A program made the translations under genes and the position numbers. The notes under the pieces were generated by a model, which worked only from the letters and a program-made list of their open reading frames with translations, was not told the DNA's origin and did not search any database. From the NCBI RefSeq assembly GCF_014126615.1, contig NZ_CP059896.1:2056501-2120500 (forward strand): 64,000 nucleotides of DNA, given 5' to 3'. The first letter of the stretch is position 1. The number at the start of each line of letters is the position of its first letter. This document shows positions 1 through 64,000 of this stretch, in pieces. The stretch is from Ciceribacter thiooxidans (GTDB lineage Bacteria > Pseudomonadota > Alphaproteobacteria > Rhizobiales > Rhizobiaceae).

Positions 1-2
1 TC

Positions 3-254
3 ACCGTCACCGGCCCCGGCGAACAGACCCCGCCTTATAGCCAGCCGGGTGGCTCCCGCGTGGCCGGTGAACATGAGGTGATCGTTACCGCTGGCAATAC
101 GGAAGTTCGATATCCGCACCTTGTCGAATACGGGACCAGCAAGACCGAAGCGCAGCCGTTCTTTTGGCCCGCCGTTCGCCTTCTCCGCAAAAGCCTTCAG
201 CAGCGCATTGACCGTGCCGGGCGCAAAGCCGTCCGGGACGCATGGAAAGGATAG
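3..254 (+). CDS. HK97 gp10-like phage protein (partial, 5' end outside window)
   Basis: The frame is open from the left edge, so the gene begins upstream; 83 C-terminal residues are visible. They contain HLVEYGTSKTEAQPFFWPA followed by a basic helix, the pattern seen near the C-terminus of HK97 gp10-family proteins, small virion proteins at the head-tail joining region of siphoviruses. It ends 3 bp before the next gene, as in a phage morphogenesis operon. A GTG at 60 is internal, since the upstream codons read on without a stop. The family call rests on motif memory, not on an alignment. Confidence 0.62.
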   Translation, partial: TVTGPGEQTPPYSQPGGSRVAGEHEVIVTAGNTEVRYPHLVEYGTSKTEAQPFFWPAVRLLRKSLQQRIDRAGRKAVRDAWKG

Positions 255-257
255 CCC

Positions 258-671
258 ATGGAACCCGTCACCGCCCTTCAGACTGCCATTCGCGCCCGGC
301 TTCTCAGCAAGCCGGAAGTCACGGCGCTTGTGCCTGCCGATCATATCCGCGCCGGTTCCACCCGGCCCGACAAGACCCCGTGCATCATCATGAGCGACGG
401 CAACACGACCCTTCACGGCAACGACTACCGTGCGCAGAGCGCTGCGTGGGTTTACCTCGACCTTCACGTTTGGACGCTGGACGCCGGACAGGATGCCGCC
501 AAGGAAATCGCCGGAACCGTCGCCGCCGCCCTGTCCAAATACAATCTGCCAATCGACGGCGGCTATTGCGACCATTTCAAAGTGACCGGAACCCGGTTCC
601 CGCGCGACCCGGACCCGGCCTATGGGCATGGCGTCCTGTCCGTCGAAGCGCTCATTCGTTGGGTGGCCTGA
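258..671 (+). CDS. DUF3168 family phage tail terminator-like protein
   Basis: A 137-aa protein beginning MEPVTALQTAIRARL. It has the layout of DUF3168 proteins: an N-terminal helix of the form 'L..AI...L', a central PCIIM strand, and a WVYLDLHVWT strand followed by a helix. DUF3168 proteins are related to tail terminators that cap the tail tube before it joins the head. The stop overlaps the next gene's ATG by one base, so translation is probably coupled. In many siphophages this gene follows the gp10-like gene, as here. Confidence 0.72.
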   Translation: MEPVTALQTAIRARLLSKPEVTALVPADHIRAGSTRPDKTPCIIMSDGNTTLHGNDYRAQSAAWVYLDLHVWTLDAGQDAAKEIAGTVAAALSKYNLPIDGGYCDHFKVTGTRFPRDPDPAYGHGVLSVEALIRWVA

Positions 672-988
672 TGCTCAACATCGGGAACATGGATCGCCGC
701 ATCACCATCGAGCGGGAAACCGAAACAGTGAAACCATCCGGCGACGTATCCAAAGTTTGGACGCCCGTCGCGGTGGTATGGGCCGAAGTGCTTCAGCAGA
801 CGGCAACCGAATTCTTCACCGGCTACGGCGAGGCCGAAACCGGGACCATGATTTTCCGCGTCCGTTATCGCCCTGGCATCACGACCGCCGACCGTGTCAC
901 CTACAACGGGACGGCCTACGGCCTGAAGGAAATCAAGGAACTCGGCAGGTTTGAAGCCCTTGAGCTTCGCGGCGAGACCCTGAAATGA
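671..988 (+). CDS. Phage head closure / head-tail adaptor protein
   Basis: The protein is 105 aa. The ATG at 671 overlaps the previous stop (TGATG); an open extension upstream lies inside the DUF3168 gene and is not the start. The sequence reads GNMDRRITIERET, then VWAEVLQQTATEF and FRVRYRPGITTADRV, ending in an ELRGETLK-like tail. This is the small beta-barrel signature of the SPP1 gp16 / HK97 gp7 head-closure family, which plugs the connector beneath the portal. Its stop overlaps the terminase small-subunit start by 4 bp. Conventional phages place this gene before gp10 and the tail terminator; here it follows them. Confidence 0.75.
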   Translation: MLNIGNMDRRITIERETETVKPSGDVSKVWTPVAVVWAEVLQQTATEFFTGYGEAETGTMIFRVRYRPGITTADRVTYNGTAYGLKEIKELGRFEALELRGETLK

Positions 989-1380
989 CGCACCTTCGCG
1001 GCGTGAAGCCAGCCGTCCAACCCGCCGCCGACCCGCTGAAGAAGGCACCGGCAGCACCGAAGCACTTTTCGGAATACGCCCGTGCGGAATGGAAGCGCAT
1101 CATCCCGGAGGTAATCGCCCGTGGCATCGTGACGAAGGCCGATCTTGGCGGCATCGAAGAACTTTGCATGGCGCGCGGCCTTGCCCGTGAACTGGAAACG
1201 AAGCTTCGCGACCCGGCAACCGGCGACATTGACCTGAAGATTGCCCGTGCGCAGGACAAGGCCGTCCAGACAGCCCGGCAGCTTGCGGCGGAATTCGGTT
1301 TGTCGCCCGTGTCCCGTTCGCGTGTTGCCAGTGCCGGACCCGCCGATGATGACGACGACAACCCGCTTATGGTGCGCTGA
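985..1380 (+). CDS. Phage terminase small subunit, P27 family
   Basis: This 131-aa protein has the P27/Terminase_4 pattern: a basic proline-containing N-terminus (LRGVKPAVQPAADPLKKAP), then an H..EYARAEWKRIIPEVIARG helix, and helices ending in an acidic tail with DDDDD. Small terminase subunits recognise packaging sites and recruit the large subunit. The ATG lies inside the stop of the head-closure gene (ATGA), and its TGA overlaps the large-subunit ATG by one base (TGATG), so the three genes are probably translationally coupled. Confidence 0.82.
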   Translation: MTHLRGVKPAVQPAADPLKKAPAAPKHFSEYARAEWKRIIPEVIARGIVTKADLGGIEELCMARGLARELETKLRDPATGDIDLKIARAQDKAVQTARQLAAEFGLSPVSRSRVASAGPADDDDDNPLMVR

Positions 1381-3017
1381 TGAAAAGCGCGTTTCCGGCA
1401 TGGGTTTTTGACGACAGCCCGATTGACGATCCGCTTGGTTATGGTGACAGGGCCGTGCGTTTTCTTCGCGCCTTGCGTCACCCGGCCAGCACCGCACCGA
1501 AGCACGCTTTCCAGCTTTACACGCCCTTTGAGAGGATGACGAAGCGCATTTACGGGCCGCGCAACCCCGACGGCACCCGCGTCGTGAAGAAGGCATTCGT
1601 CATGCTTGGCCGTGGCAATCGGAAGACCAGCCACGCCGCCGCGTGGTCGCTCTTGCATTTGCTTGGCCCTGAAGCCGTGCCGGCCGGACAGGTGATCTTT
1701 GCCGCGTGCGACCGCGAACAGGCCGGTATCGGTTTTCGCGAGGCGGCGAATATTGTTCGCATGGATCGCCGGCTTGTTGCCGCGACGAAGATCAACGACG
1801 CTTTCAATTCCGCCAAGCAGATTTTGAACCGCCAGACCGGCGCGACCCTGAAGGCGATTTCCAGCGACGGAAGGGCGCAGCACGGCACCACGCCGAATTT
1901 CATCCTCATGGACGAAATTCACCAGTGGCCGAACCGCGATCTTTTCGAGGCTCTGGACTCTGGCACGACGAAGGTGGCCGACCCGCTCACGATCATCTGC
2001 ACCACGGCAGGGCGCGGGCAGGATAATCTCGGCTTTGAGCAATACGATTACGCCTACAAGGTCGCGACCGGCGAGATTGATGATCCGACCGTGTTGCCGA
2101 TCCTGTTCCAGCTTGAACCCGGCGACGACTGGCGCGACGAGGCGAATTGGGAGAAGGCGAACCCCGGCCTGCCTTATGGATTTCCTAACATCGTCGGCTT
2201 GCGCAACAAGTCGAAGGAAGCGGAAAACAGCCCGCCTGCCCGCTATCAGTTCCAACAGTTGAACCTGAATATTTGGCAGGCCGCTTCCCGCGACCCCCTC
2301 TTTGATATGGCCGTCTACGACGCCGGGCGCGATCCCCATTTTGACCTTGCCGAACTGGAGTCGCTGCCGTGCTGGCTTGGCGTTGACCTGTCCCGGTCCG
2401 GCGACCTAACCGCCATCGTCGGCGCTTGGCGGCATGACGACGGGCGCGTGTCCGTCCACCCGTGGTTCTTCCTGCCGTCCGATGGCTTGGAAGACAAAGC
2501 CAAGGTTGAACAGGTTCCCTATCCCCGGTGGCGCGACGACGGCCTCTTGAACGTCATCGACGGCCCCGTGATCGAACCCGACGCCATCGCCGACAAGATC
2601 ATTGACCTTTGCGGCACCTATGACGTTCGCGAGGTGGTCTTTGACCCGTCGCTCGCCGGGCCGATCATGTCGAAGCTCATGGATCACGGCATCAACGTGC
2701 TTCAGGTCCGACAGACGCCCGTCAACATGCACGGCCCGATTTGCGACCTTGAGCGCGTCGTGAATGGCCGTCGCATCCGCCACGGCGCGCACCCGATCCT
2801 TCGCAATCATTTTGACAGCGTCGTGGTGAAGCGCGCCGCCAACGCGGGGGAGCTTGTCACGATGCACAAGGGCACCCGGCATTCAAACCATATCGACGGC
2901 GCTATTGCATCGGCCTTGGCCGTGTCCCGTGCCGCCGCGAACGACGACACCCGATCCATTTTCGATCTTTCCCCGGAAGAATTCGACAGGCTCCACGAGG
3001 AAGCCGAAGCAGCATAG
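1380..3017 (+). CDS. Phage terminase large subunit
   Basis: A 545-aa DNA-packaging motor ATPase and nuclease. The Walker A-like loop is GRGNRKT at residues 77-83 and the Walker B/catalytic carboxylate is LMDEIH with D178 and E179. A C-terminal RNase H-like nuclease starts near residue 335 (WLGVDLSRSGDLTAI), with a second acidic strand VVFDPSLAG and a final HIDGAIASALA acidic motif. The length is normal for Terminase_1 (HK97-type) proteins. It follows the P27 small subunit with a one-base overlap. The next gene is the tape measure; no portal, protease or capsid gene intervenes. Confidence 0.93.
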   Translation: MKSAFPAWVFDDSPIDDPLGYGDRAVRFLRALRHPASTAPKHAFQLYTPFERMTKRIYGPRNPDGTRVVKKAFVMLGRGNRKTSHAAAWSLLHLLGPEAVPAGQVIFAACDREQAGIGFREAANIVRMDRRLVAATKINDAFNSAKQILNRQTGATLKAISSDGRAQHGTTPNFILMDEIHQWPNRDLFEALDSGTTKVADPLTIICTTAGRGQDNLGFEQYDYAYKVATGEIDDPTVLPILFQLEPGDDWRDEANWEKANPGLPYGFPNIVGLRNKSKEAENSPPARYQFQQLNLNIWQAASRDPLFDMAVYDAGRDPHFDLAELESLPCWLGVDLSRSGDLTAIVGAWRHDDGRVSVHPWFFLPSDGLEDKAKVEQVPYPRWRDDGLLNVIDGPVIEPDAIADKIIDLCGTYDVREVVFDPSLAGPIMSKLMDHGINVLQVRQTPVNMHGPICDLERVVNGRRIRHGAHPILRNHFDSVVVKRAANAGELVTMHKGTRHSNHIDGAIASALAVSRAAANDDTRSIFDLSPEEFDRLHEEAEAA

Positions 3018-3028
3018 GAGCCTAGCAG

Positions 3029-5737
3029 ATGGCAGACGACGAACAGCGCCTTTTGGTCTCGTTTGAGGCCCGCCTGACAAAATTCGAACGCGACCTTGAG
3101 CGCGGCAAGAACCGGACCCGCCGCGACTTCCGGCAGATGCAGAAGGACGCCGAACAGGCCGGTTCCGGCATCACCAAGGCCATGAACGGCGCAATGAAAA
3201 CCGTTGGCGCATTCGGCAAAGGATTGGCCGGTGGCATCGTCGGCGGGCTTGCGATTGGTGGCCTCGACCAGATCATTTCGCGCGTCGGCGACATTGCGAA
3301 GGGCGTGGCGAATATCGGCAGCGAAGCCAAGCGCGCCGGTCTTGGCACCAAGGCGTTTCAGGAACTCGGCTATGTCGCCGAACAGAACCGTATCCCGGTT
3401 GATGCCCTTGTTGACGGCATGAAGGAATTGAACCTTCGCGCCGACGAATTCATCACCACCGGCAAGGGCAGCGCAGCCGAAGCATTCCAGCGCCTCGGCT
3501 ATTCGGCGCAAGACCTGAAGCGCAAGCTCGCCGATCCTTCCGCCCTGCTTGTCGAAATCATCGGCAGGCTTGAGCAACTGGACCGGGCCGCACAAATCCG
3601 CATCACCGACGAGATTTTTGGCGGGGTAGCGGGAGAGCGCTTTGTCGAGCTTCTCGACCGGGGAGCGGAAGGCATCCGGGCCACGATCAACGAAGCCAAT
3701 GACCTTGGCCTTGTCATGGACGAACAGCTTATCAAGCGCGCCGACGAATTTAACCGCAAGTGGATGGCGATCGGCGGGACGATCGGCACCTACGTAAAGC
3801 AGGCCGTGCTTGGCCTTGCCTTCGCCGCCGACGATTTCCTTGACCGTTTCCATGGCTTTGAGGAGCAGACGACCCGAAACGTTCAATCCGCGTTGACGGC
3901 CACCTATGACAAGTTGGCGGAAGCGAAGGCGCTGCTTTCCGACCTTCAGCTTGATAAGGGCATCTATCCCGATGACCCGACCATTGACCTCAACATTGAA
4001 CGCCAGAAGCAGCTTATCGAAGAACTGTCCGGCGAGGCCCTGAAGCTTCGCGACATTCTCGACCGGCGCAACGGTTACGATGAAGGCTTCATCTACAAGA
4101 CCGGCGAGGATGCGAAGGGCGCGAAGGCTCCCCTCGACAATCTGAACAATGCCCTGTCCGGCACCGGCAGCGCCGCCGACAGGGCCGTTTCCGGTATCAA
4201 CAGCTATACGGACGCCATTCGCGCCCTGAAGAACGAAGTCCCGGAACTCGCCGCGTCCCTCAAGGATCTCGACGCCAAGGCCAAGATTGAAGCGATCTAT
4301 CAGCAGGCCCTTGCCCGTGCGCAGGGACAGCGGGAAATCGCCCTGGCTAACGAGATGCGGGGCAAGGCGCTTTCGTCGCTCGGCCTGAAGAGTGTGACCG
4401 ACAACCCGACCACCTACCTTTCTTCGGTGCTGGCTTCCGGCAACGGGCAAAGCCATATCGACGGCATGGCGGATGCCTTCGCGGGGAAGCTGGCGAAGAT
4501 GCTGGCATCCATGCCCGACGACCTGAAGGGCAGCGTCACCATCACGTCGGGCTATCGTTCCGTTGAGCGCCAGCAGCAGCTTTGGCTTGAAGCCCTCAAG
4601 AAGCATGGGTCCCCGGAAGCGGCCCGGCAGTGGGTGGCACCGCCCGGCAATAGCCAGCACAACAAGGGCAACGCCGCCGACCTCGGCTATTCGTCCGATG
4701 CCGCCCGGCAGTGGATGCACCAGAACGCGGGCAACTTCGGCCTGTCCTTCCCGTTGTCGAACGAGAACTGGCATATTGAAGACGCCAACGCCCGGAACGG
4801 ACAGGTTGCCGCCGAAATCGACCGCCTGACACAAGCCGCGACCCGGCAGGCCGACGCCTATAGCCAGATCACGCAAGGCGCTAAGGAATACGCGAGCGCC
4901 CAGCAGTTCGAACAGCAAGCCCTTGGCATGACCGCCCAGCGGGCGGCAGCGCTTCGATACGAACAGCAAATGCTCAACGAAGCGCAGCGGGCGGGCATCA
5001 CCTTGTCGCCGCAGCAACGGCAACAGATCGCCCAGCTTGCGCAGGGGATGGCGCAAGCCGAAATGGCGACCGAAGGGCTTCGGCAGAAACAAGAGGGCCT
5101 TGCCGAAGCCGGGCAGTTCTTCGGCACCCAAATCACCGACGCCTTGACCGGGCTTCTCACGGGCACGATGACGGCGGAACAGGCGCTGCAATCCATGCTG
5201 CAAACCCTGATCAAGGTCGGGCTTCAGGCCGTGCTGATGGGGCAAGGCCCGCTTGCTGGCCTCTTCGGTGGCGGCGCATCGGGCGGCGGCTTCGGTGGCC
5301 TTCTCGGCGGCTTGTTTGGTGCGCTCTTCGGGTTCGCGGATGGCGGATGGACCGGCCCCGGCTCGAAGCACCAACCGGCGGGCGTTGTCCATGCCGACGA
5401 ATTCGTCTTCTCCAAGAAAGCCGTCAACCGGATCGGCGTTCGAAACCTCGCCGCGTTGCACAGTGGCGCGCTGAAGGGCTATGCCGAAGGCGGGCACGTC
5501 ACGGCCACGCCGACACTTTCCACGCCCGCCCTTCGCGGCGTCGGTGCAGCCCCGGTTCAAGCGATCTCGATTTCGGCGCCCGTGACGGTGAACGGTTCGG
5601 CGGGCACTCCCGAACAAAACGCCGCCCTTGCGAAACAGGTCGCGAAGCAAATGGAAAACACGATGCGTGGTGTCGTGGCTGACGAAATGCGCAAGCAAAC
5701 AAGGCCCGGCAACTTCGCAAATAACAGGAGTCGCTAG
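3029..5737 (+). CDS. Tail tape measure protein with embedded M15-type peptidase domain
   Basis: A 902-aa protein. The N-terminus is a lambda-type tape measure start (EARLTKFERDLERGKNRTRRDF) with a hydrophobic Gly-rich segment at about residues 60-95. At residues 485-590 is a VanY/M15-like D,D-carboxypeptidase core: SGYRS (507-511), SQHNKG..AADL with H544 and D551 as metal ligands, and NWHIE with H582. Gln/Ala-rich coiled coil follows, then a Gly-rich stretch and an ADGGWTGPGSK..GVVHADEFVF end typical of tape measure C-termini. The protein should set tail length, and the peptidase may trim peptidoglycan during DNA entry. No tail-tip genes follow it. Confidence 0.9.
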   Translation: MADDEQRLLVSFEARLTKFERDLERGKNRTRRDFRQMQKDAEQAGSGITKAMNGAMKTVGAFGKGLAGGIVGGLAIGGLDQIISRVGDIAKGVANIGSEAKRAGLGTKAFQELGYVAEQNRIPVDALVDGMKELNLRADEFITTGKGSAAEAFQRLGYSAQDLKRKLADPSALLVEIIGRLEQLDRAAQIRITDEIFGGVAGERFVELLDRGAEGIRATINEANDLGLVMDEQLIKRADEFNRKWMAIGGTIGTYVKQAVLGLAFAADDFLDRFHGFEEQTTRNVQSALTATYDKLAEAKALLSDLQLDKGIYPDDPTIDLNIERQKQLIEELSGEALKLRDILDRRNGYDEGFIYKTGEDAKGAKAPLDNLNNALSGTGSAADRAVSGINSYTDAIRALKNEVPELAASLKDLDAKAKIEAIYQQALARAQGQREIALANEMRGKALSSLGLKSVTDNPTTYLSSVLASGNGQSHIDGMADAFAGKLAKMLASMPDDLKGSVTITSGYRSVERQQQLWLEALKKHGSPEAARQWVAPPGNSQHNKGNAADLGYSSDAARQWMHQNAGNFGLSFPLSNENWHIEDANARNGQVAAEIDRLTQAATRQADAYSQITQGAKEYASAQQFEQQALGMTAQRAAALRYEQQMLNEAQRAGITLSPQQRQQIAQLAQGMAQAEMATEGLRQKQEGLAEAGQFFGTQITDALTGLLTGTMTAEQALQSMLQTLIKVGLQAVLMGQGPLAGLFGGGASGGGFGGLLGGLFGALFGFADGGWTGPGSKHQPAGVVHADEFVFSKKAVNRIGVRNLAALHSGALKGYAEGGHVTATPTLSTPALRGVGAAPVQAISISAPVTVNGSAGTPEQNAALAKQVAKQMENTMRGVVADEMRKQTRPGNFANNRSR

Positions 5738-5746
5738 AGCGCCTGA

Positions 5747-6043
5747 TCAGTCACCTTTGTAGGTGTTCACACCGATGACGCCACAGATTCCTGCGCCACA
5801 GATGATTGCGGTTGCCGGCAGGCTCCACCATTCCGCCCTGTAATGGCCGAAGAACAGTAGAGCGGCGACCGCGGAAGTCGCAAATATGCAGCCAGCCACC
5901 GAATATCGAATGAGCATCACCGCCCATTGGGGAGGTGGACGTTGCCCCACGAATGCGCCCGCGCTCCACATCATTGCGAGTGGCAGTGTCACGGAGATGG
6001 CAACAAACAATATTGTCAAAAAGAATGCCAATTTCTTCCCCAA
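5747..6043 (-). CDS. Small predicted membrane protein, unknown function
   Basis: A 98-aa protein with about three hydrophobic helices (AFFLTILFVAISVTLPLAMMW, then YSVAGCIFATSAVAALLFF, then ATAIICGAGICGVIGV). The start appears to be TTG at 6041-6043, since a stop lies three codons upstream; a start at the internal ATGs about 24 codons later is possible. It converges on the tape measure gene with a 9-bp gap. I do not recognise a family. A small membrane protein in the lysis or superinfection-exclusion class would fit a prophage, but nothing in the sequence proves that. Confidence 0.5.
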   Translation of the reverse strand: MGKKLAFFLTILFVAISVTLPLAMMWSAGAFVGQRPPPQWAVMLIRYSVAGCIFATSAVAALLFFGHYRAEWWSLPATAIICGAGICGVIGVNTYKGD

Positions 6044-6220
6044 GCCCTCGGATCACTATAACGAGATTTGATTTGCAGGCGCAATCGCCCGCAGCGAGTC
6101 ACCAGCACGCATTGAAGACACCAGACAAGGGAAGTCCCCCAGAAGAACCGGAGGGCTCTCCACGACTCTCTATGAGTCTTTCGGTAGAGGCGAGCCAATT
6201 TTCGGACCGGAGAAGGGTTA

Positions 6221-6310
6221 TTGCGTCAAAAGGCGCCCGGCTTACTGTTCTTAGTAAGATAACAAACTTAATAATAAACATAACAGTATGAAGCACCCTT
6301 TTTGACGCAA
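6221..6310. repeat. Imperfect inverted repeat TTGCGTCAAAA flanking an AT-rich core
   Basis: The left arm is TTGCGTCAAAAGG (6221-6233) and the right arm CCTTTTTGACGCAA (6297-6310); they differ by one inserted T. A partial third copy, TTGCGTCA, is at 9074-9081. The core holds a second palindrome (CTTACT/AGTAAG). This may be a protein-binding region; the function is unknown. Confidence 0.5.
6241..6258. promoter_or_regulatory. CTTACT-N6-AGTAAG palindrome (candidate operator)
   Basis: Six-base arms CTTACT (6241-6246) and AGTAAG (6253-6258) are separated by GTTCTT. The same half-site recurs in the 16-bp palindrome at 7241-7256, just after the next phage gene. Two occurrences within 1 kb suggest one regulator, which is an inference. 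Confidence 0.4.
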
Positions 6311-6554
6311 AAACTCTCCCGGCCCGGAAAGGGAGTTACCCGGACAGCTATTGAAGCCAAAACCCTCCCGGAACCCAAAGACCTTCCGCTTCCCAGAAAG
6401 TTCGCCGGCCATTCATTTCCCCGAGCGTGCGATTTCCGGAACGCTATAGGCCCGGACGTGCACAGCGTGTCACCACGCGAAGGTCGGGCGGTTCTTTCAT
6501 CCTTTCTTGCCGCCCAACCTGTCTTTGAGAAAGGGCGGAAGCAAAGGAACTGCG

Positions 6555-7232
6555 ATGGCGAGACCTCGCAAATACAAGACAGAGGCAGAGGCCAAGGCCG
6601 CCAAGGTTGAGCAACGACGCCAGCAGCGCGCCGCCGAACACGCCCGCAAGATTGACCCCACGAAACGTAAGGACGCCGCCGTGAACTATCCCGCCGCACC
6701 GATCAACGCCGAAACCCTCGAAATCATCGAAGCGATTTGTGCGATAGCTGGCGATCTCAGTTTCTCCGGCAGGCCGATGAAGAGCGACAATCTCCACGCC
6801 GCCGCAAAGATCATGGCGCAATGGGAGCGCGAGAACCGGCAAACGCTTCCGGTCCTTCCCGACGACGCCCCGGTTTACGCCGCCGTGAAGGGCCGTCCGG
6901 TGAAAGAGCGCGTTGACCTGCCTTACAAGTGGGGCAAGCTCCGCACTCACGTCCGCTATGACGCCGCCATTGCGCTTCCCCGTGCGTCCCGCAACTCGAC
7001 CGCGAACAAGAGCCGGGACGCGAAAGACCAAGCCGCCGCCGACACTGCCGGACTCTCCCTTGCCGACTATCGCGCCCGCCGCCAGGCCGCCGCGATTTCC
7101 GCATGGAACGACAAGGCCGCGACCGCCGCACTTAAGGTCAAGGGCGAAGCCACCCTCGCCAAGCGCAAGGCCCGGATCGACCGGCAGGATGCTCGCCGCA
7201 TGAAAGAGCATGAGACGTTCGGTCGTTTCTAG
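6555..7232 (+). CDS. Basic Ala/Lys/Arg-rich phage protein, unknown function
   Basis: A 225-aa protein starting at the ATG at 6555, preceded by AAAGGAAC. The N-terminus MARPRKYKTEAEAKAAK looks like an AT-hook-type basic arm followed by charged helix. The middle (EIIEAICAIAGDLSFSGRP) is more globular, and the C-terminal about 60 residues are again Lys/Arg/Ala-rich helix. It is probably a nucleic-acid-binding accessory protein of the prophage, judged on composition only. I cannot assign a family. The AAGTAAG-CA-CTTACTT palindrome begins 8 bp after its stop. Confidence 0.6.
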   Translation: MARPRKYKTEAEAKAAKVEQRRQQRAAEHARKIDPTKRKDAAVNYPAAPINAETLEIIEAICAIAGDLSFSGRPMKSDNLHAAAKIMAQWERENRQTLPVLPDDAPVYAAVKGRPVKERVDLPYKWGKLRTHVRYDAAIALPRASRNSTANKSRDAKDQAAADTAGLSLADYRARRQAAAISAWNDKAATAALKVKGEATLAKRKARIDRQDARRMKEHETFGRF

Positions 7233-7240
7233 CACCCACC

Positions 7241-7256
7241 AAGTAAGCACTTACTT
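7241..7256. promoter_or_regulatory. AAGTAAG-CA-CTTACTT palindrome (candidate operator)
   Basis: Seven-base arms around a 2-bp centre, placed between two rightward phage genes and followed by AT-rich sequence. It shares the AGTAAG/CTTACT half-site with 6241-6258. It is a candidate operator for the 7358 gene; a weak hairpin is the alternative, but no T-tract follows. Confidence 0.45.
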
Positions 7257-7357
7257 AGCCTAGGCATCTGATTTATCTAATAAATATTTCATCTTGGCCC
7301 TAGACGCGGATTCGCCGCCCCTTAAGATTCTGCCATCACCAACAGAAAGGACGCACC

Positions 7358-7594
7358 ATGCAAACCACCTTCATCCCCACTGAAACCTATGACGCCCTGA
7401 CCAACGGCCTCGCCGCCGATCTTTCCGCCTTGACCCCGGAAGTTGACGGCGGCATTGCGCACAAGGTTGCGGAAGTCCTGTCCCGCTACGGCCTGTTCCC
7501 GGCAGACATGGCAAAGCAGATCGTTGACGATATGTGCGACAGCGCCACCCGGCAGCTTGAGGCCGGTATTCCGGCGATTTCCCGGCCCGCCTGA
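7358..7594 (+). CDS. Small phage-region protein, unknown function
   Basis: A 78-aa protein (MQTTFIPTETYDALTNGLAA and onward) with a good ribosome site (AAAGGAC) 8 bp before the ATG. Predicted mostly helical, slightly acidic and without a membrane segment. A rho-independent terminator follows at 7619-7652, so it ends a short transcript that begins after the 7241 palindrome. No family is recognised. Confidence 0.6.
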   Translation: MQTTFIPTETYDALTNGLAADLSALTPEVDGGIAHKVAEVLSRYGLFPADMAKQIVDDMCDSATRQLEAGIPAISRPA

Positions 7595-7618
7595 TCGGGC
7601 CACGGTAGCCGCCCCAAG

Positions 7619-7652
7619 CCCGCCCGGTTCACGCCGTGGCGGGTTATTTTTT
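7619..7652 (+). terminator. Rho-independent terminator
   Basis: CCCGCC (7619-7624) pairs with GGCGGG (7638-7643) around a 13-nt loop and is followed by TTATTTTTTT. It separates the 78-aa gene from the GGTAAC-controlled promoter downstream. Confidence 0.75.
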
Positions 7653-7663
7653 TACGACCCCTG

Positions 7664-7692
7664 TTGACTTTCGCATGGTAACGTCAGATACC
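7664..7692 (+). promoter_or_regulatory. Sigma-70-like promoter within operator array
   Basis: TTGACT (7664-7669) and GATACC (7687-7692) have a 17-bp spacing. The first GGTAAC site falls within the spacer, which suits repression by occlusion. The -10 match is only moderate. Confidence 0.45.
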
Positions 7693-7721
7693 GTTACCGT
7701 GGTAACAACATATCACGTTAC
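7677..7721. promoter_or_regulatory. GGTAAC/GTTACC operator array
   Basis: Half-sites are at 7677-7682 (GGTAAC), 7693-7698 (GTTACC), 7701-7706 (GGTAAC) and 7717-7721 (GTTAC). The middle pair forms a 14-bp palindrome GTTACC-GT-GGTAAC. The array overlaps the promoter and ends 13 bp before the ATG of the 7735 gene, the layout expected for a cooperative repressor, possibly autoregulatory. Confidence 0.65.
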
Positions 7722-7734
7722 GAAGGTGAAGCAG

Positions 7735-8205
7735 ATGGCGAAAACGCGAGCAGAAATTCAACGCGAATACCGGGAGCGGAAGAAGGCACTGGCAAAGGCC
7801 GAACGCGCCAAGCCCGCCCCGGCGCTCGACCCGAACATGACGACCCCGACCCGGTCCTTCGCTGCCTTCCTCAAGGAACGCGAAGGCAACCTGATGTTCC
7901 CCGAAAATCTGCATTGGGTAGGTGTTGAGGTGGATATGGACCTGACGCGCGAACCGCCGAACCTTGAGACGGCGGGCGACTGGCAGGACATGGGCCTTGA
8001 CGTCAACAGCCTGACCATCGCCACGGGCATGGTCGGCGTCTTCATCGACGCCGCGAAGGAACTGGCGGAACTGATCAACGCCTACAAGACCGAAGAGATT
8101 GAACGGCAAATGAGCGGCGCGACCCCGGCAAAGGGGGAACAGCTTGAAGCCCGTCGTGCCCGGCTGGCGAAGAAGACCAGCCATTTCTTCCCGGTCATCG
8201 AATAG
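7735..8205 (+). CDS. Phage-region protein with basic N-terminus, possibly regulatory
   Basis: A 156-aa protein. The ATG at 7735 is chosen over upstream in-frame starts because it follows GAAGGTGAA and the upstream frame runs through the promoter and operator array. The first 30 residues (KTRAEIQREYRERKKALAKAERAK) are a strongly basic helix of a kind common at the N-terminus of phage accessory proteins. The rest is acidic and helical, with two hydrophobic patches near NSLTIATGMVGVFIDAAKEL. It could bind its own upstream GGTAAC repeats, but no recognised HTH or ribbon-helix-helix fold is evident. Confidence 0.6.
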   Translation: MAKTRAEIQREYRERKKALAKAERAKPAPALDPNMTTPTRSFAAFLKEREGNLMFPENLHWVGVEVDMDLTREPPNLETAGDWQDMGLDVNSLTIATGMVGVFIDAAKELAELINAYKTEEIERQMSGATPAKGEQLEARRARLAKKTSHFFPVIE

Positions 8206-8222
8206 CGATGGGCTGAAGAGTT

Positions 8223-8281
8223 GCCGTCAGACGGTTGCAGCCATCTGACGGCGGTTAGCGAGGCAGGCGCTTTCACCTGCC
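8223..8281. repeat. Two consecutive inverted repeats between phage genes
   Basis: GCCGTCAGA (8223-8231) pairs with TCTGACGGC (8244-8252), and GGCAGG (8262-8267) pairs with CCTGCC (8276-8281). There is no T-tract, so these are probably RNA processing or mRNA-stability structures, or weak terminators, ahead of the 8307 gene. Confidence 0.4.
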
Positions 8282-8306
8282 ACCCCATAACGAAAGGATT
8301 TATAGC

Positions 8307-8840
8307 ATGAAAGCACCGGAACTGCATCCCAGTGCCGCCCCGGCAATTGCCGATCCGAGTCCTGTAAGAGTCATCTTGGTTCAAGGAGCCGCCGCCCGCT
8401 ATATGCCCTTGGCCAAGCAGATTGCCGAACACCTCCTCAACTTTTTGAACAATTTCCCTTATCTTCGCGACGGGCAGGGAAATTGCGGCGAGGTTGCGGC
8501 AATTGCGCATGCCGTTGCCACGTGCGCAGGCTACGAGCCGCGCTTGCTTGGGGGTAATTGCCTCGACGCTAACGGTAGGGCGCCGTTTGGTCGTCGTGGC
8601 GGGCACTATTGGGTGGAAATGCCAGACGGCACGGTGATCGACGGTGCAGGCACTAATCGCGTTCAAGTCTATCGCCCCGGCGACCTGAACCTTCGCATGA
8701 TCCCCATCGTTGGTTACAGGCGCGGTGCTGCATGTATGCGCAAGGTCAAATCGTGGTTGGATTTGAGCGCGACGCTTCAAGAAAAGATTGGCAAATCGGG
8801 CAATTACCCTGGCTTGTCGCAGATGGAGGCCGCGTCGTGA
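8307..8840 (+). CDS. Transglutaminase-like (papain-fold) phage protein, putative
   Basis: A 177-aa protein with AAAGGA before the ATG. Residues 57-115 show the order Cys-His-Asp in the right contexts: DGQGNCGE with C60 at the start of a helix, then GGHYWVEM with H100 on a strand, and GTVIDGAG with D112. This arrangement is that of transglutaminase-like cysteine enzymes. I infer a cysteine hydrolase or transferase of unknown substrate; the family assignment is by motif only. The next gene overlaps its stop (GTGA), so the two are coupled. Confidence 0.6.
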   Translation: MKAPELHPSAAPAIADPSPVRVILVQGAAARYMPLAKQIAEHLLNFLNNFPYLRDGQGNCGEVAAIAHAVATCAGYEPRLLGGNCLDANGRAPFGRRGGHYWVEMPDGTVIDGAGTNRVQVYRPGDLNLRMIPIVGYRRGAACMRKVKSWLDLSATLQEKIGKSGNYPGLSQMEAAS

Positions 8841-9052
8841 ACATGGAAGAACGCCGCCATTTCCCCGAACTCCACCGCCGCAGCGATATCTATGGAACTT
8901 TAACCTGCGAACAGTTGGTGCACCGGCTGGACGTTCTGGAAAGCTTCATTCTCGGCACGATTGGTGAACCGTCCCCGCTGATCGGTCTGCCGGGCGAGGA
9001 AGAAGCGGATTTCCTTGAAGATGGCGACCCCGACTCTGACTCGCGCATCTGA
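8837..9052 (+). CDS. Small acidic phage-region protein, unknown function
   Basis: A 71-aa protein. The GTG at 8837 overlaps the previous stop (GTGA) and sits 7 bp after GGAGG; an ATG at 8843 is an alternative. The N-terminal half is a helix-forming charged segment (MEERRHFPELHRR..YGTLTCEQLVHRLDVLESFILG) and the C-terminus is strongly acidic (EEEADFLEDGDPDSDSR). It is coupled to the transglutaminase-like gene, so it may be a partner or inhibitor of it, but this is only context. A terminator follows at 9110. Confidence 0.55.
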   Translation: MNMEERRHFPELHRRSDIYGTLTCEQLVHRLDVLESFILGTIGEPSPLIGLPGEEEADFLEDGDPDSDSRI

Positions 9053-9109
9053 CGCCGGACCATGAGGGCAACATTGCGTCACTTTTCTATTGAGTTTTGA
9101 GTCAATCCT

Positions 9110-9136
9110 CCCGCCGATCAACATCGGCGGGCTTTT
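9110..9136 (+). terminator. Rho-independent terminator
   Basis: CCCGCCGAT (9110-9118), loop CAAC, ATCGGCGGG (9123-9131), then CTTTTC. It closes the phage accessory transcript and isolates the DUF262/HEPN module that follows. Confidence 0.75.
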
Positions 9137-9202
9137 CATTTGCCGATTTTTGCCCATACGCTATGAGTCGTCCCATTGCCTGGCGGAGCGAGAAGAGAGT
9201 CC

Positions 9203-10390
9203 ATGACGGAAAAAGAGATTATAATCGGTGACGTAGAAGAAGCCATTGAAGAGATTCCTTCTCCAGAAGCCATCGACCCTGACGAGTTTTTTGCAAAGAA
9301 CGCTTTTCGGATCATTTACCAGACGAATAACTTCTTCCTCACTCAGATCCATGAGTTGGTTACAAAAGGCGAAGTTCTGAACATTCGACCCGAATATCAA
9401 CGGCGACTGGTATGGTCTACAGCGCAAAAGTCGCGTCTTATCGAGTCCCTGTTGCTGAACATCCCCATTCCGCCCGTTTTCTTCTACGAAAGCTCGGCTG
9501 CTCGCTATGAAGTGATGGATGGACAGCAAAGATTGAACTGCATACGCGAATTCATCGCGGGCGATTTCGCACTTGCCGGTCTCCAAGTTCTCAAGCCGCT
9601 GAATGGCATAAGGTTCTCGCGATGCCCTCCCCGTATAAAGCGGGCATTAGAACGTTCCTCGGTCTCTGCAATTATTCTTCTTCTTGAAAGCGATACTGGC
9701 GACGTGGCAGACCGCTTAAGCATGCGCGATATCAGGCGTTTCATTTTCGACAGGCTTAACACTGGCGGCAAGAAACTAAACGCGCAGGAGATCAGAAATG
9801 CGTTGAACCCGGGCCCCTTCAATCAAGCTGTAATCAACATATCGCGATCGCGGCTATTTACGGACATTTTCGACATACCGCCATATGTCGAGACGGATCC
9901 AAACGACTATTATGAAAACCCTGTTCGACAGAGGAACTCACTTTATTCCTCCATGGGCGACTGCCAGCTAGTGCTTCGTTACTTCGCTTTGAAAGACGAT
10001 ACCAACATCCGCGGATCAATGAAGTCGATGCTTGATAGGGCAATGGAGCGCCAGTTGTCCGATGACGAGGCCACTCGCGCAGTAAACGACTATCTGGAGC
10101 GATTGAATTTTCTCTACACTCTTTTTGACCAGGAGCCATTTCAACTACTGCCAGACGAGAAGAACCGCATCCGCGTTTCTGCCGCGATCTACGACGCATC
10201 TATGGTCGCGATCGATAAGCTCTGGCATTCCCGCGTGGCAATTGAGCAGAACAAGCAGGGAGTCTTACAACGGATGAAAGCGGCGTTGAGCGACCCGAAG
10301 GATCTCACAACTCTCACCGGACAAGGGAATACCGCCCAAGCAGTTCGCGACCGGATCAGTTTGATGGAACGCGTCCTCACACCAGCTTGA
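9203..10390 (+). CDS. DUF262 domain protein (ParB/sulfiredoxin-like NTPase fold), defence-associated
   Basis: A 395-aa protein starting at the ATG at 9203 after GAAGAGAG. The N-terminal half carries the DUF262 signature: PEYQRRLVWS, then SLLLNIPIPPVFFYE, then the catalytic-type DGQQRLN motif with D106, Q108, Q109 and R110, and later FDRLNTGGKKLNAQEIRNAL. DUF262 is the fold of the GmrS half of GmrSD modification-dependent enzymes. No C-terminal DUF1524 HNH nuclease motif is seen, so the nuclease is likely the adjacent HEPN protein. The pair sits between a terminator and the putative attR. The region is richer in AT than the flanking chromosome. Confidence 0.85.
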   Translation: MTEKEIIIGDVEEAIEEIPSPEAIDPDEFFAKNAFRIIYQTNNFFLTQIHELVTKGEVLNIRPEYQRRLVWSTAQKSRLIESLLLNIPIPPVFFYESSAARYEVMDGQQRLNCIREFIAGDFALAGLQVLKPLNGIRFSRCPPRIKRALERSSVSAIILLLESDTGDVADRLSMRDIRRFIFDRLNTGGKKLNAQEIRNALNPGPFNQAVINISRSRLFTDIFDIPPYVETDPNDYYENPVRQRNSLYSSMGDCQLVLRYFALKDDTNIRGSMKSMLDRAMERQLSDDEATRAVNDYLERLNFLYTLFDQEPFQLLPDEKNRIRVSAAIYDASMVAIDKLWHSRVAIEQNKQGVLQRMKAALSDPKDLTTLTGQGNTAQAVRDRISLMERVLTPA

Positions 10391-10400
10391 AGTGTCAGCA

Positions 10401-11252
10401 ATGACCACGGAATTTTCAGTTATATATGAAGAATTCGCTGAGAATTTGGAGGCGCTAAAGGCGGTTGTTACTGCGTTTTCTACGCCCGGGGCCGGTTCAG
10501 GGAAGACACGCGTTGCTGCCGCGAATTCCGCAACGTTGCTTCTCGCCGCCACTTTCGAAGAGTTTGTCCGCGAGATGGCTCGAGCCTATGCGAAGGCAGT
10601 TATCGCATCGTGCGCGACTATCGATGACGTTCCGATGAAGTTTATCAAGCATGTCTGGAGCCGATACGTAGACGGCTTTGCGAAAATGCAGTTCGACAAC
10701 AAAATTAAACGAGAGGAGAGTATATCAGCGGCACACTCCCGATTTACACTATTTCACGAGTTTTCTCTGGGCGACCTTAGTAAAGATATATACAAGGAGC
10801 TTATTCACAACGAAAACAACATGAGGCCGCAGCAAATAAACAATCTGTTCACAATCAGCAACCTCTCCAATCTTTGCTTACAAATATCAGAGACATATCC
10901 ACTTAGTGGCCATTTTAATTCTCCCGATCAAGGAAAAATTCACGGGCTTCTACTGGACGATCTGAACGACTTCATGCAACGCAGGAATGACGTCGCACAT
11001 GCAATCGCGATGTCGAGTTCTAGTGGCTCGGATCAGTTGGCGAAAGATATCGAGTTCCTGCGCTGCATCGGCGAGGCCATGAGCATTACCCTGGGCGCGC
11101 TCGCACCGAAGCCCTACTGCTCCCTTGAGCACGCCCAACCAGCCACCTCGCCGATTGCCATGCAGGCGGCTCCAGCACCCTCAAATGGGCAGCAAGGAAT
11201 GCTCGCGCGGCTCTTTCACCGTTTGAGAGCGTCCGGTAACGGACCGCATTAA
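10401..11252 (+). CDS. MAE_28990/MAE_18760-like HEPN nuclease, partner of DUF262 protein
   Basis: A 283-aa protein from the ATG at 10401 (an in-frame GTG at 10392 is possible), 10 bp after the DUF262 stop. N-terminal helices (LLLAATFEEFVREMARAYAKAV) and a late R-N-D-V-A-H motif (R195 to H200, the R-x4-H active-site signature) fit the HEPN RNase family commonly encoded next to DUF262 genes. HEPN enzymes cleave RNA and act in abortive infection and toxin-antitoxin systems. The gene is AT-rich with many ATA, AAA and TTA-type codons, unlike its neighbours, which suggests recent transfer. The last about 45 residues are low-complexity. Confidence 0.8.
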   Translation: MTTEFSVIYEEFAENLEALKAVVTAFSTPGAGSGKTRVAAANSATLLLAATFEEFVREMARAYAKAVIASCATIDDVPMKFIKHVWSRYVDGFAKMQFDNKIKREESISAAHSRFTLFHEFSLGDLSKDIYKELIHNENNMRPQQINNLFTISNLSNLCLQISETYPLSGHFNSPDQGKIHGLLLDDLNDFMQRRNDVAHAIAMSSSSGSDQLAKDIEFLRCIGEAMSITLGALAPKPYCSLEHAQPATSPIAMQAAPAPSNGQQGMLARLFHRLRASGNGPH

Positions 11253-11350
11253 AAATCTGCCCCAAATTCCAGCCTTCACAATGTCCCAATTCACGATACG
11301 CTAATATTATCTTTTTGGTTATTTATCAATAGATTACCTCTTGTATTTTT

Positions 11351-11376
11351 GAGAGATTCGAGTTTTCGAGTCTCTC
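11351..11376. repeat. Inverted repeat overlapping the att site
   Basis: GAGAGATTCGA (11351-11361) and TCGAGTCTCTC (11366-11376) pair fully with one G-T wobble around a 4-nt loop. The right arm is the T-loop/T-stem part of the tRNA-like end. No T-run follows directly, so a terminator role is weak. Confidence 0.5.
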
Positions 11377-11387
11377 ATCGCCCACCA
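11365..11387 (+). other. tRNA 3'-end fragment, probable prophage attR
   Basis: The sequence reads as the last 23 nt of a class I tRNA: T-loop TTCGAGT (11365-11371), T-stem strand CTCTC (11372-11376), acceptor strand ATCGCCC (11377-11383), discriminator A and CCA (11385-11387), then a T-rich tract. No 5' tRNA half precedes it, so it is a duplicated tRNA end as left by tRNA-targeted integrases. It would imply an intact tRNA starting GGGCGAT at the left end of the element, outside the window; tRNA-Val is my best guess. Confidence 0.65.
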
Positions 11388-11470
11388 TTTTTCCAAGTTT
11401 TAAGCTTTTGATGTGTTTGAGCAGAATTATGTAGCCAATGCTACAGCGACTGCTTTTTGGCACGAAGCGG

Positions 11471-12265
11471 TCACCGGACGCGACGAAACCATTCCTTTTC
11501 CTGAGCGGCCCTTAGCTGGTCGAGATCGAAGTCCGTGTAGATGATGCCCTGTTGCTTGCCTCCCATTGCGAGCATCTGCCCCGACGCACCCACAGCAAAG
11601 GAATGTCCGTCATCTTTAGGTTCGGGGTAATTTGCGACCGCGATTCCGATTACTGATTGAAAAGCTGTTGCACGGACCCCCGCAACGCGAATGTCGCCAA
11701 CCTCGACATCATCGACAAGAGGGCTGCTGTTCGGCACGAGGATGACTTCTACTCCAGAACGAACTAGATCGGATGCAACATCCGGAAACTCGCGATCCAT
11801 GCAAATCATGATCCCGACAGCCACCTGCCCACGGCGGGTGTCAAGACGAAAAACTGAAGAACTATCCCCAGGCGCGCAGGCCTCTTCGGGCGCATCGAAA
11901 AAGCAGATATGCCGCTTTCGTTGATGAAGTACGATGTCACCGTAACGATCGATCAGAACGGCGGAATTGAACGGTTTAGGCTCCGCCTCCTCTAGGAAGG
12001 TTGCAACAACCGCAATTTCTGTTCTGCGCGCGGCGGCACGAAATTTTTCAATAAACGCTCCCTGCAAATCTACAGCGCCATCGAGCCACGCAGCACGCGC
12101 GGCGGCGTCTTGAGGATTAAATTTGCTGTATCCGTTCGAGAACATCTCAGGAAACACGATAATATCTGCCGCTGCGTTGGACGCGCTGTTGATGACGGCA
12201 TCAATGTCTGCATCCGATAGAACCTGGGCGAGCGCCACCCGAAAAGACTTGGTCGACAAATGCAC
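11471..12265 (-). CDS. Carbon-nitrogen hydrolase (nitrilase superfamily)
   Basis: A 264-aa protein of normal size for single-domain nitrilase-superfamily amidases. The catalytic triad is visible: E40 in IVFPEMFS, K117 in HQRKRHICF, and C155 in GIMICMDREFPD. It hydrolyses C-N bonds of an amide, carbamoyl or nitrile substrate; which one cannot be read from the sequence. It is the first gene beyond the putative attR and is less GC-biased than the chromosome to its right, so it may be part of an older island. No operon partner is evident. Confidence 0.85.
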   Translation of the reverse strand: MHLSTKSFRVALAQVLSDADIDAVINSASNAAADIIVFPEMFSNGYSKFNPQDAAARAAWLDGAVDLQGAFIEKFRAAARRTEIAVVATFLEEAEPKPFNSAVLIDRYGDIVLHQRKRHICFFDAPEEACAPGDSSSVFRLDTRRGQVAVGIMICMDREFPDVASDLVRSGVEVILVPNSSPLVDDVEVGDIRVAGVRATAFQSVIGIAVANYPEPKDDGHSFAVGASGQMLAMGGKQQGIIYTDFDLDQLRAAQEKEWFRRVR

Positions 12266-12504
12266 CCACTCCTCAGCTAGCGTGACTTCATTTATTGCTC
12301 AGCGGCCTACGCCACGGGCAAACATCTGGTCGGGAAGATATGCTAGCAGACGCGCCTGTGGCTTCAACGGCCGCTGTTGACGCAAACCTGCCAACGCCGC
12401 GCCGGCCTCGCCTGGTGGCATTTGCTGCCTAATTTCGCTTTTTGCTGGAAGTGTTTGGCCCATACAGACATCACGGCACGGCAATGCGCCGCCGTCCCTC
12501 CCCC

Positions 12505-13521
12505 TTACAGTCCCAGCTCCTCGCGGTGTTCGAGATACCATTCGACGAAGCGGCGGACGCCGGTGTCGACGCCGGTTTCAGGCTTTTTGCCGGTGAGCGC
12601 GACGAGGAGGTCGGGGCTCGCATAGGTGCGCGGCACGTCGCCCTGCTGCATCGGCAGCATCTTGCGTTTGGCGGGCTTGCCCATGACGCTCTCGATCACC
12701 TCGATGAAATCGAGGAGCCCGACCGGCTGGCCGCCGCCGATGTTGACGACGCGGAACGGCGCCTGGTGCGACAGCGTGTCCTTCACGCTTCCCCCGACCC
12801 GATTCTCCTCCGACGGGGCGATCCGTGAAAGGTCGATGATCGAATCGACAAGGTCGTCGATATAGGTGAAGTCTCTGCTCATCTTGCCTTCGCCGTAGAC
12901 CTCGATCTCGCGGTCCTCGATCATCGCCTTGACGAACTTGAAAAGCGCCATGTCCGGGCGTCCCCAGGGGCCGTAGACGGTAAAGAAGCGGAAGGCCGTG
13001 GTCGGCACGCGGTAGAGGTGCGAATAGCTGTGGGCCATCAGCTCGGTCGCCTTCTTGGTGGCGGCGTAGAAGGTCAGCGGCTCGTCGGCGCGGTCGGTCT
13101 CGCGGAAGGGCACGTCCGGGTTGGCGCCATAGACCGACGAGGTCGAGGCGAGCATCAGGTGTCCGACCTTCAGGGTCTTCGCGAGTTCCAGGATGTTCCA
13201 GGAGCCGATGAGGTTGGAATCGAGATAGGCTTTCGGGTTTTCGAGGCTGTAGCGCACGCCCGCCTGGGCGGCGAGATGGATGATCACGTCCGGCTGGAAG
13301 TCGATCATCGCCTTCTCCAGTGCCGCACGGTCCTCCAGCATGGCGAGCGTCGGGCGGAAGGCCGGGAACTGCGCGAGCGCCGCGTGCCGCGCCTCCTTGA
13401 GTCGGAGATTGTAATAGGCCGTCATGCCGTCGAAGCCCGCGACCTCGTGGCCGTCCTGCAGCAGCCGGCGCGCCAGATGGAAGCCGATGAAGCCGGCCGT
13501 GCCCGTGATGAAATAGCGCAT
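12505..13521 (-). CDS. lpsL: UDP-glucuronate 4-epimerase-like NAD-dependent epimerase
   Basis: A 338-aa extended SDR enzyme. The start is the ATG at 13521, 7 bp after GAGG; a longer frame upstream lacks support. It has the NAD-binding [11 protein letters not shown] near the N-terminus, [18 protein letters not shown] and the catalytic YAATKKA (Tyr and Lys). This subfamily interconverts UDP-glucuronate and UDP-galacturonate to supply LPS or capsule; in Sinorhizobium the gene is lpsL. The gene symbol is by resemblance. It is divergent from the aldo/keto reductase gene with a 256-bp gap holding no other gene. Confidence 0.85.
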
Positions 13522-13777
13522 GATGTGACCTCGAAGAGAAAAAGCGATCCCGCCGGGCCGTCGCGCCCGCGCGTCTGCCCGAAGAAAGGGACTAGAGGCA
13601 TTAGCGCCGGTTGCGGCGGCCTGTCCAGCGCTCGCCGCCCCGCCGCATTGCCGCAGGCGGAAAACGGCTCCCGGCTGTGACCGCTGCGCCACCGGCCGAC
13701 CGCACCCGCCGGCTGCCTTGCTCAGGCCCCCTCCGTTTGCTAGTGGCAGGCGGGACCGGAAATATAGAGGAGACACT

Positions 13778-14764
13778 ATGCGACATCATTCGTTCGGAAG
13801 GACACCCTTCACCGTCAGCGAGATCGGCTTCGGGGCCTGGCAGATCGGCGGCTCGTGGGGCGACGTCTCCGAGGCCGACGGCCGGGCGGCGCTCAATGCC
13901 GCGCTCGACGCCGGCGTGACCTTCATCGACACCGCCGACGTCTACGGCGACGGCCGCTCGGAAAAGATCATCGCCGACGTGCTGAAGTCGCGCGGCGGTC
14001 AGCGCCCGATGGTGGCCACCAAGGCCGGCCGCCGCCTCGATCCGCATGTCGCGGAAGGCTATACCAAGGCCAATATCGAGCGCTTCATCGATCGCTCGCT
14101 CACAAACCTAGAGGTCGATTCGCTCGACCTCGTGCAGCTCCACTGCCCGCCGCAGGACGTCTATTACGATCCGGCGCTCTTCGAAGGCATGGAGGAGCTG
14201 CGCAAGGCCGGCAAGATCCGCAACTACGGCGTCAGCGTCGCGCGCGTGGAGGAAGCGCTGAAGGCGATCGATTATCCGGGCGTCGTCAGCGTCCAGATCA
14301 TCTACAACATCTTCCGCCAGCGGCCCGCCGACCTCTTCTTCAAGGAAGCGAAGCGGAAGAACATCGCCGTCATCGTCCGCGTGCCGCTCGCAAGCGGCCT
14401 GCTCTCGGGAAAGATCTCGGCGAAGACCGCCTTCTCCGCCGACGACCACCGCAGCTTCAACCGCCACGGCGAAGCCTTCGACGTCGGCGAGACCTTTGCC
14501 GGCGTACCTTTCGAGGTCGGCCTGCAGGCGGTCGAGGAAATCCGCAAGCTGGTGCCCGAGGGCGCGTCGATGGCGGCCTTCGCGCTCCGCTGGATCCTGA
14601 TGAACGAGGCGGTGACTGTGGTCATCCCCGGCGCCCGCAATGCCGAGCAGGCCCGCGCGAACGCAGCAGCCGCGGAGCTGCCGGCGCTTTCGGCGGACGT
14701 GATGAAGGCTGCGCGCGACACCTACGACCGGCTGGTCGCACCCCACGTCCATCACCGCTGGTAA
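13778..14764 (+). CDS. Aldo/keto reductase
   Basis: A 328-aa NADPH-dependent oxidoreductase. The ATG at 13778 follows AGAGGAG; codons upstream do not match the family start. The AKR tetrad is visible: D in [10 protein letters not shown] in the same motif, K in VATKAG and H in LVQLHCP. NADP-binding is marked by [14 protein letters not shown] near the C-terminus. The HHRW end and overall pattern resemble the YghZ/AKR13-type group. Substrate unknown. It converges on the phytase-like gene across a terminator. Confidence 0.88.
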
Positions 14765-14786
14765 GATTTCCGACGCAAGTCCGAAA

Positions 14787-14821
14787 AAGGAGGAGGCCAG
14801 GTGATCGCTCACCCGGCCTCC
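14787..14821 (-). terminator. Rho-independent terminator of the phytase-like gene
   Basis: GGAGGCCAGGTGA (14792-14804) pairs with TCACCCGGCCTCC (14809-14821) with one wobble. On the minus strand a T-run (complement of AAAAA at 14784-14788) follows the stem, so it serves the leftward gene; the reductase may also end in it. Confidence 0.65.
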
Positions 14822-14843
14822 AATCGTCTTGGGAGGACGATAA

Positions 14844-17042
14844 TCAGTTGGTGGCCTCAAGGGCGACCGGGAAGAACAGCGTTTCGCCGGAAGAACCGTC
14901 GACGCCGTCATTGTCGGTGACGGCATAGGCGGTGCCGGCGGCGTCGAAGGCGAAGCCTTCCAGCTTATCGACAACATAACCGTTGGTGGCGGCCTTCAGA
15001 TCCGGGACGAAGTCGTGGACCTCTTCCTTGGCGACCGTCGGAAGCACGCCGCCGATCGCGGCCGGTTTCAGGTCGGCGATCGCGACGCGGTAGAGCTTCT
15101 TGATCTTCGCCTGGTCGCCGATCTGGTTGTCGCGCTCGACGACGTAGAGATGGTCGCTATGGGCGGTGATTTCCGAAAGACCGACCCAGCCGGCTTCCGT
15201 CTTGTCGAGCGGATAGCGCACCGCGCCCCACTCCTTGCTCTCCGGCTTGTAGGAGAGAAGCTTGACGGTGCCCTTTTCGTCATCCGTCCACTCGCGCTGG
15301 ACGGCCATCCACAGCACCGCCTCGTCGCCGGTGCCGACCCGCGTCACGCCTTCGAGGCCGAAGCGGGTCTCCCCCTTCAGCAGTTCGGCGGGGAGCGCAA
15401 TCTCTTCCTTGATCTCGCCCTTAGCGTTCACATGGTAGAGCGCGTGCGGCAGGAGCTTTGCGCTGTTGCCTTCGGAGGCGAGCCAGAAGCCGCCATCGCC
15501 GTCGAGCGTGATGCCCTCGATGTCGAGCTTCTGGGCGGGCTCGCCGTTACGGGTCACGGCGAGCGCGTCGGTGATCCGGGCGGGCGTCGCCGTGGCGTCG
15601 ATCGTGAAGATCCGCGGCTGCATGCCGTAGAAGCTGTCGTTGACGGCATAGAGCTGACCTGCCTTTTCCGCGTCGCCGACGAGGCCGGAAAGCGCACCCC
15701 AGCCGATCGGGTTGCCGTCGACCGTTTCCGAACGAATCGTCGGATAGACGGCTTCGCCTTCGGCCAGTTCGTAGAGCATCACATGCGAGCGGGCGCCGCC
15801 GTCCTCGACGAGGTCCGTCTCGTTGGCGGTGACGAACAGGTTGCGGCCCGGAATGGCGACTGCGCCCTCCGGCCCGATGCCGGACGGCAGGATCTGAACC
15901 AGCTCAGGCGCGGTGCCGGTGTCCTTGTAGACGCCGACGACGGATGCACGTTCCGAAAGGACGAAGAAGTACTTCTCTCCGCCGAAGGTCGCAGCTTCCA
16001 GTCCTTCGAGCTCGACGCCCTTCGACTTTGCGCGCTTCTCCGGGAAATGGCCGATCGACGCAATCTCGCGTTCGAGTGCGGGGCCTGATTCGAAGAGCAC
16101 CTTGCCGCTCTTGTCGAAGATGGTGAAGCTGCGCGAGCCGCCTTCGTAGTCGCCCTCGTTGGCGACGACAAGACGATCGTCGTCCAGCCATTTGACGGCA
16201 TCCGGCTCGCGCTTCACGCCCGCCTTCTTGCCGGTGAAGTTCAGCGCGCCGTCCGACTTGGTGTCGATGCCTTCGAGATCAACCGTGCCGGCGGAGAAAT
16301 GCGACGTAACCGCCCCGGTCTTACCGTCGACGATCACGACGTGGTTGTTCTCCTGCAGGGTCAGCGCGATTTCGCCGCGGCCGTTGATCGCGACGAATTC
16401 GGGTTCGGGATCCTCGCCGCCGATTTCGGCCAGGCCGGTCAGCGTGACGTGCTTCATCGTGGCGCAATCGGCAGCACTGTCCTTCAGCGTGACGATCGCG
16501 AGATCGCCTGCCGGCATCTGCGGCAGCTTGCCGTCGTTGAGCTCCTCGTCGCGCTCGTTCTCGATGGCGATGGCCGCGAAGGTCTTGTCCGCGGAGATCG
16601 CGACCGAATCCGGCTGGCCGCCGAGGTCGCAGGAGGTCTCGACCGTCTTCGAGGCCATGTCGACGACCGCGAGCTTGCCCGACGGCTTCGCGTAACTCTC
16701 CGACGTGTTCACGGCGACGAGTGCCTTGCCGCCGAGGATGGCGACCGACGTCGGCTCGCCGTCCATCATAACCGCGCCGACGGCCTTCGGGGCGCGGGCA
16801 TCGGAAATGTCGACGAAGCCGATCGCACCAAGCGGACTGTCGGAGTAGACGAGCGTGTTGCCGTCCTCCGTCGCGGCGATGATCTCGGCCGAAGTGGCGG
16901 TGGACTTTTCCTTGTCGGCCGGAAGATTGGCGGCGACGGGGAAGGATGCGATGCGATTGAAAACCTGTTCTGCGGTGGCGGGCATCGCCGCGGATGTCAG
17001 CAGCGCAGTCATGAATGCTGCGCGCGAAATGCGGTACTTCAT
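14844..17042 (-). CDS. Exported esterase-like phytase-domain / beta-propeller protein
   Basis: A 732-aa protein with a signal peptide (KYRISRAAFMTALLTSAAMPATA, cleavage near residue 24). The first half has repeats of the form 'SVAILGGKALVAVNTS' and 'SVAISADKTFAAIAI', typical of YVTN-like beta-propellers. The second half (from about residue 440: GWGALSGLVGD, VNDSFYGMQPRIFTID, LDIEGITLDGDGGFWLASEG) fits the esterase-like activity of phytase family (PF13449). The role could be periplasmic phosphate-ester hydrolysis or scaffold; activity is not proven. It is unusually long because two propeller-like modules are joined. Confidence 0.78.
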   Translation of the reverse strand: MKYRISRAAFMTALLTSAAMPATAEQVFNRIASFPVAANLPADKEKSTATSAEIIAATEDGNTLVYSDSPLGAIGFVDISDARAPKAVGAVMMDGEPTSVAILGGKALVAVNTSESYAKPSGKLAVVDMASKTVETSCDLGGQPDSVAISADKTFAAIAIENERDEELNDGKLPQMPAGDLAIVTLKDSAADCATMKHVTLTGLAEIGGEDPEPEFVAINGRGEIALTLQENNHVVIVDGKTGAVTSHFSAGTVDLEGIDTKSDGALNFTGKKAGVKREPDAVKWLDDDRLVVANEGDYEGGSRSFTIFDKSGKVLFESGPALEREIASIGHFPEKRAKSKGVELEGLEAATFGGEKYFFVLSERASVVGVYKDTGTAPELVQILPSGIGPEGAVAIPGRNLFVTANETDLVEDGGARSHVMLYELAEGEAVYPTIRSETVDGNPIGWGALSGLVGDAEKAGQLYAVNDSFYGMQPRIFTIDATATPARITDALAVTRNGEPAQKLDIEGITLDGDGGFWLASEGNSAKLLPHALYHVNAKGEIKEEIALPAELLKGETRFGLEGVTRVGTGDEAVLWMAVQREWTDDEKGTVKLLSYKPESKEWGAVRYPLDKTEAGWVGLSEITAHSDHLYVVERDNQIGDQAKIKKLYRVAIADLKPAAIGGVLPTVAKEEVHDFVPDLKAATNGYVVDKLEGFAFDAAGTAYAVTDNDGVDGSSGETLFFPVALEATN

Positions 17043-17145
17043 CGGAAAACCTCCAGCTTCCTCAAACGAGACAGGAGGCTTTTGCCGGTTCGTCGTTACA
17101 GGCGCATGACATGCCTGCGAAAATGCGGGGATATCACGGTCCGGC

Positions 17146-18045
17146 TCAGCCTCTCCCCTTCTCCTTCGAGAACTCGCTCGCCATCAGGAAGAGCGAGGCG
17201 CCGAGGATCATCGCAGCCCCCACCCAGAGATAGCCCGCCGGCGCGTAACCGAAGGCAATCCAGCCGGCGAGCACGTTGAGCGGCAGCTTGAGGTCATCGA
17301 AGGGCTGGACGTAGGCGGCATCGGCCGCCCTGTAGGCGGCCGTCAGGAAATATTGCCCCACCACCGTCAGGAGCCCCGCCAGCAAGAGCACAACCAGCCC
17401 GCTGCCGGTCGGGACGGCGAAACCTGCGACCGTGGCGAGCCCGGCATTGATCGGCGTCAGCAGCAGAAGAAGCCAGATGGTGATCGTCTCCGGCCGCTCG
17501 TGCGCCGTCAGATCCTTGACGAACAGCGAGGATGCGCCCCAGAGCAGGGCTGCGAGCACCGGGAGCAGCGAGGCCGTGGTGAAGGTCTCCGACCACGGTT
17601 GCAGGATGACCATCGCCCCTGAGAAACCAATGAGGGTCGCCGTCCAGCGCTTCCAGCCGACCTGCTCCCCGAGGAAGAGCTTGGCGCCGACGATGATGAA
17701 GAAGGGCGAGGTCATCACGAGCGCGATCGCCTGCCAGATCGGTACTGTGGCGAGCCCCTCCACCCAGGCCTGCACGCCAAAGGCAGCAAGCAGCACGCGG
17801 GCAAGGTGGCGGCCCGGAAAGCGGGTGCGCATGGCCCGCAGGCCGAGCCGCCGCAACAGCGGAACGGAAAGGACGAGCGCGAAAGCGTATTGCCAGAAGG
17901 CGATCGAGGTGGCTGGAAAACCGGCGACCATCGCCACCCACTGGGTCGCGACGTTGATGACGGCGAAGGCAATCCCCGCCAGGACCATGAAGACGGCGCC
18001 GAGGACGGCACTGGAACGGGTGAGCACAAGGGGGCTCTGATTCAT
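17146..18045 (-). CDS. ribN: Riboflavin transporter RibN (EamA/DMT family)
   Basis: A 299-aa protein with ten predicted membrane helices in two EamA repeats (first GAVFMVLAGIAFAVINVATQ, second LLPVLAALLWGASSLFVKDL). The ATG at 18045 has GAAGGGAAAAG upstream; an in-frame extension to 18174 runs through the riboswitch expression platform and is rejected. An FMN riboswitch lies about 190 bp upstream on the same strand, which ties this otherwise generic DMT exporter-like protein to riboflavin uptake. RibN of rhizobia has this arrangement. It should be turned down when cellular FMN is high. Confidence 0.88.
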   Translation of the reverse strand: MNQSPLVLTRSSAVLGAVFMVLAGIAFAVINVATQWVAMVAGFPATSIAFWQYAFALVLSVPLLRRLGLRAMRTRFPGRHLARVLLAAFGVQAWVEGLATVPIWQAIALVMTSPFFIIVGAKLFLGEQVGWKRWTATLIGFSGAMVILQPWSETFTTASLLPVLAALLWGASSLFVKDLTAHERPETITIWLLLLLTPINAGLATVAGFAVPTGSGLVVLLLAGLLTVVGQYFLTAAYRAADAAYVQPFDDLKLPLNVLAGWIAFGYAPAGYLWVGAAMILGASLFLMASEFSKEKGRG

Positions 18046-18569
18046 GTCTTTTCCCTTCGACACAAAGGACCAACACAAATCAGGACGCATGAGGGCGTTG
18101 GCGAAAGGGCCCGCTTGCGCGAGCCAATGCGCATGCGCCGCCGTCCGGCAAACCAGACGACCTGCGCGGGCCACGCTGCCGGCACCCGGACAGTCTCAGC
18201 CGGATACACGGTGCCTCAACCCATTGCCTCATTCTCTTTCATCCGGACTATGACCGTCGGCTCCGGAGTTCAACCGGATCTGCTGACCCTCCCGGAACAG
18301 GCCGGAAAGCGCTCGCGGGCTTGGAGGAAAACCTCCTTACCGCCGGTGGGGACTTTCACCCCGCCCTGAGAACGAATGCCGGCAAAGCCGGCGTCTCGCC
18401 ACATAAATCAAATGATATCGGGGCACAAGGGTTGCGAAAGCGAGCGTTTGGCGTGCTCCTTGAAACACAGGGGGCGAAGCTGGAAGAAACGGCCATCGCG
18501 TGTCCATTGCTTCACTTCGGCTTTCATGTAGAAATCGGCTGTCATCGCCTGCCACCCAGAAAGACTCCC
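18046..18569. other. Divergent intergenic region, ribN leader and VHL-like gene promoter
   Basis: This 524-bp gap holds the ribN leader (18046-18230), the FMN aptamer (18231-18372) and about 200 bp upstream of the secreted VHL-like gene. No other gene is seen. Confidence 0.7.
18231..18372 (-). ncRNA. FMN riboswitch (RFN element)
   Basis: Read on the minus strand from 18372, the RNA begins with GGGCGGGGTGAAAGTCCCC, then ACCGGCGGTAA, a variable arm, GTCAGCAGATC, CCGGAGCCGACGG, and AGTCCGGATGAAAGAGAA. These are the conserved blocks of the RFN element in order, closed by TTCTC/GAGAA. It precedes ribN. The expression platform (18046-18230) has several GC-rich pairings, but a terminator or sequestered ribosome site cannot be decided by eye. 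Confidence 0.93.
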
Positions 18570-18968
18570 ATGAACACCAAGTTTTTGCTGAATACCTGTA
18601 CTCTAGCCTTGCTTCTGCTGTCGACCGATCCGCTGAAGGCCGACGATTGTGTTGTGGGGAATGTTTCATCACCCGAAACTAATATTCCGACCGGCATCCG
18701 TTTCCACAATGACACCGCTTATGCCTTCCGCGTTTATTGGGCCGACTTCGACGGAAACCTGCGCGAATATGCCCTGGTGCAACCGGGCGAGGAATCCGGC
18801 TTCCAGACCTATGTGCACCATCGCTGGTTCGTCGAGGTCTATGCGCCGGATGGATCTTATTGTGCCGGACCGATTTCCGCACCCGACACCGAGACCTGCG
18901 ACATGCGCGTCCTCTTCGATAATCACGACCCGTCCGTCGGTCTCGATGGCGGCTACTGCGACTATTAA
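18570..18968 (+). CDS. Secreted VHL beta-domain-like protein
   Basis: A 132-aa protein with a signal peptide (MNTKFLLNTCTLALLLLST, cleavage about residue 24). The mature region, IRFHNDTAYAFRVYWADFDG, then YALVQPGEESGFQTYVHHRWFV, matches the beta-sandwich part of the von Hippel-Lindau protein (pVHL beta domain). Bacterial versions are known as exported or periplasmic proteins without the E3 ligase part. The five cysteines in the mature part would allow two disulfides. ATG at 18570 was chosen for the signal peptide. It is divergent from ribN and followed by a hairpin terminator. Function unknown. Confidence 0.7.
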   Translation: MNTKFLLNTCTLALLLLSTDPLKADDCVVGNVSSPETNIPTGIRFHNDTAYAFRVYWADFDGNLREYALVQPGEESGFQTYVHHRWFVEVYAPDGSYCAGPISAPDTETCDMRVLFDNHDPSVGLDGGYCDY

Positions 18969-18990
18969 CGCAGCCTCATTTCGGAAAAGG

Positions 18991-19022
18991 CAAAGCCCGG
19001 CGCGTTTCCGCACCGGGCTTTG
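18991..19022. terminator. Hairpin terminator
   Basis: CAAAGCCCGG (18991-19000) pairs with CCGGGCTTTG (19013-19022). It lies between the VHL-like gene and hupB, which converge. The T-run is short, so strength is uncertain. Confidence 0.6.
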
Positions 19023-19077
19023 CTATGTGTATCAACAGAACCATTGCGCACCTATCGGCGCAAAGGGCCTCAGCGCA

Positions 19078-19353
19078 TCAGCTGTTGACGGCGTCCTTCA
19101 GGCCCTTGCCGGCCGTGAACTTCGGAACGTTACGAGCCGGGATGTCGACTTCCGCGCCGGTCGAGGGGTTACGGCCCTTCGAAGCTTCGCGGCGGGAAAC
19201 GGTGAAGGCACCGAAACCGGCGAGGCGGATGTCGCCGCCCTTCTTCAGTTCGCCCTGAACGGTTTCAAAAACGGCGTCGACGGCAGAAGCGGCGTCAGCC
19301 TTGGTCAGACCGGCCTTCTCGGCAACCGCGGATACGAGTTCGTTCTTATTCAT
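19078..19353 (-). CDS. hupB: DNA-binding protein HU
   Basis: A 91-aa HU-family nucleoid protein (MNKNELVSAVAEKAGLTKAD), with the DNA-binding arm region GRNPSTGAEVDIPARNVPKF. It bends DNA non-specifically and compacts the nucleoid. The ATG at 19353 follows AAAGGGTGGAAAC; an upstream in-frame extension has no support. It sits downstream of lon, as in many alphaproteobacteria. Confidence 0.97.
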   Translation of the reverse strand: MNKNELVSAVAEKAGLTKADAASAVDAVFETVQGELKKGGDIRLAGFGAFTVSRREASKGRNPSTGAEVDIPARNVPKFTAGKGLKDAVNS

Positions 19354-19487
19354 GTTTCCACCCTTTCTGATTGGTATGAAACGACTCAATGGATAAGTCA
19401 GGCGGAGAATACGTAAGCATCTGCCCTGAGCAACCCAAAAGCACCGCTATCGCCCGGAAAACAAGGGGTTTCGGCCTATTTACACAA

Positions 19488-19515
19488 AAAAGGCTGGCAA
19501 AAATGCCAGCCTTTT
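19488..19515. terminator. Bidirectional rho-independent terminator after lon
   Basis: AAAAGGCTGGCA and TGCCAGCCTTTT pair around a short A-rich loop, with A/T runs on both sides. It ends lon on the minus strand, 43 bp after its stop. Confidence 0.8.
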
Positions 19516-19558
19516 CGAGCTCTGTGTGCCATTTTGACAGGACTATGGCAGAAAGTCC

Positions 19559-21979
<2,421 letters not shown>

Positions 21980-22069
21980 GTTGTTTCCTTTCAATCGTCC
22001 CCCTTGCGGGGAGACTGTTCCCGTCGGGCGAGGCCGGGCGGGCATTCCTTTTTTGCTCCCCCAACAAGT

Positions 22070-22094
22070 GGATAGGCGCGGGGGTGAATTCAAG
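22070..22094 (-). promoter_or_regulatory. Candidate heat-shock (sigma-32) promoter of lon
   Basis: On the minus strand CTTGAA (22094-22089) is followed after about 12-13 bp by CCTATCC (22076-22070), near the alphaproteobacterial RpoH pattern. It is upstream of lon, a classic RpoH target. Match by eye only. Confidence 0.4.
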
Positions 22095-22365
22095 CCTGCT
22101 TAAACACCGCCCGCCCGGTTTGTGACGGAAGCGTTACAAATGGAAAATCATCACTCCCAGGTAACGCCCGGAGCTAGTCCGAGGCTGAAGCCGGGGCGGA
22201 TGCCGCAGATGCCGATGATGTATGATACCGGATTCGGGGGCCCGGAACACCACTCTCGCACATGCATGTTGCCCATGTTTTCTAGCCGATGTGAGGCGCA
22301 GGCGAAACCTGCCGCGAACGCAATGGATCGCGTTCTGTCGCACTTTTTTGGCCGATTCCACGAAA

Positions 22366-22393
22366 AAGAAAGAGGCCCGCACGAATGCGGGCC
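22366..22393 (-). terminator. Rho-independent terminator of clpX
   Basis: GGCCCGCA (22374-22381), loop CGAA, TGCGGGCC (22386-22393). The minus strand then reads a T/C-rich run (complement of AAAAAGAAAGA), so it stops leftward clpX transcripts. Confidence 0.75.
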
Positions 22394-22426
22394 CGCTGAA
22401 AAACTCTCGGTTGCAGATCGAACAGC

Positions 22427-23704
22427 TTACGCCGAGGCGTTTGCCTTTTCTTCCTGGCGATCGGCGTAGATGTAGAGCGGCCGGGAAGTGCCGCGGACGA
22501 CCTCCTCCGAGATGACGACCTCGCGGACGCCTTCCAGCTCCGGCAGTTCGAACATCGTGTCGAGCAGGATCTTTTCCATGATCGAGCGCAAGCCGCGGGC
22601 GCCGGTCTTGCGGACGATCGCCTTCTTGGCGATCTCGCGAAGGGCGTCCTCGTGGAAATTCAGTTCCACGTCCTCCATCTCGAAGAGGCGCTGATACTGC
22701 TTGACGAGCGCATTCTTCGGTTCCGACAGGATCTGGATCAGCGCATCCTCATCGAGATCCTCGAGCGTCGCCAGGACCGGCAGACGACCGATGAATTCCG
22801 GGATGAGGCCGAACTTGACCAGATCTTCCGGCTCCAGTTCGCGCAGGACTTCGCCAACGCGGCGATCTTCCGGAGAAGTAACCGTCGCGCCGAAGCCGAT
22901 CGAGGTCTTTTCACCGCGGGCCGAGATAATCTTGTCGAGACCGGCAAAGGCGCCACCGCAGATGAACAGGATGTTCGTCGTGTCGACCTGCAGGAATTCC
23001 TGCTGCGGATGCTTGCGGCCACCCTGCGGCGGTACAGAGGCAACCGTGCCTTCCATGATCTTCAGAAGCGCCTGCTGGACCCCCTCGCCCGATACGTCAC
23101 GGGTGATCGACGGGTTGTCGGACTTGCGGGAAATCTTGTCGACTTCGTCGATGTAGACGATGCCGCGCTGGGCGCGTTCGACATTGTAGTCGGCGGCCTG
23201 CAGGAGCTTCAGGATGATGTTCTCGACGTCCTCGCCGACATAGCCGGCTTCGGTCAGCGTCGTCGCATCCGCCATGGTGAACGGCACGTCGATGATGCGT
23301 GCGAGCGTCTGGGCAAGATAGGTCTTGCCGCAGCCGGTCGGGCCGACGAGCAGAATGTTCGACTTGGCGAGTTCGACGTCGCCGCCCTTGGAGGCGTGCG
23401 CCAGGCGCTTGTAATGGTTGTGCACGGCGACCGAGAGAATCTTCTTCGCCTGCTGCTGCCCGATGACGTATTCATCGAGAATCTTGATGATGTCCTGGGG
23501 CGTGGGTACGCCGTCGCGGGACTTCACCATCGAGCTCTTGTTCTCCTCGCGGATGATATCCATGCACAACTCGACGCATTCATCGCAGATGAACACCGTC
23601 GGTCCGGCAATCAGCTTCCGGACTTCGTGCTGGCTCTTGCCGCAGAACGAACAATAGAGGGTATTCTTGGAGTCACCGCCGTTGCTTCCGCTGACCTTGC
23701 TCAT
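22427..23704 (-). CDS. clpX: ATP-dependent Clp protease ATP-binding subunit ClpX
   Basis: A 425-aa unfoldase. N-terminal zinc-binding domain has LYCSFCGKS and [10 protein letters not shown] (C4 zinc finger). The AAA+ core carries Walker A GPTGCGKT and Walker [10 protein letters not shown]. It unfolds tagged proteins and feeds them to ClpP, encoded just upstream. The start at 23704 ([10 protein letters not shown]) has GGAAAGAGAC upstream; the longer open frame is rejected. Order clpP-clpX-lon-hupB is conserved in Rhizobiaceae. Confidence 0.98.
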
Positions 23705-24005
23705 GTCTCTTTCCTTCCAGCACGCCGCGCCGCCCTCGAAACGGAACACGGACCACTTACACCGCCCCAACCGCAAAACGCCGCAATCGGCTGGAGCCAG
23801 TTCGATTTGGGGGTACTAACCGGTAGACGCACCATGCGCCTGTTGACCGGCGGCAACGAAAACCCCTTCAAATCGCAAGGCTATGTCACAAAACTTCAAC
23901 ACAGCCTTAATCTCTACTATTAGCGCGTTCCCCGGGAGATTAAACCCCCTCCTTCGTTCACAAGGGGGTCAACAACCGATCCCGGGCCGCGCTGGCAGGC
24001 GGCCC
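23705..24005. other. clpP-clpX intergenic region
   Basis: The gap is 301 bp. It holds the clpX promoter region and a candidate clpP terminator at 23944-23969. No other gene is visible. Confidence 0.6.
23944..23969 (-). terminator. Candidate terminator of clpP
   Basis: ACCCCCT (23944-23950) pairs with AGGGGGT (23963-23969); the minus strand continues with TTTAAT. The T-run is short, so termination may be partial, allowing clpP-clpX readthrough. Confidence 0.5.
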
Positions 24006-24638
24006 TCAGGCCGCCGGCGTTCCCTCGAGTTCCTGGCGGGAGGTCAGGATCTTGTCGACGATCCCCCAGTCCTTCGCCTCGCTCGCTTCCATGAAATGGT
24101 CTCGATCGAGCGTTTGTTCAACCTCGTCATAGGTGCGGCCGGTGTGCTTCTCGTAAATTTCGTTCAGGCGGCGCTTCATCTTGATGATGTCGCGGGCATG
24201 CCGCTCGATGTCGGACGCCTGCCCCTGGAAACCGCCCGAGGGCTGATGCACCATGATGCGGGAATACGGCGTGGTAAAGCGCATGCCCTTCTCGCCGGCG
24301 GCCAGCAGCAACGAACCCATCGAGGCAGCCTGACCAATGCAGAGCGTCGACACGGCCGGACGAATGAACTGCATCGTATCGTAGATCGCCAGGCCCGCGG
24401 TGACGACGCCACCGGGAGAGTTGATGTAGAGCGCGATTTCCTTCTTCGGATTTTCCGCTTCCAGGAACAGCAGCTGCGCGCAGACGAGCGACGCCATCTG
24501 GTCTTCGACGGGACCCGTCAGGAAGATGATCCGCTCCTTCAGCAGGCGCGAGAAAATGTCGTAGGACCGCTCCCCACGGTTGGTTTGCTCGACAACCATC
24601 GGCACCAGAGCCATGGCGGTATCAACTGGATTTGTCAT
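24006..24638 (-). CDS. clpP: ATP-dependent Clp protease proteolytic subunit
   Basis: A 210-aa serine peptidase. The catalytic triad is S106 (IGQAASMGS), H131 (MVHQPSGG) and D180 (LDRDHFM). It forms the tetradecameric chamber used by ClpX, encoded next. The ATG at 24638 (MTNPVD) starts a short propeptide-like N-terminus, which is usual. Upstream codons to 24707 have no family similarity. Confidence 0.98.
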
Positions 24639-25124
24639 GTCCGTCCTTCTTCGCACTGTCTTCCCGGACACGGAAGCCGCAGCGGGAATCATGTATTGTC
24701 GTGTCAATCCCTACATAGAGTGTCCAAGCCCCGGACTTCAAGACGTGAGAAGCCGATATCCTTAACCGTCGCAGGTGAATACTGCGGCCTCGGAACGGCC
24801 GACAATCCCCCGTCTCCCGCTGCCTCGCATTCTCCGCGCGCGGCCGGAACAGAGTGCCGCAAACGGCATCTCCGGCCTTGTTCGACCCGATCCGCGCAAC
24901 GCCGGCGGATGCGAGCCACCACCCTCGCAGTCACGGCCCGAGACGGGGCGTGTCCCGTCCGTCCTGCACAGGAACGGAGACCTATGGTGAACAGCAAGTA
25001 AAAATCGCCAAACACATCGAGAAAACCGGATGTAAGGGAAAAACAGGGACCGCCGGTAGCAACTGTTTAACGAGTATTGATTCACCTTGCTCGACGTATC
25101 CTTCCATTACCAAGGCTCACGGCT
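24639..25124. other. Intergenic region clpP to GGDEF gene
   Basis: A 486-bp divergent gap with GC-rich, coding-biased-looking sequence but no credible gene; open frames here do not resemble known families. It should hold the clpP promoter and the promoter of the rightward cyclase gene. Confidence 0.5.
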
Positions 25125-26387
<1,263 letters not shown>

Positions 26388-26546
26388 CCCGCCTGTTCTC
26401 GTCGGTGGCGATGGCGCGACAGAAGCCATCTTGAACAAAGATGCTCCCGGCACGCGCAAAAGCCTTGCCGTCGAACGACCGCGACCTACAATCCTCACGT
26501 GTGAAGAAACGAACCCGGTCTGGATGATCGGGAGAACGGAGTGGTC

Positions 26547-28304
26547 ATGCGGAAATTCCTTCTCAACAGCGCCTTCGTTTCCCTCCTCGTCCTGCCGGTC
26601 GGCGGTCTTGCCCAGCAGGCGTCAGACACTGTCGCGCCGGAACGCGCAACGGGATTTGCTGCTGCCGCCCGCACCGAGGCGAAAAGCTTCATGGTCGCAG
26701 CCGCCAATCCTCTCGCAGCGGAGGCCGGGCTGGCCACCCTTGCGAAGGGCGGAAATGCGATCGATGCGATGGTCGCCGTCCAGACCGTGCTCGGCCTCGT
26801 GGAGCCGCAGAGCTCCGGCCTCGGCGGCGGCGCCTTCCTCGTCTATTACGATGCCGCGTCGGGCAGACTGACGACCTTCGACGGGCGCGAGACGGCACCC
26901 ATGGAAGCGACGCCAAAGCTCTTCCTCGATGCCGAGGGGCAGCCGCTGAAATTCATGGATGCCGTGGTCGGCGGACGCTCCGTCGGCACGCCGGGCACCG
27001 TGAAACTCCTGTCCGAGGTGCACAAGCGCTACGGCAAGACGGACTGGGCGCAACTGTTTGAACCAGCCGAAAAGCTCGCCACCGACGGCTTTGCCGTTTC
27101 ACCTCGTCTCGCCTCGCTGGTCGCGGCGGAAGGCGAGCGGCTCAAGAAATACGACGGTGCACGCAGCTACTTCTACGACGCCTCCGGCGCGCCGCTCACG
27201 GAAGGCACGATCCTCAAGAACCCGGCCTATGCGGAGACCCTGAAGGCGATCGCGGAGGGCGGTGCCGATGCGTTCTACAGCGGACCGATCGCCGAAGCGA
27301 TCGTCAAGACCGTGCGCGAGGCCGCCGACAATCCCGGCGTCCTTTCACTTGCAGACTTCGCTAATTACCGAATTGTCGAACGATGGCCGGTCTGCGTGAC
27401 CTACCGGGCGCTGGACGTCTGCGGCATGGGGCCGCCCTCCTCCGGCGGTGTCGCCGTCGGGCAGATCCTCGGAATGGTCGAGAATTTCGATCTCAAGGCG
27501 CTGGGCCCCGACAGCGTCGAGAGCTGGCGCATCATCGGCGATGCGCAGCGCCTCGCCTTCGCCGACCGCGAACGCTATCTCGCCGACACCGATTTCGTCC
27601 CCTCGCCGATCAAGGGCCTCGTCGGCAAGGACTATCTCGGCCAGCGCGCATCCCTTCTCGACGGTGACAAGGCGCTCGCCCCCGACGCGGTGAAGGCCGG
27701 AGAGCCGGAATGGGATCATGCCCTGCTCTTCGGCCGGGGCCAGGCGATCGAGCTTCCCTCGACCAGCCATTTCGTCATCGTCGACAAGGACGGCAACGTC
27801 GTCTCGATGACCACCACGATCGAAAGCGGCTTCGGCTCGCGGCTGATGACCGACGGCTTCCTGCTCAACAACGAGCTTACCGACTTTTCCTTCAAGACCC
27901 ATGACGGCGGCCTGCCGGTCGCCAATCGCGTCGAGCCGGGCAAGCGTCCGCGCTCTTCGATGTCGCCGACGATCGTGCTCAAGGACGGAAAGCCCCTGCT
28001 GGCGATCGGGTCGCCGGGCGGCAGCCAGATCATCGGCTACGTCGCGCAGGCGCTGATCGCCTATGTCGACTGGGGCATGCCGGTGGAAAAAATTGTCGCC
28101 CAACCCCACTTCATAAACCGCTTCGGTCCCTACGAAGTCGAGGCCGGGACGTCGGCAGAACAGATGGCGGAGCCGCTGAAGGCGCTCGGATACGAGATCA
28201 AGGCGGGCGAGATGACGTCCGGCCTCCACGCGATCGAAATCACCGCCGAAGGGCTTGCCGGCAGCGCCGACCCGAGGCGCGAGGGGGTCGCACTCGGAGA
28301 GTAA
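26547..28304 (+). CDS. ggt: Gamma-glutamyltransferase
   Basis: A 585-aa periplasmic Ntn-hydrolase precursor. Signal peptide KFLLNSAFVSLLVLPVGGLA; substrate-binding FDGRETAP with the conserved Arg; autocleavage site before T406 in PSTSHFVIVD, the nucleophile of the small subunit; and the oxyanion-loop GSPGGSQI. It moves gamma-glutamyl groups from glutathione to water or amino acids. ATG 26547 is preferred over GTG 26541 because GGAG lies 5 bp before it. Length is normal. Confidence 0.95.
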   Translation: MRKFLLNSAFVSLLVLPVGGLAQQASDTVAPERATGFAAAARTEAKSFMVAAANPLAAEAGLATLAKGGNAIDAMVAVQTVLGLVEPQSSGLGGGAFLVYYDAASGRLTTFDGRETAPMEATPKLFLDAEGQPLKFMDAVVGGRSVGTPGTVKLLSEVHKRYGKTDWAQLFEPAEKLATDGFAVSPRLASLVAAEGERLKKYDGARSYFYDASGAPLTEGTILKNPAYAETLKAIAEGGADAFYSGPIAEAIVKTVREAADNPGVLSLADFANYRIVERWPVCVTYRALDVCGMGPPSSGGVAVGQILGMVENFDLKALGPDSVESWRIIGDAQRLAFADRERYLADTDFVPSPIKGLVGKDYLGQRASLLDGDKALAPDAVKAGEPEWDHALLFGRGQAIELPSTSHFVIVDKDGNVVSMTTTIESGFGSRLMTDGFLLNNELTDFSFKTHDGGLPVANRVEPGKRPRSSMSPTIVLKDGKPLLAIGSPGGSQIIGYVAQALIAYVDWGMPVEKIVAQPHFINRFGPYEVEAGTSAEQMAEPLKALGYEIKAGEMTSGLHAIEITAEGLAGSADPRREGVALGE

Positions 28305-28359
28305 CGGATAGGGCCGCGGCGGCCTTTCGGATCACAGTGGATTGCGCTAGGCATCGGGC

Positions 28360-29607
28360 ATGTCCAGTCTCTCGTCGTTTCTCCGCATCGATCCCGAAAC
28401 CCGCCGCGTCTTCCTCGACGCCCGCGATCCCGCCTTTTACAGCGATCCGAATCGCACCTATGCAGCGCTACATGCCGCCTGCCCGACCTTCTACTGGGAA
28501 GAGCAGCGGCAATGGTTCTGCACCGGCTACGACACGGTGAACGCGCTGCTTCGGGACCGGCGTTTCGGCCGCCAGATCCTTCACATCGCGACCCGCGAGG
28601 AGCTCGGAATGCCCGAGCCCCTCGCCCACACCCGCCATTTCGATGCCGCCGAGGCGCATTCGCTGCTCGAACTCGAGCCGCCGGAGCACACGCGGCTCAG
28701 GACACTCGTCAACCGCGCCTTCGTCTCCCGCCACATCGAGAAGATGACGCCGGAGATTGAGGCGCTTGCAAACAGCTTGATCGACGGGTTCGAAAAGGAC
28801 GGCAAGACCGAGCTTCTCACCTCCTTCGCCGACATCATTCCGGTGACGATGATCGCCCGCATGATCGGCATTCCCGAGGAGATGGGGCCGCAGCTCCTGA
28901 AGTGGAGCCACGACTATGTCGGCATGTACATGTTCAAGCGCGGCCGCGCCGACGAGGAGGCCGCGGACCGTTCGGCGCGTGAATTCGCCGATTACGTCCG
29001 CTCGATGATCGCTGCGCGGCGGGCCGAACCCCGTGACGACCTACTCAGCCACATGATCCACACCGAGCACAAGGGACAGTTCCTCACCGAGGACGAACTC
29101 GTCTCGACGACGATCGTGCTGCTTAATGCCGGGCATGAGGCGACGGTACACCAGATCGGCAATTCCGTACGGGTGATCCTCGAAAGCGGCATCGAGCCAG
29201 CGACGCTGTTCTGCGATCCGAAGACCACGGAACGGACCGTCGAGGAAACGCTGCGCATCTGTGCGCCCGTTCACATCTTCCAGCGCTATTGCCTCGAACC
29301 GGCAGAGGTCGACGGCGTCAGCTTCCAACGCGGTGACAAGGTGAGCCTGATCCTCGCCGCCGCCAATCTCGATCCGGCCAAGTTCACCGATCCGCTGACC
29401 TTCAGGCCTGATCGCGACGAGGGCGTGAACCTTTCCTTCGGCGCCGGCATCCATTTCTGCATCGGCGCGCCGCTCGCGCGACTCGAACTCAATCTCGTCT
29501 TGCCAATCCTCTTCCGGCGCCTGTCGGGCCTGAAGCTCGCCCGCCAGCCGACGGTCAAGGACGTCTACCACTTCCACGGTCTGGAGCGGCTCGATCTCGA
29601 ATGGTAG
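28360..29607 (+). CDS. Cytochrome P450
   Basis: A 415-aa soluble bacterial P450. I-helix LNAGHEATVHQIG with the oxygen-binding motif, ExxR in EETLRI, and heme-binding loop FGAGIHFCIGAPLAR with C367. Substrate unknown. No ferredoxin gene is adjacent, so electrons come from elsewhere. Its last 53 bp overlap the 3' end of the convergent WYL regulator gene. Confidence 0.95.
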   Translation: MSSLSSFLRIDPETRRVFLDARDPAFYSDPNRTYAALHAACPTFYWEEQRQWFCTGYDTVNALLRDRRFGRQILHIATREELGMPEPLAHTRHFDAAEAHSLLELEPPEHTRLRTLVNRAFVSRHIEKMTPEIEALANSLIDGFEKDGKTELLTSFADIIPVTMIARMIGIPEEMGPQLLKWSHDYVGMYMFKRGRADEEAADRSAREFADYVRSMIAARRAEPRDDLLSHMIHTEHKGQFLTEDELVSTTIVLLNAGHEATVHQIGNSVRVILESGIEPATLFCDPKTTERTVEETLRICAPVHIFQRYCLEPAEVDGVSFQRGDKVSLILAAANLDPAKFTDPLTFRPDRDEGVNLSFGAGIHFCIGAPLARLELNLVLPILFRRLSGLKLARQPTVKDVYHFHGLERLDLEW

Positions 29608-30604
29608 CGCCGGGCGGCGGTGCTCCGCCCGCACCCTGTCTGTAGCGCTCGGCCAGTCTTTCCAGCGCCTCCCGCGTCGCCTCGCGCAGCGTGTCGGGCG
29701 CCAGCACCTCGGCTTCCGTGCCGAGCCGCAGGAATTCCGAGATGGCGTGCTGCGCCTGACCACAGGGCAGCGTGACGATCCACCGGTCTTCACCCTGCTC
29801 GTCCTTCTCTATCTCTGTCTCCATGCGGGCACGGACATAGGAGGGAGAGATGTGTTCGAGGAGCCGCAGGCCCCATTTGGAGACGCGCAGGGTCGCCGTG
29901 TTCGGATGCAGTTCCGCCTCCAGCCTCAGCGTGTTCTCCGTCCAGTAGCCGGCAAGGTCGAAATCCTCCGGGCGTTCGAATCTCTCTTCCGTGACGACGA
30001 GGTCGAGGATCCGCGCGATGCGATAGGTTCGCACGTCGCCGTCGACGCGCGCCGCCATGTACCAGGCACCGCCCTTCAGGACGACGCCGAGCGGCGCGGC
30101 CTCGCGGTTCTTCTCCGCCTTCCAGCTGCGATAGCGCATGCGGACAAGCTTGCAATTCCAGACCGCATCGGCGATCGCCTGCAGATGCTCCGGACGCTCG
30201 CTCTCTCCGAACCAGGTCGGCGCGTCGAGATGGAATCGACCCTGCATGCGGGCAGCACTCTGGCGAAGGTCCTCGGGCAGCGCCGCCGTCAACTTCTTCT
30301 GGGCGCCCGCCATCAACGATCCGAGGCCGAGGTCCGCGGCAGCGCCCGGCACGCCGGAGAGGAACATCGCTTCCGCCTCTCCCGGAGAAAGGCCGTTCAG
30401 GCGCACGCGGTAGCCGTCGAGCAGGCGATAGCCGCCCTCCGAGCCACGCTCGCTGTAGACGGGAACACCTGAAAGCGACAGCGCATCGATGTCGCGGTAG
30501 ATCGTGCGGACCGAAACACCGTTCTCCGCAGCAAGCGTCTCGGCAGTCACCAGGCCCTTCGCCTGCAGAGTGGTCAGGATGTTGATCAGCCGTACCGCGC
30601 GCAT
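29555..30604 (-). CDS. YafY-type HTH/WYL transcriptional regulator
   Basis: A 349-aa regulator. N-terminal winged helix (MRAVRLINILTTLQAKGLVTAETLA, then SVRTIYRDIDALSLSGVP), then a WYL domain (VRMRYRSWKAEKNREAAPLGVVLKGGAWYMAARVDG) and a WCX-like C-terminus. ATG 30604 follows the upstream region shared with the divergent GST gene; this arrangement suggests the GST is a target. The C-terminal tail reads antisense into the P450 gene. Confidence 0.9.
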   Translation of the reverse strand: MRAVRLINILTTLQAKGLVTAETLAAENGVSVRTIYRDIDALSLSGVPVYSERGSEGGYRLLDGYRVRLNGLSPGEAEAMFLSGVPGAAADLGLGSLMAGAQKKLTAALPEDLRQSAARMQGRFHLDAPTWFGESERPEHLQAIADAVWNCKLVRMRYRSWKAEKNREAAPLGVVLKGGAWYMAARVDGDVRTYRIARILDLVVTEERFERPEDFDLAGYWTENTLRLEAELHPNTATLRVSKWGLRLLEHISPSYVRARMETEIEKDEQGEDRWIVTLPCGQAQHAISEFLRLGTEAEVLAPDTLREATREALERLAERYRQGAGGAPPPGATIRDRAAPDRGSGRRP

Positions 30605-30710
30605 CGCAAAAATCTCCGTTGCAGCGATTATCCTAAACCAACATGACAAAAACTGACAGGTATGGTGCGCCACACTGCCGTCATTGCTTCAAACCATGAA
30701 GGAGAAAACG

Positions 30711-31373
30711 ATGACCAAGCGCGAACCGATCACCCTCTTCTATTCGCCGCAGACCCGTGCCACCGGCGCGCGCCTGCTTCTCGAGGAACTGGGCGTTCCC
30801 TACGAGATGCACATTCTCAACATGAAGGCCGGCGAGCAGCGCCAACCCGACTATCTTGCCGTCAATCCGATGGGCAAGGTTCCTGCCATCCTGCATGGCG
30901 GGACGCTCGTCACGGAACAGGCGGCGGTCTACCTCTACCTCGCCGATCTCTTCGCGGAGAAGGGCCTCGCGCCCGCCATCGACGATCCCGACCGCGGGAC
31001 CTATCTCCGCTGGATGGTCTTTTACGGCAGCTGCTTCGAGCCGGCCGTGATCGACCGCTACCTGCAGCGCGAACCGGCAAGCCCGAACGAAACGCCGTAC
31101 AGCAGCTACAACGACATGCTGGACGCGCTGGAGGACGCACTGAAGGCAGGCCCCTATCTCCTCGGAGATCGCATGACCGCCGCCGACCTGCTCTGGGGCG
31201 TGGCGCTTCACTGGACCACCGTGTTCGGGCTGGTACCCGATCGTCCCGTCTTCCGCCGCTACATCGACCTGATGACCGCGCGTGACGCCTACCAGCGGGT
31301 GACGGAGGAAGATGCGGTGCTCGCGGCCGAACACCAGGCGGAAGCCGAGCGCAGGACCGGCGCTGCGGCCTGA
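30711..31373 (+). CDS. Glutathione S-transferase family protein
   Basis: A 220-aa protein with a thioredoxin-fold N-terminus (ITLFYSPQTRATGARLLLEELGVPYEM), the PMGKVPAILHGG cis-Pro loop and TEQAAVYLYLAD, followed by an all-helical C-terminal domain. The ATG at 30711 follows GAAGGAG. It likely conjugates or reduces electrophilic compounds. It is divergent from the WYL regulator (106-bp gap), which probably controls it. Confidence 0.9.
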   Translation: MTKREPITLFYSPQTRATGARLLLEELGVPYEMHILNMKAGEQRQPDYLAVNPMGKVPAILHGGTLVTEQAAVYLYLADLFAEKGLAPAIDDPDRGTYLRWMVFYGSCFEPAVIDRYLQREPASPNETPYSSYNDMLDALEDALKAGPYLLGDRMTAADLLWGVALHWTTVFGLVPDRPVFRRYIDLMTARDAYQRVTEEDAVLAAEHQAEAERRTGAAA

Positions 31374-31413
31374 CGTCCATCCGGCCCGGCAACGGTCGGG
31401 CCGGTCTCTCCGC

Positions 31414-31758
31414 TCAGAGCCGGATCACGTAATCCTTGCGAGTCGTTTCAACGACTTCCCAGGTTCCCTTGAAGCCCGGCCTCAGAATCATCCGGTCGCC
31501 GGCTTTGAGATGGACCGGCTCGCCGCCGTCTTCCGTGACGACCGAATACCCTTCGAGGACGTGGAAATACTCCCACTCGTCATAGAGGATGCGCCACTTG
31601 CCCGGTGTCGATTGCCAGACGCCGGCATAGACGCCGCCCTCCGCTTCCTCGAGGTTCCAGGTGAGGAAATGCGGATCGCCCGAAATCAGCCGGTCGGGTG
31701 CTGGCGCCCCCTCCTCCGGCTCGACGGCAGAAATGTCGAATGCGATCATATGACTCAT
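31414..31758 (-). CDS. Cupin domain protein (DUF861-type)
   Basis: A 114-aa single-cupin protein: KWRILYDEWEYFHVLEGYSVVTEDGGE (motif 1 with E and H) and AGDRMILRPGFKGTWEVVE (motif 2). This is the ureidoglycine aminohydrolase-like (S)-cupin group. Reaction unknown. It lies 51 bp after metY on the same strand and may be cotranscribed. Confidence 0.82.
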   Translation of the reverse strand: MSHMIAFDISAVEPEEGAPAPDRLISGDPHFLTWNLEEAEGGVYAGVWQSTPGKWRILYDEWEYFHVLEGYSVVTEDGGEPVHLKAGDRMILRPGFKGTWEVVETTRKDYVIRL

Positions 31759-31809
31759 GGATCATCACCTGCGCCGCGCCCTGCCGGGCGCGGCATCCCT
31801 TGCTACCCG

Positions 31810-33093
31810 TCAGACCTTGGCGAGCGACTGCTCGAGGTCGGCGATGATGTCGGCCGCATCCTCGATGCCGATCGAGAGCCTCACCACGTCGGGGCCGGCA
31901 CCGGCGGCGATCTGCTGCGCCTCGGTGAGCTGGGCGTGGGTCGTGGACGCCGGATGGATGACGAGCGAACGGGTGTCACCGATGTTGGCGAGATGGGAGA
32001 AGAGCTGCAGCCCTTCGACCAGCGCCTTGCCGGCAGCATAACCGCCTCTCACGCCGAAGGTGAAGACGGCGCCCGCGCCCTTAGGCGAATAGCGCTGCTG
32101 GAGCGCATGGTTGGGGTCGCTGTCGAGGCCGGCATAGTTCACCCACGCGACCTTCGGATGCTGCTTCAGCCATGTTGCGACCTTCAGTGCGTTGTCGCAG
32201 TGACGTTGCATGCGCAGCGGCAGGGTTTCGATCCCCGTCAGGATCAGGAAGGCATTCATCGGCGCAATCGCCGGCCCGAGATCGCGCAGGCCGAGCACGC
32301 GGCAGGCAATCGCGAAGGCGAAATTGCCGAAGGCCTCATGCAGGACCACGCCGCCATATTCCGTGCGCGGCTCCGACAGGGCCTGATAATTGCCGGACTT
32401 CGACCAGTCGAACGTGCCGCCGTCGACGATGATGCCGCCCATGGAATTGCCGTGGCCGCCGAGGAATTTCGTCGCCGAGTGGACGACGATGTCGGCACCG
32501 TGCTCCAGCGGCCGCAGGAGATACGGCGTCGCCATGGTGTTGTCGACGATCAGCGGCAGGCCGTGCTTACGCGCGACCTCGGCGATAGCGGCGATATCGA
32601 CGAAGGTGCCGCCCGGATTGGCGAGGCTCTCTATGAAGATCGCCCGCGTGCGGTCGTCGATCTCCGCCTCGAAGCTCTCCGGATCGGCAGGATCGGCCCA
32701 GCGGACCTGCCAGCCGAAGCTCTTGAAGGCATGGCCGAACTGGTTGATCGAACCGCCATAGAGTTTTCGCGCCGCGACGAAGTTGTCGCCCGGCTGCATG
32801 ATGGTGTGGAAGACGAGCATCTGCGCGGCGTGACCGGAGGCGACCGCCAGAGCCGCAGTTCCGCCTTCGAGGGCCGCGACCCTCTCCTCGAGAACCGCCT
32901 GGGTGGGGTTCATGATTCGAGTATAAATATTGCCGAACTGCTTCAGCCCGAAGAGTGCTGCCGCATGGTCAGCGTCGTTGAAGACGTAGGCCGTCGTCTG
33001 GTAGATGGGGGTGATCCGGGCACCGGTCGCCGGGTCCGGCTGCGCTCCCGCATGCACCGCCAAAGTCGAAAATCCCGGGTTTCTGTCGGGCAT
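31810..33093 (-). CDS. metY: O-acetylhomoserine sulfhydrylase / aminocarboxypropyltransferase
   Basis: A 427-aa PLP enzyme of the Cys/Met metabolism family. The PLP lysine is K209 in HSATKFLGGHG; other family motifs are YTRIMNPTQAVLEERVAALEGG and NTMATPYL. It forms homocysteine from O-acetylhomoserine and sulfide. No SAM-type riboswitch was recognised upstream. A FixK box lies 100 bp upstream but faces the divergent gene more closely. Confidence 0.93.
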   Translation of the reverse strand: MPDRNPGFSTLAVHAGAQPDPATGARITPIYQTTAYVFNDADHAAALFGLKQFGNIYTRIMNPTQAVLEERVAALEGGTAALAVASGHAAQMLVFHTIMQPGDNFVAARKLYGGSINQFGHAFKSFGWQVRWADPADPESFEAEIDDRTRAIFIESLANPGGTFVDIAAIAEVARKHGLPLIVDNTMATPYLLRPLEHGADIVVHSATKFLGGHGNSMGGIIVDGGTFDWSKSGNYQALSEPRTEYGGVVLHEAFGNFAFAIACRVLGLRDLGPAIAPMNAFLILTGIETLPLRMQRHCDNALKVATWLKQHPKVAWVNYAGLDSDPNHALQQRYSPKGAGAVFTFGVRGGYAAGKALVEGLQLFSHLANIGDTRSLVIHPASTTHAQLTEAQQIAAGAGPDVVRLSIGIEDAADIIADLEQSLAKV

Positions 33094-33192
33094 TCAAGCC
33101 TCCCTTTTCTGGAATCCAGTCAGTCTTAACGGCTGTCGGCGTGAGTTAATCGCGATTTCTTCTTTCCCGCAAGGCGGCACCATCGACGAATG

Positions 33193-33206
33193 TTGATCGA
33201 AATCAA
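33193..33206. promoter_or_regulatory. FNR/FixK box (TTGAT-N4-ATCAA)
   Basis: A perfect dyad TTGATCGAAATCAA is centred about 58 bp before the ATG of the DUF6455 gene. If class II, transcription would start near 33241, just before the GGAGG ribosome site. In rhizobia FixK/FnrN act at low oxygen. Confidence 0.8.
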
Positions 33207-33257
33207 TGCAACTCCGCCGCCGCGGCAGATCATCTCATCAAACGATGGAGGTTTGCC

Positions 33258-33686
33258 ATGGGCCAGATTACGAATGACCATTCCCGCGGGCCACTTGCCA
33301 GGATCGTCGAATGGATCACGAGAGGCTGGGAAGGCGCGAGCGAAGCGGAAATGATCGCCGCGCTGGATGAAAAGACCATCAGCGACATCGCCCAGGACTG
33401 CGGCATCTCGCCCGAACAGCTCGTCGAGCTCGCCAAGGCCGGCCCGCACGCCGCCGACGAGATGCCGGAAATGATGCGGGCGCTGCTCATCGACCCGACC
33501 GAGGTCGAGCTTCGCTTCCGCGCCCTCTTCCGCGACATGCAGATCAACTGTTCACGTTGCCATGCCAAGCGCCAGTGCCGCACCGACCTCAAGGACGGGA
33601 CGGCACCGACGGAATTCGTAGATTACTGCGCCAATTCCGACGACCTCAACGTGCTCAGGGCGATCCCCGAAGTGCGGATGCACTAG
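33258..33686 (+). CDS. DUF6455-like protein with four-cysteine motif
   Basis: A 142-aa soluble protein with helical N-terminus. The C-terminal part has C98-x2-C101-x5-C107-x16-C124 (INCSRCHAKRQCR, then EFVDYCANS), the pattern I associate with alphaproteobacterial DUF6455. Four cysteines could bind zinc or an iron-sulphur cluster. The perfect FixK box upstream and GGAGG before the ATG suggest low-oxygen expression. Its stop overlaps the convergent CoA-binding gene by 4 bp. Function not known. Confidence 0.75.
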   Translation: MGQITNDHSRGPLARIVEWITRGWEGASEAEMIAALDEKTISDIAQDCGISPEQLVELAKAGPHAADEMPEMMRALLIDPTEVELRFRALFRDMQINCSRCHAKRQCRTDLKDGTAPTEFVDYCANSDDLNVLRAIPEVRMH

Positions 33687-34111
33687 AGGCCGAGGCGAGG
33701 AATCTCGATTGCCGGGCAACGGTCCATGACGACCTTGATCCCGGCGGCCTCGGCCCTTCCGGCTGCGGCGTCGTCGCGAACGGAGAGCTGTCCCCAGAGC
33801 ACCTTGGGCAGCGGCTTCATCTGAAGCACCTCGTCGACGACGGCATCGAGATACTCGGCGGCGCGGAAGACATCGATCATGTCGACCGGCTCTCCGATTT
33901 CGGCGAGCCGTCCGACAACGGGCTGACCGAGGATTTCCTTGCCCGCCTGCCCCGGGTTGACGGGAATGACCTTGTAGCCCCTGGAGAGCAGAAAGCGCAT
34001 GACTCCGTAACTCGGCCTTGCCGCGTTTGGAGATGCCCCGACAAGCGCGATGATTCGCGTCTTGGTCAGAATGTCGGAGAGGTAGGCGTCGTCGTACCGG
34101 TTATGATTCAT
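33683..34111 (-). CDS. CoA-binding domain protein (YccU-like)
   Basis: A 142-aa Rossmann-fold protein: TRIIALVGASPNAARPSYGVMRFLLSRGYKVIPVNPG is the CoA_binding (succinyl-CoA synthetase alpha-like) signature, and VVMDRCPAIE is the usual end. Family members bind CoA; the role is unclear. It starts at ATG 34111. Confidence 0.88.
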   Translation of the reverse strand: MNHNRYDDAYLSDILTKTRIIALVGASPNAARPSYGVMRFLLSRGYKVIPVNPGQAGKEILGQPVVGRLAEIGEPVDMIDVFRAAEYLDAVVDEVLQMKPLPKVLWGQLSVRDDAAAGRAEAAGIKVVMDRCPAIEIPRLGL

Positions 34112-34242
34112 GAGCTCACGGGTCCTTTCTTTCCTCTTTTTATTAGCTTGTTCTTATTTTCTAAACTATAATGACAACATTCGGGCACTGCTATTCGAGA
34201 CTACGCATGAGGAACATCGAAACGCCTGAAAGGAAGACGAAG

Positions 34243-34593
34243 ATGAGACCGCTGTTTCTTGCCATTCCACTCGTCGCCCTGGCCACCTCGGCCTTCGCGC
34301 TGCCCAAATATACCTCCACCAAAATGACCTGTGCTCAGGTACAGGAGACCGTTCGCGCCCGCGGAACCGTCATTCTCACCTATCCGTCGCCGCGCCTGCG
34401 GGGACACATGCTCTACAACACCTATGTCTCCAGCCGGCAGTTCTGCAAGCCGAACGAAATCACCAAACGGGTAAGCGTGCCGAGCCGTGACCTCCGGTAC
34501 TGTCCAGTCCTGACCTGCACGCAGGATCGACGCGAGCCCCAGCGGCAGGAACAGAGAGACCAGCAGCCAACCGACCCCGGCGGCATCTTCTGA
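34243..34593 (+). CDS. Small secreted protein, unknown function
   Basis: A 116-aa protein with a signal peptide (MRPLFLAIPLVALATSAFA, cleavage about residue 19). The mature part has CAQVQETVRARGTVILTYPS, FCKPNEITKRVSVPSRD and RYCPVLTC; the four cysteines suggest two disulfides. The tail is Gln/Arg/Pro-rich. ATG at 34243 follows AGGAAGACGAAG. Homologues in Rhizobiaceae are usually named hypothetical. Confidence 0.7.
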   Translation: MRPLFLAIPLVALATSAFALPKYTSTKMTCAQVQETVRARGTVILTYPSPRLRGHMLYNTYVSSRQFCKPNEITKRVSVPSRDLRYCPVLTCTQDRREPQRQEQRDQQPTDPGGIF

Positions 34594-34709
34594 ACGTTCT
34601 CCCGCGAGATCGGCCAGCTCACGCCGAATGAGCTCTTGTGATGCCCGTTCGCGAAGAGCGGGCGTCACATGCGGGTGCGGCCCCCGAGGCGGACCCGGGG
34701 ACCGCCCCG

Positions 34710-35141
34710 TCAATCGGGCAAGACAAGGTGCCCCTCTTCGTCGAGAGGAAAGAAGGGATTGTGCGCAACTTCCCAGAGGTGACCGTCCGGATCGGCGAAA
34801 TAGCCTGAATAACCGCCCCAGAAGACTTCTCGGGGTGATTTCACCAGGCTTGCGCCACAGGACACCGCGAAGTCGATGACGCGGTCGACCTCTGCCGGGC
34901 TTTCGACATTCTGTGCCAACGTCACCCCGGAAAAACCACCGGTGCCGGGAGCCACGCCCGCATCCGCGGCCAGCGCCTCCCGAGAGAAAAGCGCCAACAC
35001 GATTCCCTTGAGCTTCATGAAGGTGATGGCCTCCTGCGACGCCGCCGAATGCCTCCAGCCAAGCTTCTCGTAGAAGGCGGTGCTGCGCTGCAGATCCTCG
35101 ACGCCGAGGGTAATGATCGAAATGCGCCGCTCCAATGCCAT
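34710..35141 (-). CDS. VOC family protein (glyoxalase-like)
   Basis: A 143-aa protein with the two-repeat VOC fold: ISIITLGVEDLQRSTAFYEKLGW and SGYFADPDGHLWEVAHNP. The final E is a usual metal ligand. ATG 35141 follows GGAAGGGATC; a TTG at 35162 is possible. Substrate unknown. Confidence 0.88.
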   Translation of the reverse strand: MALERRISIITLGVEDLQRSTAFYEKLGWRHSAASQEAITFMKLKGIVLALFSREALAADAGVAPGTGGFSGVTLAQNVESPAEVDRVIDFAVSCGASLVKSPREVFWGGYSGYFADPDGHLWEVAHNPFFPLDEEGHLVLPD

Positions 35142-35331
35142 GACACGATCCCTTCCATACAATGCGACGTATGCTTCGTTCTTTCTATGTATTCTTTTTG
35201 TTCACTGCCATATTAGGTGAAACTTATTCGTAAGCGCCTAAAATTCAACAGGTTTTGACGGTCGTCAATTTTTCCCGCGATCAGGTGGGTCGCGAGACAT
35301 CGCCGACGCGGGAAAGAGGCACGCGACGCCG

Positions 35332-36162
35332 CTATTCGCCCTTCCATTCGGGGTGACGCTTGTCGAGGAAAGCCCCGATCCCCTCCTCCGCATCGCGGAC
35401 GAGCATGTTTTCCACCATTACCCGAGCGGCATAGTCGTAGGCCTCTTCGAGCGGCATCTCGATCTGGCGGTAGAAGGCCTCCTTGCCGATCTTCAGCGTC
35501 AGCGGCGACTTCGAGGCGATGACGGCGGCGTATTTCGCGACCACCTGGCCCAGGTACTCCTTCGGCACGATGCGGTTGACGAGACCGAAATCCTTGGCAG
35601 TCGAGGCATCGATCGTCTCGCCCGTCAGCAGCATTTCCATCGCCTGCTTGCGGTGCGCGGCGCGGCTGACTGCGACCATCGGCGTCGAGCAGAAGAGGCC
35701 GATATTGACGCCCGGCGTGCAGAACCGCGACGTGTCCGTGCAGACGGCAAGATCGCAGGAGGCGACGAGCTGGCAGCCCGCCGCGGTCGCCAGCCCGTCG
35801 ATCTCGGCGATGATCGGTTTCGGCAGGTAGGTGATCTTCAGCATCAGGGCGGCACACAGGCGCATGGTTCTGTCGAAGAAATCACGTCCGCGATCGGGAT
35901 CGCTGCGATGTGCCGTCATCTCCTTCAGGTCATGGCCGGCGGAGAAGAGCTTGCCGGCCGCAGCGATCACCACGACGCGCACCGCCTTCTCGGCGGCAGC
36001 CTTGTCGAGTTCCGCCATCATCGCCTCCATAAGGGCGATCGACAGAACGTTCGCCGGCGGATTGCTGAGGGTCAGACGCAGGATGCCGTCGGCGAAATCG
36101 ACGAGAACCGGCCCCCGCCGTTCCTCTCCGCCTTCTCTCTTCAGTGGCACAACTTCGGACAT
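35332..36162 (-). CDS. Enoyl-CoA hydratase/isomerase family protein
   Basis: A 276-aa crotonase-fold protein. Oxyanion-hole motifs AGKLFSAGHDLKEM and EIDGLATAAGCQLVASCDLAVC, plus NIGLFCSTPMVAVSR. The ATG at 36162 follows GGGAGAGG. The second catalytic Glu position reads PGVNIGLF, so activity may be other than simple hydration. It is divergent from the thioesterase gene, 104 bp away, suggesting shared control in acyl-CoA metabolism. Confidence 0.87.
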   Translation of the reverse strand: MSEVVPLKREGGEERRGPVLVDFADGILRLTLSNPPANVLSIALMEAMMAELDKAAAEKAVRVVVIAAAGKLFSAGHDLKEMTAHRSDPDRGRDFFDRTMRLCAALMLKITYLPKPIIAEIDGLATAAGCQLVASCDLAVCTDTSRFCTPGVNIGLFCSTPMVAVSRAAHRKQAMEMLLTGETIDASTAKDFGLVNRIVPKEYLGQVVAKYAAVIASKSPLTLKIGKEAFYRQIEMPLEEAYDYAARVMVENMLVRDAEEGIGAFLDKRHPEWKGE

Positions 36163-36266
36163 GACCTCTCCCTTCGTCGTGTTTGCATCGTCGCCGAAGC
36201 CTGCCATAAAAACGCACCGGCGCACCAGAGCCTCCTTGACCGTAACCGAACCGGACGGAACCCGCC

Positions 36267-36743
36267 ATGCAGCCCGTCATGACCATCGAGGAAATCTCCG
36301 CTTTCCTGGAGACGGATTTCCCGCAGATCCACACCGACGGGCGAGTCTTCACCGTCACCGCAGTCGCACCCGGCAGCGCCTCGATGCGGTTCGATCCGAC
36401 CGACCGACACCTGCGTCCGGGTGGAACCGTCTCCGGCCCGTCGATGTTCGCGCTCGCGGACGTCGCCGCCTATGTGGCGATCCTCGCCCATATCGGACCG
36501 GTGGCCCTCGCCGTTACGACCAGCCTCAACATCAATTTCCTGCGACTGCCGAAGCCGGAGCCGATCACCTGCGATTGCCGTATCCTGAAGCTCGGCAAGC
36601 GGCTCGCCGTGGTCGACGCCGTTCTCCACCAGGGCGACCAGGAAACGTTGATCGCGCAGGCGACGGCCACCTATTCGATCCCACCCCGGCAGGCCCCGGG
36701 GCCACATTCGGCAGGCATTCGTCCGCAAAACGACGTCAAATAA
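36267..36743 (+). CDS. PaaI-type hotdog thioesterase
   Basis: A 158-aa protein with the hotdog core: RPGGTVSGPSMFALADVAAYVAIL (central helix) and TTSLNINFLRLP. It hydrolyses acyl-CoA thioesters; the acyl group is unknown. ATG 36267 is taken; ATG 36279 is an alternative. It is divergent from an enoyl-CoA hydratase gene. Confidence 0.87.
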   Translation: MQPVMTIEEISAFLETDFPQIHTDGRVFTVTAVAPGSASMRFDPTDRHLRPGGTVSGPSMFALADVAAYVAILAHIGPVALAVTTSLNINFLRLPKPEPITCDCRILKLGKRLAVVDAVLHQGDQETLIAQATATYSIPPRQAPGPHSAGIRPQNDVK

Positions 36744-36974
36744 TGCGGTATTATTTTACCACATAGATAACCAATTGATTTTAGAGGATAAATTCTTCAG
36801 CCCCCGAAAGCCGTCGTCTTGACCGCTTCCGGCCACCACAGTATAAGCCTGCCCAGTCTGCGGCCCTTTCGGGCTGCATTCTTTTTCGTGGCCTTCGGGC
36901 TCACGAAACCAAGCAACAAGAAACGCCCCTGACGCGTCTCGCGTAGAGGGGTCCAAAACGGAAAGTGAAGAAAG
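36744..36974 (+). promoter_or_regulatory. rplM leader with tandem hairpins
   Basis: The 231-bp leader has an AT-rich start, a terminator-like hairpin GCGGCCC/GGGCTGC (36860-36877) followed by ATTCTTTTT, a second hairpin TTCGTG/CACGAA (36885-36907) and a third of the form CCCCT/AGGGG (36926-36951). The order suggests attenuation of the ribosomal protein operon, not proven. Confidence 0.5.
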
Positions 36975-37439
36975 ATGTCTACTTTCGTTCAGAAGCCTGC
37001 AGAGGTGGAGAAGAAGTGGATCCTCATCGATGCCGAAGGCCTCGTTGTCGGTCGTCTCGCCACCCTCATCGCCATGCGCCTGCGTGGCAAGCACAAGGCC
37101 ACCTACACGCCCCACGTTGACGACGGCGACAATGTCATCGTCATCAATGCCGACAAGGTCGTCTTCACCGGCAAGAAGTACTCCGACAAGAAGTACTACT
37201 GGCACACCGGTTACCCGGGCGGCATCAAGGAACGCACCGCTCGCGCCATCCTCGAAGGCCGTTTCCCGGAACGCGTCCTCGAAAAGGCCGTCGAACGCAT
37301 GATCCCGCGTGGCCCGCTCGGCCGTCGCCAGATGAAGAACCTGCGCGTCTACGCCGGCTCCAACCATCCCCATGAAGCGCAGCAGCCGGTCGCTCTCGAC
37401 GTGGCCAAGCTGAACAGCAAGAACGTAAGGAGCGCCTGA
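36975..37439 (+). CDS. rplM: 50S ribosomal protein L13
   Basis: A 154-aa protein with [19 protein letters not shown], the [17 protein letters not shown] block and [18 protein letters not shown] near the end, all typical of L13. It is part of the large subunit and forms an operon with rpsI, 2 bp between stop and next start. Confidence 0.99.
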
Positions 37440-37441
37440 TA

Positions 37442-37912
37442 ATGGCTGATCTCTCTTCCCTGAAGGACCTCGGCACGACCCAGGAAGCATCCGCTGCTCC
37501 GGTTCACGTCCGCAAGGTCGACTCGCTCGGCCGCTCCTATGCGACCGGCAAGCGCAAGAACGCAATCGCCCGCGTATGGGTCAAGCCGGGCACCGGCAAG
37601 ATCACCGTCAACGGCCGTGAATTCGGCGCCTATTTCGCCCGTCCGGTCCTGCAGATGATCCTGCAGCAGCCGATCGTCGCCGCTGCCCGCACCGGTCAGT
37701 TCGACGTCGTCGCCACGGTTACCGGCGGCGGTCTCTCCGGCCAGGCCGGTGCCGTTCGTCACGGCATCTCCAAGGCGCTCACCTACTTCGAGCCGGGCCT
37801 GCGCTCGGTCCTGAAGAAGGGCGGCTTCCTGACCCGCGACAGCCGCGTCGTCGAACGCAAGAAGTACGGCAAGGCGAAGGCCCGTCGTTCGTTCCAGTTC
37901 TCCAAGCGTTAA
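37442..37912 (+). CDS. rpsI: 30S ribosomal protein S9
   Basis: A 156-aa protein with [21 protein letters not shown], the central [19 protein letters not shown] and the C-terminal [17 protein letters not shown] that reaches the P-site tRNA. The N-terminus carries the short extension common in alphaproteobacteria. A terminator follows. Confidence 0.99.
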
Positions 37913-37939
37913 TCGCGGAAAACCGGAAACGGAAATCAA

Positions 37940-37964
37940 GGCGGGGCTTCGGCTCCGCCTTTTT
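37940..37964 (+). terminator. Rho-independent terminator of rplM-rpsI
   Basis: GGCGGGGC (37940-37947), loop TTCG, GCTCCGCC (37952-37959) with one wobble, then TTTTT. Confidence 0.9.
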
Positions 37965-38063
37965 CGTTTGTGCGAGTTTCGTTCGCCGCAAGAAACCTCT
38001 GGCGTTCGCTCCTCCCGCCCCTAATATCCGCAGCAATACGGCAACGACCTCCCGAGAGACACC

Positions 38064-39017
38064 ATGGTCAGCAAATCCATCGACAACGCCTTCACGGCCA
38101 GGGCCGTTCGCGGCGCGGCCACCGACCCGACCTATGCCGGCGCCCTTTCCTTCATGCGGCGTAAGTACAGCAAGTCGCTCAAGGACGTCGACGCCGTGGT
38201 GCTCGGCATTCCTTTCGATGCCGCCGTCTCCAACCGTCCCGGCGCCCGCTTCGGACCGCAGGCAATCCGCCGTGCCTCCGCCATTTTCGACAACGATCCG
38301 CAATATCCCTTCTCGCGCGATCTCTTCGAGCAGATGGCCGTGATCGACTACGGCGATGTGCTTCTCGACTATGGCAATCACCAGAAGACCCCTGCCCTGA
38401 TCGAGAAGGAAGCGGCGAAGATCATCGCCTCCGGTGCCTATCTGCTCGGGCTAGGCGGTGACCATTTCGTCACCTGGCCGCTTCTGAAGGCGCATGCGGC
38501 GAAGCACGGGCCGCTGGCGCTCGTCCATTTCGACGCGCATCAAGACACCTGGGACGACGACGGCAAGCGGATCGACCACGGCTCCTTCGTCTGCCGGGCC
38601 GTGCGCGAAGGCGTGATCGATCCGACCCGTTCGATCCAGATCGGTATCCGCACCCACGCACCGGAAGATTTCGGCATCCGCATCGTCCACGGCTGGGAAG
38701 TCGAGGACATGGGCGCCCAGGCGATCGCCGACACCGTCCTCTCCCATGTCGGAGACCGTCCCTGCTATCTGACCTTCGACATCGATTGCCTCGATCCGGC
38801 CTATGCGCCCGGAACGGGCACGCCGGTCGCGGGCGGGCCGTCGTCGGCGAAGATACTCTCGGTGCTGCGCAAGCTCGGTCCCCTCGATATCCGCGGCTCC
38901 GATATCGTCGAGGTAGCGCCGGCCTATGACCACGCCGACATCACCGCAATTGCTGGCGCGACGGTCGCGATGTATATGCTCGGGCTGCGCGCGGAAAAGC
39001 TTGCGACACGCGCCTGA
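38064..39017 (+). CDS. speB: Agmatinase
   Basis: A 317-aa ureohydrolase. The Mn-binding motifs are GGDHFVTWP, VHFDAHQDTW and FDIDCLDPAYAPGTGTPVAGG. It converts agmatine to putrescine and urea. The specific call over arginase or guanidinobutyrase rests on similarity to SpeB and on the position after rpsI, before argC, which is conserved in Sinorhizobium. Confidence 0.9.
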   Translation: MVSKSIDNAFTARAVRGAATDPTYAGALSFMRRKYSKSLKDVDAVVLGIPFDAAVSNRPGARFGPQAIRRASAIFDNDPQYPFSRDLFEQMAVIDYGDVLLDYGNHQKTPALIEKEAAKIIASGAYLLGLGGDHFVTWPLLKAHAAKHGPLALVHFDAHQDTWDDDGKRIDHGSFVCRAVREGVIDPTRSIQIGIRTHAPEDFGIRIVHGWEVEDMGAQAIADTVLSHVGDRPCYLTFDIDCLDPAYAPGTGTPVAGGPSSAKILSVLRKLGPLDIRGSDIVEVAPAYDHADITAIAGATVAMYMLGLRAEKLATRA

Positions 39018-39085
39018 CACATTGATTCAACACACTCACAAACAGAGTCCACATTCTCATCCAAAGCTCTGACAGGACAGGAAAA

Positions 39086-40018
39086 ATGGCAGCGAAGATC
39101 TTCATCGATGGCGAACACGGCACCACGGGTCTGCAGATCCGCACGCGCTTGGCTGATCGTCGCGACATCGAGCTGCTGTCGATCCCGGAATCGGAACGGC
39201 GCAATGAAAAGATGCGGGAAGACCTGCTGAACGGCGCCGACATCGCAATCCTGTGCCTGCCGGACGACGCCTCGAAGCAGGCCTATGAAATGACGGCTGC
39301 GAACAACAACGTGCGGCTGCTCGACGCCTCGACCGCCTTCCGGGTCCATCCGGACTGGGCCTACGGCTTTGCCGAGATGGACAAGGCGCAGAAGGAGAAG
39401 ATCCGCTCCGCCCGCTATGTCTCCAATCCCGGCTGCTATCCGACCGGCGCCATCGGCCTCATCCGGCCGCTGCGCGCTGCGGGTATCCTGCCGGACGGTT
39501 ACCCGGTTACGGTCAACGCGGTCTCGGGTTATACAGGCGGCGGCAAGCAGATGATCGCCCAGATGGAAGACCAGAGCCGGCCGGACGCGATTTCGGCCAA
39601 CAACTTCCTCTATGGCCTCACGCTGAAGCACAAGCACGTACCGGAGATGACGGTCCACGGCCTTCTCGACCGCGCACCGCTCTTCTCGCCTTCCGTCGGC
39701 CGCTTTGCCCAAGGCATGATCGTCCAGGTACCGCTCTTCCTCGACGGCCTGAAGGAAGAGACGACGATCGAAGCGATCCACGCCGCCCTCGTCGCGCATT
39801 ATGCCGGCCAGGACATCGTCAGCGTCGTTTCCCTCGAGGAGAGTGCGGCACTTGCCCGCGTCGACGCCGAGGAACTGGTGGGGCAAGATACGATGAAGCT
39901 CTTCGTATTCGGCACGCCCGGTGGAGCCCATGTCAACCTCGTCGCCCTCCTCGACAATCTCGGCAAGGGTGCCTCGGGGGCGGCGGTGCAGAACATGGAC
40001 CTGATGCTCTCGGCCTGA
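39086..40018 (+). CDS. argC: N-acetyl-gamma-glutamyl-phosphate reductase
   Basis: A 310-aa enzyme of arginine synthesis. NADP-binding [14 protein letters not shown] at the N-terminus and catalytic C117 in [15 protein letters not shown] and HGLL follow. The sequence is the shorter type 2 ArgC. It lies 68 bp after speB on the same strand; the pair links arginine and polyamine metabolism. Confidence 0.97.
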
Positions 40019-40058
40019 CGAAACCGGCGGGCATCGCAACGACGAAAAGGAGTTCACG

Positions 40059-40448
40059 ATGCTCGACCATATCGGACTTTCCGTTTCGGACTATGCCAGC
40101 TCGAAAGCCTTCTACGACGCCGTCATGCCATCGATCGGCGCCTCCTGCGTGATGGCGGTGACGGCCGAGGAAACCGGCGGCACTTACGAGGGTGCCGGCT
40201 ATGGCTCCGCCGGTGAGCCGTCCTTCTGGATCGGCACAGGCGGACGCAGCACGGGCCAGGTCCACATCGCCTTCACCGCCCCGGACCGTGCGGCCGTCGA
40301 TGCCTTCTACCGGGCAGCGATGGCGGCCGGTGCGCGGGACAATGGCGGGCCGGGACTACGGCCACACTACCACCCGGACTATTACGCCGCCTTCGTGCTC
40401 GATCCGGACGGGCATAATATCGAGGCGGTCTGCCATAAGCCGGTGTAA
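40059..40448 (+). CDS. VOC family protein
   Basis: A 129-aa glyoxalase-fold protein: MLDHIGLSVSDYASSKAFYDAV at the start, ending YYAAFVLDPDGHNIEAVCHKP. Metal ligand positions H4 and the final E are kept. It follows argC by 40 bp, possibly cotranscribed. Substrate unknown. Confidence 0.88.
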   Translation: MLDHIGLSVSDYASSKAFYDAVMPSIGASCVMAVTAEETGGTYEGAGYGSAGEPSFWIGTGGRSTGQVHIAFTAPDRAAVDAFYRAAMAAGARDNGGPGLRPHYHPDYYAAFVLDPDGHNIEAVCHKPV

Positions 40449-40599
40449 CCGGCCGAAGCGCTCACGCGGCATCGTTCACAGCATATTCCGGCACGACGCG
40501 CTTGCGTTCGAAAACGTCGAACAATTCGTCGCCGGAACGACGGATCGTCGCCACGACCGCCGATCGCTATATCTCATCCAGCAACAGATGAGGCGCGAC

Positions 40600-41427
40600 A
40601 TGAGCAGCGAACGTTTTCCAGTCTATTTCATACCCCACGGCGGCGGTCCCTGGCCGTTCATGGATTTCCCGGCCGGTCCCGACGGCAAGAAGCCCTGGGG
40701 CGACCTTGATGCCTTCCTCAAAGGGCTCGATGCAGAGATCGGCCGTCGCCCGAAGGCCATTCTCGTGATCTCCGGCCACTGGGAAGGAGAGCCCGTTCCG
40801 ACCGTCTCCACCGCGGCCCGGCCCGGTATGCTCTACGACTACTCCGGTTTTCCGGAGGAAACCTACCACCTGAGCTACCCGGCCCCCGGTTCGCCCGAGG
40901 TGGCGCGCCGCGCAAAGGCGCTTCTCGAGAAGGCGGGCATTCCGGCCGCAGAGGACGCGACCCGCGGTTACGACCACGGTGTCTTCGTACCGCTGATGGT
41001 CGCCTATCCCGATGCGGACGTGCCGATTGTTATGATTTCGCTGAAGAACACGCTGGACGTCGAGAGCCATGTGGCGATCGGCAAGGCGCTGGAGCCGCTG
41101 CGTGACGAAGGCGTCCTGATCCTCGCCTCCGGCATGAGCTATCACAACATGCGGATGTTCTTCCGCGATGCGCCGGAGCATCGGCAACAGGCGGTCCGCT
41201 TCGACGACTGGCTTTCCGAGACGGTTGACATCGCCGATCCGGGTGAACGCACGGCACGGCTGGCGACCTGGGATCGCAACCCGGATGCGCTCGCTTGCCA
41301 CGTGCCCGACCACGATCACCTCGTTCCGCTCTTCGTCGCGGTGGGCGCGGCCGGAGCGGATGCAGGCCGCCACGTATTCCGTGGCGAATTCCGCGGCAAG
41401 CCCTATTCCGGTTACCGCTTCGGCTGA
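40600..41427 (+). CDS. DODA-type extradiol aromatic ring-opening dioxygenase
   Basis: A 275-aa class III (LigB-like) enzyme. Metal and acid-base histidines are visible in VYFIPHGGGPW, VISGHWEG, YDHGVFVPLM and PDHDHLVPLF. It resembles bacterial YgiD/4,5-DOPA dioxygenase. ATG 40600 is chosen because GAGG lies 6 bp before it; ATG 40588 is in frame. Substrate not determinable. Confidence 0.88.
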   Translation: MSSERFPVYFIPHGGGPWPFMDFPAGPDGKKPWGDLDAFLKGLDAEIGRRPKAILVISGHWEGEPVPTVSTAARPGMLYDYSGFPEETYHLSYPAPGSPEVARRAKALLEKAGIPAAEDATRGYDHGVFVPLMVAYPDADVPIVMISLKNTLDVESHVAIGKALEPLRDEGVLILASGMSYHNMRMFFRDAPEHRQQAVRFDDWLSETVDIADPGERTARLATWDRNPDALACHVPDHDHLVPLFVAVGAAGADAGRHVFRGEFRGKPYSGYRFG

Positions 41428-41444
41428 GGCATCGGCGGCGATCG

Positions 41445-42548
41445 TCAGTCGCGGACGGCGATCGCCACCTCCGGCGGATAAGCGCCGACAAAGCCCCGCC
41501 AGTGCGCGACCGCGAAGCCGAGCACGATCAGCGCGCCTGCCTGATGGGCGAGCGCGACATGGAGCTGCACCTGCGTGAGCAGCGTAGTGATGCCGAGCGC
41601 CGCCTGAACCGTGATCAACAGGAAGAGCACGACCGAGCGCCTTGCATGCGTCGTTTCCGGTGCCGCCCGCAGCGATGCGATCATGTGCGTCAGCGCGGCG
41701 GCGAAGAGCACGTACGCACCCAGGCGGTGGACGAACTGGACGGTCTTCGGGTTCTCGAAGAGATTGATCCAGGCGGGCTGCTGGATGAAGAGGTCGCCCG
41801 GGATGATCGCGCCGTCCATCAGGGGCCAGGTGTTGTAGGTAAGGCCGGCATCGAGCCCCGCGACCAGCGCGCCCAGATAGATCTGAAAGAATGCGAGGAT
41901 CGCGATTGCCGCCGCCCAGGTGCGGGAGCTCTCCGTCGGCGGCTCGTCGTTCGAATGCGGTGCAAGCCCCCGCATGATCCACATGCAGGACGAAAAGATC
42001 AGGCAGGCCATCACGAGATGGGTCGCCAGCCGGTACTGGCTGACATCGACACGTTCAGCAAGGCCGGAAGAGACCATCCACCAGCCGATGAAGCCCTGCA
42101 AGCCGCCGAGCGCCAGAATGCCGAGGAGCGGCCCCTTGAGCCGCCGCTCGATACGGCCGGTCACCCAGAAGAAGAACAGCGGAACGGCAAAGATCACGCC
42201 GATGCCGCGGGCGATCAGCCGATGCGCCCATTCCCACCAGAAGATCCGCTTGAACTCGTCGACCGTCATATCCTTGTTGATCTGGGAGTATTCGGGGATC
42301 CGCTGGTAAAGGCGGAATTCCTCCTCCCACTGCTCGGCATTGAGCGGCGGGATGACGCCGTGGATCGGCTTCCATTCCGTGATCGAAAGGCCCGAGTCGG
42401 TGAGCCGCGTCGCTCCGCCGACGAGCACAAGACAGAAGAGCGCAAGGAGCACGAAGGCGAGCCACAGCCGGATCGCCCGCCGGTTCCTCTCTCCCCGCTC
42501 GATCGTTTCGATCACACTTGCTTCAACAGGATTGGTCGTGCTTGCCAT
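41445..42548 (-). CDS. ctaA: Heme A synthase
   Basis: A 367-aa membrane protein with eight predicted helices. Motifs [26 protein letters not shown] (heme-ligand His), [10 protein letters not shown], and VHRLGAY and [10 protein letters not shown] in the second half match type 2 COX15/CtaA. It converts heme O to heme A for cytochrome aa3 oxidase. ATG 42548 has GAGGAAG upstream; the longer frame is rejected. It converges on the dioxygenase gene. Confidence 0.96.
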
Positions 42549-42688
42549 GTCGCTTCCTCTTATCGGCTGTTGATTTGCCCGAGTTCCCCGTGCAAAACAA
42601 GCCCCGGATGGGTGAGACCGCCGCCGCTCCGGCATTCGTGATCTGCGGATCGCGGGGCGGACGCATCCGCAACAGAGGACAAGTGACG

Positions 42689-42898
42689 ATGCCTGCGAAA
42701 TTGCGTTCATTCATCGGGACGATTCTGATCATCTGCCTCGTCATCCTCTATGCTCTGGTCGCGACCACGATCGCCTCCGCCCTGCTCGCCACCTCGCCGT
42801 GGTGGGTTCACTTCCTTTATTTCCTGCTCTCGGGCCTTCTCTGGGTGCTTCCGGCCATGCTCATCATCAAGTGGATGGCGGGTCCCGTCCGGAAATAG
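42689..42898 (+). CDS. DUF2842 family small membrane protein
   Basis: A 69-aa protein with two membrane helices: [21 protein letters not shown] and [21 protein letters not shown]. The whole sequence fits DUF2842, a small alphaproteobacterial family. ATG 42689 follows GAGGACAAG. It is divergent from ctaA. Function unknown. Confidence 0.82.
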
Positions 42899-43031
42899 CC
42901 CGTCCCACCACGTCAAGTTACCACTTGCTAACCGCGTTGCGCGGAAGTTGCGTTCAGGGCGCTGCGTTTAAGTGTTTGTACGGCTGCGAAGGATTAGCAT
43001 TCGGCACGAATTTCCGCGCCGGAGAAAACCC

Positions 43032-44297
43032 TTGCAAACCTCGATCCTTGACAACCGCAGCCTGGTTGCCGAACCTCTTTCGCCGGGGAAGCCGAAGGCT
43101 GCGGGGGCCGGCAGGACAATGGTGATCGGCGTCGCCGAGGATCTTAAAATCGAAGTCTTCGACCGCATGGAGCCGCTCGAAACCGAATGGCGGCGCCTGC
43201 AACGCGATTCGTTCACCTCCCTGCACCAGGGCTATGACTGGTGCGACGCCTGGGTACGAAGCCACGGCCATCCGCTCGCCATCCTGCGCGGCACGATCGC
43301 CGGCGAGACCTGCTTCATACTGCCGCTCGAAATCGTCACCGTGCGCTCCGTCCGCATCGCGCGTTACATCGCCAGTCCGTTCAACAACATCAACAACGGT
43401 CTCTTCACGCCCACCTTCCGCGCGCGCTGCAGTGCGCAGGTCGCCCGATCGGTAGCTCAGGCAATCGTTCGGGCGCTGGGCGGGCACGCCGATCTCGTCT
43501 CGTTGCAGAACATGCCCCTCGACTGGCGTGGCGAGCGCCATCCCTTCGCGGCGCTGCCATCCGTCGAGAACCAGAACCATGCCTTCCAGCTGACGCTCGC
43601 CGCGGACATGGAAGCGACAATCCGCCAGTTGAATGCCAAACGCCGTCGCAAGGTATATCGCAGCCAGTGCCGGAAAATCGAGGCACACGGCGGATTCGAG
43701 CATGTCGTCGCGGAGACCGACACGGAAAAGGCGGCAATGATCGACCTCTTCTTCCGCCAGAAGGCCGTCCGTTTCGACGCGCACGGGCTTCCGAACGTCT
43801 TCCGGCCCTGCGAGATCCAGGCGTTCTTCCGCAGCCTGCTGCAGGTCGCGCCGGAGGACTGCGATACCCCGCTGCAGCTGCACGCGATCCGCCTCAACGG
43901 CGAGAACGACGGAAAGATTGCGGCGATCGCGGGCCTTTCGCGCAAGAATGACCACGTGATCTGCCAGTTCGGCTCGATCGACGAACACCTCGTCCCCGAC
44001 ACGAGCCCCGGCGAACTGCTCTTCTTCCTGATGATAGAGAAGGTGATCGGCGAAGGTGCCGCGATCTTCGATTTCGGTGTCGGTGACCAAGGCTACAAGC
44101 GCCGCTGGTGCACCATCGAGACAGTGCAGCACGACGTTCTGCTGCCCGTCTCCGCCAAGGGCCGGATTGCTGCCGCAGGGCTGCAACTGGTGACGAGGAC
44201 GAAGGCTGCCATCAAGCGTCACCCGACACTCTACGCCTTCATCCAGCGTCTGCGCGCTCGTGCTGCAAAGGAGCCGACCGGCGAGAGCGAGGGTTGA
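43032..44297 (+). CDS. GNAT/FemAB-like acetyltransferase (BcsL/CelD-type)
   Basis: A 421-aa protein starting at TTG 43032, 7 bp after GGAG; other starts lack a ribosome site. FTSLHQGYDWCDAW and IARYIASPFNNINNG mark the N-terminal GNAT part; LNAKRRRKVYRSQCRKIEA and FDFGVGDQGYKRRWC the second, as in Acetyltransf_6. Such enzymes modify polysaccharides or link aminoacyl groups. It neighbours the PCP gene, converging on it, and likely belongs to the polysaccharide locus. Confidence 0.8.
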   Translation: MQTSILDNRSLVAEPLSPGKPKAAGAGRTMVIGVAEDLKIEVFDRMEPLETEWRRLQRDSFTSLHQGYDWCDAWVRSHGHPLAILRGTIAGETCFILPLEIVTVRSVRIARYIASPFNNINNGLFTPTFRARCSAQVARSVAQAIVRALGGHADLVSLQNMPLDWRGERHPFAALPSVENQNHAFQLTLAADMEATIRQLNAKRRRKVYRSQCRKIEAHGGFEHVVAETDTEKAAMIDLFFRQKAVRFDAHGLPNVFRPCEIQAFFRSLLQVAPEDCDTPLQLHAIRLNGENDGKIAAIAGLSRKNDHVICQFGSIDEHLVPDTSPGELLFFLMIEKVIGEGAAIFDFGVGDQGYKRRWCTIETVQHDVLLPVSAKGRIAAAGLQLVTRTKAAIKRHPTLYAFIQRLRARAAKEPTGESEG

Positions 44298-44318
44298 TAC
44301 CGCAATTGCCGGACGAAA

Positions 44319-46532
44319 TCAGGCGGCGCTGCGCTCGCGATTGCGCTGGTTCTCAAGGCCACCCGCCGTCATCAGGACCAGATCGGTGTAACCGACCTTT
44401 TCGAACTCGTCCATGATGACCGCGAGGTCCTTCATGTCCGGCCGGGGTGCCGAAAGGATGATCTCGTAGGGGTGGTTGCGGCTCATTCGCGCCACGCCTT
44501 CCGCATTGGCCGGGCCGCATTCGACGATGACGAGATCATAGGCCTCGGCCAGCGCATCGGTGATCATCGACAGGCGGTCGGCGCCGCGCATAGCGCGACG
44601 GATATCGGAGGTGCCCTTCGGCACGATATGGGCGGAGGAGAGCCGGTCGGGATGGATCGTGTCGCCGAAGGCGGCCGTGCCCGAGAGGAGGTCCGTGATC
44701 CCCGGCAGGTCCTTGCGCGAGGCCATCAACGTGGTCGGACATCCGGACCCGGTCATGTCGATCAGTACGACCTGACGGCCGTTCTCGGCGATTTCGCGGG
44801 CCAGCATGACGGTCGCGGTCGATCCGTCGTCGCCGGTCGGGGAAATGGCAAGCGCGGTGCGAACGCCGCTCGCCACCAGATAGCTTGCAACGGACTCGAT
44901 CGAGAATTCGTCCTTGTCTTCAGCAACAGCTGCCGGAGCTGCAGTCACGGGAGCCGGAGGCAGGTCGAGCGCTTCTTCCATTTCGGCAGTCAGCGCCTTG
45001 TCCGGTGCGACCGACAGCAGGTTGGCGGGCAGGTCACGGCGCGCGCGCGCCGTCCGCGGCTCCTCATACGCATCAAGCTCGCGCTCCGGCGGCCGTTCGC
45101 GGTCGCGGTTTCCATCTGGGCCGCCGCCATTGGCGGGCTTGAAGGCCCGACCGCTGAAGAGCTCCGTCAGCATGACGGCAACGACGCAAAGCACCAGGAC
45201 GGCGAGTGCCGCGACGATGGTGATCGGGATCACCTTCGGGAAATCGGGTTCGATCGGTTCGCTCGCCTTGGAGATCACTCGGGCATCTGCCGGGCTCGCG
45301 GCGCTTTCCATACGGGTGGTCGCCTCGCGATAGCGGGCGAGATAAGTTTCGAGAAGCTGCCGCTGTGCCGCCGCCTCGCGTTCTAGCTCGTGGAGACCGA
45401 CCTGGTTCGAGTCGGCCTGGGCATAATCGGCCTTCAGCATGTTGAGCTTGGCGACGAGTTGCTTTTCACGCAGTCGGGCGACGCCCGCGTCGTTCTCGAG
45501 GCTCGCCGCGACGTTCGCCGCCTCCGCGGCAATCTGCTGGCGGATGCCGGCGACCTGCGCCCGCAGGGCCTTGATCCGCGGATGGCCGTCGAGCAGCGTG
45601 ATCGAGAGCTCGGAAATCTGCGCGCGGATGCCGGCTTCGCTTTCCTTCAGCCGCTGGATCGTCGCATTGCTGGCGACGGCATCGATCATGTCGGCGGAAC
45701 GGCCGGCGGCGAGTGCGGCGCGCACGTTCTCGGCCTTAGCCTCCGCGTCCGCCATTTCGCTGCGCACCCGGGCGAGTTCGGCCGAGATGTCGTTCAGCTG
45801 CTGGCCGGAAAACGTATCTTTTTCGGTGGTCTGTACGATATCGTGGGCGGCGCGATAGTCCGCGACCTTCTGCTCCGCCTCCTTCACCTTCTCGCGAAGG
45901 TTGGCGATCTCTGGTTCGAGCCAGCGGGCGGCTTGCGAATTCGAGTCGAGCTTGGCGCCGCGCTGCAGGGAAAGATAGACCTGGACCATCGCGTTCGGGA
46001 TTGCCGCCGAAAGCTCCGGATCCTTGGAGGTGAAGGCGACGGCGATCACGCGCGAGCGCTCGACCTGATAGACGGAGAGCTTTTCGAGGAAGGTGTCGAC
46101 GACACGATCCTCCGGTGCGCGCTCCAGCGGGTTCTTCTTCAGACCGACGAGGATCAGGAATTCGTCGACCGCCGAGGGGCTGGCGACCGGATCGAATTCC
46201 TTCCGCTCATAGAGCTTCAGGTCGCGGGCGACCTGCTTGATGAGATCGACCGAGCGCAGCACCTGCACCTGGCTTGCAATGTTCAGTTCGTCGAGAAGCG
46301 GCTGCAGGTCGGCGCTGTTTGTGCCCTGCCCCATGAAATTCGGCTCTCGCGCCTCGATGAGGATGCGCGTTTCGCCCTTGTAACGTGGAGAGATGGCATT
46401 CGCCCCGACGAATGCCACACCCGCGGCAAGCGCCGTCGCGGCAAGGATCCGCCCCTTCCGCTGCCAGACGGCACGGAACAACTGGGCAAGATCGATATCC
46501 TCGTCCTGACGACTGCTGCCTACGCTCGACAT
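44319..46532 (-). CDS. PCP-2 (Wzz/ExoP-like) chain-length protein with degenerate kinase domain
   Basis: A 737-aa inner-membrane protein. A Wzz domain with first helix near residue 35 (ILAATALAAGVAFVGANAI), long coiled coil at about residues 190-410, second helix near residue 440 (IPITIVAALAVLVLCVVAVML), then a cytoplasmic BY-kinase-like domain. At about residues 562-575 the P-loop reads SPTGDDGSTATV, lacking the Walker A Lys; Walker A' is VVLIDMTGSG. No Tyr-rich tail. It probably controls export and length without kinase activity. It is divergent from the OPX gene. Confidence 0.87.
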   Translation of the reverse strand: MSSVGSSRQDEDIDLAQLFRAVWQRKGRILAATALAAGVAFVGANAISPRYKGETRILIEAREPNFMGQGTNSADLQPLLDELNIASQVQVLRSVDLIKQVARDLKLYERKEFDPVASPSAVDEFLILVGLKKNPLERAPEDRVVDTFLEKLSVYQVERSRVIAVAFTSKDPELSAAIPNAMVQVYLSLQRGAKLDSNSQAARWLEPEIANLREKVKEAEQKVADYRAAHDIVQTTEKDTFSGQQLNDISAELARVRSEMADAEAKAENVRAALAAGRSADMIDAVASNATIQRLKESEAGIRAQISELSITLLDGHPRIKALRAQVAGIRQQIAAEAANVAASLENDAGVARLREKQLVAKLNMLKADYAQADSNQVGLHELEREAAAQRQLLETYLARYREATTRMESAASPADARVISKASEPIEPDFPKVIPITIVAALAVLVLCVVAVMLTELFSGRAFKPANGGGPDGNRDRERPPERELDAYEEPRTARARRDLPANLLSVAPDKALTAEMEEALDLPPAPVTAAPAAVAEDKDEFSIESVASYLVASGVRTALAISPTGDDGSTATVMLAREIAENGRQVVLIDMTGSGCPTTLMASRKDLPGITDLLSGTAAFGDTIHPDRLSSAHIVPKGTSDIRRAMRGADRLSMITDALAEAYDLVIVECGPANAEGVARMSRNHPYEIILSAPRPDMKDLAVIMDEFEKVGYTDLVLMTAGGLENQRNRERSAA

Positions 46533-46715
46533 ACTGCACTCCCGGTCCGGATTTCGGCCAAACGTAAACGACTATGGTAACGCAAGAGTTAATCCGACCG
46601 GCCTGCGTGTGCGTCTGTGCTCCATTCTGCCGAGACTTCTTTACCGGCCATTAACCCTAACCGAAGGATAACAGGACAAGTTTGGAAGCACCGACTCGGG
46701 AGCGCAAACAGCGCA

Positions 46716-47291
46716 ATGGAACTGGCTGTCATAAAGCGGATCATGTCTATCGTCTTCGCCGTGGCGTTGGCGGCACTTGCCGGCTGCACCAGCTATCAGC
46801 CGGCGCCGAAAGCCTTTCACGAGTCGACGATCGCGCCCTATCGCCTCGGCAGCGGCGACCGCCTGCGAATTACGGTCTTCGAACAGGATAACCTCACCAA
46901 TACCTATACGGTCGACCAGGCCGGCTATATCGCCTTCCCGCTCGTCGGACAGGTCGCCGCCCGCGGCTCGACCCTCTCCCAGCTCGAGGGCACGATCGCC
47001 CAGAAACTTCGCCAGGGCTATCTGCGCGATCCCGACGTCAGCATCGAGATTGATCGCTATCGGTCCATCTTCATCATGGGCGAAGTCGGTCAGCCGGGCC
47101 AATACTCCTACGTGCCCGGCATGACGGTTCAGAACGCCGTCGCCGTCGCTGGAGGCTTCACGGCCAGAGCGAACCAGAGAGATGTCGACATCACGCGCAA
47201 CGTCAATGGCGAGATCATGACCGGCAGCGTGCCGATCACCGATCCGATCCTCGCGGGTGACACCGTCTATGTGCGAGAACGGCTTTTCTGA
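46716..47291 (+). CDS. Polysaccharide export outer-membrane lipoprotein (OPX/Wza-like)
   Basis: A 191-aa protein with a lipoprotein signal (IVFAVALAALAGC) and the Poly_export domain YRLGSGDRLRITVFEQDNL, then SLBB-like IDRYRSIFIMGEVGQPGQYSYVPGM. It forms the periplasmic/outer-membrane export portal with the PCP protein encoded divergently. ATG 46716 is taken; ATG 46743 is also plausible. It lacks a long C-terminal helix, as in ExoF-type short OPX proteins. Confidence 0.88.
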   Translation: MELAVIKRIMSIVFAVALAALAGCTSYQPAPKAFHESTIAPYRLGSGDRLRITVFEQDNLTNTYTVDQAGYIAFPLVGQVAARGSTLSQLEGTIAQKLRQGYLRDPDVSIEIDRYRSIFIMGEVGQPGQYSYVPGMTVQNAVAVAGGFTARANQRDVDITRNVNGEIMTGSVPITDPILAGDTVYVRERLF

Positions 47292-47294
47292 TCC

Positions 47295-48437
47295 ATGCCT
47301 GAAGGACCACCGCTCCGCATCGTCCACTGCTTCCGATCACCCGTGGGCGGCATCTTCCGCCACGTGCGCGACCTCGCCGAGCAACACAGCCGCGCCGGCC
47401 ACCAGGTCGGTATCGTCTGCGACAGCCTGACGGGCAGCGAGCATGAGGAGAGGCTCTTCGAACAGATACGGCCGTTCCTCTCGCTCGGCCTCACGCGCAT
47501 ACCCATTCACCGTTCCGTCGGCCTCAGCGATCTCGCAGCCGTCAAAAAAAGCTACAACCAGATAAAGAGCTTGCAGCCTGACATCCTGCATGGCCACGGC
47601 GCCAAAGGTGGCGCCCTGGTCCGCATTGTCGGCTCAGCCCTGCGGGTTCGAAGGTATCGCGTCGCCCGCTTCTATACGCCCCACGGCGGGAGCCTGCATT
47701 ACGAGCAGGCGACGTTCGCCGGACGGGGTATTTTCGCACTCGAACGGCTGCTCGAGCGCTTTGGCGATGCACTGATCTTCGTCTGCGATTTCGAGCATCA
47801 GACCTACGAAAACAAGGTCGGCAAGCCGCGATGTGACTGGCGGACGATCCACAACGGAATCAGCGACACCGATTTCGAGGCGATTCCTACCCGCTCCGAC
47901 AGCGTCGACTACATTTATGTCGGCATGTTGCGCGACCTGAAGGGCCCGGACGTCTTCATCGATGCCTTCGCCCGCACGGAGCGGCTGGTCGGCCGGCCGC
48001 TGTCGGCGCTGGTCATCGGCGACGGCCCGGACCGCGACAAATACGAGACCACGTTGATACAGAAGGGGCTCGGACGTCGCGTCGGCCTGCTCCCGGCAAT
48101 GCCGATCAAGGACGCCTTCGCGACCTCGGACATGGTCGTCGTTCCTTCGCGGGCCGAATCCATGCCTTACATCGTGCTCGAAACGCTGGCCGCCGGAAAG
48201 ACGCTGATCGCCTCGCGCGTCGGCGGCATCCCGGAGGTCCTCGGCCCCGACAGTGAAGCGCTGGCAGAGCGGGGCGATGCCGCCGACCTCGCCCGCGTGA
48301 TGGCGCAGGCGCTTACGACCCCCGGATGGGCGAAGTCCGTGATGCCAGACCCCGTGGCGTTCAAGGCGAAATTCTCCGCGTCCGTCATGGCCGAGAAGAT
48401 GCTCGGCTTCTACCGCGAGCGGCTCGCCGCGATCTGA
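47295..48437 (+). CDS. Glycosyltransferase family 4 protein
   Basis: A 380-aa GT-B enzyme. N-terminal acceptor part (RIVHCFRSPVGGIFRHVRDLA) and the C-terminal nucleotide-sugar site VVVPSRAESMPYIVLETLAAGKTLIAS. It begins 3 bp after the OPX stop, so the two are coupled. It adds a sugar to the lipid-linked repeat; donor and acceptor unknown. Confidence 0.9.
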   Translation: MPEGPPLRIVHCFRSPVGGIFRHVRDLAEQHSRAGHQVGIVCDSLTGSEHEERLFEQIRPFLSLGLTRIPIHRSVGLSDLAAVKKSYNQIKSLQPDILHGHGAKGGALVRIVGSALRVRRYRVARFYTPHGGSLHYEQATFAGRGIFALERLLERFGDALIFVCDFEHQTYENKVGKPRCDWRTIHNGISDTDFEAIPTRSDSVDYIYVGMLRDLKGPDVFIDAFARTERLVGRPLSALVIGDGPDRDKYETTLIQKGLGRRVGLLPAMPIKDAFATSDMVVVPSRAESMPYIVLETLAAGKTLIASRVGGIPEVLGPDSEALAERGDAADLARVMAQALTTPGWAKSVMPDPVAFKAKFSASVMAEKMLGFYRERLAAI

Positions 48438-48449
48438 ACGGCATTCGCC

Positions 48450-50273
48450 TCAGTCCCCGGCTTTCGCCGGAACGACCCGCTTGACGAGCGGCGGATAATC
48501 GTCGGGCGTCAGGGTTTCCTTCTCGAGCAGCAGCTTCGCGCCTTCCCTGAGCCGGTCGATCCTGACGTTCAGGATGCGCTTCGCCTGGGCATAGGCCTCC
48601 TCGATCATCGTGCGGATGGCAAGATCCACTTCCCGCGCCGTCGCTTCCGAATAATCCTTGGGGCGCATGCGCATCTGGCTGTCGTCCAGCCACTGCATGC
48701 GCTGTGGTTCGAGGACGGCCTGCCCGACGGACTCGTCCATTCCGAAACGGGTGACGATCTCGCGGGCGATGTCGGTCACCTTGGCGAGGTCGTCGGCAGC
48801 CCCCGTCGAAATCTCGCCGAAGATCAGGTCCTCCGCCGCGCGACCGGCAAGCAGCGCCACCATGCGCTCTTTCAGTTCGCCGGCGGTGATCAGGAAGCGA
48901 TCCTCCGTCGGCCGCTGCAGGGTGTAACCGAGAGCGCCGATCGAGCGGGGAATGATCGACACCTTCTGCACCGGATCGGCGCGCGTGAGCGACGCCGCGA
49001 CCAGCGCATGGCCCATTTCGTGGTAGGCGACGCGCTCGCGCTCCTCCGGGTTGAGGATGCGGCTCCGGCGCTCCGAACCGGCGATGATCCGCTCGACGGC
49101 CGCCACGAAATCTTCCATGGCGACCTTCGTGGCGCCGCGGCGTGTGGCGACGATCGCCGCCTCGTTGATGAGGTTGGCGAGATCGGCTCCGGTGAAGCCG
49201 GGCGTCAGGCCGGCGATATCGTCGACGCTGACGTCCTTGTCGATCAGGACGCCTTTCATGTGGACCTTGAGGATCGCCTCGCGACCCTTGCGGTCCGGCC
49301 GGTCAATGACCACCTGGCGGTCGAAACGGCCCGCCCGCATCAGCGCCGGGTCGAGGACTTCGGGCCGGTTCGTCGCCGCAAGCAGGACGATGCCGACGCG
49401 GGGATCGAAACCGTCGAGCTCCGCGAGCAGCTGGTTCAGCGTCTGCTCCTTCTCGTCGTTGCCGCCGAAACCACCGAAGGAATTCCTCGCCCGCCCCAGC
49501 GCATCGAGTTCATCGATGAAGATGATGCACGGGGCGGCGGCGCGAGCCTGTTCGAAGAGGTCGCGCACGCGCGCCGCACCGACGCCGACGAACATCTCGA
49601 CGAATTCCGAGCCGGAGATGGAGAAGAAGGGAACACCGGCCTCGCCCGCCACCGCGCGCGCCATCAGCGTCTTGCCGGTGCCGGGTGGCCCGACCAGAAG
49701 AATACCCTTTGGAATGCGCGCCCCGAGGCGGCCGTAGAGGTCCTTGTCCTTCAGAAAGGAGACAATCTCCTGAAGCTCGGCCTCGGCTTCGTCGATGCCT
49801 GCGACGTCGTCGAAGGTGACGCCCGTCTTGCGCTCCAGATAGATCTTTGCCCGCGACTTGCCGATGTTGATGAGGCCGCCCATGCCCTGCCGTTCGGCGA
49901 TGCCGCGGAAGAAGAAAGACCAGAGCGTGAAGAAGAGGATGACCGGCAGGACCCAGGAGAGAAGGGTCGTCAGCCAGTTGCTGTCGGTCGCCCCCGAAAC
50001 CTTGACGCCTTCCTTCTCGAAAATTGCGGCGAGTGCCGGATCGACGCGATTGGCGATGAAGTACTTCTTGCCGTTCTGCGGCTCCTTGAACTCGCCTTCG
50101 ATCCTCGTCTCCGTGAGCGTGACCGAGGCGATCCGGCCATCCTGGGCCATCTTCATCATTTCGCTGTAGGAGACCTGCGCATAGTCGCGGTAGCCGAGCC
50201 AGGCCTGGAATGCCAGCAGGAGCGTGAAGACAAACAGGAAATAGCCGATGTTGAATGCGTGCTTCTTGTCCAT
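48450..50273 (-). CDS. FtsH-family AAA+ zinc metalloprotease (second FtsH-like)
   Basis: A 607-aa membrane protease. Two N-terminal helices ([19 protein letters not shown] and [19 protein letters not shown]) flank a periplasmic domain; AAA core has [17 protein letters not shown] and the SRH region [19 protein letters not shown]; zinc site is HEMGH (H417, E418, H421). It is shorter at the C-terminus than housekeeping FtsH and diverges in sequence, so it is likely a paralogue. Being inside the polysaccharide locus, it may regulate a synthesis protein; this is inference. Confidence 0.9.
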
Positions 50274-50477
50274 GAGCCTCGCTCTCTTTTTATCTTGCTG
50301 TCTTTTCAGCCACGATGCGTCTCATGCTTCCTTGATCGGTGTCAAATTTCCCGGTTTCGGCGCAGCTGGACTGTCGTGAAGACGAGCAGTGTCGTATCAG
50401 AACGGGACAATGGACGCACCCTAAAGGATTTTTAGGACCTTCCTGCCAGAATGTGGCCGACGGGGCCCAAGGCGGCG

Positions 50478-52034
50478 ATGAATCAGATGGAAAAGCATCA
50501 GCAATTCGACATCGATAGACTGCGCCGAAAGGTTACGCAGGGCAGCGGCGGTGACGCCACCAGTGCGCCGGAGGACAACGGCAGCATCAACGCGCTCGCA
50601 AGACAGGTCGCCAACCATCTGAGCGAGGAAAACTACTCGCCGGCGATCATCATCGGACAGATGAGGCTCTTCGAATTCCTCTGCCTCCTCGCGCTCGGCC
50701 TGGGTACGCTCTATTTCTTCTACGGTGCGCAGACGGCAAATCTCTGGGTCGATCTCTCCATCGTCGTTCTCGCTTCGGGCGCGACCGTCCTCATGATGCA
50801 GATGGCGGACTGCTACCACGTCCCGGCGCTGAGGGCGCCGCTGCGGTCCGTTCTGCGCATCTGGGGCTCGTTCTTGGTAGCGATGGTGGCCTCCGCCCTC
50901 GCCCTCTTCCTTGCGGGCGATCACGCCCTCTCCCTCCGCAACTGGCTGATCGCGTGGTTCGCACTCGGTAGCGCCGTCCTGCTGACGGAGCGGGTGCTCT
51001 TTGGCTTCCGCATCCGCCGATGGGCGCGCAACGGCGTCATGGAGCGCCGCGCGGTCATCGTCGGAGGTGGCCAGCCGGCGAAGGACCTGATCCGCGCCCT
51101 CGAGATGCAGCCGGACAACGACATACGCATCTGCGGCATCTTCGACGACCGCGGCACCGCCCGTTCGCCGACCGTCGTCGCCGGCTATCCGAAACTCGGA
51201 ACCTTCGCCGAACTCGTCGAATTCGCGCGCCTCGCCCGCATCGACATGCTGATCATCGCCCTGCCGCTCAGCGCGGAAGAGCGCATCCTGCATCTTCTGC
51301 GCAAGCTCTGGGTGCTGCCCCTCGACATCCGCCTCGCCGCCCATTCGAACAGCCTGCGCTTCCGTCCGCGCGCCTATTCGCATGTCGGCGCAGTTCCGAT
51401 GCTCGACATCATGGACAAGCCGATCCGCGACTGGGATTCCGTCGCCAAGCGGGTGTTCGACATCACCTTCAGCCTGCTCGCCCTCGCCGTCTTCTGGCCG
51501 GTTATGATCGCCACCGCCGTCGCCATCAAAGCCACGTCCAAGGGACCGGTTTTCTTCATCCAGGAGCGGCACGGCTTCAACAACGAGATCATCCGCGTCC
51601 TGAAGTTCCGCTCGATGTACACGGAAATGAGCGATCCGACGGCCCGGCAGGCGGTCACGAAGAACGACCCGCGCGTGACACCCGTCGGACGGTTCCTGCG
51701 CAAATCCTCGATCGATGAACTGCCGCAATTCTTCAACGTCCTGCAGGGCAGCCTGTCGCTCGTCGGACCGCGTCCGCACGCCGTACTCGCGCAAACCCGC
51801 GAGCGCAAATATTCCGAGATCGTCGAAGGCTACTTCGCCCGCCACCGCGTCAAGCCCGGCGTCACCGGCTGGGCGCAGATCAACGGACTGCGCGGCGAGG
51901 TCGATACCGACGAGAAGATCAAGCTGCGCACCGCCTACGATCTCTATTACATCGAGAACTGGTCGCTGTTCCTCGATCTCAAGATCCTGTTCCTCACGCC
52001 CTTCCGGCTGCTCAACACGGAAAACGCCTATTGA
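50478..52034 (+). CDS. Polyprenyl glycosylphosphotransferase (initiating, UppE/WcaJ-like)
   Basis: A 518-aa protein from ATG 50478 (AAGG 5 bp upstream); ATG 50451 is an alternative. Four N-terminal helices, a CoA_binding_3-like domain (RRAVIVGGGQPAKDLIRALEM), a fifth helix and the catalytic region KGPVFFIQERHGFNNE, FLRKSSIDELPQFFNVL, GSLSLVGPRPHA. It transfers the first sugar-1-phosphate to undecaprenyl phosphate. TGA overlaps the next gene's TTG start. Confidence 0.9.
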   Translation: MNQMEKHQQFDIDRLRRKVTQGSGGDATSAPEDNGSINALARQVANHLSEENYSPAIIIGQMRLFEFLCLLALGLGTLYFFYGAQTANLWVDLSIVVLASGATVLMMQMADCYHVPALRAPLRSVLRIWGSFLVAMVASALALFLAGDHALSLRNWLIAWFALGSAVLLTERVLFGFRIRRWARNGVMERRAVIVGGGQPAKDLIRALEMQPDNDIRICGIFDDRGTARSPTVVAGYPKLGTFAELVEFARLARIDMLIIALPLSAEERILHLLRKLWVLPLDIRLAAHSNSLRFRPRAYSHVGAVPMLDIMDKPIRDWDSVAKRVFDITFSLLALAVFWPVMIATAVAIKATSKGPVFFIQERHGFNNEIIRVLKFRSMYTEMSDPTARQAVTKNDPRVTPVGRFLRKSSIDELPQFFNVLQGSLSLVGPRPHAVLAQTRERKYSEIVEGYFARHRVKPGVTGWAQINGLRGEVDTDEKIKLRTAYDLYYIENWSLFLDLKILFLTPFRLLNTENAY

Positions 52035-53269
52035 GCGCGAACCATGCCCTTGCCGGCCAGCGGCCGCCCTCGTCCGCGGCGATCGTATCGCTGATCGGTG
52101 CGGCAAGCCTCGCCGTCGGCGTCTTCCTGTCGGGCTTCGTCATCTCCGAGCCGGCACCCTATGAACTCTGGATGGTGGCGCAGATTGCGCTGTGGTTCCT
52201 CTTCGGCCTCAGGATTTCCCGCGGAACGGCGCCGCTGCTCGCGCTGCTCCTCGTCTTCAATGTCGGCGGCATCCTCTCGCTGACGGTCATGCAGGATCTC
52301 GGCGACGGGCCGATGTATCTTGCCGTATCGACCTTTCTCGCGCTCACCGCGGTCTTCTATGCGGCCGTCATCGAGGACGACGCACGGCGTCTCAAACTCA
52401 TCTTCGATGCCTGGGTGGTCGCGGCGATCGTCACCTCCATGCTCGGCATCCTCGGTTATTTCCATGCCTTTCCTGGTGCCGAGGTGTTCACCCGCTACGA
52501 CCGCGCCATGGGCGCCTTCCAGGACCCGAACGTCTTCGGCCCCTTCCTCATCGCTCCCTCGCTCTACCTGATCCACGGTCTTCTGACCGGGCGCCTGATC
52601 GATGCGCCCTTCAAGGTCGCGGGTCTGCTGGTGGTGGCGCTCGGCGTCTTCCTGTCCTTCTCGCGCGCCGCCTGGGCTCTCTTCCTGTTCTCCGCCGTCG
52701 CGCTCGTGTTCATCCTGTTGCTCAAGGAGCGCACCGGTGCCTTCCGGCTGAAGATCCTGTTGCTGACAATCGCTGCGGTCGTCGTGCTGGTGCTCGCGCT
52801 TGTGATCGCGTTGCAGGTCGAACAGGTCCGCGACCTCTTCCTCAGCCGCACCGGAATCCAGGAATATGACAGCGGCCATCTCGGCCGTTTCGAGCGCCAT
52901 CGTCTCGGCTTCCTGATGTCGATGGAACGGCCGCTTGGCATCGGCCCGATGGTCTTCAGCACGATCTTTCCGGAAGACGAGCACAATATCTGGTTGAAGA
53001 CGCTGACGAGCTACGGCTGGCTCGGCTTCGTCACCTTCATCCTTCTCATCCTCTGGACGCTCAGGATCGGTTTTCGCTTCCTCCTGCGCGATCGCCCCTG
53101 GCAACCGCATCTGATGATCGCCTGGATCACCATCATCGGCCATGCGGCAATCGGCAATGTCATCGATATCGACCACTGGCGCCACTTCTACCTGCTGCTC
53201 GGCATCGTCTGGGGATGCGGAGCGCTCGAGCGACGCCATCAGAAAAGCCTCGGAAGGCGAATGATTTGA
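52031..53269 (+). CDS. O-antigen ligase/Wzy-like polymerase
   Basis: A 412-aa membrane protein with about 11 helices. The Wzy_C-like segment holds FSRAAWALFLFSAVALVFIL and the periplasmic loop with HRLGFLMSMERPLGIGP and EDEHNIWLKTLTSYGWLG. It starts at TTG 52031 within the preceding stop (TTGA). It should polymerise repeat units. No Wzx gene is adjacent. Confidence 0.85.
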   Translation: MSANHALAGQRPPSSAAIVSLIGAASLAVGVFLSGFVISEPAPYELWMVAQIALWFLFGLRISRGTAPLLALLLVFNVGGILSLTVMQDLGDGPMYLAVSTFLALTAVFYAAVIEDDARRLKLIFDAWVVAAIVTSMLGILGYFHAFPGAEVFTRYDRAMGAFQDPNVFGPFLIAPSLYLIHGLLTGRLIDAPFKVAGLLVVALGVFLSFSRAAWALFLFSAVALVFILLLKERTGAFRLKILLLTIAAVVVLVLALVIALQVEQVRDLFLSRTGIQEYDSGHLGRFERHRLGFLMSMERPLGIGPMVFSTIFPEDEHNIWLKTLTSYGWLGFVTFILLILWTLRIGFRFLLRDRPWQPHLMIAWITIIGHAAIGNVIDIDHWRHFYLLLGIVWGCGALERRHQKSLGRRMI

Positions 53270-54468
53270 CTGCCGCGCCACAACAGCCGGAACGCCCTCT
53301 CTCCGTTCTCCAGGTGCTGGAGCCGAGCGGCGGTGGATCGGGCCGCCACTTCATCGACCTGTGCGGCGGGCTCGCGGCACAAGGTCATGCCGTGACCGCC
53401 GTCTACTCGCCGGTGCGGGCGGAGGCGCGCTTCGTCGAGGACCTCCTCTCCCGCAATCGTCACCGCGTCATCGCCCTGCCGATGCAGCGGGCCGTCGGGC
53501 CGTGGGACGCGGTTGCCTGGTGGCAGTTGCGAGAGATCATCAAGCGGGAAGGCCCCTTCGACATCATCCACGGCCACAGTTCCAAGGCCGGCGCGCTCAC
53601 GCGCCTGCGGCTGCCGGGACGCCACACGCCCCGGGTCTATACTCCGCATGCTTTCCGTACCATGGACCCGACGCTCGGCGACAAGGGGCGGCTCGTCTAC
53701 GGCGCGGTCGAACGCTTTCTCGGCCGTCATCTCAGTGAGCGCGTAATCTGCGTCTCCGACAGCGAATACGACCACGCGATCTCGCTCGGCATCCCGGCCG
53801 GGAAGCTGCGGGTCGTCGTCAACGGCGTGGCGCCGGTTCCGAGCGATCGTCGCGCAGAACTGCGTGCCGGCTGGGACATCCCGGACGAGGCCGTCGTCTT
53901 CGGCTTCGTCGGCCGCCTGCAGCCGCAAAAGGCGCCGGAACGGCTGGTCGCCGCCTTCGCCAGGACGGCGGCACAGATGCCGCAGGCACACCTGCTGATG
54001 ATCGGCGCCGGGGAAATGGAGGCGGAACTCCGCCGGCAGATCGCCACGACGGGCGTCTCCGATCGCATCCGCCTCACCGCCGAACTTCCCGGAAACGAAG
54101 CGATCCAGGCCTTCGACGCACTCGTGATGCCGAGCCGCTACGAGGCGATGTCCTATGTCATGCTGGAGGCGGCGACCGCAGGCAAGCCGCTGATCCTCTC
54201 AGAGGTCGGCGGCGTTTCGACCGTGCTCGAGGACGGTGTCAACGGCATCCTCGTCGGCAATGACGACGACCCGACGGAACTCGCCGCAGCCATGGCATCG
54301 CTTGGCGACCCGGCCACGCGCACGCGGCTGACGGCCAACGCGGTGGCTCGCGCCGGCCGCTACGGGCTGGACGTCATGGTGAGCCAGACGCTGTCGGTCT
54401 ATCGGGAACTCGTCCTGCGGCCGGCCGGTTTGATTTTGGAGAACGCAGGAGCATATACTGTATCATGA
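53266..54468 (+). CDS. Glycosyltransferase family 4 protein
   Basis: A 400-aa GT-B enzyme. SVLQVLEPSGGGSGRHFIDLCGGLA at the start and the donor site VMPSRYEAMSYVMLEAATAGKPLIL near the C-terminus. TTG 53266 overlaps the polymerase stop (TTGA) and has GGAAGG 8 bp upstream; ATG 53215 would extend it inside the previous gene. It is followed by a coupled HTH gene. Confidence 0.88.
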   Translation: MTAAPQQPERPLSVLQVLEPSGGGSGRHFIDLCGGLAAQGHAVTAVYSPVRAEARFVEDLLSRNRHRVIALPMQRAVGPWDAVAWWQLREIIKREGPFDIIHGHSSKAGALTRLRLPGRHTPRVYTPHAFRTMDPTLGDKGRLVYGAVERFLGRHLSERVICVSDSEYDHAISLGIPAGKLRVVVNGVAPVPSDRRAELRAGWDIPDEAVVFGFVGRLQPQKAPERLVAAFARTAAQMPQAHLLMIGAGEMEAELRRQIATTGVSDRIRLTAELPGNEAIQAFDALVMPSRYEAMSYVMLEAATAGKPLILSEVGGVSTVLEDGVNGILVGNDDDPTELAAAMASLGDPATRTRLTANAVARAGRYGLDVMVSQTLSVYRELVLRPAGLILENAGAYTVS

Positions 54469-54776
54469 TGATGAACACGATCTCGCCTGCACAGGTCCGC
54501 GCCGCAAGGGCGCTTCTCGGTATCAGCGTCGATGAACTGTCGGCGGAAAGCGGCGTCTCCGCTTTCGTCATCCTGCAATGCGAAACACCGGTCGCGGGAA
54601 AGGCCGTCGATGCTGGCGCGCTCACCGCGCTCCATGGTGCACTCCAGCGCCTCGGCGCCACGTTCCTCGCCGACGGAGACTGCACGATCGGCGGCGACGG
54701 GGTGCGCCTGACGAAACGGGAGCCCGGTGACGAAGGTATTCCGCCGGAGAGGCTCAACGCCACCAACGACGACTGA
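54465..54776 (+). CDS. Small XRE-type HTH protein
   Basis: A 103-aa protein with a lambda-repressor-like fold: ISPAQVRAARALLGISVDELSAESGVSAFVILQCE. The ATG lies in the preceding GT stop (ATGA), so it is translated with the polysaccharide operon. This type of small HTH protein may autoregulate the locus, which is inference. Confidence 0.75.
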   Translation: MMMNTISPAQVRAARALLGISVDELSAESGVSAFVILQCETPVAGKAVDAGALTALHGALQRLGATFLADGDCTIGGDGVRLTKREPGDEGIPPERLNATNDD

Positions 54777-54925
54777 CAACATCTGATTACGACCGGTATC
54801 GGGCGCGTCCGCCACAGCGCTGAAGGCCGCCGCGCGGTTGTGACATACGCTCGCCTGCGGCCCCGCCGGGCGGTGCAACATGTCTATCCGTTCGGATGAT
54901 TGTACTGGGATATCAAGAATTTAAA

Positions 54926-55002
<77 letters not shown>

Positions 55003-55096
55003 ACCAGCTTCTTGCAAAGCACGTTCTCCATAATGGCTAGGTTACGGCTGTGCAAGGGAAAAAGTACGCGAGAGAAGATTTGCCGCCAAGAATGGC

Positions 55097-55630
55097 TCAA
55101 CGCACCTGGTCGAGCAGGCGCTTGCATTCGAGGAGGTCGAAAAGCGCCTCCTGCAACAGCGCGCGGTCTTCCTTGCCGACCGAACCCTTGCCGTTGGTCA
55201 CCTCCGGCGTGTCGTCGCCGTTGCCGCCGAAGCCGAAGAAACGGCCGGTGCTGCGTGCCTTCGGGCGGCCGACGATCTGGTCCTCTTCCGGCCCGGCAAG
55301 ACGCGGTTCTTCCTGCTTGCCGCTGCTTGCAGCCACCAACGCCTCCATCGCCGCGACGTCGCCACTCGCGACCGCCATGACGAACTTGTTGCCGTTGGTC
55401 TTCAGAAGCTTCTGCACGCCCTTGATGGTGTAGCCCTGATCATAGAGCAAATGGCGGATACCCTTGAGGAGCTCGATGTCGTCGGGCCGGTAATAGCGTC
55501 GCCCGCCTCCCCGCTTCATCGGCTTGATCTGCGGAAAGCGCGTCTCCCAGAAACGCAGCACGTGCTGCGGCAGATCGAGGTCGTCGGCGACCTCGCTGAT
55601 GGTGCGAAACGCATCCGGGCTCTTGTCCAA
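55097..55630 (-). CDS. MerR-family transcriptional regulator
   Basis: A 177-aa protein with a MerR-type N-terminus: [25 protein letters not shown] and [35 protein letters not shown]. The rest is low-complexity with a helical end. It is conserved downstream of ihfA in alphaproteobacteria; the target is unknown. Confidence 0.88.
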
Positions 55631-55765
55631 GGCTCAGCTCCCGTCCTTTACGCGGCTCGTGCGGAGCACCGCTCCGAACCATGATTCGGAGCATTTCAAC
55701 GATTTATCCAGAAGAATTCAAGTATCCGGAGAGCCAAGAGGCCCCGCGGTCCACCGCAATCGCTC

Positions 55766-56104
55766 TCAGGAGGCCGGGTTTTGCGGCTTCTGCTTGGCCT
55801 TGCGTGAAAGATGCGCCCGCAGGATGCGCTGTTTCAGCACGTTCGATGCCTTGAAGGTCATCACGCGACGCGGCGAGATCGGCACTTCCTCGCCGGTCTT
55901 CGGATTGCGGCCGATACGCTCGTTCTTGCTGCGCACCTGGAAGGTGGCGAACGACGACAGCTTCACGGTTTCGCCGCGAACGATGGCATTGCAGACTTCG
56001 TCGATGATCGTCTCGACGAGTTCAGCCGATTCCGTGCGGGACAGGCCCACCTTACGGAAAACCGACTCTGCCAAATCCGCTCGGGTAACTGTCTTCCCAG
56101 CCAT
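55766..56104 (-). CDS. ihfA: Integration host factor subunit alpha
   Basis: A 112-aa protein: [23 protein letters not shown] and the DNA arm [23 protein letters not shown]. It bends DNA with IhfB. The C-terminal extension [12 protein letters not shown] is longer than in enterobacteria. Located between fabH and the merR-like gene, as usual in rhizobia. Confidence 0.95.
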
Positions 56105-56211
56105 GTGATCCGCCCGCCTGAAACAGTCATCTTCTCAAATCGCGATGACAGTATTGCCGAAGAGCTTGACGGTCAAGCTCTTGTTCGACATTCGATTTTT
56201 GGTCGCCGCTG

Positions 56212-57135
56212 TTACCAGCGGACGAGCACGGCGCCCCAGGTGAAGCCGCCGCCCATCGCCTCCAGCAGGACGAGATCACCCTTCTTGATGCGACCGTCGC
56301 CGGCAGCGGTCGCCAGAGCGAGCGGAATGGAGGCGGCCGAGGTGTTGCCGTGCAGGTCGACGGTGACGATGACCTTCTCGATCGGGATGCCGAGCTTCTT
56401 GGCCGAAGCGTCGATGATGCGCCGGTTGGCCTGGTGTGGCACCATCCAGTCGATGTCGTCGGCGGTTGCTCCGCCTGCCTCGAACGCCGCTTCGATGACG
56501 TCGGTGATCATGCCGACGGCGTGCTTGAAGACCTCGCGGCCTTCCATGCGCAGATGGCCGACCGTACCCGTGGTCGACGGTCCGCCGTCGACATAGAGCT
56601 TTTCCTTGTGGACGCCGTCGGAGCGCAGCTGCGCGGTCAGCACGCCACGGTCGGCATTGGTGCCGCTGCCCTCTTCCGCTTCGAGCACCAGCGCGCCCGC
56701 GCCGTCACCGAAGAGAACGCAGGTGGTGCGATCCTTCCAGTCGAGGATACGCGAGAAGGTCTCCGCGCCAATGACGAGCACGCGCTTGGCCATGCCACCG
56801 CGGATGTAGAGATCGGCGGTCGCCATCGCATAGACGAAGCCGCTGCAGACCGCCTGCATATCGAAGGCAAAGCCGTGATGGATGCCGAGACGGTTCTGGA
56901 TGTCGACCGCGGTTGCCGGGAAGGTATTGTCCGGCGTGGAGGTCGCACAGATGATGAGGTCGATACTGTCGGCGGACATGCCGGCATTCTCGAGCGCGGC
57001 GCGCGCCGCATCTGCCCCGAGGGAGGCAGTCGTCTCCCCCTCGCCTGCGACATAACGCTGGCGAATGCCCGTGCGCTGCACGATCCACTCGTCAGAGGTT
57101 TCGACAATGTCTTCCAACTCGCGGTTGGTCATCAC
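56212..57135 (-). CDS. fabH: 3-oxoacyl-ACP synthase III (5' end apparently frameshifted)
   Basis: The readable frame gives 307 aa. Catalytic Cys97 (MQAVCSGF; about 113 in full-length numbering), His in VPHQANRR and Asn in LHGNTSA are intact. Normal FabH has about 323 aa. Its missing start, [10 protein letters not shown], is encoded in another frame from an ATG at 57182-57180 with GGAG upstream. A one-base loss in a G-run near 57149-57151 would explain the break; restoring it gives exactly 323 codons plus stop. Either a sequencing error or a real lesion. It starts fatty acid synthesis; plsX precedes it by 18 bp. Confidence 0.93.
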
Positions 57136-57200
57136 CCGTTTCGGGAGCGCTGCCCGAAACCGCGAACGACAGAACGGATCATGCTTTCAAACTCCACCGA

Positions 57201-58247
57201 TCATGCTGCTTCGGGCCCTGCACTGGAGGAGTGCCGTGCATGATACTCTTTCAAGTCGTTTTCAATCTTTTGTGTGAGGCCGTTGCGGGCCATGTCATAG
57301 CCGACGTCGATCGCGGCCGCAAAGCCCTCCGCATCGGTGCCGCCATGGCTCTTGATCACAATCCCGTTAAGGCCGAGGAAGACCGCGCCGTTGACCTTGC
57401 GCGGGTCCATCTTCTCGCGCAGGCGGTCGAAGGCTTCCTTGGCGAGGAGATAGCCGAGCCGCGCGAGCAGGGTGCGCGACATTGCGGCACGCAGGTATTC
57501 TGCGATCTGCCGTGCGGTACCCTCGGCGGTCTTCAGCGCGACGTTGCCGGTGAAGCCCTCCGTCACCACGACGTCGACCGTCCCGCGGCCGAGGTCGTCG
57601 CCCTCGACGAAGCCGTAATAGTTGATCGTGTCGAGACCGGCCTCGCGGATCAGGCGGCCGGCTTCCTTGACCTCTTCCTGCCCCTTGACCTCCTCGACGC
57701 CGACGTTCAGCAGGCCGACCATCGGGCGCTCGATCTCGAAGAGGGCGCGGGCCATCGCACCGCCCATGACGGCGAAGTCGAGAAGCTGCTGCGCATCGGC
57801 CCCGATGGTGGCACCGACGTCGAGCACGATGCTCTCGCCCTTCAGGGTCGGCCAGATGCCGGCGAGTGCCGGACGTTCGATGTTCGCCATGGTGCGAAGA
57901 CAGAAGAGCGACATGGCCATCAGAGCGCCGGTATTGCCGGCGGAGACTGCGACATCGGCTTCCTTCGCCTTTACCGCCTCGATCGCCTTCCACATGGAAG
58001 ACTTGTAGCGGCCGCGGCGAAGCGCCTGGCTCGGCTTCTCGTCCATGGCGACGGCGATCTCACAGTGATGGAAGACCGATTTTTCTCTCAGCTGCGGATA
58101 CTGCGCGAGGATCGGCGCGCACTTTTCCTGCTGGCCAAACATCACAAAGCTGACGCCCGGATGACGTTCCAGCGCCTTGGCGGCGCCGGGAATGACAACC
58201 TCAGGGCCGAAGTCGCCTCCCATCAAATCAAGGGATATTCTGATCAC
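57201..58247 (-). CDS. plsX: Phosphate acyltransferase PlsX
   Basis: A 348-aa enzyme: [23 protein letters not shown], then [30 protein letters not shown], and [15 protein letters not shown]. It makes acyl-phosphate from acyl-ACP for phospholipid synthesis. GTG 58247 is taken as start since the family begins at this MGGD block; an upstream frame is rejected. It is the gene before fabH. Confidence 0.96.
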
Positions 58248-58356
58248 TCTCGTCTGATCCTTCCTTTCGCTGCCCGGCGAAATTTCGGCCAAAATACCGT
58301 TTTTGCGGTCCCGCACAACCGATTTGTGGCGCCCGTTTCTGTTTGCGAACCGCGAA

Positions 58357-58920
58357 TTAGTCCTTCTTCCAGTCCTTCAGGACAGCAAACGGCGACGGCT
58401 TGCGGTCGCTCTCGCCGCTGTCCTCGACATGGCCGTCGAAGGCGGCGCCGGACTTGCGCGGATAAGGATCGATCGCCAGTGCGGCGAATTCCGCGACCAG
58501 CGCGCCTGCATCGATCGTATCGCCGGTGAAGGTTTCCGGCACGTCCGGACCTTCCGGATCGAGAATCATCTCACCGGCTTCGTTGGTGAGTATCCGCGCG
58601 AGGCGTGATCCTTCCGGCACGAATATCTGGTCGAGTTCCTGATCGATCTGCGAAATCACCGGCTCGAGCGTGACCACACAAGCCTGCACCAGTTCGGCCC
58701 TGACCCGGCCCTTGATGCGGATGCCGTCCTTCTTCCAGCGGGCAATCTGCAGATCGGCACCGAGGCTCTCGACCGCTTCCACGTTCCAGAGCGCGGCCAG
58801 CGCACGGCGCTCGCGCTCATCTGCCTCGACATGAACCTGGACGGGATTCGCCGAAACGTGGCCGACCTTCACCAGATAGGAAAAGGCCGCGTCGCCGGCA
58901 TGCTTGTGGTGTGAACTCAT
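58357..58920 (-). CDS. DUF177 (YceD-like) protein
   Basis: A 187-aa protein with the DUF177 core [25 protein letters not shown] and an acidic C-terminal half. YceD proteins are linked to 23S rRNA and ribosome assembly. Here it lies in the conserved block before plsX. Its ATG overlaps the stop of the upstream chaperone gene by 4 bp. Confidence 0.88.
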
Positions 58921-59468
58921 TGCAGTCGAGGCCCTCCGGGAACGGCCAATGTGACGGATCCGGTCTCGACGCTCTCTTCCGGGATATCGCGCAGGTGCGC
59001 TTCCTCCTCGATCATCCAGCGGGCCAGTCCATGCATGTCGGGGGCGTCCTCGCCCCTTTCGGGATATATATTGCGCGTGAGCGCCTGCGCCAACAGTTCG
59101 CCATCACCTTTGTCGAGCGCGGCGCCATAGGATTCGGCGCGACCGTAGAAGCGGCCGGCGAGCTTCTTCATCCGTTTCGGCACGCCGGGGTCACCGACAC
59201 CGAGTTCGCGGATCGAATGATCGACGTCCTGGAAGAAGGCGTCGATGATCTCCTGGGCGAGTTCCTGGCCGCTGCGCGCGGACTTTGCCGTGCGCCGAAA
59301 GAACAGAATCAGCACGATCGACAGCATCTCGAGACGGCCCATGACCGTGTCGGGAACCGACAGGTCACTATATAAGTACGGTGTACGCGCCGCCGCCGTG
59401 AGCGCCGCATATTGCCGTTCCATGATCTGCCGGTTGTGCTTTTTCTGCCGGAAAAATCCGAATAGCAT
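58917..59468 (-). CDS. Ubiquinol-cytochrome c chaperone family protein
   Basis: A 183-aa protein. MLFGFFRQKKHNRQIMERQY begins the family; AYQ-type helices and FFQDVDHSIRELGVGDPGVPKRMKKLAGRFYGR match the Ubiq_cyt_C_chap (CBP3-like) domain. It probably assists assembly of complex III. The start at 59468 fits this family; longer frames to 59672 do not. The gene overlaps DUF177 by 4 bp. Confidence 0.9.
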   Translation of the reverse strand: MLFGFFRQKKHNRQIMERQYAALTAAARTPYLYSDLSVPDTVMGRLEMLSIVLILFFRRTAKSARSGQELAQEIIDAFFQDVDHSIRELGVGDPGVPKRMKKLAGRFYGRAESYGAALDKGDGELLAQALTRNIYPERGEDAPDMHGLARWMIEEEAHLRDIPEESVETGSVTLAVPGGPRLQ

Positions 59469-59732
59469 CGATTCTGCCAAAAAGGGCCGCGGGAACATCC
59501 GCGCCGGCCCATGGTCGTGTTGCATGATTGCGAAAGCTGGTTTACCGAAGCAGACGCGAATTGCAATGCCGTTTTGCGCCGCCTGCCACGCATCCCATGC
59601 GTCGGACGAGCCGAAGCGAGGAGCTTCGTTGTGCCGCCGGTCTTCCCCGGAAAGGCCACAATGATAGAGCAACAGGTTCGCGGGCGCCCCGGCGCTCCAA
59701 CGGAAAAGTCATTGGGAGACGTGTGGTTGGAA

Positions 59733-60215
59733 ATGCGATACATCAGATCGGACAGGCGATTTCTTGGCGCCGCCCTCGCCCTCGCCCTCGCAGCGGGTGG
59801 TCTCTCCGGCTGCAAGACCTCCGAAGTCTTCCACAACGGCTACATCGTTGACGAGGCCGCACTCGACCTCGTTCCCGAAGGTTCGAGCCGCGAGCAGGTC
59901 CTCCTCTCGCTCGGCACGCCTTCGACGACCGCCACCTTCGATGGGGAGGTCTTCTACTACATTTCGCAAACACGCACCCGTTCGGCCGCCTTCATGAAGC
60001 CGAAGCTGGTCGATCAGCAGGTGCTCGCAATCTACTTCGACAAGGACGGCGTCGTCGCCCGGCGTGCCAACTACACGCTGAAGGACGGCAAGGTGTTCGA
60101 CACCATCTCCCGCACGACGCCGACGGGCGGCAAGGACCTCACCTTCCTGCAGCAGATCCTTTCGGGCGGCGGCGGTGCGGCGAACTCCGTCAAGAACCTG
60201 TTCAACAATCTCTGA
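59733..60215 (+). CDS. bamE: Outer-membrane assembly lipoprotein BamE/OmlA-like (SmpA)
   Basis: A 160-aa lipoprotein with signal FLGAALALALAAGGLSGC and the SmpA/OmlA fold: GYIVDEAALDLVPEGSSREQVLLSLGTPS. It would support beta-barrel assembly in the outer membrane. Position, divergent from the cytochrome chaperone gene, is conserved in Rhizobiaceae. ATG 59733 fits the signal peptide. Confidence 0.9.
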   Translation: MRYIRSDRRFLGAALALALAAGGLSGCKTSEVFHNGYIVDEAALDLVPEGSSREQVLLSLGTPSTTATFDGEVFYYISQTRTRSAAFMKPKLVDQQVLAIYFDKDGVVARRANYTLKDGKVFDTISRTTPTGGKDLTFLQQILSGGGGAANSVKNLFNNL

Positions 60216-60276
60216 TCCGACTGGTGCCGGCGCCCGAAGGGGTGCCGGCCGAATGTCCGGAACGGCAAAAAAAGCA

Positions 60277-60310
60277 AACCCGCGGAAATCGCTTTCCGCG
60301 GGTTCTTTCT
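60277..60310. terminator. Bidirectional terminator between bamE and hppA
   Basis: AACCCGCGGAAA (60277-60288) and TTTCCGCGGGTT (60293-60304), T-rich to the right and A-rich (AAAAAAA) to the left. It serves both convergent genes. Confidence 0.88.
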
Positions 60311-60329
60311 TGTCTCTTGCTTGGTCGCC

Positions 60330-62468
60330 TCAGGCGGCGAGCATCGCCAGCAACAGCAGCGCGACGATGTTGGTGATCTTGATCGCCGGATTGACGGCGG
60401 GGCCTGCGGTATCCTTGTAGGGATCGCCGACGGTATCGCCGGTCACGGAAGCCTTGTGAGCGTCCGAACCCTTCAGGTGCTTGACTCCATCCTTGTCGAT
60501 GAAGCCGTCCTCAAAGCTCTTCTTGGCATTGTCCCATGCACCACCGCCGGAAGTCATGGAAATCGCGACGAAGAGCCCGTTGACGATCACGCCGAGCAGC
60601 GAGGCGCCGAGTGCGGCGAAGGCCGAGGCCTTGGAGCCGGAGATCAGCAGAACGCCGAAATAGACGACGAGCGGTGCCAGAACCGGCAGCAGCGATGGCA
60701 CGATCATTTCGCGGATCGCCGCCTTGGTCAGCAAGTCGACGGCGCGGCCGTAATCCGGCTTCACCGTACCCTGCATGATGCCGGCATTCTCGCGGAACTG
60801 GCGGCGAACCTCCTCGACGATCGAGCCGGCCGCGCGGCCGACGGCGGTCATGGCGATACCGCCGAAGAGATACGGGATGAGGCCGCCGAAGATCAGGCCG
60901 GCGACGACATAGGGGTTCGACAGGCTGAACGAGATGTCACCGATGCCCGCGAAATACGGATAACGGTCGCTGTTGGTCGCAAAGAACTGCAGGTCGTTCG
61001 AATAGGCGGCGAAAAGCACCAGCGCGCCGAGGCCGGCCGAACCGATCGCATAGCCCTTGGTCACCGCCTTGGTCGTGTTGCCGACGGCATCGAGCGCGTC
61101 GGTGGACTTGCGGACTTCGGACGGCAGGCCCGCCATTTCCGCGATACCGCCGGCGTTGTCGGTGACCGGGCCGAAGGCGTCGAGCGCGACGATCATGCCG
61201 GCGAGGCCGAGCATGGTCGTCACCGCGATGGCGGTTCCGAACAGGCCGGCGAGCTGGTAGGTCGCGACGATGCCGCCGACGATGACGATCGCCGGCAACG
61301 CCGTCGATTCGAGCGATACGGCCAAGCCCTGGATGACGTTGGTGCCGTGGCCGGTGACGGAGGCCTGGGCGATCGAGTTCACCGGACGCTTGTTCGTGCC
61401 GGTATAGTATTCGGTAATCACCACGATGAGGGCCGTGACGACGAGACCGAGAATGCCGCAGAAGAAGAGATTCCATCCGGTAACGTCGGCACCTGCGACC
61501 GTACCGATCGTACCCCAGCCGATGGTGAACGACGTCGCCGCGCCGAGCCCGAGGAGCGAGAGGAGCCCGGTGACGATCAGTCCCTTGTAGAGCGCACCCA
61601 TGATCGAGCCGTTGGCTCCGAGCTTGACGAAGAAGGTGCCGATGATCGAGGTGATGATGCAGGCGCCGCAGATCGCGAGCGGATAGATCATCGCTGTTTC
61701 GAGCGCCGGAGTCCCGGCGAAGAAGATCGCCGCGAGCACCATGGTCGCGACGACGGAGACAGCGTAGGTCTCGAAGAGGTCGGCCGCCATGCCGGCGCAG
61801 TCGCCGACATTGTCGCCGACGTTGTCGGCGATCGTCGCCGGATTGCGCGGGTCATCCTCGGGAATGCCGGCTTCCACCTTGCCGACGAGGTCGCCGCCGA
61901 CGTCCGCACCCTTGGTGAAGATGCCGCCGCCGAGACGGGCGAAGATGGAAATAAGCGAGGCCCCGAAACCGAGAGCGACCAGCGAGTCGATGACTTCGCG
62001 AGAACCCGGTTCATGGCCGAGCACCGCCGTCAGGACGTAGAAGTAGATGGAGACGCCGAGAAGCGCGAGGCCGGCAACCAGCATGCCGGTGATCGCACCA
62101 GACTTGAAGGCGATGTCGAGGCCTGCCGAAAGGCTACCCGATGCAGCCTGCGCGGTGCGGACATTGGCGCGCACCGACACGTGCATGCCGATGAAGCCCG
62201 CCGCGCCCGAGAGGACCGCCCCGATGAGGAAGCCGACGGCAGCGGTTCCCGAGAGCAGCAGCCATGTGCCGACGAACACCACGGCCCCCACCGCGGCGAT
62301 CGTCATGTACTGCCGCGCGAGATAGGCCTGCGCGCCCTCACGGATGAAGCCCGCGATTTCCTGCATACGCGTATTGCCCTGATCGGCGGCAAGCACCGAA
62401 CGGGTCGCCCAGATCGCGTAGGCGATCGAGAGCAATCCGCATAGAATAACGCCTACAAGTACTGTCAT
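60330..62468 (-). CDS. hppA: K+-independent H+-translocating membrane pyrophosphatase
   Basis: A 712-aa protein with about 16 helices. Pyrophosphate-binding [33 protein letters not shown] and the later [16 protein letters not shown]. The subtype residue reads [12 protein letters not shown] (Lys), marking the K+-independent class. It pumps protons using pyrophosphate hydrolysis. ATG 62468 follows GGAGGT by 7 bp. Confidence 0.97.
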
Positions 62469-62647
62469 TCGCAATACCTCCAATTTCGCCCGGACGCACT
62501 GTCGCGCCGGGCGGTCCCTTCGCCGGACTCAAGCCCCTCCTCAGAAGCTGATCGGCCCGGACGCGAGATTGCGTGGAGGATCGAATGGCGTCAAGAGCCG
62601 CATTTTGCGGTCGACGCGATGGAAACAGACGAAATGTCGCGGTTTTT

Positions 62648-63871
62648 TCAGGCCCTTGCGCGGGCAGCACGCATCTGGAGCAGCACCAGAACCAGGCAGA
62701 TGATGGTGACCGGCCAGATGACGAGGTTCATGAAGGACCAGCCATAGGCGGTGAAGACCTTGCCCGACGAAAACGAAGAGAGCGCCACCAGCCCGAACAG
62801 GATGATGTCGTGGAAACCCTGAACCTTGTCGGCTTCCTGCGGGCGGTAGCTGGATGCGACGATCGCAGTCGCGCCGATGAAGCCGAAGTTCCAGCCGATG
62901 CCGAGCAGCACCAACGCGCCCCAGAAGTTCCAGAGTTCCACGCCCATATGGGCGACAACGGCGCAGACCATCAGGATCAGGAGCCCGGCAATGACCACCT
63001 TCTCGGTGCCGAAACGCGAGATCAGCACGCCTGTGAAGAAGCTCGGCGCAAACATCGCGATGACGTGCCACTGGATGCCGAGGGTGGCGAGATCGGAGGA
63101 AAAGCCGCAACCGACCACCATGGCGAGCGGTGCGCCCGTCATCATGAAGGTCATCAGTGCATACGAGCTGACGCCGCAGATCATGCCGGTGATGAAGCGC
63201 TGTGTCATCACGATCTCGCGCAGCGGGCGGGCCGGCTCGGTGTCGGCACCGGCACGACCGTTCATAGCCGGCAGATTGAGGAAGGAGAGCACGACGATCG
63301 CCGCCAGCATCAGCGGCACCATTGCCGTGAAGGCGCCGGCGAAGGTGACCGGGGCGAAGTAGTCCTTCATCCAGATTGCAAGCTGCGGGCCGACAATCGC
63401 CGAAACGATGCCGCCCGCGAGAATCCAGGAAATCGCCTTGCCCTTGTAGAAGGTCGGCGAGGCATCGGCCGCGGCGAAGCGGATCTTCTGGGTGAAGCCG
63501 CCGGAAAGCCCGATCAGCATCAGACCAAAGGCGAAGAGCCAGAATTCGGCGCGGAATAGCGCGAGAGTGGCGACGGTGCCACCGACCGCCCCCATAAGCG
63601 CCCCGAACATGAAGCTCGTCCTGCGCCCGAGGAAACGCGAAGCCAGCGCCACCACGATGGCGCCGATGGCGACGCCGATATTGAAACCGGTGAGCGGAGC
63701 CGTTGCGAGCGACTTGTCGGCTCCGAGGAGCTGGAAGCCGGCGAGGCCCCCGACGGAGAAGCTCAACGGTGCGGCCGAGCCGAGAATCGACTGGGCGGCT
63801 GTGAGGATGAAGACGTTGCGCTTGGCTAAACTAACCTGCGCTTCCAGCCCGCCTGCTTCGACCGCGCTCAT
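62648..63871 (-). CDS. MFS transporter
   Basis: A 407-aa protein with 12 predicted helices. ALASRFLGRRTSFMFGAL is the A-loop motif between helices 2 and 3. It probably moves a small solute or drug; substrate unknown. The stop lies 179 bp from hppA. Confidence 0.88.
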   Translation of the reverse strand: MSAVEAGGLEAQVSLAKRNVFILTAAQSILGSAAPLSFSVGGLAGFQLLGADKSLATAPLTGFNIGVAIGAIVVALASRFLGRRTSFMFGALMGAVGGTVATLALFRAEFWLFAFGLMLIGLSGGFTQKIRFAAADASPTFYKGKAISWILAGGIVSAIVGPQLAIWMKDYFAPVTFAGAFTAMVPLMLAAIVVLSFLNLPAMNGRAGADTEPARPLREIVMTQRFITGMICGVSSYALMTFMMTGAPLAMVVGCGFSSDLATLGIQWHVIAMFAPSFFTGVLISRFGTEKVVIAGLLILMVCAVVAHMGVELWNFWGALVLLGIGWNFGFIGATAIVASSYRPQEADKVQGFHDIILFGLVALSSFSSGKVFTAYGWSFMNLVIWPVTIICLVLVLLQMRAARARA

Positions 63872-63892
63872 TCTGGCTCCTGATGCCTGTTC

Positions 63893-64000
63893 TTACTTTC
63901 CGGAAGGTCCGCGAACCTGCTTGGCGATACGGTCGAGGACCGCATTGACGAGCTTCGGCTCCTCCCCTTCGAAGAAGGCCCGTGCGATCTCCACGTATTC
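63893..64000 (-). CDS. nusB: Transcription antitermination protein NusB (3' end only)
   Basis: The last 35 residues, [31 protein letters not shown].., match the C-terminus of NusB. The rest lies beyond the right edge. It is upstream of the MFS gene on the same strand. Confidence 0.85.

Follow-up and report, generated by a model that had tools for sequence, protein, structure and literature searches.

The window, by which we mean the whole 64,000-nucleotide stretch of Ciceribacter thiooxidans DNA analysed here, contains two adjoining genes separated by a 10-base gap, the first encoding a DUF262 protein and the second a HEPN protein (Table 1). The two genes form the right-end cargo of a phage-like element of 18.4 kb that sits in a tRNA-Val gene; after the DUF262 gene come the HEPN gene, attR and a nitrilase-like host gene. 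The host genome comprises 5.04 Mb in two contigs, and Rhizobium species are the source of the closest proteins.

The pair is AT-rich, as an earlier note made from the sequence alone had claimed: GC is 0.47–0.52 in all five 500-base bins of 9001–11500, against about 0.6 in most of the neighbourhood (0.58–0.66 in 17 of 18 bins over 1–9000, with 0.52 in the remaining bin, and 0.63–0.68 across 12501–18000). The bins just right of attR (11501–12500) are lowish too, at 0.55–0.56. The earlier note also had the pair set off by a terminator on the left and a probable attR on the right. The right boundary is borne out by an exact 25-bp repeat of the tRNA-Val(TAC) 3′ end. On the left, an intrinsic-terminator-like hairpin with a T tract is indeed present and has the most G–C pairs among the terminator-like sites, but such sites, 4 in the region against a shuffle mean of 2.7 (s.d. 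1.7), are not clearly in excess. Left of the pair, a sigma-70-type promoter pattern has 0 matches (shuffles 2.6). An Rfam scan gives no match for the cargo pair at gathering score and finds a tRNA and an FMN riboswitch elsewhere in the window; the riboswitch (18227–18377, minus strand, RF00050, 117 bits) is ordinary.

Table 1 Features of the pair, of its carrier and of the right ends of sibling elements (window positions unless a contig is named)
Feature	Position	Strand	Description
Terminase large subunit (TerL) of carrier	1380..3017	+	PHROG 9, 5.6e-123
Tape-measure-like protein of carrier	3029..5737	+	PHROG 10574, 6.3e-179
Intrinsic-terminator-like hairpin, left of pair	9110..9131	+	9 pairs, 7 G–C, then T tract CTTTTCATTT
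DUF262 protein	9203..10390	+	GmrSD_N, ParB/Srx-like fold; 395 aa, without DUF1524/HNH match
D106-G-Q-Q-R nucleotide-pocket motif	9518..9532	+	residues 106–110 of DUF262 protein
HEPN protein	10401..11252	+	RiboL-PSP / MAE_28990 type; 283 aa from ATG
R195-x4-H200 putative RNase active-site motif	10983..11000	+	RNDVAH; R195 at 10983–10985, H200 at 10998–11000
attR, right boundary of element	11365..11389	+	25-bp copy of tRNA-Val(TAC) 3′ end
attL, outside window	G000:C1:2049433-2049457		exact 25-bp repeat partner of attR
Right end of sibling L158			BglII-type nuclease; tRNA-Val site common with window element
Right end of sibling L159			DUF4747; tRNA-Val site common with window element
Right end of sibling L160			PDC-M36A
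Right end of sibling L161			AIPR with AbiU model match
Right end of sibling L162			second DUF262+HEPN, at tRNA-Thr

Domains and motifs of the two proteins

The DUF262 protein matches Pfam PF03235 at E=1.3e-24 (87.9 bits, cut-off 33.2), and D106, G107, Q109 and R110 are unchanged across 43 aligned DUF262 sequences. Neither protein of the pair has a DUF1524/HNH match at E<=1 in Pfam, in agreement with the earlier claim of a DGQQR-bearing DUF262 protein that lacks its usual HNH domain, and the Pfam scan matches no DNase domain in either. A single-sequence search of solved structures gives no match for the DUF262 protein and a profile search gives a weak one to BrxU, at 0.0014; the best fold matches are BrxU and SspE. 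The BrxU alignment spans chain residues 1–421 of 563, consistent with the C-terminal nuclease part alone being missing.

The HEPN protein matches PF18735 (E=1.7e-16, 61.1 bits, cut-off 28.4) and PF18737 (E=3.8e-13, 50.5 bits, cut-off 26.8). With residues numbered from the ATG at 10401 (an alternative GTG at 10392 would give 286 aa), R195, N196, A199 and H200 are unchanged across 45 aligned HEPN sequences, so that the claimed R-x4-H motif stands as well. A single-sequence search of solved structures yields nothing meaningful for this protein and a profile search yields weak matches to Csm6-type CRISPR ribonucleases (0.075–0.088), while in a second-look structural comparison a HEPN toxin is the best match. 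The window HEPN is without a PADLOC v2.0.0 match at E<=1. As a single query it matches nothing among viral contigs, where its alignment finds 7 loci, and tblastn against collections of phage and plasmid records gives no match at 1e-5.

The fold matches of the first protein bring in DNA-directed, type-IV-like restriction, in which DUF262 would recognise modified phage DNA and HEPN would act on DNA or merely assist. GmrSD, BrxU and SspE, according to excerpts of a review, contain DUF262 and act on modified DNA, and two of them are the best fold matches. The lack of a DNase domain match in both proteins argues against such restriction, as does the invariant Rx4H, since HEPN domains bearing this motif are mostly RNases (PMC3710099, in the part available). 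We regard DNA-directed action as improbable.

Co-occurrence of the pair and its relation to known systems

DUF262 and MAE_28990-type HEPN genes, which the earlier note said are known to co-occur, are neighbours whichever gene is used as the seed. A DUF262 gene lies immediately upstream at 21 of 21 HEPN-seeded loci of a species-genome collection, including L020, in which the DUF262 gene is interrupted, and L026, in which the HEPN match is short. With DUF262 as the seed and a threshold of E<=1e-60, whole-genome searches hit 5 of the 397 genomes at order level and 4 of the 394 at family level, the host's own counted. All six distinct non-own genomes have an adjoining HEPN-profile ORF, at DUF262 identities of 39–70%; some of the sequences behind the profiles came from relatives listed in these searches. 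One locus is probably present in both the HEPN-seeded and DUF262-seeded sets, as L024 and G1247 lie on contigs of equal length (82,030). This patchy distribution is as expected for cargo.

Viral contigs hold 136 relatives of the DUF262 protein. The best 80 were kept, which are the most query-like and include near-copies and two loci (L037 and L041) whose contigs are as long as those of genome loci; downstream ORFs, scanned in 79, match PF18735 in 73 and PF18737 in 65 (E<=0.01), and one matches a DNA methylase. A HEPN-profile ORF is found downstream in 103 of 114 DUF262 loci, with a profile built partly from those same ORFs, one of which (L064) is the DNA methylase; we therefore give weight to the Pfam count (73 of 79) and to the searches from other seeds. 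Across loci the intergenic distance is near zero, with a median of 0 nt. HEPN evolves faster than its DUF262 partner in an identity comparison, uncorrected for shared ancestry, of the window with 17 loci out of 19 chosen (L007 and L014 dropped out because of alternative starts, and L020 and L026 had not been selected). Among six chosen phage and plasmid records, pairs occur in a Vibrio phage, the P2-like P24B2, a Moraxella phage and an E. coli plasmid; an A. baumannii plasmid pair is a weak match under the cut-off, and in a Nostoc plasmid the HEPN frame downstream of DUF262 is split by a stop. DUF262 plus HEPN is a real module.

Three loci depart from the usual arrangement. In the Nostoc plasmid (L030:4108-5100), the R-x4-H part, judged by eye, lies behind the in-frame stop. 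In L020:583-2835, about 1 kb with a 312-aa ORF interrupts the DUF262 gene, and a HEPN match follows. At L064:5338-8889, the DUF262 protein is longer (583 aa) and adjoins the DNA methylase, not HEPN.

The available part of Anantharaman et al. (2013, PMC3710099) lists the Ribo L-PSP-HEPN and MAE_28990 families, to which the window HEPN belongs, in operons with ParB, and in another place a ParB is equated with DUF262. A test as a two-gene defence module, the window branch and the carrier were not found in that part.

The nearest defence system in outline is PD-T4-2, given as DUF262 plus PF18735 in the table of a review available in part. This validated anti-T4 system confers protection on E. coli K-12, and T4 plaquing rises when it is deleted from its native strain ECOR65 (Vassallo et al. 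2022, PMC9519451, in the part available). Like the window pair, it has two genes, DUF262 then HEPN, and its HEPN also carries R-x4-H. An alignment of three PD-T4-2_A proteins matches that of the window DUF262 over most of the length (hhalign 100%, E 5.5e-41, 313 columns). The PADLOC PD-T4-2_A model, for which no cut-off is given, hits the window protein at E=5e-31 and 106 bits; NsnA scores higher, at 205 bits. The second genes differ: the PD-T4-2 HEPN has about 165–170 aa against 283 aa, and three PD-T4-2_B proteins reach 1.5% in hhalign against the window HEPN, with the catalytic helix alone aligned. The PADLOC PD-T4-2_B model has no window match at E<=1 and matches in 0 of 5 genomes, the host's included, at E<=0.001; it matches in 3 of 398 phylum-level genomes, with DUF262 just upstream in each. 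In a 98-row DUF262 tree that leaves out L020 and 17 near-copies, the window clade lies far from the three PD-T4-2_A proteins, with weak deepest forks and a long L123 branch that may falsely join PD-T4-2. The architecture is PD-T4-2-like, but the second gene does not match PD-T4-2_B, so the pair is not filed as PD-T4-2 proper.

Among PADLOC models, NsnA scores best with the window DUF262 (E=3.9e-61, residues 35–391); NsnA, NsnB and NsnC are the gene names of Menshen. NsnA, as the L123 protein, aligns with the window DUF262 at 99.95% in hhalign over 320 columns. L123 is the one locus found here to have both NsnA and NsnB, and its DUF262 gene is followed by genes for what is by eye a P-loop ATPase and for a third protein, not by HEPN; the remaining 7 NsnB loci have no DUF262 within the stretch examined. 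In a whole-genome search the NsnB model proved unspecific, with hits in 122 of 142 genomes and in each of the 14 controls. Menshen is linked with DUF262 in excerpts of a review, and none of the matches listed in literature searches under NsnA or NsnB concerns defence. We rejected Menshen for the window pair, as neither NsnB nor NsnC is adjacent to its DUF262 gene. Ordinary GmrSD restriction was rejected too: GmrSD, BrxU and SspE share DUF262 and DGQQR with the window protein, but they are DUF262–DUF1524 proteins, whereas the window pair lacks a DUF1524/HNH match and has a HEPN gene next instead. PF03235 together with PF18735 was not found in a literature search. The pair is a variant of a kind known in outline, and a distinct branch of it.

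The carrier element and its right-end slot

From repeat to repeat, attL and attR delimit an element of 18,432 bp. PHROGs comparison of 19 proteins, cargo pair included, recognises an integrase, portal, tail-tube-like protein, protease–capsid fusion, HNH endonuclease, connectors, TerS, TerL and a tape-measure-like protein, with no match for the right-end proteins starting at 6555, 7636, 8307 and 8732 nor for HEPN; none of the 19 was recognised as a replication, tail-tip or lysis protein. The 177-aa protein at 8307–8840 has, by eye, a Cys...His...Asp pattern like that of papain/transglutaminase folds, and tblastn finds related sequences in three of the 42 sibling contigs, L198, L202 and L221.

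The left flank is matched by 40 genomes, own included, of which three of the same genus were examined. In G1219, the alignment of the left flank (96% identical) extends across tRNA-Val and covers 58 bases counted from attR, and the right flank (93%) becomes similar again at equal spacing; in G1257 and G1276, the flanks lie too close together to accommodate an 18-kb insertion at tRNA-Val. The insertion is thus absent from all three. The stretch 11423–12491 right of attR, which holds the nitrilase-like gene (by eye), has no DNA-level alignment to G1219 despite flanks of 93–96% identity at equal spacing.

Capsid-forming, cf-PICI-like satellites are small integrated elements with their own head and packaging genes and an incomplete set of tail, replication and lysis genes. 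Compared with this definition, the carrier has 18.4 kb, portal, capsid, TerS/TerL and connectors, and also tape-measure-like and tail-tube-like genes, while several of its small genes have no assignment. Its TerL is below 60% identity to all 2,191 matching phage records, the best row being at 33%. The carrier family, of about 17–18 kb, integrated in tRNA genes and with its own capsid, packaging and tape-measure genes, is possibly satellite-like; literature searches found no description of such Rhizobiaceae elements.

A TerL search at E<=1e-150 matches 40 of 394 family genomes, own included, and we compared the element with the nine best besides its own (L156–L164, TerL identity 62–77%). The gene order from portal to tape measure is kept in 9 of 9, and exact repeats of 17–29 bp bound 16.6–18.4 kb in six (L156, L158, L159, L161, L162 and L163); no bounding exact repeat of at least 16 bp was found for L157, L160 and L164. 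In all nine the right-end genes differ from the window pair. Among 11 chosen right-end proteins from seven siblings (L156 and L164 left out; nine scanned with both Pfam and PADLOC), nuclease or defence models match in four siblings (L158, L160, L161 and L162; Table 1), and the scanned proteins of L157 and L163 give nothing above cut-off. One L164 right-end protein is 60% identical to the DUF4747 protein of L159; at L159:16198-17630 and L164:3241-4691, DUF4747 is accompanied by a small protein, judged by eye as membrane-bound, and the two are a candidate undescribed defence pair.

The second DUF262–HEPN pair, in L162, resembles the pair of an E. coli IncX1 plasmid (55% for the DUF262 piece, 27% for HEPN), and BLASTP finds no significant similarity between its HEPN and that of the window (E 0.032). 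Two DUF262–HEPN subfamilies have thus seemingly been captured separately by the slot. In L162:1995-3063, DUF262 is split over two frames near the DGQQR region, where there is a T run, through decay or sequencing error. Among IMG/VR sibling contigs, right-end GC is below that of the structural block in all 16 measurable ones, host flank possibly included.

An element-internal role, for instance in controlling induction or a helper phage, would suit so compact an element, which may need a helper, as no replication or lysis gene is recognised among the 19 proteins. Yet the pair lies outside the element core, the 42 sibling contigs of at least 70% TerL identity (L181–L222, many clipped) have no DUF262 or HEPN profile match in the part available, and tblastn of both window proteins finds no match in 8 of the 9 genomic siblings. 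We consider such a role highly improbable.

A proposed function for the pair

The reading that we favour, as fairly probable, is an anti-phage module carried as mobile-element cargo, with the DUF262 protein as an NTPase that licenses HEPN, the RNase. Observed directly are both families, their intact motifs, their tight co-occurrence in fixed order, the location on a mobile element and a slot that holds other nuclease- or defence-type genes in several siblings; these observations support the defence cargo proposed in the earlier note, the RNase role being predicted. The DUF262 protein would be a ParB/Srx-fold NTPase that keeps the DGQQR pocket and a helical C-terminal part and ends about where the BrxU nuclease part would start, and the separately encoded HEPN would stand in for the nuclease as effector. 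A phage cue at infection, the presumed trigger, would be sensed by the DUF262 protein, a predicted NTP hydrolase, and change its nucleotide state; DUF262 control over HEPN would then consist in the release or activation of the RNase by this change. Cleavage of host and/or phage RNA would stop the infected cell, an abortive outcome that would benefit the resident element.

HEPN toxins are common in toxin–antitoxin systems, and the pair might instead be an addiction module in which DUF262 neutralises a HEPN toxin and keeps the element in the chromosome. Close coupling of two genes on a mobile element, the HEPN toxin as best second-look structural match and the faster evolution of HEPN would all fit. 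A plain antitoxin, however, needs neither the large size nor the conserved nucleotide-pocket motif of DUF262; PD-T4-2, with the equal two domains, protects against phage, and the slot of some siblings carries other nuclease- or defence-type genes. Addiction therefore seems unlikely to us as the main explanation, though toxin–antitoxin and defence roles are compatible and not mutually exclusive.

Beyond the anti-phage reading of this one pair, we tentatively propose, at somewhat less than even chances, that DUF262 may serve generally as an NTP-driven chassis that licenses exchangeable effectors: fused HNH in GmrSD, BrxU and SspE, other partners in Menshen, and HEPN RNases acting in trans, whose types (window, PD-T4-2 and IncX1/L162) number at least three and are very divergent. 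The window pair would then represent a widespread RNA-targeting class without a HEPN model in PADLOC v2.0.0, carried by capsid-encoding, possibly satellite-like Rhizobiaceae elements of about 17–18 kb, whose attR-proximal slot would be a defence hotspot that independently captured two DUF262–HEPN subfamilies. The parts that most merit pursuit are the exchange of partners on the DUF262 chassis and the variable cargo slot of this family of compact elements. If the proposal is true, one NTPase switch would drive DNA- or RNA-cutting effectors through partner swap, the pair would offer a compact, testable two-protein case, and the carrier slot would be a place to seek further undescribed defence genes.
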